Source: Anisus vortex | Lineage: Eukaryota; Mollusca; Gastropoda; Planorbidae | Direction: 5' to 3' | NCBI GenBank assembly: GCA_949126835.1 | Contig: OX421496.1 | Coordinates: 22,027,844 to 22,091,843, forward strand | DNA: 64,000 nt | Shown here: positions 1 to 64,000 of the stretch, one piece after another | Layout: each line of letters begins with the position of its first letter | Numbering within the stretch: position 1 is the first letter of the stretch | Notes under the pieces: generated by a model | Database searches by the model: none | What the model saw: the letters and a program-made list of their open reading frames with translations, nothing else | Told to the model about the DNA's origin: nothing | Translations under genes and position numbers: made by a program

Positions 1-75
1 TGACCGTCTGACCAACTCATGCCACTAGCTTGTCTCCTTTTGAGACGCCAACAAAGAACTGGCCGGTCCTTTCTT

Positions 76-640
76 CTTCTTCTTCATGTTTCTGTGGATG
101 CCCCGTTGTACCCGAGGAAAGAGTCCACAATTTGGGTTGTGATTTTGTTGAGGTCTTCTAGTGTTTTCTGGAGTGTTATAAATAGTGGGAATACGGGTAT
201 AGAAAGTGTGAATTATTGGTGGTCATAAAGGTCATTGTAGGTCCACTCCTTCAGGGTAGACTTAAAGGAGGAGACGGAGGGGGCGGCGATTGAGTTTTGT
301 TCCAACGAGTTCCACATTCTGATGGCCGAAGGAAAAAAAGAATATTTGTAGGTGTTTGTACGTCCGTGTGGGACATGCAATTTGAGTTGATGCCCTCGGG
401 AACAGCAGGACACTCTCTGGATTATACTTGTTTGGATTGATAGGTCCACGTGGTCATTGATGATTTTATAAATCATGGACACTTAGTCAATTGCTCTTCG
501 TTGTTGTAGTGATTCTAGGTGGAGTTTTGCTACCAAGGCAGAGGCGCTTGATTTGGTGCTATAGTCCTCTAGTATTCGACGTGCTGCGCGTTACATTATT
601 CCATTTACTTTGTATCACGCCTTGTAGAATGGTGGTCTTT
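76..640 (-). mobile_element. 5'-truncated non-LTR LINE, 3' end with (GAA)n tail
   Basis: Read on the - strand, 640 to 213 gives the conserved region downstream of a LINE reverse transcriptase: AARRILEDYS, then SLQQRRAID, a stop, MIYKIINDHVDL, and finally RTNTYKYSFFP...MWNSL and SVSSFKSTL. This RTxxYxxSFFPxxIxxWNxL signature is common in Jockey/CR1-like elements of aquatic invertebrates (family knowledge). The in-frame stop near 480 and the missing upstream RT show a dead, 5'-truncated copy. After the ORF stop at 213 there is a short 3' UTR that ends in GAAGAAGAAGAAG on the - strand (plus positions about 76-92), which I take as the 3' tail. It lies in a tubulin intron in antisense orientation. 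The clade is not assigned. Confidence 0.7.
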
Positions 641-1060
641 GCAAGGCCTTTACACAATAATATGGATAACTTTGAAACAAAGTGTTTTGTTAGATTGAAA
701 GAAAAATGAATTGAATTATGCCATTCTCCAATTCATGACCCGGACACCTACAGCAACTAGAAAGTAAAATACAAGCTAGTGTGTGAGACGCTTCTTAATC
801 GTATTTCGGTGTCTGCCTACAGATACAACATCTCCAACGAATATATGCGAGATGGAATTTATCAAGCAAGCAGGCACTAAGACCTCCGGTCAATGGAACA
901 TAAAAATAAAACCATCAAAAAACTGGAATGGTAAGGCCGGGTTACAAGACCGTTAAGACTTACAAATACCAGCCTGTGGGGCACAACACGTGAAGTGAGA
1001 AAACCACACAGAAAGAAAAGAGTGAACAACGTTTAAGAATGGACAGGAAAGACTCTAGGG
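641..1060. other. Tubulin intron spacer, no gene seen
   Basis: Part of the alpha-tubulin intron upstream of 1444. I see no conserved coding frame, RNA gene or tandem repeat. The short ORFs here have no recognisable family. Confidence 0.5.
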
Positions 1061-1257
1061 TAAGGGTCGGCAACCTACGGCACGCGTGCCACACTTGGCA
1101 CGCAGAGAGATTTTCAATGGCACGCAGAAGACCACCAAAAATGCAATTCAAGGGTCTTCTACAAGAAAATAGCAGTATGACCTTTTGGTTGTTGGCACAC
1201 TGAAAGAGTTAGAAATCCTACTTTGGCACACTATCATCAAAAGGTTGCCGACCCCTG
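1061..1257. mobile_element. hAT-type MITE (GGTCGGCAACC ends)
   Basis: About 197 bp bounded by inverted termini: left TAAGGGTCGGCAACC, right GGTTGCCGACCCCTG, whose reverse complement is CAGGGGTCGGCAACC. CAGGG(G/A)TCGGCAACC is a typical hAT terminus. The flanking 8-mers (ctctaggg and ctcattaa) agree only in their first three bases, so the target duplication has decayed or the copy is old. The first ~110 bp match other ends at 12495, 18058 and 40738 (reverse). Confidence 0.65.
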
Positions 1258-1401
1258 CTCATTAATACCACGAGAGAGGCACAGAATCACAAGGAATGGA
1301 GAAAGAACATTTGTCCCAACGGTACAAAATGATTAGGGACAAAATATAGATGATATAAATAGTGTCTTGTTTTTGTTTACATAATACCAGATTACACATA
1401 G

Positions 1402-8911
<7,510 letters not shown>

Positions 8912-10100
8912 TCAAAGGGACGAGACTGAATGCAGCTCTATAGGGGACGCACGACTTTGAAATTAACCTATACATTTTCATGTGTTTTTTACCCTAAACA
9001 TGTGCTTATGATGCTAACCATGTGGTGATATATTTGTGAAGCATACTTGTGACACTGATTTAGTTTAACATTAACCTATTAGAAGAATATAAAACATTTA
9101 CATTAACTAACGCATACATGCATAACTCAATGAAATCAAAAGTGATTTGGAAAAAGTGCAATATTTGTTTTTATCAACTAAATTATTTTTCTCTTTACTG
9201 ATTTCACAAGATAAATAATAACTTTATAATAAAGTAAATATCCACACTACTGAAATAGAAAAAAAAGTTAGGTAATTTTTATTGTTTAAAAAGAAACAAT
9301 TTGACTCATCATACATGGTCTCAGTTTCAAATTTGATGCCAAGTAAGATATTGTTTAAAATATTTTATTTGTGTGCAATTTTATTTTTATGATTGCTATT
9401 TAAATTATGTTTTACTGTAAATGATTTTAGTTTCTAATTTAATCCGATGCTTCCAGTCGACATTGATGCCATCTCAAGAGTTTTAAACTGATGGATTTAT
9501 TTATTGACCTTTTCATTTGTTTGCTCATTTTTAAAAATTTACTTTTCATCCAAAAAATCAAAATGATACTTGTTTTTCCATTTTTTCCCTGCCCCAAATC
9601 CAACCGCTTTTTGTGTATCTTTTTTTTATGCCTACGATTTTTATTTTTAAATGAACAAATTTATTTGAAGACCAATTGAGTTTATAACATTTCCATCTTT
9701 ATTGATTTTATATTTAACTTTAAAAAACAACTTCAGTCCAGTGTAGTGTTTGGCAAAAGTAAGTCAGAATCTTCATTTTACAGACTTCATTAGTACAGAC
9801 CTTTTATATCACAGACTCAGGGTGTTTAATTCATTATTTTGAACTTCATCGAATACACCAGTCATTTTATCTTCTGAAATTTTTATGAAATGAGAGACCA
9901 AAATGCTTTTATTATTTTTGTCAACAGAATTTTTTTTATTTCTATTGTGTGCATTTTTTTTTGGCGTTTTATTGCATTGATGTTATTTTATTATTACATT
10001 TTTGTTATATATTTTCTAGATAACTTTTTAGGGTGAAATGCTTGTGTTTATGAAATTTGCAGAATGAATTTATAGAAGCAATAAAAACATTTTTTTAACA
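8912..10100 (+). other. Probable alpha-tubulin 3' UTR with two poly(A) signals
   Basis: AT-rich sequence directly after the tubulin stop, without a conserved coding frame. AATAAA occurs at 9228-9233 and again at 10080-10085, either of which could end the transcript. The length is my estimate from these signals. The ORFs at 9491 and 10101 are low-complexity and unrecognised. Confidence 0.4.
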
Positions 10101-10439
10101 ATGACTTTGCCAACATTTGCTTTTTGGCTTGACAAAAGTTTATTAAAATTTCATCATAACTTGATAGACAAAAAAAATAATTATTTTTGGGTATTATTGT
10201 TTAAATCTATACATTTTCCATTATCAAACTACTGGTATACAAACAAGCCCTTAAGGAAATTTGTTAATAGAGTTTATAAGGAAAATAAGTATCCATATAG
10301 AATGGTCCATAGATATATTGAATTAGACTATATTGTAATTTACCAAGATATGGATTGTGTGACCAGCTTAATCTGGATCTCCTCTGCTGTGTCACCGACT
10401 TATAAGTGTCTATAAAAATATGTGCATAACAATGTAAAG

Positions 10440-10870
10440 AGCGGATCAAAGGTGGCACAACAAGATTCTGTCTGAGACTAGCCACCCTGCAGCACGTCAC
10501 ATAACAAAGGGTATGATCTCTGCAGTGCATGCACTACACTTCTCTCCCTGCCAGGGGATCTTTAATATGGTGGTTCACTCGTATACCTGCAGTGACCTAG
10601 TAGCACAAATCCCAGACTATGGGCCTGGACATTTTGGTAGAAGGGCTGTTTTGCTCATTGCTTCCTCCCCACTAAGTGCACTGATCCTCAGACTGGCAAC
10701 AGGGGCTGTCCCCTATGCATTAGCCTGCCGGTGAGCTCTTAATGTAAGCATATCGTTGGTTTCCACACTTCGACACACCTATGGGTATTTAGCATTCAAC
10801 TAGAAACCATCCATATGGCAATTCAAAACACTTACTCAGCACCCCATGATAAAAAGGGACAAATATTTTC
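10440..10870 (-). mobile_element. SINE family A copy, degraded
   Basis: Shares with the copy at 18172-18635, in the same order: GTATACCTGCAGTGACCTAG, CACAAATCCCAGACTA, GGGCCTGGACATT, TTGCTTCCTCCCCA, GCATTAGCC, GTTTCCACACTTC and CATATGGCAATTCAAA. The end near 10870 corresponds to the tRNA-like head of the family, read on the - strand. It is diverged, so boundaries are approximate. Confidence 0.6.
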
Positions 10871-12494
10871 ATTTATTTCCAGACAGCTTAGATTGTCATG
10901 TGTTAATATCTACAAGTTACGTCAAGAATCTAATCCATGACTATGACCAAAAATATTGATTGTCAAAATTTGAAAGAAGACAATTTTGCTTTATTATATT
11001 GAAACATAACATAATTAGCGAGCATTTTAAAAAAGTCTTTACATTTGTATGACAAATAGAACTATTTAATATGAAATGAAAAATAAATACATTTCCCACA
11101 ATATCTAACATCTTGAATATCAGTTACTAAAAATAATGCAACAATAATTGTATAATTCTTAATCAGTCTCGGTGTAGTTAGTTTGTTGGTATACCTACTC
11201 AAACATTAAGGAGGAACTTGAGTTCATACCCGCAGGCTAAGTTGCTATGAGTATGCCTTTTATTGAGAGGCAGAGTTTTTTGTGCTATAACAACTTTTAT
11301 TTGGCATCTAACAGTTTGTATTCAGTTATCAAAACCTGATTTCTCCTTACAGCTGGTGGAACTAATTATAATTGATAACAGTCTAAGAAACAACAATGAA
11401 CATACTCTGACTTGAAATTGAAATTCATTGCAATTTATTGTAAAATCCAAATTGCATATATAAGTTTCTTTAAGTATAACTAACACATATAAGTAAAAAA
11501 AAGTAGCCCATCTGACCAAATTGATGCATAGGGCCTGTGAAGCTGCGTACACACATAAATGAGAGCATAAAATCCAGTAAACAGAGAATAATACAAGTTA
11601 CAGCTTTAGCTTATCTACTATCATGCCAATGTGTGTTATTTAACATGTCTATTATAATTAAGGTGGAGAAACACACACTGTATAATTATTTACATATCCA
11701 TCAAGTAGATGTAAGTAAAAAAATGAAGAGTTTGGATTGTGGCTCAATTTACATTACTAGAAAATATCTATTAGCAATCTCTCCAGTCAAGTGACAAAGT
11801 ACAACTTTATACAATTGTAACAATACAGCAACACTCATTATTAAACGGCAAATACAAATACTTTATGAACAAATATACAATAAAACATAATCCTCACATA
11901 AAAATTATCTATTTAGTTCCAATGGAAAATCATGAGCTAAATATAACATTACATTTCTGAAATAAAAATCTTTAAGAAAATATTTTTCTTTTACACAAAC
12001 AATAAAAAAATATGTTGAGATTTTATACAACAGGTTTTCACTAACATAAATTTAGTCCACAAGTTAGGTCCATAATTTTGTATTTTGTTATTGGGTTTAA
12101 CCCTATACCATTGTGATAATTTAATTGAAAAAAAACACACTATTTAAATATTTTATTATTGCTTGTTTAATGAAATTGTCAGTTTTAGTTAAGTTTTTAT
12201 TTTAGATTTTAATAATTTTGATCAAGTTACATAAACATTTAAATATTCAATATTAAATATGTCAAAATTATGTAAATAATATTTTAAATAATAAAACAAT
12301 GGTGGTTTTAAATAAAACAAAATATTTTTTAATTATTACAAATGGAATGTAGATGACCATTCTGATACAAAAAATTTTTATTGGAGATAAATTTGTTCTT
12401 TTTTTTTTGTAATTTTCATAGTCAATTCTTAATTTTCTACTGAAATCTAAAAAATAATTTAAAAAGAAATTATCGTACATGTAATAACTTAGAC
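10871..12494. other. AT-rich intergenic spacer
   Basis: No supported gene. The small open frames are low-complexity. At 12097-12100 a TTAA is followed by CCCTATACCATTG, which resembles the piggyBac end at 17164 (TTAA then CCCTTTAGCCCTTG) and could be that element's other terminus. Confidence 0.4.
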
Positions 12495-12876
12495 CAGAGG
12501 CCGGCAACCTACGGCATGCGTGCCAGACTTGACACGCAGAGCAATTTTTAACGGCATGCGGATGACCCCCCAAAAAGGCTATTCAAGTCTCTTCCACAAG
12601 GAATTGAGTGCGAAAGCAGAATGACTTTACCAAACACTTTTAATTATCACAAGAAACATCAGTACAAAATTGAACTTGAAAAGAAAAAGAATAAACAATT
12701 GCCTCTCTATGTTTTTTTTTTTTCAATCCTGCAGCTTTTGATCTAACTGTGCTTCTATTTGAGAATTTTCCCCTGATTTTTTTCATTGGCTGATAGGCGT
12801 AGTGTGTTTGATTTCACCAGAAAAGTGACATAATCTGTTTGCTCTGCTTTCATGTCGAGCTCATTGGAAGAAGTGG

Positions 12877-15220
12877 TCAACTCCTTGACGCAGAACTCAA
12901 GTCTCCTATTTTTTCCTTGAGCTCCTCTATTTCTTGGAGAGACGCTTTTCTTTTATGAGATCTTTCTTCCACTAATTTTTCTTTCTTAGTGTCTTTTAAA
13001 TACTCTTTGTACCTTCCTCTGGCACTGGCTGCATTTAGCAGTAAACTCTTCGTTATATCAACATTGATTGCACCTCCTACATATATCATATAATCTGTGA
13101 TGGTTCTTTGTGCAATAAAAGTTCTTCTGCTGCATGCTGTCTGTCATTATTTCTTTGTTTACAGAAAAGCCCCATTCTACACTGGCCTGGCCATGTGATA
13201 TAACTAGAACATCTTTCACTGTCTTCCAGAGGTTGTTCCACTCTTTGTTCATGAACAAAGCAGAAAAGAAAAGCTCATCTAGCCTATCTGTCTCTTTTTT
13301 AAATGAAATGGAGGCATCACTGCCAGCAACAGCAGAAGTCCCCATACTGTTTCATGACAGAATCTACATCATCTTTATTGAGTCTCTTTCTCTGAACTAT
13401 ATAGTCCAAACAGTGCTTCAGGCTTTCCTTTGCTGCAGAAGAATCTTTGACAACGCAAGATGGTTTCAACCAGGCAAGGTGACGGACTAGTCCATATCGG
13501 ATAGGGGCCTTTTCTAGGAGTTAAGAAACAAATTTGATCATAAATTCCTTTACTTGACCTCTAATTTGATTTTGTAGAATGTCTTCATTGAAATTTTCTC
13601 AGCTTTTTGTAGATTTCTAAGTTTACAGTTTGCCTAATAGCCAACATCAATGTCTGAAAGGTCCTTGTGTTTTTAACTATCTAACAAGTCACTAGTTAAT
13701 GTAAACAATAGTGAAACTGTTTTTTCTTTTTTTCAGATCTTCTTTCCAAAATCTATCCAAAATATCCCGCATTAACTTTTTCATGTCATCTGCCAAAAAT
13801 GGCAGCATTGGCATGTCACTCTGATACATGACAAGGAAGGGATCAAACTTTCCAGCAATTCAGATGAATATATTCAAAGATAATATAAACAAGGGATTAG
13901 TGCTACAAACTTCGAGGAATGATTTTGAGATGAATATATTCAAATATAATGTAAACAAGGGATTAGTGCTACAAACTTCAAGGAATGATTTTGCTAGTGG
14001 ACAGTTATTTTTCTTCAAAAGATGGTTAACATAGTTAATTACATGTGGCCATATTTTTAATGCCCTTTTGCAAACACTGACATTCTCTAACCAACTATGT
14101 GAGCAAAACTTCTTTGGAAACAAAGAGCATCCAGTCAATGTTGCAAAATCTGATTGTTGAGCAGGTGAATATTTAAACAGACAATAGAGTGAATTCAGCT
14201 TGTGGGCAATTCAAGAGAGGAATATCCTGTTTTAAAGGCATTGTGCATTATGTGGAGTCCACAACTACCTATATTATACAATTCCTTGTCTGTCTCTTTG
14301 CTGATGCAATCAGCAAGCTTGTCATATGTAACCTAGTTCACCTTTGCCTCATACATTGACAATTGTAGAATATTCCCTTTCCTTAAGATTAAGATGCTGC
14401 AGCAGTCTTCCAATTCTGAAAAAAAGATTGTTAGCTGTTGCATGTCCAAGGAAACTTGATGATAAATAAAGAGCACATGATTTTCAATCCAAAAGCGAAC
14501 ATGCACATCCAACTGATTTTCCTGTAAATGACTATTCAAGCTTTCATAAAAAAGAAGAACATATCCGCCACAGTTTTTTTGCTTGAGATATGAGCTGGTT
14601 ACTGAAGTCACTACTGTACCCATGGGCCTCAAAGAGGCGTAGTGTGTAAACCGCCAGTAATTTCTTTGAAACACCGGCGGGCTAACGCATGGGGGACAGC
14701 CCCCGCAGCATGTCCGAGATCCATTGCACTGCCGAGAGGCCACGGGGTCTCGGTGGGGAGGAAGCAATGGATGCTGCAACCCCGTCTCACGACCCACCCG
14801 GTGCCTGGATGCCTGTGCCTATAGTACAGGATTTGTGTTACCGGGTGACAATGCAGATATACGGGAGAGCCACCACGATAATGATCCTTAGGGGAACCGC
14901 AGTGAACGGTCGCTGGCCTGCGGAATCCTTCCCTTTTACATGGCACGCCACGCCTTCGGCGTGCCGTGGGGTGGCTGGATCCCGGACAGGGTTTTAAATA
15001 ACTCACTTCTAAAGCGTTACGCCCCGGCTTTAGAGCTTCGGCTCGTCCGGGTTTTGAGACTTTTTACAAGGTTACTGAAGTAGGGTGCCAAACCAAATGA
15101 TAGATATCTGGCTTTTGTTTCACTACACAAAAACTTTTGAGCAGTTTCACAGTTTGAAAGACAGTTGAATACAACATATATTGCAAAATCAAAATGAAGA
15201 ATATTGTACTTATTTTTTTA
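12877..15220 (-). pseudogene. hAT transposase remnant
   Basis: Fragments in order along the - strand: about 15190-15082 and 14596-14340 (core, FYESLN and LDVHVRFW), 14138-13990 (SWLENVSVCKRALKIWPHV), 13345-13058 (LWKTVKDVLVISHGQASVEW, dimerisation region) and 13089-12877 (Lys/Glu-rich tail). In related proteins the core motif reads FDESLN; here the acidic residue is Tyr (FYESLN), which would remove a likely catalytic aspartate. A 61-bp segment is tandemly duplicated near 13863-13990. The SINE at 14609-15069 interrupts the core. Clearly non-functional. Confidence 0.65.
14609..15069 (+). mobile_element. SINE family A copy with 12-bp TSD
   Basis: A 461-bp insertion with ggttactgaagt on both sides (14597-14608 and 15070-15081). 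It is inserted within the hAT transposase frame right after PYFSN. Starts CACTACTGTACCCATGGGCC, lacking the tRNA-like head seen at 18580-18630, so it is 5' truncated. It carries the family core CCGGGTGACAATGCA and CTCGGTGGGGAGGAAGC and ends with a CG-rich hairpin-prone stretch (TTACGCCCCGGCTTTAGAGC) and TTTTTACAAG. GC content is well above the surroundings. Confidence 0.8.
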
Positions 15221-15282
15221 TTTAGATATTAAATCCAAAATCAGAGGTTCAAGAAATACACAATTGAAATAAAACTAAAGTT

Positions 15283-16878
15283 TTAATGTTTCATGGTATT
15301 GTGAATAGCAGAGTTGTCAACCATAAACAGTTTCCCTCTTTTTGTGAAGTTTTTAGTCTTAGAGCACCAGAAGCAGGCAAAAATACTGCCATGCATCCAA
15401 ATCAGCTGGTGTTCTAAAAGATTGGCTATTCCAGTGCCAGATGTAGCAGGTTGTGAAAGGGTAGCTTTCCTTTTCCTGCTAATGTTTCCCTTGACCAGAT
15501 TAGAGCAAAGGCTTAGATGATAATCCAGTTGGCTTAGACATCTCTTGACATGAGGCCGATGGGAGGTGGTGTAAATAATCCAGCTGTCAATTTGGAGAAG
15601 AAAGGAGAACACATACATCCACCACTTCTTGGACTTTCTACCAACAGTGTAATATGATCGACACCTCCCTTGGACATGTTGTATTGGGCAATAGGTGAGG
15701 GAAGTTCAATACTTGCAAAGCCAGTTGGACCATTTGACCACAGATGACCCAGGTGTAGTGTTGGTACTCAACAGTATCACATATCGCTTGTCTTTCCTTA
15801 CAGTAGCCACCACAGATGACCCGGGTGTAGTGTTGGTACAGTAGCCACCAAATTGTCCTTTTGTCTGTACCACATCTCCCCTTTTTTCATTTAAAAACAA
15901 TTAATGCAAGTATGCAATCAACAGGCCAACATTTACTATTAGGCCTAGTTGTCTGAACACTATAGGTCTTCTTCAACAACAAGTCTGTTGCTAGTTGCAC
16001 GGAGGAAAAATAGTTGTCAAAATAAAAATGGTGATATTTTTCCAAAAAAAGGTTCTTCTTGGTGCATCACAACATGAATGCCTAAGCCATGAGGCATTGG
16101 CTCATCTACTTTTCCAGCATAAATTGAGAATAGTAGAAAATATCCAGTGGAGGAGTCGGCTGAGCACCAAACTTTTATGCCTCATGGGTTCGGCTTTCCC
16201 TTTATGTATTGTTTGAAGCTGAGGCGTCCATTGAATCCAATCATGACTTCGTTTATCCTGTTTTTACCAGGTAAAAAATGTTCCGCAATATAATTGGTTT
16301 GCATCATATCCAACATAGGTAAAACTTTGTAAAGGGGATCATAATCGGTGTTATCTTTTCTTTGTTGCCCTCGTGAGTCATTCAAATGAAAATATTGACT
16401 AACCTCATATCAAGATTTGCCCATAACACTTGATATAGCATCAACTCTAAGTTTGTCATCAGTAGACCAATAATGACTGTAATGTAATAGTGGGTGAATG
16501 CCCATCAAAATGTAAATGTAGGTAAATAGCTTCATTACTTTGATGTCAGTGTTATGCCAGGCATTGTCTTTTTTATTTGCTTTATCCATGCAAAATTTAG
16601 CATTGAGTTCGTCTCTCTGGCTAATAGTTCATAAAACTCACATAATCATAAAACTCACAGTTATAATCTAAATTGTGTTTTGGGCCACAGTCCTCAATAA
16701 AAAATTTACATGCAACATCCTCAGTTTGAGAACTCCATCTGTCAACAGAAAGGGCATGATCACAAACATGATCAGTGCTATTAAATTTTTTTTTACTAAT
16801 TTTGTCCTCATCTAAGTCTAAATCACTGTAAATTTCCATCTCGACTACTGGGACATCAAAATCACTCATTATCATCAT
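15283..16878 (-). pseudogene. piggyBac transposase remnant (PGBD4-like)
   Basis: Several frames must be combined, with frameshifts before GRKSKKWW and around 16180 and 15980. The first catalytic aspartate of piggyBac sits in an IDExxxGFxGR context; here it is N (RINEVMIGFNGR). The second acidic position, in YFDNYF, is kept, and GGVD is kept but runs into a frameshift. A 30-bp piece with ACAGATGACCC is duplicated at about 15738 and 15808, adding a second TNTTPGSSV. No function is expected. Confidence 0.7.
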
Positions 16879-17164
16879 CTAATTCATTATTATCAGGTAA
16901 ATCATACTTATCCGCCCCATATATTCAAAAAATCTGAAAAAAAGTGAAGAAAAAAAACCACAGAAAAATAACCACACGCTCGATTTTGTTGAATGAAAAA
17001 CACTAAGGAAGATCGTTTTCCGCTTTATCGCAATCCAGGATTTAATTTTATGTCGCTTAAATTGTCAATTAAAAACGAGAATCGCGCTGTGGCGGAACAA
17101 TGCAAAGAAGACATTGAGTGTTTACCAGTGGAAGCGGCGCTCTGCAACTACAAGGGCTAAAGGG
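15283..17164 (-). mobile_element. Decayed piggyBac-type transposon
   Basis: The right end reads GGGCTAAAGGGTTAA; on the - strand this is TTAA followed by CCCTTTAGCCCTTGTAG, typical of piggyBac (TTAA target duplication, CCC(T)n ends). Inside, - strand fragments follow piggyBac order: acidic N-terminus (16878-16621), DPLYKVLPMLDMMQTNY with NRINEVMIGFNGR and SFKQYIKGKPNP (16385-16182), HHFYFDNYFSSVQLATDLLL (about 16045-15985), KRGDVVQTKGQF with DKRYVILLSTNT (15900-15740), GGVDH (about 15680), and a C-terminal region from 15618 ending in a Cys-rich segment. The other terminus is uncertain; a candidate TTAACCCTATACC is at 12097. Confidence 0.75.
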
Positions 17165-17168
17165 TTAA

Positions 17169-17724
17169 AAGAACATTTCCCCATTTAAAAAAAATATAAT
17201 CTAAGATTACACGTAGTCCAATAACAATAACGAAATGCTAAAGTTTGTATCAGTATAGCTGTATCAACAAAAAAACTTTCAGAAGTGTACTACACGTAAA
17301 TGTATTTATGATATGTTTTACATTAGTATTTATTGAACGTGTGACATCTGGACAAAACTGTCGATTAGTCGTGTGGACCAATTATATTCGTGGGGAGGGG
17401 TCGTAAACCATCAGCAATTTTGTCATCCCTGTTAGAACATAATACAAAGGAAAGAGGTATGGTTTTCCCAGATGTCAGACATCATTATCGGTTAGTTTAA
17501 ATGCATTTTTCCAAAACTTTTTCATACTGGAAATGGTCCTATCAATTTTTCAAAATTTTCAAAAAAAGAACCCTGCTGGTAATATTTCTTAAATGTATCC
17601 ATTAAAAAACCCAGAAGAAATAGCCTAATTACTCAAATAACTGACATGATGAATGATTTGTGCAACAACTATCATAATCACAACTAACTTGTGTAATTGT
17701 AAAACCCCTACAAAGCTAATGACA
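17169..17724. other. Spacer between piggyBac remnant and PLCXD stop codon
   Basis: AT-rich, no supported gene. It would include the 3' UTR of the PLCXD gene, which is transcribed leftward. Confidence 0.4.
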
Positions 17725-20700
17725 TCACTTGATTCTTCTCTTGTTCAAGTCAATGATGGTCTGTATAAAATCACTGGTGTCGACAAAGTCGGCTATGACG
17801 ATGTTGAAATGGTGGGCGCAGGAGTCGGAAGAGGCAGCCCAGACTGTAAACTCTGAAGTCCAGGGCTTTGTCCAGTTTTCCAGACTGCTGAACAGGCCAG
17901 CCATGATGGTGGATGTAGTAGGAGTGAGCACACCTGGATCAGAGAATATAATGAGCATTTCAAGAAAGGGTTAGATAAGACTTTGACAATAAATTATTGG
18001 TGAAACTAGTAAGGACTATCTTAGACTATATTTAATTTGAGGACAATAGTATCTTCTAGACCTAAGGCACATGTGCCAGACTTGGCACACTCAGCAATGT
18101 TCTATGGCCCGCAAAAGTCCCCCACAAATGTCAATTCAAGTCACTTTTGCAAGAAATTGACATCAAGGTCCTGTACTGGTAGCAGCCACCCCACTGCATG
18201 CCAATAAGGTCCCATAAAAAGGGTACTGTCACCGCAGTCACATGCACTAATTCTTCCCACCTGCTGAATTTTACTCGGATCAATATCGTGGGTGTGCTCT
18301 TATACCTGCACTGTTGCCTGGTAGTGCAAATGCCAGACTATTGGCCTGGACATTCAGGGCAATTCAGGCACAAAAAGTTGAGGCAGACTACTGAGCAGAT
18401 TTTTTCCTCCCCATCAAGGCTCGGAGCCTCTCTGCGGTGCAATGAAACCTCAGACGTGCAGCAGTGGATTGTCTCCCATGCATTAGCCCATCAATGTGCT
18501 CTTGATGCAAGCGTACTGGTGGTTTCCACACTTCTCTGGCAATGAGGCCCATGGGTACAGAAGTGTGAATTGGAACCAGCAACCTTCAAAATGGCAATCC
18601 AAGCCGCTAAGCCACCAAGTCGCATATTTTGGTTTCCAGTAACATCAGAACACAATTTTCCACAGTCTATGACATTATGCCATTAAATTGTATGTATTTG
18701 TGTGTTTCATGAATTATTGTTTAAGTACAATTCATTAATGGTCCAACCACAAACTGACTAAAATCTATATAATAAAGTCAATAGTATCAGAACAGATGCT
18801 AAACTGATTTTGGTGCTCTCCCACCCCAACTGCTAATATAAAATAGTTCAAAACAGGTAATTGTAGGATAAAAATATACATAGTTTTTTTGGAAAAAAAC
18901 AGCAACAATCTGCTTAACTTAATAGCTACCATGGCATTTTCCCCCGTATGGCCAGCCCGTTTTCATGACCTTATTTTTTTACATAGGCCCAACGCAATCA
19001 AAGCTTTTTTTACAGCTTTTATTATGAGTGAAACCTTAAGTGTTACATATAAAAAATAGCGTATCTACAATATGCTAATAGAACATTTTTAAATTCTAGA
19101 ATAAGTGTGAAAGTAAAGGTGAAAGCAAAAATGTTGTTTTAGAAACAAAGACAAACAAATAAGAAATATTCAATTTACAGTCTAATATCTCCGAAAATAA
19201 TAATCCGAATAAAAAAGAAACTTTGCGATAATATTTAGAATTCTATTGAAAACACTCGCTTCAAATTTCATTAATTTTTTTTCACAAATAACAAAGATAC
19301 ACAAAAAAAACTAAACACAAGTACAGTAAGAATACCGAGGGAAAAAAATGGAAAATTAAACCAGACATTGCAAAAAAATCACTTTTAAACACAAAAAACA
19401 TGTTTTCCAGTTAATATTTACATTTGAAAAGAACGAATACGGAAGTAGACTATTCAAAACAAGGATGTTAGTTTATTATTTCTAAATCTTGGATTGGATT
19501 TGGACAAAATAAATATATAAGGGTTTCTGTGCCGCAAAATGCGACTTGTGGTCTTGCGACACAGCTGGCTCATGGTGGTTAAAGAGTTAATATATTAAAA
19601 ATGTATATAATTATATATATGTTGAAAGAAATCTTTTGGTAGAACAAAAAATCTTTTTTGCATTTCCACTTAAACAAATACCGTACTTCTAAAATATCAA
19701 ATAGAAGAAAAAGCCTAATATTTTATATCATTTTCTAATCCTTTTTTATTTACAAAATACTTGGTCAAGTCTTTCAATTCTTAAGTGGTAAATTATAATC
19801 AATGACTTAACAATTTAATTTTTAAAGCAGATAGAGATCAAAGGAAACCATTAAGGGTTTTATGACTGACCTTGACACACAACAAAGCCTTTATATTTGT
19901 GGGAAAACTTGTCCGTCAAAAATTTAATGCAGGCATTTCTGTCTGGTGTGTTGGGCCAAGGGGAGGTAATGCTGTCAGACAAGAACAGTTCTGGAAACAT
20001 TTCCACTTCTGGGAATTGGTAGAAGATGATCACCTGTAGTAGCAGAAATAAAAAACAATGAAAAGGGAAAAATCAACTTCTGGAGAAGAAAAAATAAAAC
20101 CATAAGCACGTTTTGATGTTAATGTGGGTTTAACTAGTACTTTCATTTCAATTTATTCTTTATCTTATCATGTCATTGCAAAAATGGCTTTTGATGAATT
20201 TCTGATCTGCTGAAACATACAGATGTTACTAATTCAGGGTTCGTACAGAAAAATTGCCTCAAAATTCCAGGAGTTTTCCAGGAGTGTTCCAGAAGTTTTT
20301 CAGGAGTAAATTTTTTGAAAAGCCAAGCTGAGCTCTTTAAAAAGAACAGACACCTCGCTACACAGCTTTTCGTTTTGTTTTACAACATTATGGGGACTTA
20401 TATAGCATCCCAAGTTTGGATCGAAAAAATCAAGATGTAGTAAAAAAAAAGAGCCAAAGAGTGGCATCACATCAACGTTTGCGCGAGAAAATAAAAAGTG
20501 GCAAAAAGGGTTAACTCCATTATGGCTTTCTGGAAAAGTGAAAGTACAATCTAAGAGCAGTGATTACGATTTTTTTTAAATAATTAATCTCCCTCGAAAA
20601 ATAAGGAGTTTTTAATATATTCCCAGGACTAAATGCAGTTTTTCCAGGAGTTTTAAGGTCCTGGAACACCACTTTTTGTTTTCCAGGAGTTTCAAGGAGT

Positions 20701-23700
20701 TTCCAGGAGCTGTACGAACCCTGTAATTACAAAAATAAAATAACCTATAATTTGTATTGAAAAATACACCATTTTATACACTCACACATAAAAATAAACA
20801 TGGAATTGCATAATGGGAAATAATGAATGATGGGGAAATAATGCAATAAGAGTAAATATTGCCTATAGTAAAATAATGCCAGGTAAAACTCTAGGCTAGC
20901 AACTATGCAATTTCTAGTTCAGTAAGCATTGAAAGGGTAAATAACAAAAAGAAATATTTCCTTTAGAATGTCTACAGTGTTCGAAGCTAGCTGACGCTAA
21001 CCTGTTTTTTCTCCTGCCACATTTTTCTCAGTGTGAGACTGTCAGGGTCGCACCTGTGACAAATCCTGGATCCAAACACAGACAGTAGATGTGTGGCTAG
21101 CTGAATATGATGCACCAACTCAAAGCCGTAAAAATGATTCAAGTCTATTAGAACCACTTCATGGGGATGGTCTTGCAAAAAGTTAAGAATGGCATCAGTG
21201 AAATCTCCAATCTGGAATTTTACAAGAACTTTTTTTTTTTTTTTTACCTCCTCTAGTTTACAAAAAAAGAAACGTTAGAAATGTTTTATAAGCATGATAA
21301 AAAAGAAACTTCAGTATTGCAGTTTTTAAAAATACCATGTAGAAATAAAAATGGTAATTTAAAATGTTCATCTTGAAGTCTAAAGTGACAAATATCTAGC
21401 ACTGATCACAGACTCGAAGGCTTTTTTTAAATTTATAAATAAACAAATTGGGAGGAAATGGGATAGCATTGAAACTAAATTTTAAAATCCATCATTGATT
21501 CTCCTAAGGTTGATATTAAAGAAAATTAAACTTTTATCAAATGATTTTTAAAAAAGGATTCACAAAAATAAAAGTTTATACTTGCATTGATTAAAATTTG
21601 ACAGTGTAAGTCAAGGAATCACTATATATCATAAATGTTATTTGGCATAACAAAAGGCCTGCCAGGCAATGCAATAATATTTTTTAACATACGTGATGCA
21701 ACCCCACAGAATGGTACTGAAGTCGACAAAAAAAGATATTTAGTTTCATGTGTTTAATAACAGCTTATTCATTTATCTACAGTGCTGAAAAAAAACAACT
21801 AAAATTGATTTATTATTTCTAACGTTATTCAAAATTATAACAGTAAAGGAAGTCATTTTGGAGTAAAATGAACAAGAAAACAGTACCAATTTTTCACAGT
21901 TTAGCAATGCAACAGATAATAAAATTTTACCAGGAGGAAAAAATATTAACCAGTCACAATGAAACTAAGCAAACATTTTTATAATGAGTTAATACACAAG
22001 CTGTTTAAGTTTTAAATGTTTTAAATAATATTTAGTTTACTTATAAACAATTATATCTTTAGATATAAAAGCTGCATAAAAACACATTTTTTAGTAACCT
22101 ATAAAAGAATTTTAGTCTGAAACTTTCACACCTAAAAGTTAAGACATTCAAAATTACAAATCAATAATTATGTCAAAAATGACCCAGTTTCCATACCGTT
22201 AGCATCACATATTTTATATGCCTGAGACTAAAAAAGAAATATATTCCTTACTCAATTATAGAAATATCAGCCTGTCTTCAAATGGGATAGTTTGTTTTCA
22301 TATGTCAATTCAAAGGTTTAAAGACAATTACTGATTCTGTTACAAACCTTGGGTCCATACAACTGGTGAACACAAAACATATCTTCACAGCCAGGTCTTG
22401 TTGCTAGTCTAAGATCAAAGTATCTTATCCCCGACAGAAGTTGTTGGGTAAAGTCTAATGACTGGCAAATGGCCCATCGCTGAATTATTCCTTTAGCCAT
22501 CGTACCAATCAGAGGGTTGTTTGCAAGATTTTCTATTTCTGTGGATGCACCAGGTGCCACACAGCCATTTGAGTCTAACGTAAATGTTCCAGAATCATGA
22601 GATCCTTAAAAATATCAAGTATTAAATTGTATTAGCATTAGGACAAAACTTACATAACATTACTAGATGTATGGGACATGACTTAGCTCATGTTTATGTT
22701 ACAGATGCCTTTAAATTTGAGTAGATTTATTAGCTTATTAAAATATAACTATTTTGGCTTTGAATTCATTTGTATTTAATTATGAAGGCCCATTCCTTGA
22801 ATATAGGGACACAGTGGCCGAGCGGAGCGCATTCGGCTTGCCTACCTAAGATCCTAGATTTGAATCCTTGAGTACTGCGGCTATTCGGACCCGGGTCCCT
22901 TTAGAATTGAACCGCTATTCGGACCCGGGTCCTATTAGAATTGAACCGCTAATCAGACCCGGGTCCCTTTAGAATTTAATGGCTATTCAGACTTTTTCAC
23001 TTTAGATTAAGCTGAATGCCTAGTCGTCAGTAGCAGTACTAGTATTAGTATGGGAATTAAAAAACTGTGGTTATTTCATCCTTGTTTTCAAAATAAAATT
23101 TCGGCCTTTTAAAAAATATTGTGTTCTTATACTTATAATTTCTTATGATCGTTTTTTTTTTTTATGGGAAGGGGGGGGGGGTTCGTTTTTTTTCATATTT
23201 AGGCCTATAGGCCTACTAAGCTTATAACAATACTATAGGCTACGTAGAAAAGACTTTTTAGCAAGCAGTTAAGATGATAAAGATATACATGTCTTCATTC
23301 GATTTAGGCATCAGTTAGGCCTACAGAAAAGTATTAACATTAAATAATTAACTATGGTAAAGTAAATGTTTCGGTAGGCTATATTGTTTAAACTAAAAGT
23401 TTCTAAAAGATTGACTTAAGAAAGCCTACTTTTTGATTGGATTAATAAAATGTAAAAATGGCATTCTATATGCAATTTAAATGAAATTCAACTTTTCATC
23501 AATTTTGTCCTTTTAAAAAATGTTTGTGTTTCTATTTCTTTAGTTAGGTAAAATAATTATTTTTTTTGTAATGGGGTGGGGGGCTTTTTTTTATATAACT
23601 TTTTAGCAAGTATTTATGTCTTTATGAGATTTATCAAACAATTAGAACAGTATTAACATTTAATAATTTACTACAGTAATTAAAGGTGTCCGTGTTGTTT

Positions 23701-26700
23701 AAACTAAAAGATAGACAAATGAAGTAGCCCACTTTATGATTGGATTAATTAGATAATACTTCTCTAAATAGGCCTTGGTTTAATCAGAACCAAATCACCA
23801 ATTTTAATTATGAATATCTCCAATTTTAAGAATATTTACAACTTGAGAACAAATTAATTTTTAAGTGTAATTTTGATACTTGATATTGATATCCACTAAA
23901 TTTGAACTTTCAACTGGCTTCTACTAGAGACATATTATTTTAATGAGATAATCTGGACACCTTGAACATTCAGGATTTTGTCAAAACCTTGATTTTAAAT
24001 CTCTCTCCATGCAGAACCAGTTATAAAGACAACAAACTTGATTTTTTTTCAGGGACACAAAAATCAAAAATTTTTATTCATACATTTTTCATTCATAAAA
24101 TAAAGTTGAAAACCATAAAATATTTATAAACATAATTCCATAAAACCAAACATTACAGAATATTTAAAGTAAAAAACCAAAAAGACACTCCAATCTAGTT
24201 CATGTTTAGTAAACGATATCAATCAAGCTATAATATAGTCAAATAAGTAAACATTATATGCATATCAGTGTGAAATTGTCAGGAAAAGTTGAAAAGCATA
24301 AAATATTTATAAAGATAATTCCATAAAACCAAAAATTACAGAATATTAAAAGTAAAAAAACCAAAAAGACACTCCAATCTAGTTCATGTTTAGTAAACGA
24401 TATCAATCAAGCTATAATATAGTCAAATAAGTAAACATTATATGCATATCAAAAAATTGTGAAATTGTCAGGAAAAGTTGAAAACCATAAAATATTTATA
24501 AACAGGGAAAGGGTTAAGAAATATTTTTCAGGAAATCCAACAATCTTTGCAAAACCAATTGGGCACTTTCATTTTTGAACGAAACCCAACACAAGCAAAA
24601 TGAAACCAACAAAGACAACATTCACAATTGACCATCTTTAACAAGGCATCATCAAACTCTAGACACGCAGCACAACGAAATACAGGATTGGCCTTTAAAT
24701 GCAACATAGAGTCATGCACATATGACCATGCAGCATCAGTAAAAGCGGACTTGACAATAGTTAAATCAACCGCATCATCAAGAACGGTATCAGAAAAATC
24801 TGAAAAATGTTTTTACTTTGTTGTACTTCACCTACATCTAAATTTTCTGGACTTCTCCGGAGCTTTAAAGTAGATTCAAGAAAAGATAATTTCTCTTCAA
24901 AATCCTTTTCACCCTGAATTGCCAAAAAATTAGCAATGTCCATACAAACTCGTTTTGCGATATTAAATCGCCCCTCTTGAGTCTTAAAATTCTTGTTTCC
25001 AGCAACAATTTTAGAAGTTACAGAACAAGATGTAGAAGAAACCAATCTGGGCACACTATTTTTGTTGAATCGTGTGGGAAGTAATTGCAGACAAAATTCT
25101 GGAAGCTGTAAATGTTTTCGAACTAAAAATATATGTCTGCAAGGTAACATCATTTTTTTTTAGCAAAAGTACAATTACAATTAACTGATGTTGAGCTAAA
25201 ATTACGTTCCTTGTAAGAAACTGAAAATATTTCATCCTCGCCAGGGACAACAGAGTATGGAACAGACCGTGATAATTTAAGCTGATTGAGCAATAGAGTA
25301 GCTGCAAATGAAGTGGCAACACTTTCAATAGCATTCACTGTTTCATCATTATCAGATGAGGTATAGTGAGCCCTGTTTGCAGCAAGCAACCTCAAACGAT
25401 CACATACTGTAGTCTTGCAGTTGTCAAAAGACATAAGGCTCTGAAGAGCAGATGCAAAAGAAAGATAATGAGACAAAGTCTTTTTTATTTTTGAATGATA
25501 AGACTCAAGATGATTTGTTGTGGTGGCATGGAGTTTTAAAACATCAGCATTGGATGAAGCTGCCCATAAATGGGCCTTACTCCACCAGTTTGACTCAAAA
25601 TATTCCAAAGCAACACACGGAAGAGTATCTTTCATGTCTTGCTTCAACTTTAAAAATTCATCACAAGACTCAATATATACTTGAGACATAAAAACATCAA
25701 GTATTGGCTGAACCTGCTCACGAACTACATGCCTCAAAAGATACCTGTGCACAGCCTGATTTATGTGGAAATGACATAGATTTACAGGAACATTTGGAAA
25801 AAGATCATTGATAGCAGAAATTTCAGCCATGTCTTTGTCAACTACAAAGCACTTAATAAAATTGACATCACAGTTCTGTAAAAGAAGGTGCAAACAAGAA
25901 GATACAGATTCCTTATCTTAATTTTTTACAAAACCATGAAGAACTGGAATTCCCCTTCCCTCTCCATCAATAACCATGACAGTCAAAAGTGGATATAAAT
26001 ATTTATTGGTTTTATATGTGAAATGCATTAATAAAACCTCTGGATATAGTGAAATAGTATTAATCATATCATTTGTCATATAAGCTAAATACTTAAATTC
26101 ACCACTTTCCGTCAGGCCATAAGATACACTTCCCCCAGCTTGTGTAACAGAGTCAAGGAGCGCTTCAGTTTCTGCTGCATCAGAGGACGACATGTTTATT
26201 TTCGCCTTAAGGTTGTAGATGTCCCTTGGTAGCAAATCTATATCATGCTGTTGCTCAAAACCATGCTTTTGTACAAAACCATGAAGAACTGGAATTCCCC
26301 TTCCCTCTCCATCAATAACCATGACAGTCAAAAGTGGATATAAATATTTATTGGTTTTATATGTGAAATGCATTAATAAAACCTCTGGATATAGTGAAAT
26401 AGTATTAATCATATCATTTGTCATATAAGCTAAATACTTAAATTCACCACTTTCCGTCAGGCCATAAGATACACTTCCCCCAGCTTGTGTAACAGAGTCA
26501 AGGAGCGCTTCAGTTTCTGCTGCATCAGAGGACGACATGTTTATTTTCGCCTTAAGGTTGTAGATGTCCCTTGGTAGCAAATCTATATCATGCTGTTGCT
26601 CAAGCACGTGCCGGACTTCAGGTGGCTGAATAGTGGTGCAGGACAACAATAGACCTGTTGTGGCATTTAGTTGGATCTGGCGATTCTCGGGGTATAAGCG

Positions 26701-29700
26701 GCACATCTGAAAAAAAAAAGTGACTTTGCAATAATAATGTGGTATAATTATCTAGAGTAGTAGACCCCAACCTTTTTAATGCCACAACCCCTTAATACAG
26801 ATCCTCAAGTTTTTTAAAGATAGCAGATAAGGTGGCCAACATTTTTGCCAAAGATGAAGTTTTATTTGGAACAAGCTAAAGTCCCCGGCGTTTCCCGGTG
26901 AAAATTAAAAAAAGCCTGTATAAGTAGTCTATAAGCCACAGATAAACATTTCATAAACTACAATGAACAATAAGATATATAATATAGGCTAGAAGTAATA
27001 ATTAAAAAAATTAGGCTATTAAGGATAGGGATAGATTTGGTGTTTTCTGTGCTACTTCTTATAATATATATGGTAAAACATCTATATTAAATAAATATAA
27101 TATTTTGTGTTTGTTTTCCTCTTTTTTTATGTTTTATCTAAGGAAGGAGTTTTAAGGAATTCTGACTGAAGCCGGGTCCGAGTAGCCATTTCATGCTATA
27201 GGGACCCGGGTCCGAATAGCGGCAGCCAAAATATATTGTGAAAAATAAAATGTCTTACAAAGATTAGCCTATTGTAACTAAACTTCAACATTGGGATAAA
27301 CATATTTCACAGCATATATGTACTTACTTCTTTTGAAACAGTATGGCCAGTATGTTCCAGTTTAGAAATAGTAATTTCAAGTCGGGCTGGATTCCTCTTG
27401 GCAACAAGCTTTATTTTTGCCTGGCATCCCACTTTGAAAGAACTGTAAAAAAATAGTATATAAGCTTTATAAAATAAATGAAGTGAATGCATAGGGCTTT
27501 AGTGGGATTGCTGTTTATTGTGTAGTGGCACACTGTAGGTAGTGCTCAGTCTGTCTGCTAATGCATGCTTACTTCAATTCAATATGAATTTTTTCGGACG
27601 CAACTCTCAATCTAATAATAATAAGTACTGGAGTGGGTACCACACTAATATATAAGTTCTAAATATATTATTACTATATATCTCAAATATGACTGTTACT
27701 TAAATACTAAAGTGTTTAATAAAGTAGGCCTAGGCCAAGACTTACGCTTGTGCTTTTCTTTGTCCTGTTGAAGACTTCGAATGGCGGGTAACACCTTGTT
27801 TGCAGCAAAGCACAATATACTCATACTTGAGGTGTTCCAAATTGAGGGCTTTTATTTTTTCTGACGATCTTTTAGTAAATAAGACATTGTTTTCTTTACA
27901 AAATATGTTAAGTTTTTCCTCAAAAGATGCATAGCTCTCAAACACGTTGGCAACCTCCATTTTTTATTGAGAAGTGAAAGACAGTGAGAGTTTATCAGGT
28001 CCGCAACCGGAAAAGGAAGTGAATGTTATCGGTTACAATGTCTATCGGGTCCGCATAAGGAAGCGATGTTATCGATTACTAAGTCTATCGGTCCGAATAG
28101 CGGTTCAATTCTAAAGGGACCCGGGTCCGAATAGCCACTTCGATCCTTGAGAGGCTAGGATATTTTTCCAGGTTTGGGGGGTGTCCCTGAGTCTACCCAG
28201 CTATGATGGGTAGGCTTACCTGACCTTAGTTAGGGTAAAGTAAAGGCAGCTGTGTATTGTGCTGGCCACAGAAACTGGTGAACGCTGCTTCACCAGCAGT
28301 CACCAGCCCTACTAAGTAGTAGTCAGTATATAAACTATATATTGTCTATATAATAGTATATACTTATATAGCCTATATAGGTCTATATGACTATAATATA
28401 AGAGTATGAGTCTATGAGTATGAGTCATGAATATTTTTGTTAATTAATAAATAGATTTAAATAGCCCAATAAATTTTGAATTAAATATAAGTTATAAACT
28501 TCAAAATAAAGTAATAATAAAGTATTTTAAATTTAAAGTCTGCTCATTCCGGCTATACTTTGGTTTAACTGCATCACAGAGTTTTTCTAAGTGCCATATA
28601 TCAATTTAAAGATCTTTTTGTCCTGAATACAAAAATCTAGGTTTCATTGAGCGGTTCCATTTGTGTGATTTTTATTTAATGTGGAAAATTTGGTAATTTT
28701 GCATGTTTTATTAAAAATTGTTACTTCCCTTGAGCTTTTTGTGTTAAATTTTGTTACGTCCCTTCGATTTGTTTATTTTTATTTATTTTTTCTTTTATCC
28801 CTATAATATCAAACGCACACACTCTCCATGTGCTACACGCTTCTCGGACCAGATTTTTCCCCCACTATCGGTTAGTTTCTAAGCTTTCTAAGTATTTGTT
28901 AATGATTACTATCGGTTAGTTTCTAAGCTTTCTAAGTATTTGTTAATGTTTACTATCGGTTAGTTTCTAAGCTTTCTAAGTATTTGTTAATGATTACTAG
29001 CGGTTAGGTTACAACATAGGGATAGCTATACATAGCCAACCTGGCCATATATTGGGACAGGAAGTAGTAATCTAGAAAAGCACATGGCACGCATGCGCAA
29101 CAAGAGACAGGTGGTCTCGACAACTAGGAAGAAAGAACAATAGGATTTTGTGTCTTTTTGTCTTATTTCATATGAAATACGGTAAGAATAATTAATTTTT
29201 TTTATACATTTCGTGCTATTTCGCCCCTTTTCCCATTTCGGTATCGGTGCTAAGAAATTCCTACTGAAAATTTTAGTAGCGGAGCTATTGATAATTGTGT
29301 CTTAGGAAGCCGCCAGACATCGTGTTTCATGGCTGTGTGACGTCACAAGCCTTTGTTAAACACAATGGAAAAAAAAATTTTTCGATGAAAAAATTTTTTT
29401 TTTTTCATTTTCAATAGTCTGCCGCTTTTCCTAAGACACTTATCAATAGATCCACGCAAAAAAATATTTTCAGTTGGAATTTTTTACAACCCTACTTTTC
29501 GTGAGGCAGCTGAACCAAACTTGACCAAAGTATTACCCTAATTCCTATTCACCTACTGAATAGACTATACTATAGGCCTACTATTCAGCAATTTCAGCTG
29601 CTATTCGCTAGGTCACTAGGCCCTAATCCGGCCTAGGCGCCTAGGCCTATTCCTAATACTAAACTTTATCTAATAAAAAATAATAATAACTAATTATAAA

Positions 29701-29799
29701 TGCTAGCTTACCAGGAATAGCTAGATCTGTAAGAGGTAAATCTATAAGATTGGTTGATTCTAACTGTGTCATCCATTCGGCATTTTTGTGCAAAGACAT
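17725..29799 (-). CDS. PI-PLC X-domain protein (PLCXD1/2/3 type), complete, five exons
   Basis: Coding exons on the - strand: 29799-29712, 22604-22348, 21211-21002, 20033-19871 and 17933-17725 (stop TGA). Lengths 88, 257, 210, 163 and 209 nt join in phase to 308 residues, the usual PLCXD size. The start ATG at 29799 opens MSLHKNAEWMTQLESTNLID; codon 30 is split across intron 1. X-domain landmarks: GSHDS (His32, the family's catalytic histidine), SGIRYFDLR (Arg90), and HQLYG (His109, second histidine; HGLYG in most relatives). Then DHPHEVVLIDLNHFYGFE, QVIIFYQFP, and the C-terminal LTPTTSTIM and FVDTSDFIQTIIDLN. PLCXDs are small cytosolic phosphoinositide-type phospholipases with only the X half. 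Intron 1 (7.1 kb) holds a MULE inserted in a SINE; intron 3 holds a hAT MITE. Confidence 0.93.
18058..18170. mobile_element. Solo hAT terminus (GGCACATGTGCCAGAC type)
   Basis: CTAAGGCACATGTGCCAGAC, TTGGCACACTCAGCAAT and TCAATTCAAGTC align with the ends at 1070 and 12500. No partner terminus is seen, and the SINE at 18172 follows directly. Lies in the last PLCXD intron. Confidence 0.55.
18172..18635 (-). mobile_element. SINE family A copy with tRNA-like head
   Basis: On the - strand the 5' end near 18635 reads GCGACTTGGTGGCTTAGCGG (A-box TGGCTTAGCGG), then GGTTGCTGGTTCCAATTC (B-box-like), so the family is tRNA-derived. The body shares TGTACCCATGGGCCTCA, GGGCTAATGCATGGGAGACA and a CCTGAATGTCCAGGCC region with the other copies. 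Orientation is the same as the host gene; it lies in the last intron. Confidence 0.7.
20235..20723. mobile_element. hAT-type MITE (CAGGGTTCGTACAG ends)
   Basis: Starts CAGGGTTCGTACAGAAA and ends GCTGTACGAACCCTG, a 14-bp near-perfect inverted terminus. Next to each end lie multiple TTCCAGGAGTTT-type motifs as subterminal repeats. The flanks (tactaatt and taattaca) do not give a clear 8-bp duplication. About 489 bp, in PLCXD intron 3. Confidence 0.65.
22806..22872 (+). mobile_element. SINE family B, left part (tRNA-like head)
   Basis: GGGACACAGTGGCCGAGCGG gives an A-box (TGGCCGAGCGG), and ATTTGAATCCTTGAG is a B-box relative (GGTTCGAATCC). The SINE is cut at ATCCTTGAG by the MULE and continues at 28143, where ATCCTTGAG is repeated and followed by AGGCTAGGATATTTTTCCAG. 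Confidence 0.75.
24105..24505. repeat. ~187-bp tandem duplication inside the MULE
   Basis: Two nearly identical units, starting about 24105 and 24292, contain AGACACTCCAATCTAGTTCA and AAACGATATCAATCAAGC. A partial third unit (AACCATAAAATATTTATAAA) follows at 24481. It lies downstream of the transposase stop. Confidence 0.85.
24528..27960 (-). pseudogene. MULE transposase with SWIM and PHD fingers (ZSWIM-like), inactivated
   Basis: Exon 1, 27960-27746 (MEVANVFESYASFEEKLNIF, a FAR1/ZSWIM-type N-terminus). Exon 2, 27442-27328 (VGCQAKIKLVAK...LEHTGHTVSKE). Exon 3 from 26706 (MCRLYPENRQ). Donors GTAAGT and acceptors CAG are intact and in phase. Exon 3 carries a 115-codon in-frame tandem duplication. 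The core motif LLMHFTYKTN has His where relatives have the first catalytic Asp, in both copies. TAA at 25918-25920 interrupts the frame, which then continues through FVVDKDMAEISAINDLFP and VPVNLCHFHINQAVHR. A SWIM finger follows (CNCTF ... LPCRHIF), broken by a frameshift in an A9 run near 25155. After another frame change near 24800 comes a PHD finger (FRCAACLEFDDALL, CECCLCWFHFACVGF, WFCKDC), stop near 24528. Confidence 0.8.
25927..26606 (-). repeat. 345-bp in-frame tandem duplication in the transposase
   Basis: Units 25927-26271 and 26272-26606 are almost identical. Each encodes QQHDIDLLPRDIYNLKAK through GEGRGIPVLHGFV. The period is 345 nt (115 codons), so the reading frame is kept across the junction. 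Confidence 0.92.
28143..28330 (+). mobile_element. SINE family B, right part (body and 3' region)
   Basis: Continues the SINE interrupted at 22872: AGGCTAGGATATTTTTCCAG, GGGTGTCCCTGAGTCTACCC, TTAGGGTAAAGTAAAGGCAG, GAACGCTGCTTCACCAGCAG. The 3' motifs recur in reverse at 31407-31460 and 40022-40130. Confidence 0.7.
28864..29007 (+). repeat. 44-bp tandem repeat, three copies plus partial
   Basis: ACTATCGGTTAGTTTCTAAG units start at 28864, 28908 and 28952, and a partial unit (ACTAGCGGTTAGG) starts at 28996. The spacing is exactly 44 bp. Confidence 0.9.
29240..29505. mobile_element. Foldback MITE
   Basis: Left GAGCTATTGATAATTGTGTC then TTAGGAAGCCGC pairs with right GCTTTTCCTAAGACACTTAT then CAATAGATCC. 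AATTCC(T/A)ACTGAAAAT marks the outer ends. The centre has TTTTTCGATGAAAAA. About 265 bp, in PLCXD intron 1. No clear target duplication and no superfamily call. Confidence 0.55.
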
Positions 29800-30167
29800 T
29801 TTCAAAATCACCGAGCAAATTTCTACGGTATAACTGTTTTTATACCTTGCCGCTAGTGCCCCAAAACAAACATTTTTGTTTACTCTTTTGTTTTAACTAA
29901 AATAGTGTATGCAAAATTTGTTGTCAGCTCTTCAATGGTAAGAGAGAAAAAAACAACCGAGCCCTGATCTATACATATTATAGTCTAGTCTCTCCTACTT
30001 AAAATTCCATGTAGGCCTAGGATTAAGACCCCACGCGACCTTAAAAAAACAAAGAAGATTTAGTGGACCCCCCCCACCCACACCGCTTATAATAAAAGAA
30101 ATGTTTAAGCTCTTGTTTAAAAATTCAATAATAAAAATACAATTGCACATTAGTTTTTGAAATTAAG
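29800..30167. promoter_or_regulatory. 5' flank of the PLCXD gene
   Basis: Immediately upstream of the PLCXD ATG (transcription leftward). Must contain the 5' UTR and probably the core promoter, but I recognise no TATA or initiator with confidence. Confidence 0.25.
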
Positions 30168-30330
30168 GGGACGTCCATTAATTAGGCCTAAACTTACGTC
30201 TACGTCAACAAAATAGGGGGTCTGAAAAGAAAAAGGTTTGACAATTGTTGTAGGGGATTCAAGATAAGATGACGTCGACAATGTTACTTTTCATAATAAA
30301 TGTATGTGGGGGACCCTCGTGGCCTTGCCC
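30168..30330. mobile_element. Solo terminus of the GGGGACGTCCATTAATTA family
   Basis: GGGGACGTCCATTAATTAGG, CGTCAACAAAATAGGGGG, GTTTGACAATTGTTG and GACAATGTTACTTTTCAT match the left terminus of the element at 47166. No opposite end is visible here. Confidence 0.6.
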
Positions 30331-30848
30331 TGCCTTCCACATAGGCCTACCTCACAAAAGTGTGGCAAAAAAGGCCGTTAATTCATACATCGGAGTAGAG
30401 ATGTGTCGCTCACTAAAGAACTGATCAACTGATCCGGGTCTTTTAAAGGAACGGATCCGAAAGCCGATCACTGTCAAAAGACCCGGATCAGTACTGATCC
30501 GTTCCCGTTCTGCATTTCGATATGTTGGTTTCCATAGTTTACTTAGAATCCGGATCTGACCCGGATCAGACCGATTCAGACCCGCTCAGTACTGATCGGA
30601 TCAGACCAAGACCACCGTAAGTACAGGCCTGTACTCTGATACCCGTCAAGATTGTGACGTCACGACTAAGGGGCTATTGCCTGCTGTACTACCGGTCTAC
30701 CTGTAGGTGAAGATGTGTAGGCGATGCCTTAGTCTTAGACGCGTTGACCGTGTGTGCTGTTAATCATTCATTTTAAGTTTGGGAAATATAAAGGTCTAGT
30801 ATTCAATAATTGGATTAGTACATTTACTTCATATTACAAGACTACACC

Positions 30849-30935
30849 ATGGTACAGAAATGTTGTGTGCCTCGTTGTAAAGGTAATTACTATAAAGACT
30901 TGAAGGCACATGTGTTCAGAAAGATGAAAGCTTAA
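30849..30935 (+). pseudogene. THAP-like zinc-finger fragment
   Basis: ATG at 30849 opens MVQKCCVPRCKGNYYKDLKA then HVFRKMKA and stop TAA at 30933. CCVPRCKGNY parallels CCVVNCKGNY in the P-like element at 8317: the same C-x4-C start and a later aromatic/basic segment. The rest of the domain is lost. Confidence 0.5.
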
Positions 30936-31404
30936 AACAAAGATGGCTAAGTCGCTAAGTCAAAGCCTAAGAAGAAGGTAAACTTTCGTGCAATCCCTAG
31001 GACCTAGGAAAATGTGTACATGTACAGAATATTCCAGGGTAAGTCAAAACTTTATCAATTGTATTTGTTTGATTCCTGTTTAAAATAAAATCGCATTTAA
31101 GTTAGATAATAGGGAACCCAAAGTAGGAGTATGCTGCTTTAAAATAAAGTAAGCCTACACAGTACAGTAAATGATAGATGAATGTATTCTTTACTGAGCT
31201 TAATGTTAAGCCTTAATTCAATAGCCTTTTTCTAAAGACTAACCAATTCTGATTTATTTTACCAGTATCCTACTATAATATAACTATAGACTACTATTTT
31301 ATAGGCTACCTAGATAATATAATAATACATACCGTACGTTTAGTATTATGATTAGGCTACAAAGTAATGATAAGTAAAGTACCCTTCGGACCAAAGTGAT
31401 CATA

Positions 31405-31460
31405 GGGCCGGTGAAGCAGCGTTCACCAGTTTCTGTGGCCACGGCATACTAGGGGATGTA
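31405..31460 (-). mobile_element. SINE family B 3' fragment
   Basis: GGTGAAGCAGCGTTCACCAG then TTTCTGTGGCCACGGCATAC, the reverse complement of the family B 3' region at 28260-28310. It lies inside the 30396-32595 element. Confidence 0.55.
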
Positions 31461-31479
31461 GACAAAGTAATGTCAATAA

Positions 31480-31517
<38 letters not shown>

Positions 31518-31536
31518 CGAGTATCATTACAAAGTA

Positions 31537-31935
31537 TGGATTAAAGACAGTGTAGTAGTACCATCTGAATTCATTGTAGGCCTACATCATGTATACATCA
31601 TCTACTCTAAACTAACTATGGATTAAAGACTGTGTAGTAGTACCATCTGAATTCATTGTAGGCCTACATCATGTATACATCATCTACTCTAAACTAACTA
31701 TGGATTAAAGACTGTGTAGTAGTACCATCTGAATTCATTGTAGCCCAACATCATGTATACATCATCTACACTAAACTAACTATGGATTAAAGACAGTGTA
31801 GTAGTACCATCTGAATTCATTGTAGACCTACATCATGTATACATCATCTACTCTAAACTAACTATGGATTAAAGACTGTGTAGTAGTACCATCTGAATTT
31901 ATTGTAGGCCTACATCATGTATACATCATCTACAT
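31537..31935 (+). repeat. 82-83-bp tandem repeat, five copies
   Basis: Units carry GGATTAAAGACTGTGTAGTA, GTACCATCTGAATTCATTG, CATCATGTATACATCATCTA and CTCTAAACTAACTAT. Immediately after the last unit the CAGACCCGCTCAGTACTGAT array begins (31936-32125). Confidence 0.9.
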
Positions 31936-32125
31936 TGATCAGACCCGCTCAGTACTGATATGGGTCTGTACTGATCGGATCAGACCCGCTCAGTACTGAT
32001 CGGCTCAGACCCGCTCAGTACTGATCGGCTCAGACCCGCTCAGTACTGATATGGGTCTGTACTGATTGGATCAGACCCGCTCAGTACTGATCGGCTCAGA
32101 CCCGCTCAGTACTGATCGGTTCCCG
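31936..32125 (+). repeat. Tandem CAGACCCGCTCAGTACTGAT array
   Basis: About seven short units of roughly 26 bp (GATCAGACCCGCTCAGTACT, some with ATGGGTCTGTACTGAT). They repeat the subterminal motif at the left end of the same element (30560-30605). Confidence 0.8.
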
Positions 32126-32605
32126 TTCTGCATTTCGATATGCTGGTTTCGAATGCGAGTGATCGTACAATTGCTGTCAATTGTAAATAATGTTGATGAT
32201 ACCATTTTTGCATTATAATTAGCCAATATGATTACAGTATTTTACATTTACCCTTTTAATTTTACTTATTAGGTGAAAGAAAAGGAATTATAGCTTAAAA
32301 ACAAAAGTTTAATTATAATTAGTTTAGTAGCCTACAACTAGACAATTGAGAACAATTATTTCTTATTTATATTTTTTTATGTTTTAAGTAACAAAAAAAA
32401 CGGCGTTTCAACAAAGGATCCAAGTTGTTTTTCTCTCCCCTTGACATCCAACATATAAAATTATGGAGGGAGGCGGGGGGGGGGGGGAGGGTAAATTACT
32501 AAGTGATCCGTGGAACCGTTCAACGGATCCGTATCTTTTTAGTGAGCGCTCAATTGAGCGGCGATCAGCATGGTGAACGGTTTTGCCCATCTCTACATCG
32601 GAGTG

Positions 32606-33695
32606 TCTGCGCGTTCGGCGACCGGATGTATATATAGCACGGGAGATATACGTCCGGAGACCGGACAAATAGTGCACGAGATATGCGTCCGGCGACCCAA
32701 GTCACGTGACCGACCAAATAAAAAAAAGCACACGGCTACTGGCGCATGCGCATAATCGTTTATTCTTGTCCGAGTTGCTAATTTACATTCAAGGTATCGT
32801 GACCTAGTGGTCAGTACCGTGTTCTGGCAACCGGTGTGTCGCAGGTTCGACACCAGCTATAGGCCTAACCATCATTTTTTAAAAATTCAAATACAGTAAA
32901 ACGATATATTTTTTTAGTTCAATACGAGAATACCCTTCATTTATTCATGTGGGTGGACATACTTTCATTCAAAGTATCCAAAGAAATAAAAATTCGACTG
33001 TTAGGCCTAATGCCTATTTCTTTAGAAAACGTGTTAAATGTTATTACCAAACAATTTATAAAGTAGTTTAATAAAGTCATTAGTAAACACAGTGCTTTTA
33101 AAAAAAAAAAAATAGGTGCCGGTACTCAGTGATGGATTGCCTAGCTTTTAAAGCAGTTTCGCATTTTATATTTTAATTCTTATTGCGCGCAATTTTAAAA
33201 TAATTCAATTTTAACAAATTAATAATATAATAAATTATAAATAAACGTTAAAATACAAGAATAGTAATAATTGTTTCCCCACATTGAAAAAGGTGCCGGT
33301 ACGCCGTACCGGTGCGTACCGTCACAAAAAAAGCACAGAGTAAACATCTTGCCTTGCGCTACAATTTCAATTACGATAAGCCATTCATTTATGCATGTGG
33401 GTGGACATAACAATCCCATTCAATGTATCCATTAAAATTATTAAACTAATTATTAGACTATTAGGCATAATGCCCGTTTCTTTATAAATGTGTTGATATC
33501 AATACACTCTACATCTCTCGTTTGTACTTGTAGTTGGGTGGTCAAATAACAAGCCCGCCGGAATAATATCTTCCGAATTCCGAATAATGTGTCCGGCGGT
33601 CACGTGACGTGCTCGCCGGAAAAAATATCTCCCGCAATATTTTGTCCGGTCGCCGGACGTATATCTCCCGCGCTATACGTCCGGCGCGCTGCCTT
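32606..33695. mobile_element. Long-inverted-repeat element rich in CGGACGTATA
   Basis: Left arm 32606-32725 (CGGCGACCGGATG, GGGAGATATACGTCCGG, GTCACGTGACCG) pairs with right arm 33538-33695 (GTCACGTGACG, CCGGTCGCCGGACGTATATC, CTCCCGCGCTATACG). About 1.1 kb. Within it, segments near 32935-33060 and 33372-33500 are direct repeats (CATTCATTTATTCATGTGGG, GTGGACATA). No coding capacity. Confidence 0.6.
32790..32857 (+). other. tRNA-like segment (SINE head or tRNA pseudogene)
   Basis: Has an A-box (TGACCTAGTGGTCAGTA) and a good B-box (GCAGGTTCGACACC) at the spacing of pol III internal promoters. The acceptor stem does not pair well (ATCGTG against AGCTAT), so I do not call a functional tRNA gene. 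Confidence 0.45.
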
Positions 33696-33849
33696 CATAC
33701 ATATGTTACATTCTGTAAAATCATAAATAAATTAGCCTAAGCTTATATGTTGTTCTTAGCTTGGTCGGACTAAAGCGCTTAAAATTATAGGGGAGTAAAT
33801 GAATTTTATTTTACATTTTCAACGAAAGAATGGGGATGTCAATTAAAAA

Positions 33850-33935
33850 ATTATTTTTGTGATGTGTGGGGGCCCCTTTTCTGTTGGGGCCCCTGTTCCA
33901 CTGGAACATGTGGAATATGCCTAAATACGCCACTA
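33850..33935. mobile_element. Solo hAT terminus (ACGCCACT end)
   Basis: GGGGCCCCTGTTCCACTGGA, ACATGTGGAATATGCCTAAA and TACGCCACT align with 38650-38712 (GGGGCCCCTGTTCCATAGGA, ACATGTGAAACATGCCTAAG, GACGCCACTG). CAGTGGCGT is the same type of end as the hAT at 46904. Confidence 0.55.
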
Positions 33936-34711
33936 CTCGTCCATCAGTAGTTTTACACATCTAATCAAACATTAGGCCTATGTCTAGTAGGCCTTAGTAG
34001 GCTAACTAGATAGGCAAGTTTGAAAATTGTTATTATTCCGATTTTAACCGAATAAAAACGATGGCTCAATAACCCCGAACCAACTAATTAGTTGAACAAG
34101 AAAACCGTTATGCCACTATTATTAAAAACCCTGCTGTGTAAACTGTTAAAATTCGATTAATGTTAAATAGGCCTACATAGGCCTATAGCCTACATTATAA
34201 TATTTAAACATGTATAAAAAAAAAATTAAATGCATAGGGCTATTACAATGCTGAACAATTTAAAGCTATACAATTAGGGCCTATAAATAATTGCAATTCT
34301 ACCCATTTTTTCGTTTTTTCCAGCTGTTGATATGTATGCAGGGGTTGCAACTCTAGCAGTTCCTGCGGTTGTTGCAGTTGTCGCCCATTCATAGATAGGC
34401 CCTACTCATGCCACCTCCATAATTTTCAACAGTTTTTTTCCCTCCACTTGTAACCAATTTCTTCATTATTTTGGTTCCACTCTCATTATTTCTCTTAGTA
34501 TTTATGGATACTAAATTAAATGTTCTTAACACGGAGAGAAAAAAACACGAACAAATGTGCACATAAAAGTGCACATTGGAAATTCAATGAATGACAGAAC
34601 CTAACTGTTTGTGTTCATGAAGCCATCATTTTGTGTGTGTTGTTTGATCTCTCGATCCACGTGAACACGTGATCACTTTAGGAGGGTGGAAAAAAAATTA
34701 AGGTCAGTTAA
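33936..34711. other. Intergenic spacer
   Basis: AT-rich, no supported gene, RNA or repeat. The ORF at 34574-34389 has no recognisable family. Confidence 0.4.
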
Positions 34712-35033
34712 GGCTCAATTACACGATCGAGTTTACTATCTTGCTAGTAAACTAGCTCTGTGTAATCTAATCACAAGCAGCTAGTCAGCTTCTAGCCCTG
34801 CTAGTAAAAAAGCTGGAAGAAAAGTTGAAAGCCTGACAACTTTACTCGCCACTCACCGGCTTTTGAGCGAGAAATCAGCAGTGTGTCCACTATCAGCTAG
34901 TAAACTCGCCCGTGTAATTGAGCGTGTGGGAAGCTTTTAGTGTGATCGTCAACTAGCGCACTCGCCAACTCGCCGGCGATTTAACTAACAACTATATATA
35001 GCAGCTAGTAAACTCGCTCTTGTAATTGAGCCT
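34712..35033. mobile_element. PIF/Harbinger-type MITE, TTA TSD
   Basis: 322 bp, flanked by tta (34709-34711 and 35034-35036). Starts AGGCTCAATTACACGATCGA and ends with the inverted match GCTCTTGTAATTGAGCCT. Internal sub-copies of the AGCTAGTAAACTCGC(C/T)C motif occur near 34890-34925. A 3-bp TTA/TAA duplication is the Harbinger hallmark. Confidence 0.7.
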
Positions 35034-35445
35034 TTAGACTTTAGACAACTCGGCTAGCACAGCGTGCTCAGTGTTGCAACCCATTCATACAGTCCAATAC
35101 AGTTCTTTTAAAAAAGTCATTTTCCGAACAAAGGTCGCACTTTCATTTCATTTATATTAAGTAATACATATTCTGAACCAGTCACAATCCGGGATACCAC
35201 AGTAAATACATAAAAGCGTAAGTTAGATAACGAGAGGCTCATTATGTTCATTGATCTCATGCGTGCTCAGCACTGGCTTATATAAAACTCAGATTCTGTG
35301 GGTGCAAATTGATTAAATAGATTGCCACGATTCCCGAGTATAGCGCATGCAGTAGGCCTACTGACAGAATGCATTATAATAATACTTAAATTTAAACACG
35401 GTGATAGGCGACAGAAGAGTGTTGCCATTAATTCTCTCTGTAACT
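35034..35445. other. Intergenic spacer
   Basis: No supported feature. It leads into the 51-bp minisatellite. Confidence 0.4.
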
Positions 35446-36085
35446 TTGCCATTTACAGTAGAGGATATAGAGAATCTTCCGTTTCTCTTTGTAACTTTGG
35501 TATTTACAGTAGAGGATATAGAGAATCTTCCGTTTCTCTTTGTAACTTTGTCATTTACAGTAGAGGATATAGAGAATCTTCCGTTTCTCTTTGTAACTTT
35601 GTTATTTACAGTAGAGGATATAAATAATCTTCCGTTTCTCTTTGTAACTTTGTTATTTACAGTAGAATTTATAAATAATCTTCCGTTTCTCTTTGTAACT
35701 TTGTTATTTACAGTAGAGGATATAGAAAATCATCCGTTTCTCTCTGCAACTTTGTTATTTACAGTAGAGGATATAGAGAATCTTCCGTTTCTCTCTGCAA
35801 CTTTGTTATTTACAGTAGAGGATATAGAGAATCTTCCGTTTCTCTCTGCAACTTTGTTATTTACAGTAGAGGATATAGAGAATCTTCCGTTTCTCTCTGT
35901 AACTTTGTTATTTACAGTAGAGGATATAGAGAATCTTCCGTTTCTCTCTGCAACTTTGTTATTTACAGTAGAGGATATAGAGAATCTTCCGTTTCTCTCT
36001 GCAACTTTGTTATTTACAGTAGAGGATATAGAGAATCTTCCGTTTCTCTCTGCAACTTTGTTATTTACAGTAGAGGATATAGAGT
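35446..36085 (+). repeat. 51-bp minisatellite, about 13 copies, with acceptor-like motif
   Basis: Unit of 51 bp: GTAGAGGATATAGAGAATCT, TCCGTTTCTCTCTG, CAACTTTGTTATTTACA. One variant has TTTGTAAC for CTGCAAC in the first copies, and one has GTAGAATTTATAAATAAT. It is open in frame (17-residue peptide VEDIENLPFLSATLLFT) because 51 is a multiple of 3; not a gene. Every unit has a pyrimidine-rich stretch ending TTTACAG. Confidence 0.93.
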
Positions 36086-36430
36086 TTATTATTTTATTAT
36101 TTTTCCTTGATATATTTTTGCCTTTTATCCGTTGTATGTACTATGTCTGTAACTGTTGACAGCGCATAGAACTGTTCCCAGCGGGATATGCGCTATACAA
36201 GTCTTATTATTATTATCTAGTGATGCTTCTTTTTCACTCTGAGACATGTCATTACTTTGTTCATTTGTATAGAGCGTAGAAGAGTATGGGCTTATGATAT
36301 AGACTGAATAAATTCACAAACGCGAAAACAAACAATGACTCCTTTTCTTTAGTCTAAAACTATTCCTATTTTTTTTTATTGTAGTTTAACGTTTGAACAA
36401 TTTAGTAAAAGGGAAAAACTTTTTTTTTTG
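36086..36430. other. Intergenic spacer
   Basis: AT-rich, with short TTATTATTATTAT and poly-T. No gene seen. Confidence 0.4.
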
Positions 36431-36568
36431 TCTGTGATACATTATACTATAATTAGAACTATCCCCACCCCCTTTGTCTGTGAAACATTATACTATAATT
36501 AGAACTATCCCCACCCCCGTTGTCTGTTAAACATTATACTATAATTAGAACTATCCCCACCCCCCACT
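36431..36568 (+). repeat. 46-bp tandem repeat, three copies
   Basis: TCTGTGATACATTATACTAT then AATTAGAACTATCCCCACCC, starting at 36431, 36477 and 36523. Confidence 0.9.
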
Positions 36569-36710
36569 GACCCCTTTTTCCATTTGAAACCACGTTACAT
36601 ATCTGTCCATTCAACGGTGCTAAAATTTGATTTGTTTTTATTTATGACTACTATTCATCCAGTTTGGCCCAGTTTAAACTGTCCGGGTATCCGCACCAAA
36701 ACAACACACA

Positions 36711-36753
36711 ATGGCAAAGGAACTTGAAATTCCTCTCAACTATTATATGAAAG
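36711..36753 (+). CDS. Candidate orphan first coding exon
   Basis: ATG in a good context (CACACAATGGCAAAGG) opens MAKELEIPLNYYMK and is followed directly by AGGTAAGA, a near-ideal splice donor. I do not recognise the peptide and cannot identify a second exon; an acceptor-like TTACAG lies at about 37013-37018. It could be the first exon of a small unknown gene, or chance. Confidence 0.2.
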
Positions 36754-37059
36754 GTAAGAATATAAATGTATCATTGATTTGAATGAAGATGAAATTTAAG
36801 TTATAAGTAATTTCTATAAGTTCTGTTTCTGTTTTCAATTAAACGTTAACCTAGCTTAAATTAAAAAAAAATGAAATATGAGCGTAAAATCTTTGTGTTT
36901 TTGTCAAGCTTTTCAAGCTGTTTTCATGTCTCTTTCTGTGTGACACATCTGTCTATGTTTAGATTATTTCTAAAATTATTTTTGTTATTACACATGAACC
37001 ATCTTTTGTCATTTACAGTTGATCAAACCATCGGTCCTTTTTATGTCCCCAGCACTTTG

Positions 37060-37990
37060 ACGTAGCAAATAAAACAGCGGCCATTTTAGGGTCACCAAAA
37101 CTTTCTCATCACTAGTAAAATATCGGCGCTTTTCAGTGCTTTATCTGTTAATCAAATCTACTAACACAATGGATCTTTTTCAAGGCAACACAAGCAAGTA
37201 AAACTTCGATTTTTTTCTTTGCTACCAAAAATATTGCATAGTTGGTAAAACTGTTTTACCAACTATGCAATATTTTTGGTAGCACTTTGCATAGCTACAA
37301 CAGTTTATCGTACTGTCGTCTCAAGGGCCAACACTTTGACCAAGCAAATAAAAGAGGGTTCCTTGTCAGAGCCACAAATATTTTCACGTAGATATTTAAA
37401 ATAGCAGCTCATTCAGGTCCACCAACACTTTGATCAAGCAATTTTTAGGGCTATCAACACTTTCACTTAGCAAAAAAATGTTGTCCTCTTCATGGCTACA
37501 ACATTTGACAGTTTATCGTATCTGGTAACATAGCGGTTCTTTTTCAAGGCCATCATCATTTTCAAGTTGGTTGTAAAGCTGTGGCCCTTTCTAAGACTGC
37601 AGCATTTGTTCGTCTCTATTAACACATCAGCCCCTTTGAGGGCCACAAACATTTTGACCACGCAAGTAAAACATCGACTCTTTTCATCGCTACAAAACTT
37701 TAATGTAACTAGTAAATCAGCACCCTTTTAATGGCGACAACAGATTATCGTAATTTGTAACACATCGGCTCTTTTCAGCGCAAGCATCATTTTCAAATGG
37801 ATTGTAAAACAGCGGCTATTTTTAGGGCTGCATCATTTTTCGTCACTATTAACACCTCGGCCCATTTCAGCACCACTAACACTTTGACATAACAAACAGA
37901 ACGTCGGCCCTCCATAGGTCATCACCATTTTCACGTTGTTAGTGAAACATCGTCCGCTTTTCAAGTTAAATGCGGCTCTTTTCAGGGCTA
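37060..37990 (+). repeat. Degenerate tandem repeat (AACATCGGC...TTTTCA type)
   Basis: Loose repeats of roughly 60-90 bp with the theme 'taaaacatcggc / cttttcagggc / caacactttgac / agcaa' recurring about ten times (for example ATCGGCGCTTTTCAGTGC, TCAGCCCCTTTGAGGGCC, TCGGCCCATTTCAGCACC). Too diverged for an exact unit. No coding frame. Confidence 0.5.
37221..37283. repeat. Perfect 30-bp-arm palindrome, 3-nt loop
   Basis: Left arm 37221-37250 (GCTACCAAAAATATTGCATA then GTTGGTAAAA), loop CTG (37251-37253), right arm 37254-37283 (the exact reverse complement). It lies within the degenerate repeat. Confidence 0.97.
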
Positions 37991-38257
37991 TCGCAATTTA
38001 AGTTAGCCAATCATAAATTATCTGTCATCCGACTTTAACTAACTTAAAGTGGACACTTTTAAGGAAGATTTGTAGAAGTTCCTTTTTATGAAGCCTAACT
38101 TTTTGTTTGATTTTTTAATTACTTCATCAATATGTGGATTCCAAGATAACTTATCATTTATTATTACTCCTAGTTACTTTGCATTTTTAGTTTGAGTTAG
38201 TTCTTTACAGTGAATTAAGTAGTTTGAAATTATGTATCTTTGTTCTCAATTTCTGTG

Positions 38258-38712
38258 TTAAATTATCTTAACGTTGGGCAGATGCTGTAAAAAAATAATA
38301 TTAATCTGTTTCAGAAAGTTAAAAAATGACACAGCTGATGAACAACTTTCAGCTGCTGTTTTATCAACTAGATTCAGGAAGTGTGCGGTGCACGGCACCC
38401 AGACTGCTAATGGGCTGCTGTTCAGAACCAAGGCAAGAAGTCCAATGTATTTCCCACTCATTGAACAAGGGTTATCATATGACTGCTTGCGACAATCATA
38501 AATATCAATCATGGGGTCTTGTAGAACTCTTAATGTGCATGTAACATTTCTGCGGCCTGGTGACCTCTGTTGGTCATAAATGTTGCATTTTTGTTGCAGC
38601 ACTGTTCAAATTGAACAAATGAAAGCAAAACACATTTTTAAAGATGTGTGGAGGTCCCTTTTGTGAGGGGGCCCCTGTTCCATAGGAACATGTGAAACAT
38701 GCCTAAGGACGC
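38258..38712 (-). mobile_element. hAT fragment (ZMYM1-like transposase core) with one terminus
   Basis: On the - strand 38500-38258 encodes IDIYDCRKQSYDNPCSMSGK, then LAVWVPCTAHFLNLVD and AVSFFNFLKQ. This matches the conserved hAT motif DCRGQxYDNAxxMxG ... FVxCxxHSLNL, where the Asp of YDN is the second catalytic residue. CAGTGGCGTCCTTAGGC (reverse of 38712 and below) is a hAT-type end just upstream. Between the two the N-terminal half is missing, so this is an internally deleted copy. Confidence 0.7.
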
Positions 38713-39861
38713 CACTGTATATATTGATATATCTCTCTTTCTCTGTCTCTCGATAAAAATGTAACTGAAATAAATCATACTTATAGACATAACCCTAAAT
38801 GAAAGAAAAACAAAAGATGGATTTAAAAACCATGAGACATAAATTAAATGAACTTATAATAAAATACACATGTACCTTTATTAAACAATAAATTAAAAGT
38901 AACATTTATATTGACAGTTTTAATTAGAATAACAAGCTTTGTTCAACAATAAACATAATGACTTAGATTGTATTCAATACAGATAGGAACAATTACATTG
39001 TTAATTTATGACAACAGAGATAGTCATCTTGTGTCATTTTATCATTAGATAGACATGAGATAATATATCACGATTGGCTTACACAAGATTGATATTGGAT
39101 GATATAATGTGATTGTTATTAGATGGGACACTATATATTATAAATGAGATTTATATGAACCATACAGTAATTATTACAGAACGTATTATTTAGCATAAAT
39201 TGACATCCGATCACATTATAAATGCATTTCAACATCGACACCAGTTGATGTTTTATCATAATGCTGGTATGACATGATATAATTCCATACGACATTCAAA
39301 CATTTGACATGGGGCAATATTAACATTATGAAATGCCACCAGGTGACACTATACAATAAGAATGACACACGAGTGGGCCTACAGACTATACCAACTGTAC
39401 TGTAGTTTGCAGAGCTCAGCAATATTATTCCAGTGCCACCAGTGGCTTAATGATGTGTCAGTAACACAATAACAGTATTCTCTACTTGCAAGCATTGCAT
39501 TACATCAACGAAAAGGTCACACAATCAACCTAGACAATAATATTAATATACTAGATACACTGATACACTATTATACCAATGGCTTGTTATAAGTATCAAC
39601 AACAAAAATATAAATACGATTATTGCTATAACATAGACCTACGTGGTGACATTATCTTTAATTTTTTTTGTGTAATACCATTTAAAACTGTGCTTTGTCA
39701 ATAAATACTATTTACAAAACTGTACAGGTTTAATTGTCTTTCGTTGATGTTATAAATGGATAAGTTTAATGCTTCTTTAAATTGTTGCACTAAAAAAAGG
39801 AATTGTTGCACTGGTTCTTGATACTATTTTGACTGTAGACTTTTTCAAAAACAAAGCAAAT
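38713..39861. other. Intergenic spacer
   Basis: AT-rich. No supported gene, RNA or clear repeat. Confidence 0.4.
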
Positions 39862-40035
39862 GAAGCATTGTTTAGGTAATGTGGAGATTGAAGCATTGCT
39901 TAGGTGATGTAGAGATAGAAGCATTGTTTAGGTGATGTGGAGATTGAAGCATTGTTTAGGTGATGTGGAAATTGGAGCATTGTTTATGTGATGTGGAGAT
40001 TGAAGCATTGTTTAGGTGATGTGGAGATTGAAGCA
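39862..40035 (+). repeat. 28-bp tandem repeat, six copies
   Basis: GAAGCATTGTTTAGGTGATG then TGGAGATT, with point variants. It runs into a SINE family B fragment at TTTCTGTGACCACGG. Confidence 0.88.
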
Positions 40036-40130
40036 TTGTTTCTGTGACCACGGCATACTAGGAGACTGTGTGGCCAGCACAAGGCCCTTGCCCTTTACTT
40101 TACCTTAACTAAAGGCAGGTGCCCATAACA
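40022..40130 (-). mobile_element. SINE family B 3' fragment
   Basis: TTTCTGTGACCACGGCATAC, GTGTGGCCAGCACAAGG and CTTTACTTTACCTTAACTAA match, in reverse, the family B region at 28215-28300. Confidence 0.6.
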
Positions 40131-40621
40131 ACAGTTTCCATTACGGAGCGCACGTCCAATAAAGAGATCGTTGCACACAAACTTTCATGGTGTATAATGC
40201 AATGGAAGCTTAACAGCAGCCTCCCAATGTGGTTTACAAGAAATTTGACAAATCTTTTCTGTTTGCCAAACATCACAGCAGTGTTCATTTCGGTGGCACA
40301 CTATTTTGTTTACGTTAAATTGAAGGAAATACTTTATAATAACATTTATTTGGAATCGCGAAAAACAATTCAGTTAATGGTTTGCAGATACTAACCACTT
40401 GTATTCGATATTTTTTGGCTTGCGATATAATACAAACAAAACCAACCAAACGTAGAATAGTCGGCACATTCTTTTAATGTAGCATTCTTTGATGTAAGCA
40501 CAGGATAGCAAAGACTAGTTTTTATCCGCTGAAACTGAACGCTTTCGAACAGGCAAACGACAGAATTATTTATTTTGATTTATTTGAAAAAGATCAGCGA
40601 GAGCTAATGACAAAAAAAATG

Positions 40622-40738
40622 ACATGGCACGCAGAAGCTATTAAAAAGCAACATTTTTTCGGGGGGGTCCTCGCGTGCCAATGAAAAGGGCTCCGCGTGC
40701 CAAGTCTGGCACGCGTGCCGTAGGTTGCCGATCCCTGT
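40622..40738. mobile_element. hAT terminus in the glycosidase 3' flank
   Basis: ACATGGCACGCAGAAGC ... GCCAAGTCTGGCACGCGTGC ... GTAGGTTGCCGATCCCTG is the reverse orientation of the ends at 1061 and 12495 (CAGGGATCGGCAACC). It is 74 bp beyond the glycosidase stop. AATAAA-type signals on the - strand occur further on, near 40570-40590, so it may be transcribed within the 3' UTR. Confidence 0.65.
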
Positions 40739-40811
40739 TCTAAGGCACAGCAAAGGTTTTTGTAGGCACATTGTGAGTACATTCCTGTAAATACTGTAAC
40801 AGTACATTTCT

Positions 40812-43800
40812 TTATTGCTGCTTTCTATGTTTAAACACCAACAATCTGTCAAGTCCCATAGTGTAGTTATACAGTACTTTAGGTCCTAGTGTAATGCTGT
40901 TGTCTAGTTCCCAAATGCCAGATGGTATATAAATGTCTCTCTGAAGCTTCCCTTCACAAAGTATTGGGGCCACAAGAAACTCATCACCCAGCAAAAACTG
41001 GTCTTTTATCTGTCAGAGAAACAAGCAAAATCACTTTCATTGGATGTCTTTGCAAATATATTTTTTGTTAAAGAAAGAAATTAAAAAAAAGGAAAGTGAT
41101 AAAGATAAATAGTGTATGATAAGACTAGTGTAGCTAAAATAAAAGACAAAACAATAAGAGCACAATACCAGCAATGCTGATTCATTCAGGTTTTTTTAAA
41201 AAAAGATGTTTTTTTTTTTCTTGATGGATCCCAAATAGAAGAAATATTTTCTAGTGTTACTTTTTATTAAAGTTAATGTATTATTTTAATACTTTTGTTT
41301 TGGAAACTGCATAAATATAGGTGTAAATATAGGTGTAAATATAGGTGTAAATATAGGTGTAAATATAGGTGTAAATATAGGTGACCCATGATGATTTATG
41401 ATGTTCTCTTTATTACCCATACGTTGGAATATTTTGGAGTTTTAGTTTGAAGTAAATTTCTGCAATATCAAATTTCTAATGGAAAGGATTACACATTGTT
41501 TTAGCGCTACAAAAAAAGAAAATGTGCGCTACAAAAAAGAAAATGTACGCCTAAAGTAGGCCTATAGATTATTTATTCAGCTGTTTGCAAATGTGTTTAA
41601 CTTCCCTCCCCAGCCCATTTTAAATTTTAACACGGCATTCATTACTAGGCTTATGTAAACTTGTTCATATAGCATTGAAATGATGTTTCATTGTTTCATC
41701 AATGTTTAGGACTATAGTTCTTATTAGAGTCCGGACTATAGTGTAAATAAGAGTTAGGACTATAGTCTATATTAGAGTTAGGACTAGACTAGACTATAGT
41801 CTATATTAGAGTAAACAAAGAGTAAACTATATACCTCAATTCTGTGAGCACTGTCATTCCTGGAATCTGGCCACCAAACTGGCCGTATCAGTGGCTGACC
41901 AGTAAGCATTGATCTGGCCAGCTGAACTAGTAGGTCATTAAATGTCGCATTTCTGTCCAGCTGCAGCTGGTTGGCAGTGTCTGTCACTGATTGGTCAAAC
42001 CGCCATGGCGGGGTGGAGATTTGATAAGCCGGGAAGGTCAAGGCCAGCTGAAGCCATCTTTTGTAAAGCTCACTAAAAAGAAGAGCCGAAACAGACCAAA
42101 AAAAAGTTAAAGGCGACTTTTTAATTCTTTCTACCTTGATTTGTGTGGCGGTTCGGTAATTTACTTTCTGCGGACCGGTTCCTGACCGGGAACCCGGGAA
42201 ACTCTATCAATGAGATAACCCACCTGGTCATTTTGGCTCCATTGCGTTCACGGTATCCGTCCATCATGATGAGCGGGTAGCCCATTAGACTCAGTGTCAG
42301 CGATTCTTCAATGACGTCTACAATACAGTTTCTGCCATTCACCGAGTCAATGGTGGCAGCCACAGGCACGTAGCCGGCTACATGTCTGGAGTCGGAGCTG
42401 TGCTCTACTATAAGGTTCTCGGACAGACGACTTATTGCTTCTGTCATCAGTCTCCTAAATAGACACAAGGAACAGCCTTAATATATAAGTATATATATAC
42501 ATAGACATAGACAAAGAGAGAGAAATGAAATACATTCACTTCTTTGTTGATGTTTTTTATTTTGCTTATGTGTGTTGTTGTGTTAGTTCAAGATAAAGAT
42601 CGTTATGAAATTAAGAGAAGAGTTTTATCGGATTTATCCCTTGTGTAAAAATGATCACAATCAGTTAAGCAGTTGAAAGAAATGACACTGCCGACACCTT
42701 AGCTAAAGCTGGAGGCAGACAAAACCAGACAGACTCATCTCTACACCCCGAAGAAATAAAGGCAATACTCAAAAGGAATGAATCCGAAAGATGGTCTGAG
42801 CTGCAACAAAACAACCCAAAGATTGATGCTTACTACAAACTCTCCCGCCAATTTCAACACATCATCTTCAGACTAAGGACTGGTCACAACAGACTAAAGC
42901 AACACATGTTCCGCATACTACGAATTGGAGCAAGCGAAATGTGCCCCTGCGAAACAGCTCCCGAAAATGCGGAGCATGTCCTTCAGATCTGCCCTCTGTA
43001 TCTTTCTACCCGGTCAGCCATTTGGCCCCTGGGGGCTACCTGCAACGACATACTGTTCGGTGGACTAGAGCAACTGACAGCCACGGCGCAGTTCATTACA
43101 ACTATCGGACTTGTTGTCTGAATCCTCCCAATCATAACTTTTGAGAACGAAGAAGAAGAAGAAGTTAAGCAGTTAAGCATGGCTAAACACTCTTTTTCGT
43201 GGGTAAATGTCGTCACATTCTAGAAAACAAAAATCCTACCTTGTACGTTCTAATAAAAATAGTATAAATAAATAATGAAATATAATATTTAGTAGTAAGT
43301 GAGTACAGTTTTCTTTTGGTGAGAAAATAACATCGAAACGAAAAACCACAAACACAATATCAAGTCTGCCGTTACCTGGGAACCACACAAGCAAGTGTCA
43401 CAAGCAAGGCAACATCCGGTCTGCCTACAGCCACACACATATTTTGTCTTTTATTTATCACAGTTTACACCCCTTACACTAAACAAATAGACACAGTACA
43501 AAATTATGCAGACCCAACCAGGTTATAAATAACAATTGTTGTTTCAGCCAACAGAATATAACCTTGAGTTAGGCAGTACACACGGTTGGACAATAAAAGA
43601 AATAGGACAGCCTGAAGCTCTAAATGAGAGAAAAAAACAACAACAAATATATAGCCTAACTATATTCTTTGGTTATCAGAAGCAAACAAACACAGTGTCA
43701 CAGTGATACAGACTAGAAGGCTATTTACCTGTACATGTTTGGAGTACCTGTCTTCAAATGAAATTGGGGTTTGTAAGGCAGCCATGATTCAGTTCCATAT

Positions 43801-46800
43801 GTTAAACGAAAGTTGTCTATGTTGAGATTCTTCAGCTCCTGAAAACCCATGATAAATTTATTAGACTAATTCAGTACAAGATACATGATTTTTTATATTT
43901 CACCTCATTCATTTTAGTAAAATAAATACATTTAGAAACATGCCAGGAAATAACGTTTGAAAAGCAAAACAGTGAAATAGCATAAGACCTTAACCTCTAA
44001 TTTAAATGAAACACTGTCTATAATCATCTAACAAAAGCCCCCCCCCCCTTCCCCGCGCAAAAAAAAGAGATTTGTAGATTTGAATCTGTGTTAATTTTGT
44101 TATGCCATGTGCAAACACAAAATTCATATCCATTTTATTCCTTCAAATTTACATCCAGGCATGGAATGGGTTTAAGGAACTAGTCAGGTTAAAGTTTTTA
44201 AATATGTTAAAATTTATTAAAGGATGTTTTATTGTGTTGGAAACTGTATGTTTATATATAGGTACAGTAACTTAAACATAATGTACATATATAAGTGCTG
44301 GTCAGTTTTAGTCAGTCAAAAGCAAAACAATTAGCAGAATCAATACAAAAGATTAAAGAAAAATAGTTTTACGTCTTTTTACAAATCCCCATATGTATAC
44401 AAACAGCATTTGATTAAGACTAAACACTTGTCTAAAAATCCCATTCTTATTATGATACAGCAGAGAAAGGGTCTTTGTTTACGCAACAGTACAGCTATGT
44501 ATTTATAATTAAGAGTTAATTAACTGATGTCGCCAGTCCCCATTAGTCACATAGACTGGGGGATTCAATGAACAAAACCACTAAAACAGTGTTACATGTT
44601 GGAAAACATCAACCGTGTAGGTGTAGTGTATTGAAAATGTAATATGAAAGTGCGAAAAGGTTGAATGCTTGGATAATTTAAGCCATCAAAATTTATTTAA
44701 AAAAAATATTATTTTAATGAATGTTTCACGCAATGGACTGGAAAAACTTTAATGGGCAACAATGTTATTGTTATATATCAATTGGAGTAATTTAATGTAA
44801 TGTTTATATTTGAGAATGATGCCTATTTGAATGTGTTCACCTACCATGAATGTTTTCTTTTTAAAAGAATGAGTTCAAAGTACCTGAATGAGTTCAGCAT
44901 ACCAAGTCATGCCAATACCATTAAAGACATCCAGAACTGCAACCAGCTCTCCATTATAAAGGATTAACCCTGGCACTTTACCGCCTGCGTCTTTGACAAA
45001 AGTGGAATTGTAGACACCCTGTAAGTCATCAAGTTTAGAAAACACAACAGTAAATCAAAATAATAATAATAATAGACCTAGAGACAAGGGTCACAGTTGC
45101 CTAGCAGCAGTGCACTGGGCTGGCATACCTAGAGAAAAGGGTTACAGTTGCATAGCAGCAGTGCACTGGGCTGGCATACCTAGATACAAGGGTCACATAT
45201 GCCTAGCAGCAGTGCACTGGGCTGGCGTACCTAGAGACAAGGGTCACAGTTGCCTAGCAACAGTGCACTGGGCTGGCATACCTAGAGACAAGGGTCACAG
45301 TTGCCTAGCAGCAGTGCACTGTGCTGGCGTACCTAGAGACAAGGGTCACAGTTGCCTAGCAGCAATGCACTGGGCTAGCGTACCTAGAGACAAGGGTCAC
45401 AGTTGCCTAGCAGCAGTGCACTGGGCTGGCGTACCTAGAGACAAGGGTTACAGTTGCCTAGCAGCAGTGCACTGGGCTGGCATACCTAAAGACAAGGGTC
45501 ACAGTTGCCTAGCAGCAGTGCACTGGGCTGGCATGCCTAGAGACAAGGGTTACAGTTGCCTAGCAGCAGTGCACTGGGCTGGCATACCTAGAGACAAGGG
45601 TCACAGTTGCCTAGCAGCAGTGCACTGGGCTGGTATACCTATAGACAAGGGTCACAGTTGCCTAGCAGCAATGCACTGGGCTGGCATACCTAGGGACAAG
45701 GGTTACAGTTGCCTAGCAGCAGTGCACTGGGCTGGCATACCTACAGACAAGGGTCACAGTTGCCTAGCAGCAGTGCACTGGGCTGGCATACCTAGAGACA
45801 AGGGTTACAGCTGCCTAGCTGCAGTGCGCTGGGCTGGCATACCTAGAGATAAGGGTTACAGCTGCCTAGCAGCAGAGCACTGGGCTGGCATACCTAGAGA
45901 CAAGGGTTACAGTTGCCTAGCAGCAGTGCACTGGGCTGGCATACCAAGAGACTAGGGTCACAGTTGCCTAGCAGCAGAGTACTGGGCTGGTATACCTAGA
46001 GACAAGGGTCACAGTTGCCTAGCAGCAGTGCACTGGGCTGGCATACCTAGAGACAAGGGTCACAGTTGCCTAGCAGCAGTGCACTGGGCTGGCATACCTA
46101 GAGACAAGGGTTACAGCTGCCTAGCAGCAGAGCACTGGGCTGGTATACCTAGAGACAAGGGTCACAGTTGCCTAGCAGCAGTGCACTGGGCTGGCATACC
46201 TAGAGACTATGGTCACAGTTGCCTAGCAGCAGTGCACTGGGCTGGCATACCTAGAGACTAGGGTCACAGTTGCCTAGCAGCATTGCACTGGGCTGTCATA
46301 CCTAAGAGCAAGGGTTCGAATCCTGGTCAATGCTAAGATTTGTTTCCAGGTCTGGAGGGTGTTGACAGCACACTGTGACAAGTACAGAATGATCTGTAAA
46401 GGGTGCAAGTAGATTGTAGTAGAAATGTCGACTCAGCGTATGTTCATCAAAGCCATATAGGGGGTGACAAGTAGGACGATCCAAAGATTCTATGCCAAGT
46501 GCAAGGTTCAGAGTTAGTCCTCAGAAAGAAGGCTACTCGACAATGGCAAGCAGGTGGAAAACGAAGTACAATCAGCTGGCGGCTGAAGTACCTGAAGATG
46601 TCAGACGGATTTTAGCGCAAAGAGTCTACATTAGAAGTAAGTCTGCATAGACCTCTACAAAAAATGTTTACATTTCTATAACTATAAGTAATTGCAATAA
46701 ATAAAATGTTAATAAAATTGTTTGAATTTATATTAAGATTTATTATTGTTTATAGTTTGAATTACTAAATATTAAAGAGGGAAAACCAAAATATGTTTAG

Positions 46801-49800
46801 TGATTAGTCTCTATGCCCTCAAATGGTCCAAATTTGGTCCTGCCCAAGGCCAAAAGTGGTCCGAAATCGATATATTTGCTTTACTTGCATTTAAAACAAT
46901 AAGCAGTGGCGTAGCCAGGGGGGGGGGAGGGGGAGACATAATATGTTCCCGGGCGCCACGTTAGGGGGCGCCAAAATGAGTATTAAAACTCATTATTTAA
47001 TTTTATTTTGATGCAAACTAATGTATCCCAAATACGTTTGCAAGATTGAATTTTGGAGCTCCACAAATATCTTCATTACAAACCAGTTGGCAAGTATGAT
47101 TTTGGCGCCCCCATTGAGCATTAAGGGGCGCCTACCTACTCATAAAAAAATGACACATCCACAATGGGGACGTCCATTAATTACGTCAACAAAATAGGGG
47201 GGAGGGGGGTCTGAAAAAGTTTGACAATTGTTGACATGGGGGAGGGGGGGAGTTCAAGAAAAGTTGACGTCAACAATGTTACTTTTTATGAAGTAAATAA
47301 TGAAACAAATTTTGTAATAAATTCTACATTTGTCCTCTTAAACTTACATAGATAACATTAACAACATAGTTTTACGTTAATACAAATATATCAATTATGG
47401 AAACTACTTTTGATATGTCCTTTTTGTGTCTATCTTGCTAGTTTGTAGATCTATGTATGGGTGGAAACTAATACAATTGTTAGCAAGGCAAAATGACCGA
47501 CCAATTGTAGAAAACTTCACCTTCACTGTCTAGCGTAGGGTTGCCAGATACATGGGTGTCAAAAGGAGGACAAAGGAGGACATTGTGTTTCAATTGCATA
47601 GTTTCGCATTTAGCCCGCAATCAGTATAATTTTATTACAAGAGCTGCCACTAAGTTTAAGTGTGTATTGGTAAACTGAGCAGGAAACAGTTTTGTTAAAA
47701 CTAACATATAAATTCAATGTAGGCTGAAAGGCAGCTTGTATTTGGTTGGGCAACTTTAAAGCTCATTCACGCGTCTTCTAAAAAAACGGATAATTATTTT
47801 CTTGTACAAATGATCACCTGTTTTTTAATTAGAAATCTATATACCTAACATGTTAATACTAATTTTAAAATTTATTTGTCCTTATGCCTACAAAACAAAA
47901 CATATTACAAAAGCTGGACATTTTAAAGGTATTGTGCTTTGCTTGCCGGACGGAGGACAAGAGTCTAAATAGGAGGACATGTCCTCCTTTTGCCGGACGT
48001 CTGGCAGCCCTAGTCTAGCGAGACATGGTGGCTGGAATAACAAAAGAACACAAACACACCAACAAACTGTCTGCAGAGAACGTTCAGAAACCCAGTTTTT
48101 TTGCCGCTCAGTACATCTAAATTCGACTAGGCGCCAGAGTCTGGCGTTCGTTATATAAGCCATGTAAGCGATGGCGGGTATTGACAATGGAACTAAAAAC
48201 AATAATAGGCCCTCGCCGAGACTATAACTAATGTTTGCAAAGCATTGAATAAAGTGAATTTTGTGACATGGTTATTTTAAAAATATTTCCTTCAGAAAAA
48301 TAATTCTTGGCCCACCCCATGAAGTACGAAATACTTAGCCTACCTTATTTCATTTTAACATCCCTCATTCTGATATATAAACTAATATATTTTTGCTCAC
48401 TACGTTATAATAGGTGAAAAATTAAAATTAGGTCGATTAGGCTCTATATTTAGTAATTTTTACGTTTTCATTTCTAATTTTCTGGAAAAATTTTATGAGA
48501 TAAAAATGTATTAGTATCAGTGGTGTCGCCAGTATTGCAAGGAGTGGGTGGCAGATAGTGCAAGGTAGGGGGACAGGGAAGGCAACTACCGAGTGTATAT
48601 AATGTGTGTGTGGACAATAATGTAAGAAGGAATAGTGAACTAATGGTTAAAATTAGGTTTGTTAAAACTGGTTTTTCTTCAAAACGGTTTTCGGTTCTAT
48701 AAAACCGGTATAAAACCGGATTTCGGTTTCTCAACCCCTCTCCACCCCCCCCCCTTCCCACGCAATGTCACAAGTTACAGGCCGGAAAAGCCAAATGTGT
48801 GTAGTTTTGTAGGTAGGCCTATATTTGAAAAATAATTCAAATTTAATTAGTGTATGCAGGGCATTCAAGAGGTTCCTTTTTTTTTATACATTATGTTTTT
48901 GTACACTTTATCATAAAATTCTTTAGAACTAAAAAAAATCTGGGCTAATTGATTAAAACCGATTATAGCTTTCAATAGTGATAATCAAATTTGCGATTAT
49001 CGTTGAACATGATATTAAAAAGCATACGAAAAGGATTACGATGTTAATTCAGGATTCTTAGTACGCAGATGCGTACACAATCCAGGGTACTGTCACCGCT
49101 CCTGCTTATCTGTTGGGAACATAGTTTACAACGAGCCATCGTTAAAGACGTTTTTCTTCAAAATTTTCTGACACAAAGGATTGTAACTGAAACTTAACAT
49201 TTGGTTTGATGTTGTTTTATCGCAATCCATAGTTAGTATCTAGTCTAAGACTAAATAGTGTTAGCAAGGCATTTCAAGAATTGTTTTGGGTGAATCCAAC
49301 ATTAAGCCTTTTTATTAAAAAAAGAAAAAAAAAAAAAAAAAAAGTTGTGCTACTTGAAATAAGGATTAGGCCTAGATGTCTACCTCCCATCCAAGAAACC
49401 GAATTCCGATTTTGAAAATCAAAACCGGTTTTCGGTTTCAAAACCGGAATCCGGTATTCCGGTTTTCGGTTAACACCCCTAGTTAAAATATGAGGCTAAT
49501 TTATAACTGGTGCACAATTTCCCCCTAAACTATTTGACAATTAACATTGTACCAAAAGCTATTTTAGTGAAACGTAGAATTAGACATGATTAAATATGTA
49601 TAATAATATGAAAAGAACAATAGTAAACAAATGAGAATTAAAGTCTATTAGAAATCTTTTAAACAAGTTTTAAATGGATTGCAATTAATTAGCCTACAGT
49701 ATAGACTTAGACCTTTCCGTTTTAAATCTATTTTAAACATAAAAGCAGGCGTCTAAAATTGTGTTACTTGTTTTGAGGGGGGGGGGTAACCAATTGTTGA

Positions 49801-52800
49801 CGTAATTATATAGGGGGGGTCTCTGAAAGTTTGACAGTTGTTGACAAGGGGGAGGGGGGGGGAGGTAAAAATCGCCTAAAAATTGTTGACGTAATTAATG
49901 GACGTCCCCAATGTAGGTTTGCTGATGGCGTTTTTTTTAAAAACTAAGATCAGTTCGGGTTCAAATATTATTCTTCATATACTGAAAGTGGCATCGGCTG
50001 AGGAAAACACCAGAGACGTTGTTGAACAGGTTCAACAAGACGATGAACTTTCTGACATTGACGAGGACAATGAGATTGAAGCTAAAGATGGTGTTGTTCT
50101 TGTTCCTGCTGTCCTAAGATTTCATGATGTTGGCTACTTAGAGTTTGATCAAACGACAAAGCTATCAATAATACCAAAGCCTCTTCGTGATGAATTTATA
50201 ACTCTCGGATCCATACCCTTTTAGCATAGAGGCAATCTATCGTCAGTAGCTGGTGAACGTTCGATTACTTCGTCATGGTTTAAACGCCGACAAGCAAATG
50301 GAGAGGAAGTAAATCGCTCGTGGCTATTATATTCACCAATTGAAAAAGCTGCTTACTGTTTCTGCTGTCTATTGTTTACATCATCATGTTCAAACTCACG
50401 ATCTTCATTTGAGTTAACCAATGGTTTCAACAAATGGAGAAAGCCAGAAAAACTAAAGTCTCATATAGACAGTCTCGGGCCACCGCAGAGCTTTTACTAC
50501 ATGGAATGAAGCCGGGCGGAGGATAATTGATAAAACTGGAATTGATGTCCAGGTTCAAGCTCAAATTCAATTGGAAAAACATCGTTGGCGCGATATTTTG
50601 AAAACAATACTTACCTGTATTAAGTTTCTAGTTTCACAAAATTTGGCACCGCGTGGCCATGATGAACATCTGCATAAGGACGAGGATAAAAATGTTGGAA
50701 ACTTTCTCTCTGTAATCAAACTCGTTGCTCAGTATATAGTAGATATGATCCACTGTTAGAAAAACACCTACAACATGCCTGAGAAAATCCAAGTTCAGTA
50801 TCTTATTTATCACCGGAAATCTAAAACGAATTTATCCACCTACTTGCATCGACTGTAAGGAATCAGCTGTTCTAAGAATCAGTAAAATCAGAAAAAAAAA
50901 CAAGTACTACGGTATCTTACTTGACTCAACACCCGATTTAGGACACCGAGAACAGCTTTCTCAAGTCATCAGATTTGTGGATGTGGATTTTCAAACTAAA
51001 AAAGTAACCATCAAAGAATCATTTTTAGGTTTTATTCAGATACAAGCCTTGAAAGAGTTATCGTGGAGAAACTGGAATCTGATAACATACCTCTAGCCGA
51101 CTGTCGGTCACAATGTTATGACAATGCTGCTGTAATGACTGGGCATATATCCGGCCTTCAACAGCGAATATGTTTCAGAAATCACAGAGCATTGTTCGTC
51201 AACTGTAACAACCACAGCTTAAACTTAGCAGGAGTACACTCAGATAAACAGGATCCAGTTGTTATCACATTTTTTGAAACAGTTGAAAATATAAATTTGT
51301 TTTTCTCTGTTCAACAACTCGTTGGGAAGAATTAAAAAGAGTTGTGCCAATCACAGTGAAAAGGGCGCCTGAAACACGATGGAGTGCACTATCAGAAGTT
51401 GTTAAAGCTATTTATGAAGGACAAGATGAACTAGTAGGGCTGTTGGAAAAATTATCAGAAGATGTAACTATGACGCATGACACCAGAAGTGATGCAAACA
51501 TTTGCTGACAGGTATATTAAACTTTAACTTCCTAGTTTTGTTACATTTCTGGAACATCATACTTGGGAAAATTGGTCGTGTCCAGAAACGGTTGCAGAAT
51601 CCTACTATGAATTTCAAGGAAGCAGCATCTGATCTTGAATCGCTAGAGCAAGAACTTGTCAACATTCGTGATAATTTGAGCCAGGTTGCGGTAGACAATG
51701 GAAAACAAGATGCACAACTTGAGGAATCGAGGTTGACAGAAGGATTAAACGAAATCGGGGGATGCCTGGAGAATTAGCAAGAGATGCAGGACTTTCTGCA
51801 GAAGAAGAAATTGCACGTGTTATGAACAGCGTAATAGATAGACTCCAACAGGAGATATCGATACGGTTTTTAGGTCTAAAAAGCTAAACACCAAATTTGG
51901 ATTTTTACTAGACGTCAAAAACTCTTCTCGCTGAGACAAATGTCGATACAAATCGTCAAAATTGATTAGATTTTGGAAATTTCAACGACACTGACGTCAT
52001 TGGTCACGATTTGTGCACAGAAATCGGAGACTGCAAAATGATGCTCAGTACCCGGACTGAAGTTCTACCGGAAACTCCTTTGGATCTTCTTGGTTTTATT
52101 GTTTCATATGGAGATGACGTATTTCCGAATCTGCGCATTTCACTGCAAATACTTCTAACAATTGCTGTTTCAATTGCAAGCTGTGAGCGGTCCTTCAGCA
52201 AATTAAAGCTTATTTTGTCTTATTTACGTGCTTCAATGGGACAAGATCGTCTGAGTGATCTTGCACTCCTTAGCATTGAAAGAGAAACACTTAAAAAATA
52301 TTAATTCTGACAACGTGATTGACGAGTTTGCGACAGTCAAATCAAGGAGGATCATTTTTTTGTAGACTATGTCTATTCCAGCCATGTACAATTAGTAGAG
52401 TTGTTTTTTTCAAATAAATTGTTTACAATCGTATAGAGAATCACTAGTCTGTATTCTATTTCATTAAGATAACAGATGCTTCGAAAATAAACCATATAAA
52501 CCGTAAAATTTCAAAAATTTTCTTGGGGGCAGACTCTGTCGGTCCGAGAAGGGGCGCAGACTTTGTGTCATGTCCCCGGGCGCAGATGACCCTAGCTACG
52601 CCACTGACAATAAGTTAACATTAGCACCAACATAAACCCTTAAATTAAAGACCATCATTTAGACCAACATTATCACCAACATTAGTACCAACATGGACTT
52701 ACTAGTTCAAAGTGTTTGCTTGAAAACTTGAAATAAGGAGACAATGTTAATACAATTTGTCTTTTCTTCTCCCTCGACAGCTCTTCCAGAAGCGTCGCGT

Positions 52801-55800
52801 TAAATCTTAGCGGGTCAAAGGTCAGGTCTCCTGTCGTCTGTTCCCACGCCACGTCCAAAGATATTTGATCCACAGCGAACCCGTTGGCCTCCCCTTCTGC
52901 TATCAACGTGGCGACATTAGCCTGAGTGACGTTGCCAGGGGCGGAGAAACTTTTCACAGACCAGAACGGCGACTGAAAAATCCGGTGCGCTGAGACATTC
53001 AGAAACTGCGAAGAACTGAAGATATTATGCTGCATGAAGGCGTGAGTCTCCAGGGCGTCCTGACTTTGGCAAACGGTGTAGTTTAAGTAGGGCAGGCTCT
53101 GCTTGTGGTGGTACAGCGGGCCGGTGAAGTTGGATACGACGCAGAGGTCAAGAGCTCCTGTCATGTTCCAAAAGAGCTGAACGGGCATGTCGGGGTGGAC
53201 GTAGAGCGACGCCCCTGTGGAGGACAGCCAATAATAGTCTGGCCTCGACCCGAACACGCCGTTGTTCTGAGTGGTGAAGTCGGAGTGTTGAAACTGAAAT
53301 GACCCTTTGATGGGGAATATACTGGAGGACTGATTCGACGGACCGTACCAAACACTGCTGCCCAAGTCCAAGCAATCATGTGGAAAATACTGAAGAAGAA
53401 AAACAGACAGTTGCTAGAGATTATCATTATTAAACTATTAGAGTTCCTATTTTGATGGATTAAAATCATTGAATAATCTAATGTTGTCTTTTTTTCATAA
53501 CTTAGCCTGGAAATATTTTTAAGTTTTATGGTAAGGTAGAAATGGTTAGACCCACAAAATAAGTCTTCAGATCAAGCCCGGATTACACTAAGAAATTTTA
53601 ATTTGAAAAACAAATACATATTCGATGAACATAGAGCACCTTCCCATTGGCATTATGTCATAAGGTCTTAAAAATGGAAAAAATGTGAAGGACTCTAATA
53701 ATGTAAATTTTAGTATAAGAGAATTACAGGGTAAAGAGTTTTTTATAAGTAACATTAAAAATCATATTTAGATTGTATACTGTTGGGACTCGGAATTACA
53801 TTACCTTTATATCCAATTGCAATAACACTTAAAATGATGTGAAAATTTAAACTTGTACGCTAAAGATTTATTTAGATGTGGACAAATACCTAAAGTTCAC
53901 AATGTGCACATAACATAACATTCCAATGTAGCCAAATTTAATATTCACATTAGGAATCTGTCACTTTCTTTTTTTTTACATATTAAGACAGTGCATAAGA
54001 ATGCATTCACAAATAACGTGTTAAAAAATAATAGGCCTAAAACTACATGGCTGAAAGGTCAATCCCACACCGCCCCATTCAAACTAAGCTTATATATTAC
54101 AACACCGTGTGAACATTTTACAACACATCTACAACAATAGGGAGGGGGAGAATGAAGGGAGGGGTGTATTAGGCATATAATCCCGTACATAAAACAATTA
54201 TAAAAAAAAACATTAATAGAAGAGAGAAATCCAAGTGATAGAAATAGATCGTCGTTAATTGAAAACTGTTGTAAAACTGTCCGTGCAGTTATATAGGGGA
54301 ATGAACTCACTCCCACCAACGTATATATTATATAGTTCAGAGCTTAATCGTACTAAGCACCGCAAGGCATTACCATTCTGTGGTTTCCTTTCATGAAATT
54401 TTCATTTATTTAAAAACAATTTAAAAAAAAACACAACGTAAACTTAGTAGGCCTATTGAATTTAAAAAAAAACAACAACAATAAAAGTTGTTTAGATATT
54501 AAATGAAAATATTAACGGATATTAAATGTTTGTATCAATCTTTGAATCGTTGTAAAGCAAAAAGAAGAAGAATCCGTCTGAAATAGTTGTAAGCTCCGTA
54601 GGCAGATAGTAATATAATTTGAGTGTTAGTGGTAATACAACTTCAGCAAATTATCCAACTTGCTTGGTGTTGTCAACTCTAACAATATAATACCAAGTAA
54701 GCTGATGTTGTAAAATGCACTATTAAAATACCAACTAACCTGGTGTTGTAAACTGTCCCAAGAAACATTGTAACAGTTGACTTGCTCATTGCCAAAATTT
54801 CGTACTGTTACAACTGCCTTGTTTTTCCAAACACATTTTTTCACATTGAGATTTTTCTTTTCAAACTCTGGGCAGTGAAGTGGCAGTATCCAGGAAGGTA
54901 TTTCTTTTCCAAGCTTGACATGTACTTTATACGTGTTACTTGGGTCTACATGTGGAATTCATTAGTAAACATTCAACAAATCTCACCTTATTACTTGTGT
55001 ACAAAAAAATTGTTTGGGGGTGTCTCTGGTCCCTTACACCAATTTATGTACCCATGGACCTCAACGCTGGTGAAATTTCAAAACCACCGATATGCTAACT
55101 TGTCATGGGGGACATCCCCTGTTGCACGTCCGAGGATCATTGCAGTGCTATGCGGCTTCGAGACTCGGTGGGGAGGAAGCGGTGAGCGCAATAGTTCGTC
55201 CCAACCCCGCCCTGGCGCCTGCATGCCCAGGCCTATAGTCTGGAATTTGTGCTACCGGGTGACAATGCAGGCATACGAGCGAGCCACCACGTTAATGATT
55301 CAATGTGAATTCCGCAGGTGTGTAGAGAAGTGTGGTGCATGTATTGCGGAGACCGTACCATTGTTACGCGGCACGCCCTATCAGCGTGCCGCTGGGTGGC
55401 TAGTCTCGGACAGGATCTTAGTTTGACGTCCCTTTAAGACACCCTTTATCATCATTGCGCCCTGGACGTAAGAGCCGTAAGTCTCCTCAGGTAGTTTTAG
55501 ACACTTATCGATCGGTCATTTACACCATTGTATTCATGACTTTCTGATATGTAGAGATTAGTAGAGAACAAACTGTAATGATGAATGGCTCAAATTCAGC
55601 ACCACTAACTCTCAACTCAGAAACTGTCATAAGCCGGAACTATTTATAATTCATATTAATGACTTACCAAATAGCATCAACATAGGAATAATGCTAAGGT
55701 TATTTGCTGATGATTATATATCTTACAGGACATTAAAGACAGAAAAAGATAATGAAATCTTACAAAAAGAACTTCATGAATTACAAAAATGGTAATCTAA

Positions 55801-58800
55801 TTCAGGGGTCTCCAAACTGCGGCCAGTAGGCCGCTTGCGGCCCGCGAAGCCCTCTCATGCGGCCCGCGTAGACCTTTTCAGCTACGAAAGAAAAATACGG
55901 AAATGTATTTATATCCTGCCAAGATCAGCTGCCTACGTGGACGTTATGTTTTTATCGAATTTAAATAGAGGCGCACAGTAGTGCGTTATGTTTTCCAACC
56001 GATCACTACATTGTCAAAACCTTATTTGCTGCTTACTTTTTCAACTTTGTCTACATTCAATGAGATGATATAACGCCATCTAGTGGCGGAGTAAGGAACT
56101 GTTACTGGACATGATATATTCAATGACATTTGCTGATTATAACTTGGACTGGACTAACCTCAGTTGCCTGACTGATTAATGTGGTGAAGATGGTGATCTT
56201 AATTAGGTCTAACGGACTCAACCATAGACAGTTCAGAGACATGTTGAAAGATACAGACACAGAATCGCAAGCTTCACCATATCACACAGCACTTATATGG
56301 CTAAGTTCAGAGAGAGTTTTTAAGTTTAAGAAAGGAAACATGTCATTTCCTGGAAATTAAATTCAAGCCAGTACTGTCTGATGAAGAGTGGGTATGGAAA
56401 TTAGTCTATACTAAAAATTTACATTTTCTGAGCCTGAAACTACAATGAGAGGAAAATCTAGCTTTTGATCTATACATCCACCTAAGGACCTTTAGATCCC
56501 AACTTGTATTGTTTTCGGAACATGTACAGGCCAACAACTTGACGCACTTTCAGCAGTGCAAGGTATTCATAGCTGAAGCAACAGCTGAGTTCCCCACGTC
56601 ATTTTTGCATGCAAGATCAGGAACGGTTTTCTAAATAGGATTCAATGGCAGAAGATGTGAGACTGTTTCAAAACACATTTGAAACAGATGTGTCCAGTTG
56701 CCCAGAAAAACTGCAGTTGGAGGTCATTGAGTTGCAAGCAAATGACCTCCGTAGGGACAAGTTCAAAGAAGGACTGGTGGATTTTTACCAGTTTTTGCCC
56801 AAGCAAGACTTTCCTAATGTCAAAACTTATGAATCAATGTACCTTTTAATTTTTGGAACAACATACCTACGTGAGGAACAATTTGAGAGCAAACTTGTCC
56901 GATTTTCATCTCAGGTCACTGTTGATGTCTTTTTCGGCATCCAGGAAACAATTTATCTACATTTCCACTAATACAGGTGTTCATGTGTAGTGTAACATTT
57001 TATTGTTAAATATTAACCGAATAAAATAATATTAAAAAAATAATTAAAAACAACATCCATGTTTTGATTATTTTTTATTCGGAACTCGAGTGTGTAGGCT
57101 AGTCTGCCCCCGAACGGCTGTTCGATAGCCAATGCGGCCCTCGGGTTGAAAAGTTTGAAGACCACTGATCTAATTAATTGAAGTATGTATTTCCACCAAG
57201 GAAAGTGCCAATAATTAAGATAATCAAAGAAAAATAATAAAGTTCATGCAAAATGTGTCAATCAAGGAAACCATTTAAACCAAACTAAAAATGCTAAGGA
57301 CTTAGGAATCAAAATAAATGATAAGGTGTTGTAGAATCCACATGTTGATAATGAAATAAAAAATAAATGATAAGGTGTTGTAGAATCCACATGTTGATAA
57401 TGAAATACACAAATCAAACAAAACATTAGGCTTTATAAAAAAAAAAATAACTTCTAATAATATTACAAGAACATGAAACTAAAATGCTAGATAACTTTAG
57501 TTAGACAGACCTATACAAGAATAAGTATACATCTTCTGTACTCAGTGAAGAGCTGCAAGTTTCATTACTAGTGACTATTCACTCATTGACAAGTCTAACG
57601 TCAATAGTTAAATCACTGTATCTAGAAAAACAATAAAAAGGTGAAGGGAAACTGTTCTAAAAATACTCAAAGCCATTTTCTCTAGAAATACAAAACAATA
57701 ATCTATTTTAATATTCAGATAAACATAAGGATACAAAAACTTTTCTTATTCCGTATTCAAGAACAAATCCCTATACATTCTTCTCGAAAGGCGGGCACGG
57801 ACCAATAACTTAACATCAAAAACGAATAAGAATGCAAGACTATGCACAAACCACGGATTGATGTACAACAATAGATGGAGAGTTTGTAACATATTGAATA
57901 TGATCAAACTATAGATCAGTAAGTAAGAACAAAAGAAATAGTTTGCAAAGGACTCAAAGTTTTACCCCTTCACAATTTTATAACACATAGTGACAATAGA
58001 TAGAACTGTAACTTAGTGACAATAGATAGAACTGTAACTTAGTGACAATAGATAGAACTGTAACTTAGTGACAATAGATAGAACTGTAACTTAGTGACAA
58101 TAGATAGAACTGTAACTTGTGACAATAGATAGAACTGTAACTTAGTGACAATAGATAGAACTGTAACTTAGTGACAATAGATAGAACTGTAACTTGTGAC
58201 AATAGATAGAACTGTAACTTGTGACAATAGATAGAACTGTAACTTAGTGACAATAGATAGAACTGTAACTTAGTGACAATAGATAGAACTGTAACTTGTG
58301 ACAATAGATAGAACTGTAACTTGTGACAATAGATAGAACTGTAACTTGTGACAATAGATAGAACTGTAACTTGTGACAATAGATAGAACTGTAACTTAGT
58401 GACAATAGATAGAACTGTAACTTAGTGACAATAGATAGAACTGTAACTTGTGACAATAGATAGAACTGTAACTTAGTGACAATAGTCAGTGCAACAAGAT
58501 AATGCTATTTGTTGGCCAACATAAACCCAATGTAACCTATAACGAGCAAGAACTTACCAGACAGCTCTAGTCTCCTCGTCCTGGGATCAAAGATTATGGC
58601 CTGCCTGGCCAGCAGAATCTCTTTGGCCATTGTCTTGTAGTACCAGGACATGCTGATTGAGATGACGATGACCAAGAAAATGAGCAGGACGAAAATGTGG
58701 AGGCGATACGTTCTCAGCATTTCTTCTTTACTCATCTCCATCTGGGAATTACAGGTGTGCTTTGTAATACATTATCTATCTATTTATGTATGTGTGTATA

Positions 58801-61285
58801 TATATATATTATATATATACACAGATATATACAGAGAGAGAGAGAGAGAGAGAGAGATAAATAAATAGATACATGGATTGAAATAGTTATTTTGATTTTT
58901 AATCGGTATTATTCCGAATGACTCCGTCCGTGCAGATAGCAATTTAAAAAATGCATATGTATTTGTTGTAATTATATCTTTTTAAAGCGTACAATTTGTA
59001 AAGTCCGAGTAGATCTATATGTTGTCATTTTAGGTTACATACATTATACAATGAAAAAGTTTATTATTTAAAGGTATTAACGAGCTCGGGAATTCTTGTG
59101 TTATGGTAACGAGACAATTGGGTTTGAGCGCAGGTGCTAATCCACATACAAACATACATACACATACGTACACACAAAAACAGATACAAGCAAATTCAGT
59201 GGAACTTCTTCCTCTTACGTCCAAAATTAAAAAAAAATACGTTAAAAATACGTTAAAAAAAATTGTGGCGCTAAAAAGCTTAAGAAACTACAACCTGCTG
59301 AGAGCGTTCACAAACAACACCACAATCAATCATATCCCATTTGTATAACACTTCTAACATTGTGTGCCCGAAGCTACGAAATGGGCTAAATTTAATTTTC
59401 AAATTCCATTTCAACAAGTCGCATAGAGTCGATATCTTTGCTTGACACCGTTTAGAAATCGTATTATTGCAACGTAAATAACACCGCATGTGTTACTGTG
59501 ATTATTATTTTTATATATTTATTGTTGTTTTGCAAGCTTAGAATTGACACGTCTTAATGAAATGTGACCTTTTCAAATGTAAGAGATCAAGAACTTCCTG
59601 TGACATTTCCCGCCATTTTCGTAAACAAAAACCATGCTTTTGGTGACAATTGCTTTCAACCTCGACGGCCAGTTCTGGCATTTTATAAATATACAAAGGT
59701 TACAAGATTAGTTATGAGCAATCCGTTTTTAACATCAAAAGTGAGTAGGCGATAATTAATACTCAGAGTGTTAGTCGCGTTACGTTAAATTTAGCATTGT
59801 TTATAAAATAAATTAGTCACGAGTTGCGTCCTTGATTATAAAAAAAAAACACACAAAAAAAGAAAATTATTTTCAATCAAGCAATTAGTTTGGGATTATG
59901 ATTATATAAAGGGGATTCTTCAAATCTGACATTCACAATCTATTGTTTTCTTTTGGCAACATCTTTTGGAAATGAAATAAAATTTAATCTCTACATCTTT
60001 TCGTACAACCAGTAATGCCGCACACTGGCATGTTTTGAAGAAAATGAACGAATGGGACCGGAAATGTTTTACACTTCGACCCTTTATGGATGCATAATAT
60101 TTAACACTTGTCAATTCTAATTAAGACTCAGCATGAACAAAAAACAACAAATAGGAGACATTTTTTATATCTATGTCAAAGTATGAGCATTGACCAACGT
60201 GATCAGAAGAAATATGTTGTCTGTTTTGATAGTACTAAACATCTTTACAAAGAAATATGCCTTTTTTTTTCATTAGTTCTAAACATCATTACAAAGAAAT
60301 ATGCCTTTTTCAATTGTTCTACACATCATTACAAAGATATATACCTTTTTTTTTCAATAGTTTTAAACATCCTTACAAAGAAATATGCCTTTTTCAATAG
60401 TTCTAAACATCATTACAAAGAAATATGCCTTTTTCAATAGTTCTAAACATCATTACAAAGATATATACCTTATTTTTTCAATAGTTCTTAACATCATTAC
60501 AAAGAAATATGCATTTTTTTCAATAGTTCTAAACATCATTACAAAGGAATATGCATTTTTTTCAATAGTTCTAAACATCATTACAAAGAAATATGCCTTT
60601 TTTTTTCAATAGTTCTAAACAGCTTAACAAAGCACTATGTCAACGCCAATAGCAACAACTAGTCAACATGTATTAAATGAAACTTGAAACCTACCATTTG
60701 TCTCCAGCGTCCTTTCTTATCTAACGGTTGAGTTACATCGTTAGACTTTTTTAACGGACCGACTGGGCCCACTCCGACATTCGCAGTGGAGAGATCAGGG
60801 GCACTGTGAGCTCGGGATAAAGTGGGGACAGGGAGGGTGACCACTGTGCACCCATCCTCCATAGAGTCACTTGTATCAGAACTCACTTTAGGCCGGGCTA
60901 AGCCGGGCACGTTCAGAAACTTATTCTCGTTGTTATGTCCGGATTTCAGTGCAACGAATGTTATCGGGCCATCGTCGTTAGCCTCGCCTACATCACTGTT
61001 ATGGCGCTGGATAGAAGGTCCATCCATGGGCACACTGCATCCGTTATATTGACCCAAAGAATCATTTCCTGGCTGACCATTTACTTCGATGTTTTCCGAG
61101 GGAATGGACTTTGCAGATCTGGCACTATCTTGATCACGTGATCCGGATAAACTAGAAACGGACAACTTCGGTTCCCCGGTATCCGTCACCCCGGAACTGT
61201 GTGGCACACACAATTCTTTGCCTATGCAGACATCGCCATTCGCCGGCTTTTCGTCGCCCATAATAAATGCAGGATTTTCAGCCAT
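40812..61285 (-). CDS. MYORG-like family-31 glycosidase (GH31), complete, nine exons, probably catalytically dead
   Basis: Exons (- strand): 61285-60695, 58741-58558, 54867-54740, 53389-52703, 45018-44884, 43838-43729, 42454-42224, 42072-41835, 41009-40812. Phases agree; 833 aa. Residues 1-197 are a Ser/Asp-rich cytosolic tail. HIFVLLIFLVIVISISMSWY (about 212-231) is a signal-anchor, so the rest is lumenal (type II), as in vertebrate MYORG. The lumenal part has DCLDLGSSVWYG, PFWSVKSFSAPGNV, LSLMGYPLIMMDGY, ELYKRWLQLALTFPAYQIST with PPWRF, PLIRPVWWP, and DQFLLGDEFLVAPIL with RDIYIPSGIWEL: GH31 order to the end. GH31 enzymes use two Asp. The nucleophile motif FKFDAGE reads FRLTYGT (Thr588). The acid region, DRDSVWG in MYORG, reads TIDSVNG (Thr646 by my alignment). 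Introns contain LINEs, SINEs, hAT elements and satellites. Confidence 0.93.
41315..41385 (+). repeat. 12-bp tandem repeat (TAGGTGTAAATA), six copies
   Basis: AAATATAGGTGT repeated six times in the last glycosidase intron. A looser GGACTATAGT/TATATTAGAGTTA repeat lies at 41709-41815. Confidence 0.9.
42676..43165 (+). mobile_element. LINE 3' end: RNase H tail, CCHC-like domain and (GAA)n
   Basis: The + strand frame reads NDTADTLAKAGGRQNQTDSS (end of an RNase H domain), then AYYKLSRQFQHIIFRLRTGH, NRLKQHMFRILRIGASEMCP, CETAPENAEHVLQICPLY, with stop at 43119-43121, and ends in GAACGAAGAAGAAGAAGAAG. C-x-C and H-x4-C spacing after an RLRTGH motif is typical of I/Ingi/Jockey-type elements. It is intact at the 3' end, truncated 5', and sense to the + strand (antisense to the glycosidase). 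Confidence 0.72.
45085..46320 (+). repeat. 51-bp minisatellite, about 24 copies, SINE-derived
   Basis: Unit of 51 bp: GTGCACTGGGCTGGCATACC, TAGAGACAAGGGTCACAG, TTGCCTAGCAGCA. Variants: GGTTACAG, GGCGTACC, AGAGCAC. The open frames of 281 and 77 codons are periodicity artefacts (17-residue peptide). The final unit does not end in GGGTCACAG but in GGGTTCGAATCCTGG, a perfect pol III B-box, followed by SINE family B body sequence (TTTGTTTCCAGGTCTGGAGG). Confidence 0.93.
46305..46395 (+). mobile_element. SINE family B body attached to the satellite
   Basis: AAGGGTTCGAATCCTGG then TTTCCAGGTCTGGAGGGTGT parallels 28143-28190 (TTTTTCCAGGTTTGGGGGGT). This suggests the satellite unit is the A-box/anticodon part of this SINE. 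Confidence 0.6.
47536..48012. mobile_element. hAT MITE (TAGGGTTGCCAGA ends), 8-bp TSD
   Basis: 477 bp. Ends TAGGGTTGCCAGA and TCTGGCAGCCCTA. Identical gtctagcg on both sides (47528-47535 and 48013-48020). AGGAGGACA motifs recur inside both ends. Inserted in the 47166 element. Confidence 0.88.
48654..49481. mobile_element. hAT-type element (TAGGGGTGTTAACC ends), 8-bp TSD
   Basis: 828 bp. Identical gttaaaat flanks (48646-48653 and 49482-49489). Right end GGTTTTCGGTTAACACCCCT then A; left TAGGTTTGTTAAAACTGG is a diverged partner. Long AAAACCGG/CCGGTTTT subterminal repeats at both ends. Inserted in the 47166 element. Confidence 0.8.
49912..52303 (+). pseudogene. hAT transposase, zinc finger MYM-type 1-like, decayed
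   Basis: Order along the + strand, with frameshifts and stops: acidic N-terminal region (about 49990-50220). TTF-type zinc finger (SWLLYSPIEKAAYCFCC, NGFNKWRKPEKLKSH; about 50310-50490). DUF4371-like region (about 50570-50760). RNase H core with SYYGILLDSTPDLGHREQLS-type first Asp (about 50905-50960) and ADCRSQCYDNAAVMTGH (51090-51145) with ALFVNCNNHSLNLAG. C-terminal dimerisation motif ASCERSFSKLKLILSYLRAS (52170-52235), stop after 52300. Its start codon region lies left of the nested insertion near 47150. Confidence 0.78.
53390..54739. other. Glycosidase intron 3, no further feature
   Basis: AT-rich intron between exons 3 and 4. No repeat family or coding frame that I can support. Confidence 0.4.
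55020..55440 (+). mobile_element. SINE family A copy
   Basis: Shares with the copy at 14609: GTACCCATGGACCTCA, ATGGGGGACATCCCC, CTCGGTGGGGAGGAAGC, GTGCTACCGGGTGACAATGC, GAGCCACCACG and GTGCCGCTGGGTGGCT. The head near 55020 is degraded. Confidence 0.7.
55803..57167 (+). mobile_element. hAT transposon, 8-bp TSD, GTF2IRD2/ZBED-like transposase tail
   Basis: 1365 bp. Starts CAGGGGTCTCCAAACTGCGG, ends GTTTGAAGACCACTG. Identical atctaatt flanks (55795-55802 and 57168-57175). GCGGCCCGCG/GCGGCCCTCG pairs subterminally. Carries the C-terminal part of a hAT transposase; most of the N-terminal and core coding sequence is missing or too decayed to read. Confidence 0.88.
56645..56971 (+). pseudogene. C-terminal fragment of hAT transposase
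   Basis: Reads FQNTFETDVSSCPEKLQLEV, then IELQANDLRRDKF, LVDFYQFLPK, and LLIFGTTYLREEQFESKLVR. LQLExIxLQxxxxL ... FGSTYxCExxFSxM is the conserved C-terminal block of GTF2IRD2/EPM2AIP1/ZBED5-type hAT proteins. Frame open for 108 codons but lacking the catalytic core. Confidence 0.7.
57985..58490 (+). repeat. 25/26-bp minisatellite, about 19 copies
   Basis: Unit AGTGACAATAGATAGAACTG then TAACTT; a length variant lacks the first A (25 bp). The two forms alternate irregularly, giving a variant map. The - strand open frames of 104 and 70 codons are artefacts. Located in glycosidase intron 2, just downstream (in gene order) of exon 2. Confidence 0.93.
58790..58858 (+). repeat. (TA)n and (GA)n microsatellites
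   Basis: TATATATATATTATATATAT followed shortly by GAGAGAGAGAGAGAGAGAGA, in glycosidase intron 1 next to exon 2. Confidence 0.9.
60225..60635 (+). repeat. ~39-45-bp minisatellite, about nine copies
   Basis: AGTTCTAAACATCATTACAA then AGAAATATGCC and a variable T run (6-10). The length of the T tract makes unit size vary. Located in glycosidase intron 1 close to the exon 1 donor. Confidence 0.9.
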
Positions 61286-61605
61286 CGTTCAATCTCAGGC
61301 GATGTTGAAAGCCAGATGGGTTTCACATGTGTGGTTTTAGATAAAACTATCTCGTTGTATAGCAGCTGCAGTACATTAGTTGATATTTCTTGATGACTTT
61401 GTTATAATTTCGTGACATAACACTTGTGCCAAACCAATGCATTAGACAAAAGCTTTTCTTGGATAAAATCCTAAGGAAAATAATTAATTCCTATACATAT
61501 TGTAGCTACATATTGGTCGATGTTTCCGATCAAAGAAGCAATAATGATTTGTTGTTTTCGAAATACAAAACCTGAATTATTGAAATTATTTTAAATAATA
61601 ATTGT
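61286..61605. promoter_or_regulatory. 5' flank of the glycosidase gene
   Basis: 320 bp between the start codon and the 9-bp array. Must hold 5' UTR and probably the core promoter (transcription leftward). No motif I can assign with confidence. Confidence 0.3.
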
Positions 61606-63342
61606 ATCTATCTTATCTACCTTATCTACCTTATCTACCTTATCTACCTTATCTACCTTATCTACCTTATCTACCTTATCTACCTTATCTACCTTATCTA
61701 CCTTATCTACCTTATCTACCTTATCTACCTTATCCATCCTATCCATCCTATCCATCCTATCCATCCTATCCATCCTATCCATCCTATCCATCCTATCCAT
61801 CCTATCCATCCTATCCATCCTATCCATCCTATCCATCCTATCCATCCTATCCATCCTATCCATCCTATCCATCCTATCCACCCTATCCATCCTATCCATC
61901 TTATCCATCTTATCCACCTTATCCACCTTATCCACCTTATCCACCTTATCCACCTTATCCACCTTATCCACCTTATCCACCTTATCCACCTTATCCACCT
62001 TATCCACCTTATCCACCTTATCCACCTTATCCACCTTATCTACCTTATCTACCTTATCTACCTTATCTATCCTATCTTATCTATCTTATCTATCTTATCT
62101 ATCTTATCTATCTTATCTATCTTATCTATCTTATCTATCTTATCTATCTTATCTATCTTATCTATCTTATCTATCTTATCTATCTTATCTATCTTATCTA
62201 TCTTATCTATCTTATCTATCTTATCCATCTTATCCATCTTATCCATCTTATCCATCCTACCCATCCTACCCATCCTACCCATCCTACCCATCCTACCCAT
62301 CCTACCCATCCTACCCATCCTACCCATCCTACCCATCCCACCCATCTCATCCATCCCACCCATCTCATCCATCTCATCCATCTCATCCATCTCATCCATC
62401 TCATCCATCTCATCCATCTCATCCATCTCATCCATCTCATCCATCTCATCCATCTCATCCATCTCATCCATCTCATCCATCTCATCCATCTCATCCATCT
62501 CATCCATCTCATCCATCTCATCCATCTCATCCATCTCATCCATCTCATCCATCTCATCCATCTCATCCATCTCATCCATCTCATCCATCTCATCCATCTC
62601 ATCCATCTCATCCATCTCATCCATCTCATCCATCTCATCCATCTCATCCATCTCATCTATCTCATCTATCTCATCTATCTCATCTATCTCATCTATCTCA
62701 TCTATCTCATCTATCTCATCTATCTCATCTATCTCATCTATCTCATCTATCTCATCTATCTTATCTACCTTATCTATCTTATCTATCTTATCTATCTTAT
62801 CTATCTTATCTATCTTATCTATCTTATCTATCTTATCTATCTTATCTATCTTATCTATCTTATCTATCTTATCTATCTTATCTATCTTATCTATCTTATC
62901 TATCTTATCTATCTTATCTATCTTATCTATCTTATCTATCTTATCTATCTTATCTATCTTATCTATCTTATCTATCTTATCTATCTTATCTATCTTATCT
63001 ATCTTATCTATCTTATCTATCTTATCTATCTTATCTATCTTATCTATCTTATCTATCTTATCTATCTTATCTATCTTATCTATCTTATCTATCTTATCTA
63101 TCTTATCTATCTTATCTATCTTATCTATCTTATCTATCTTATCTATCTTATCTATCTTATCTATCTTATCTATCTTATCTATCTTATCTATCTTATCTAT
63201 CTTATCTATCTTATCTATCTTATCTATCTTATCTATCTTATCTATCTTATCTATCTTATCTATCTTATCTATCTTATCTATCTTATCTATCTTATCTATC
63301 TTATCTATCTTATCTATCTTATCTATCTTATCTATCTTATCT
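61606..63342 (+). repeat. 1.74 kb array of 9-bp units, about 190 copies, in homogeneous blocks
   Basis: Nine-mers of type YTATCYAYC in successive pure blocks: TTATCTACC (to ~61730), CCTATCCAT (~61731-61898), TTATCCACC (~61900-62038), TTATCTACC (4 units), TTATCTATC (~62070-62221), TTATCCATC (4) then CCTACCCAT (~62257-62340), CTCATCCAT (~62341-62655), CTCATCTAT (~62656-62758), TTATCTATC (~62759-63342). Because the unit is 9 bp without stops, several frames stay open (603 codons on +); these are not genes. On the - strand TTATCTATC reads GATAGATAA, giving AGATAA and AGATAG, both matching WGATAR. Confidence 0.95.
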
Positions 63343-64000
63343 TATATGTTTTGTCTATACAAAAGACAATATCTTTGAGTGTTTATCCGCAGTTAGAATT
63401 TGTATCTGAGTGACGGTGAACTACTCAGTTGTTTAAAAAACAACAACTTAAAAACCCAATATGGCAGTAGGAAAAAATGCGTATCCCACAAATGTTAATA
63501 ATAACTCAAACGTAAAGTTACTTGACTCAGTATCCAAAAGAAAAGACACACGCATATCGGCCATTATATAATATAAAGCAATTTTCGTTAACAAAATAAA
63601 GTTAATTATTTTTGGATAGTCCATAACTTATTTAACAACTTTCTATGTCTTTTAGAATTCCACTTAGATACATTCATTATTTGTATATATCTAGAAAGCA
63701 TTTTTCTTCTCTCTACAGTGTCACAACTAGTTGATCATAATAACAAAAGAAGGGGAAAAAGTGACACTGCTAAATAACTCATGGCAATAACAACACACAA
63801 GAAGAAGAACGAAAAGTCTAGCCGCGACACAAAGTTTTATGGAACACAATCCCTGAACTTAACGCAATGTCACTGGTCCTTTTCATTGGCTCGCAGGTTG
63901 ATCACTGGAAGTTAAGGGGAGGGAAGAGAGGTTTGGGATTTAGGCGTAAGTGTCAGTTTTTCTCCCCTTTTGGAAACTGACCATAATATGTATTACAAGT
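63343..64000. other. Distal flank, no gene seen
   Basis: Right-hand edge of the window. AT-rich, no recognisable coding exon, repeat or RNA gene. Confidence 0.4.

Follow-up and report, generated by a model that had tools for sequence, protein, structure and literature searches.

The element at 22873..28142 in a 64,000-nucleotide stretch of the Anisus vortex genome (the window, hereafter) raises the question of whether a PHD finger at the end of a transposase belongs to its lineage or was picked up by one copy, and of what it would do there. PHD fingers in other proteins read marks of active genes, and the initial annotation of this DNA, which described a MULE with transposase, SWIM and PHD parts, proposed that the finger could bias integration.

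Borders of the element and its insertion site

MULE superfamily elements are marked by an 8-11-bp target site duplication (TSD), terminal inverted repeats (TIRs) and an RNase H-like core, a SWIM finger being common though not universal. The element lies on the minus strand (5,270 bp; GC 33.5% vs 36.1% in the window), and the 9-bp duplication with which it had been annotated is borne out, as ATCCTTGAG stands at 22864..22872 and again at 28143..28151. As a chance control, a 9-mer direct repeat was found at most 12 bp from both points in 473 of 200,000 random pairs of window positions. The inverted ends are equally well borne out: the two 47-bp arms, at 22879..22925 (plus strand, gene's 3′ side) and 28090..28136 (minus strand, gene's 5′ side), are 100% complementary, contain GGACCCGGGTCC and start 6 bp inside each TSD. 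It may be added that the outermost 6 bp of the two ends are unlike each other (CGAAGT on the 5′ side, TACTGC on the 3′ side). The borders are supported because the end bases of each side recur in other host-genome copies, namely CGATGT in the C9 copy and GGAAGT in 7 young copies for the 5′ side, and GGCTGT in the young copies for the 3′ side; for the C9 copy, the search for its opposite end gave no result. The 3′-side end includes a 34-bp minisatellite (3.3 copies, 22880..22992), and a 184-bp tandem repeat (2.2 copies, 24102..24504) lies between the transposase stop and the 3′-side TIR. A high-copy repeat of about 215 bp (27011..27229), present in at least 38 other host-genome places, occupies intron 2, and its terminal piece (27158-27225) resembles the TIR of the MULE. 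A shorter element (22873-27225) bordered by this piece was rejected, since the piece ends the separate ~215-bp repeat.

The MULE sits inside a SINE, itself within an intron of a PI-PLC-like gene, at a site 1,569 bp inside the intron (a single case). The left part of this tRNA-like SINE lies at 22808..22872 (plus strand), and its right part begins at 28152 and extends to roughly 28330; when the flanks are joined, they align across the junction at 72% (score 82) with positions 46265-46362, a SINE-like stretch, whereas the best of five letter shuffles scored 38. The tRNA scan of the window gave 0 genes, so that the tRNA-like label rests on sequence reading and repeat matches. The neighbouring exons of the PI-PLC-like gene gave no Pfam match at E <= 1, and PDB PI-PLC sequences match them over residues 8-40 (best 2.5e-7).

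Transposase gene and its decay

The three-exon gene that had been annotated on the minus strand was confirmed, with GT-AG introns and matching phases. Exon 1 (27746..27960) is ZSWIM3_N-like, exon 2 (27328..27442) holds the remainder of this N-terminal domain, and the decayed exon 3 (24528..26706) carries the RNase H/MULE core, SWIM, a helical region and PHD, the last in an open reading frame at 24528..24812 (minus strand) with all zinc ligands of the C4HC3 type present. The Pfam search that had been suggested for these domains succeeded for MULE (PF10551, 31.2 bits over 25150-25917, cut-off 27.6), ZSWIM1-3_RNaseH-like (PF21056, 50.4 and 52.8 bits, cut-off 27.2) and PHD (PF00628, 26.2 bits, cut-off 24), but ZSWIM3_N stayed below its cut-off (22.2 bits vs 27.8). 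As for the SWIM finger, its motif CNC...CRH can be seen by eye in the window copy (25133..25179, minus strand), yet a frameshift separates its two halves; the Pfam SWIM model (cut-off 19.6) gave 15.5-19.0 bits in the relatives P0001, P0002, P0026 and P0029 and in six host copies, and 20.4 bits, above the cut-off, in the host copy L042.

The window copy is dead and makes no working protein. There is an in-frame nonsense codon (25918..25920, minus strand), the frame shifts near 25155 and 24805, and part of the catalytic domain is tandemly duplicated in frame by 345 bp (25922..26603, minus strand, 1 mismatch in 337 bp), a duplication that the C9 copy does not have. With the residues taken to form the DDE triad, the first catalytic D has become H in both duplicates, leaving H, D, E in place of the triad, and the linker and AT-hook are lost. 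The nonsense codon, both frameshifts, the duplication and the D to H change go unmentioned in the initial annotation.

The PHD finger as an inherited part of the lineage

The window PHD matches 32 places in the 863 Mb of host genome searched. On the same strand, 350-2,734 bp downstream, a PHD place follows 19 of the 26 transposase-core places with at least 140 bits; the remaining 7 have no PHD match downstream, and the one examined among these, on C10, stops after the AT-hook and before the PHD. Among 32 proteins taken from public sources, 5 have the PHD. It is absent from the truncated Elysia model P0028 and from relatives further removed, P0005 and Clytia P0030 among them, and in the hydrozoan P0030 an OTU domain comes after the AT-hook. 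Relatives ending before the PHD, which had been named as evidence against the architecture, occur only in part; the majority of the strong core places carry the finger, and the PHD is a family trait. Relatives were found neither in phage records nor in viral contigs or prokaryote genome contigs. Five of the six aligned relatives have the triad D, D, E (P0026 has N, E, E), and the model of P0002 gave five PDB matches with E <= 0.001, all of them chains of the ISCth4 transposase.

Several subfamilies of the lineage are present in the host genome, and one was recently active. The latter has seven copies (L031-L036, L039) of 6.7-8.2 kb each, with pairwise identities of 98.85-99.97% outside the linker, where a long decapeptide repeat separates core from PHD. 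Four of their TSDs are exact 9-bp repeats, two are of 8 bp and one is ambiguous within a TATCT repeat. In L031, L032, L034 and L035 one frame stays open for 902-1,122 codons, and both MULE and PHD exceed their Pfam cut-offs in it; L031 and L035 also have the D, D, E triad and an AT-hook-like KGRPRNKQ ahead of the PHD. As regards the search for intact copies that had been advised, these young open-frame relatives carry the PHD; the TIRs of the young copies are imperfect. We conclude, with a probability of about 0.88, that the window element comes from an animal MULE lineage, of which it is a decayed copy, and that its PHD was inherited.

Three other explanations of the locus were weighed. MULEs tend to acquire fragments of host genes (PMC6446971), and the PHD could be a host exon captured by the window copy alone in Pack-MULE style, an origin that had also been raised at annotation; with the finger at 32 host-genome places and in 5 public relatives we reject it as extremely improbable. 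Matches to the Pfam ZSWIM1/3 models, and a relative that its source names ZSWIM1, would fit a domesticated ZSWIM-type host gene, which is rejected as next to impossible in view of the TSD, the TIR, the interrupted SINE, the broken frame and the near-identical young copies with TSDs of their own. Chances are even that the lineage belongs to Rehavkus, perhaps as a mollusc branch; the PHD would then be on record, and the name would change but not the working. The listing of Rehavkus in PMC6446971 gives a 9-bp TSD, a 26-400-bp TIR, one ORF, a PHD and a minisatellite in the C-terminus or before the 3′ TIR. To this correspond the 9-bp TSD, 47-bp TIR, PHD and 3′-side tandem repeats of the window copy (34 bp x 3.3, 184 bp x 2.2) and the decapeptide repeat of the young copies, and Rehavkus-1_TC has tandem arrays within its inverted ends. 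On the other hand, in PMC6446971 the only zinc finger listed for Rehavkus is PHD, without SWIM or AT-hook, the hosts are arthropods and annelids, and Rehavkus is an outgroup to MULEs, whereas the window core passes the Pfam MULE cut-off; this comparison is one of listed features.

Cage residues and fold of the PHD finger

The aromatic cage of the TAF3 PHD is made of W868, D877, M882 and W891 (PMC12238850). The window PHD has F, D, M, W at these positions, which are kept in 4 of 6 public relatives; the cage is lost in P0027, where F replaces M and C replaces W, and in P0029, which has R and S and lacks the D. By pattern, 18 of the 20 host PHD loci were readable (L020-L025 being near-copies of one another), and across subfamilies these show F or Y in 18/18, W in 18/18, D in 17/18 and a floor of M in 9 and L in 9, the floor of the youngest subfamily being L and not M. 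The lineage is thus like TAF3 in its cage, with F or Y for W868 and M or L at M882, and unlike it in that TAF3 is a TFIID subunit and that TAF3 D889, one of two H3R2-contact residues, is replaced by L in the window and in P0001, P0002, P0003, P0026 and P0027. P0002 also has D at the expected zinc-ligand His. The model of P0002 as a whole (mean pLDDT 60) is poor beyond the core, and for this reason the PHD was given a model of its own. The nearest solved PHDs are ING4, ING1 and TAF3, and in Foldseek 6 of the 7 top matches of the PHD model (pLDDT 68) are titled methylated-H3 complexes and one K4ac, none with E <= 0.001.

Judged from these residues and the model, there is an even chance that the PHD would bind H3 tails methylated at lysine 4, and the 18 host PHDs raised our confidence to this level from slightly below it. 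The chromatin-reading idea of the initial annotation thus gains support from the predicted cage. The finger may instead be a module for protein contact or folding, or a recruiter of host factors, with no part in target choice; this we hold to be possible but somewhat doubtful. The cage-less P0027 and P0029, the L floor of the young subfamily and the L at the H3R2-contact position favour such a module, as does the OTU domain of Clytia P0030, by which the C-terminal slot takes unrelated modules; against it, the aromatic and Trp positions are kept in all readable host PHDs across subfamilies and the nearest solved PHDs are H3K4me readers.

Known systems with comparable parts

The PHD in Mutator-type transposases is already in print, chiefly for Rehavkus (PMC6446971 and PMC2836005), with which the present lineage shares the PHD, the 9-bp TSD, a TIR of tens of bp and the C-terminal or downstream minisatellite. 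The legend of Figure 1e of PMC2836005 names Ulp1 and PHD among the domains of Ginger1 and Mutator transposases; these Mutator elements and Ginger1-9_HM are alike in having a C-terminal PHD on a DNA-transposon transposase, and unlike in the Ulp1 protease of the tail and, for Ginger, in a different core and a TSD of 4 bp. In Table 1 of PMC6446971, Phantom and further animal MULEs share the MULE core, SWIM in some, an 8-10-bp TSD and, in aphids, a minisatellite after the ORF, but PHD is not listed there. RAG2-like proteins of RAGL transposons also place a PHD within a transposition machine, that of sea urchin RAG2L binding H3 methylated at K4 with me2 preferred, though here the PHD is on a separate kelch subunit and the core is RAG1/Transib (PMC7204232). 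A mollusc MULE with SWIM, AT-hook and PHD was not among the literature matches listed.

Proposed working and meaning

In the transposase of this lineage a ZSWIM3-type N-terminus is followed by the RNase H (DDE) core, SWIM, a helical region, a repeat-rich variable linker, an AT-hook and the C-terminal PHD. Insertion by staggered cut with duplication is established for the MULE superfamily and is seen here as TSDs. An intact enzyme would bind the element ends and excise the element, and the staggered cut at insertion would leave the 8-9-bp duplications. The PHD, in its most likely role, would anchor the transposase-DNA complex to H3 tails that bear lysine 4 methylation, the AT-hook beside it would grip AT-rich DNA, and integration would then favour promoter-proximal chromatin. 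A transposase that ends in such a finger suggests that the PHD may help to choose the landing site; histone-guided integration is plausible, a bias that we infer. The case of maize Mu counts against this role. The maize Mu transposase is not known to carry a PHD. Maize Mu favours H3K4me3 regions all the same (PMC2774946).

We tentatively propose, at odds that are rather against it, that this animal MULE lineage, mobile here until recently, may be a self-contained promoter-seeking transposase with its own TAF3-type H3K4-methyl reader beside an AT-hook, a tail slot in which modules would be exchangeable (PHD in this lineage, OTU in the hydrozoan relative) and a length-variable repeat that links the core to the reader. 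A preference for open chromatin near genes is common among transposons, and to our knowledge the reading part is known for few of them. As far as the literature searched shows, a gastropod hereby joins the animals in which Mutator-type elements bear a PHD. With the near-identical recent copies, histone-guided integration becomes testable through a comparison of insertion sites and through mutation of a few residues of the cage, and the lineage would be a parallel to RAG2, whose PHD recognizes methylated H3K4 within a machine derived from a transposon.

Structure, decay and insertion site of the element

The MULE at 22873-28142 is abutted at both ends by ATCCTTGAG, and its TIR arms (22879-22925 and 28090-28136) are perfect over 47 bp with their first base 6 bp inside the TSD at either end, which bears out the 9-bp target duplication and inverted ends of the initial annotation. 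When pairs of window positions were drawn at random, 473 of 200,000 draws had a 9-bp repeat no more than 12 bp from both points. The tips are end-specific, because the outer six bases (22873-22878 and 28137-28142) are unlike each other within the window copy, yet each end is similar in other copies (5′ side xGAAGT, 3′ side xxCTGx). The three-exon gene proposed on the minus strand stands, with GT-AG borders at all three exons, and the profile check gave Pfam matches to ZSWIM1-3_RNaseH-like, MULE and PHD, with ZSWIM3_N sub-threshold. On the 3′ side of the gene, a minisatellite has 3.3 copies of a 34-bp unit, and a further tandem repeat has 2.2 copies of a 184-bp unit. Intron 2 carries a repeat of about 215 bp (27011-27229), one end of which is like the TIR; it occurs at at least 38 other host-genome places (40 of 2,055 candidates scored) and is possibly a non-autonomous derivative of the MULE.

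The gene has a nonsense codon at 25918-25920, frameshifts near 25155 and 24805, and a duplication of 345 bp, its two halves differing at 1 of 337 bp and both having H for the first catalytic D. On sequence comparison it has no counterpart of the linker and AT-hook of its relatives. The closest host copies, on contigs C9 and C16, are likewise broken. The C9 copy (92% across 671 bp and 88% across 533 bp) is without the duplication, has D as first and H as second Asp, and a stop replaces a zinc Cys of its PHD; the C16 copy (85% over 1,115 bp) has core and SWIM, together with an AT-hook-like KGKP motif and what is left of a PHD.

The joined flanks, read as a SINE into which the MULE inserted, match 46265-46362 across the junction at 72% over 98 columns with a score of 82, against at most 38 for five letter shuffles, and the tandem array beside it gives weaker across-junction matches (scores 49-59). 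This array (45014-46362) has a unit like the head of the SINE and adjoins a SINE-like stretch. Parts of the right flank also match 3942-4091, 5012-5102, 31407-31451 and 40069-40120. The SINE lies in an intron (22605-29711, 7,107 bp) of a PI-PLC-like gene whose first coding exon found is 29799-29712; spliced to the next exon it reads ...LAIPGSHDSGTF..., a PI-PLC-type motif, and the exons gave a PDB match (2.5e-7, residues 8-40) and no Pfam match. The MULE is oriented as this gene, with 1,569 bp between its end and the donor of the gene's first exon. Elsewhere in the window, an ORF at 5121-5519 encodes a tubulin C-terminal domain (1.4e-35) and one at 52682-53413 a piece of glycosyl hydrolase 31 (4.8e-5, just below cut-off). 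A THAP-like start (7931-8440) and a LINE-type RNase H tail (42669-43121) were seen by eye, neither with a Pfam match at 0.001, and large tandem-repeat arrays (1581-3860 and 61576-63413) have several frames open on both strands.

The PHD finger across the host genome

In the host genome (863,417,759 bases, 159 contigs) the window PHD matched 32 places, its own included, and the core query matched 80 stretches. The initial annotation had held that intact relatives ending before the PHD would speak against it: among the 26 core places of at least 140 bits, 7 are without a PHD match downstream, and 19 are followed on their own strand by a PHD place at a distance of 350-2,734 bp. In the one of the 7 that was read in detail, L045 (C10:22250800-22254900), the core, a SWIM-like region, the repeat linker and an AT-hook are all in frame, and the frame halts just before the PHD. 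That the PHD is a host exon captured by the window copy alone is contradicted by the 32 matches and is exceedingly improbable, and a domesticated host gene in place of a transposon merits no more credence. The host-genome results lower both readings, as well as that of a PHD which does not read H3K4me, and slightly raise those of the element's identity, of an H3K4me role and of the promoter-seeking transposase taken up below. A decayed MULE with a PHD inherited in its lineage has, in our estimate, a probability of nearly 0.9.

Loci L031-L036 and L039 form a young subfamily (6,673-8,208 bp; pairwise identity 98.85-99.97% over 3,100 bp at the start and 2,200 bp at the end). Exact 9-bp TSDs flank four of the seven (TATAATTAG, ATACAGAAA, CTATTATTT, GATGTAAAA), two have 8-bp TSDs (TTTTATTA and a run of A), and one sits in a TATCT repeat where the boundaries are ambiguous; the TSDs are AT-rich, seven sites being too few for further preference. 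A single frame is open up to the PHD in L031, L032, L034 and L035 (1,122, 942, 962 and 902 codons). L039 (1,024 codons) has an altered end within the PHD, and the frames of L033 and L036 are interrupted. The length spread comes mostly from the linker decapeptide repeat TTDLSLPVPS, which is coding (L031-L039) and differs in copy number between near-identical copies, so that transposase length varies widely. Upstream, L031, L035 and L040 have an exon-2-like stretch, a feature shared with the window copy. L037 has diverged, and L038/L040, L041-L043 and L044 stand for further subfamilies.

Related proteins

The lists from three protein searches, with 25, 8 and 9 entries (32 distinct proteins), are not censuses, since about 8,000 candidates were scored per search and P0003, present in the second query, is missing from its list. 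Nearest among the matches listed are P0003 (Elysia chlorotica, 44%), P0002 (42%) and P0001 (Elysia marginata, 39%). The host itself is probably a heterobranch gastropod. The Bulinus truncatus 'carbonic anhydrase IX' model P0004 holds close-copy pieces (61% over 12% of the query) and is probably either exonised MULE sequence or a mistaken fusion. Five of the 32 listed proteins have the PHD pattern: P0001, P0002, P0003, P0026 and P0027 (Pfam 30.1, 19.2, 28.3, 26.7 and 20.6 bits; cut-off 24). P0029 has a degenerate Cys cluster at its end, and P0028, a model cut at both ends, is without PHD. An RGRP-type motif, which we take to be an AT-hook and which has no Pfam match as such, precedes the PHD in P0001, P0002, P0003 and P0027 and the Cys cluster in P0029, and is not found before the PHD of P0026. 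Similar GRP motifs lie near the end of the PHD-less P0005, P0009, P0010, P0012 and P0013; in Clytia P0030 the motif is followed by an OTU domain, so named in the source (15.1 bits, cut-off 23.3).

In a tree of 260 core columns from 31 proteins and, as the one host-genome sequence, a window piece, the window groups with P0001, P0002, P0003, P0026, P0027 and P0028 (support 90, rising to 95 once P0029 joins); some branches within are weak (52, 53, 68) and some strong (94, 100). The queries included the PHD, so the sample favours its carriers. As the tree columns excluded the PHD, the simplest reading would be a single gain at or before the base of this group.

Predicted histone reading and known systems

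The TAF3 PHD cage is described in passages of PMC12238850 as D877, M882, W868 and W891. The cage positions (in the order W868, D877, M882, W891) are F, D, M, W in the window, P0001, P0002, P0003 and P0026, Y, D, F, C in P0027, and Y, gap, R, S in P0029. The host count covers 20 of the 32 PHD places, the window included, of which 18 were readable, L029 and L030 lying outside the pattern: F or Y and W occur in 18/18, D in 17/18, and the floor is M at 9 loci and L at the other 9, among them the young subfamily. The position of TAF3 D889, an H3R2 contact, is L in the window PHD. The top structure matches of the window PHD model (pLDDT 68) are AL3, TAF3 and Pygo (probability 0.99-1.00, E 0.013-0.055). 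Cage residues and model matches favour the window-type PHD as a putative H3K4me reader; such a role stands at even odds, and a PHD that does not read H3K4me is a weaker, though still serious, candidate.

Among known systems, the relevant part of PMC6446971 lists PHD for Rehavkus only. Membership in Rehavkus, which we judge evenly poised, is made likelier by the repeat in the transposase C-terminus of host copies. In the portions of PMC2836005 concerned, Ginger1-9_HM carries a PHD, and a legend places PHD in an alignment that takes in Mutator transposases. The word 'PHD' does not occur in the main text of PMC13359780, nor in the passages of PMC10027918 on MULE-derived FHY3 genes of molluscs. 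RAG2L, from a section of PMC7204232, is a parallel case to the PHD-bearing MULE, and Mu favours H3K4me3 regions according to an extract of PMC2774946. Tentatively, a lineage with a TAF3-type H3K4-methyl reader beside an AT-hook might constitute a self-contained promoter-seeking transposase.
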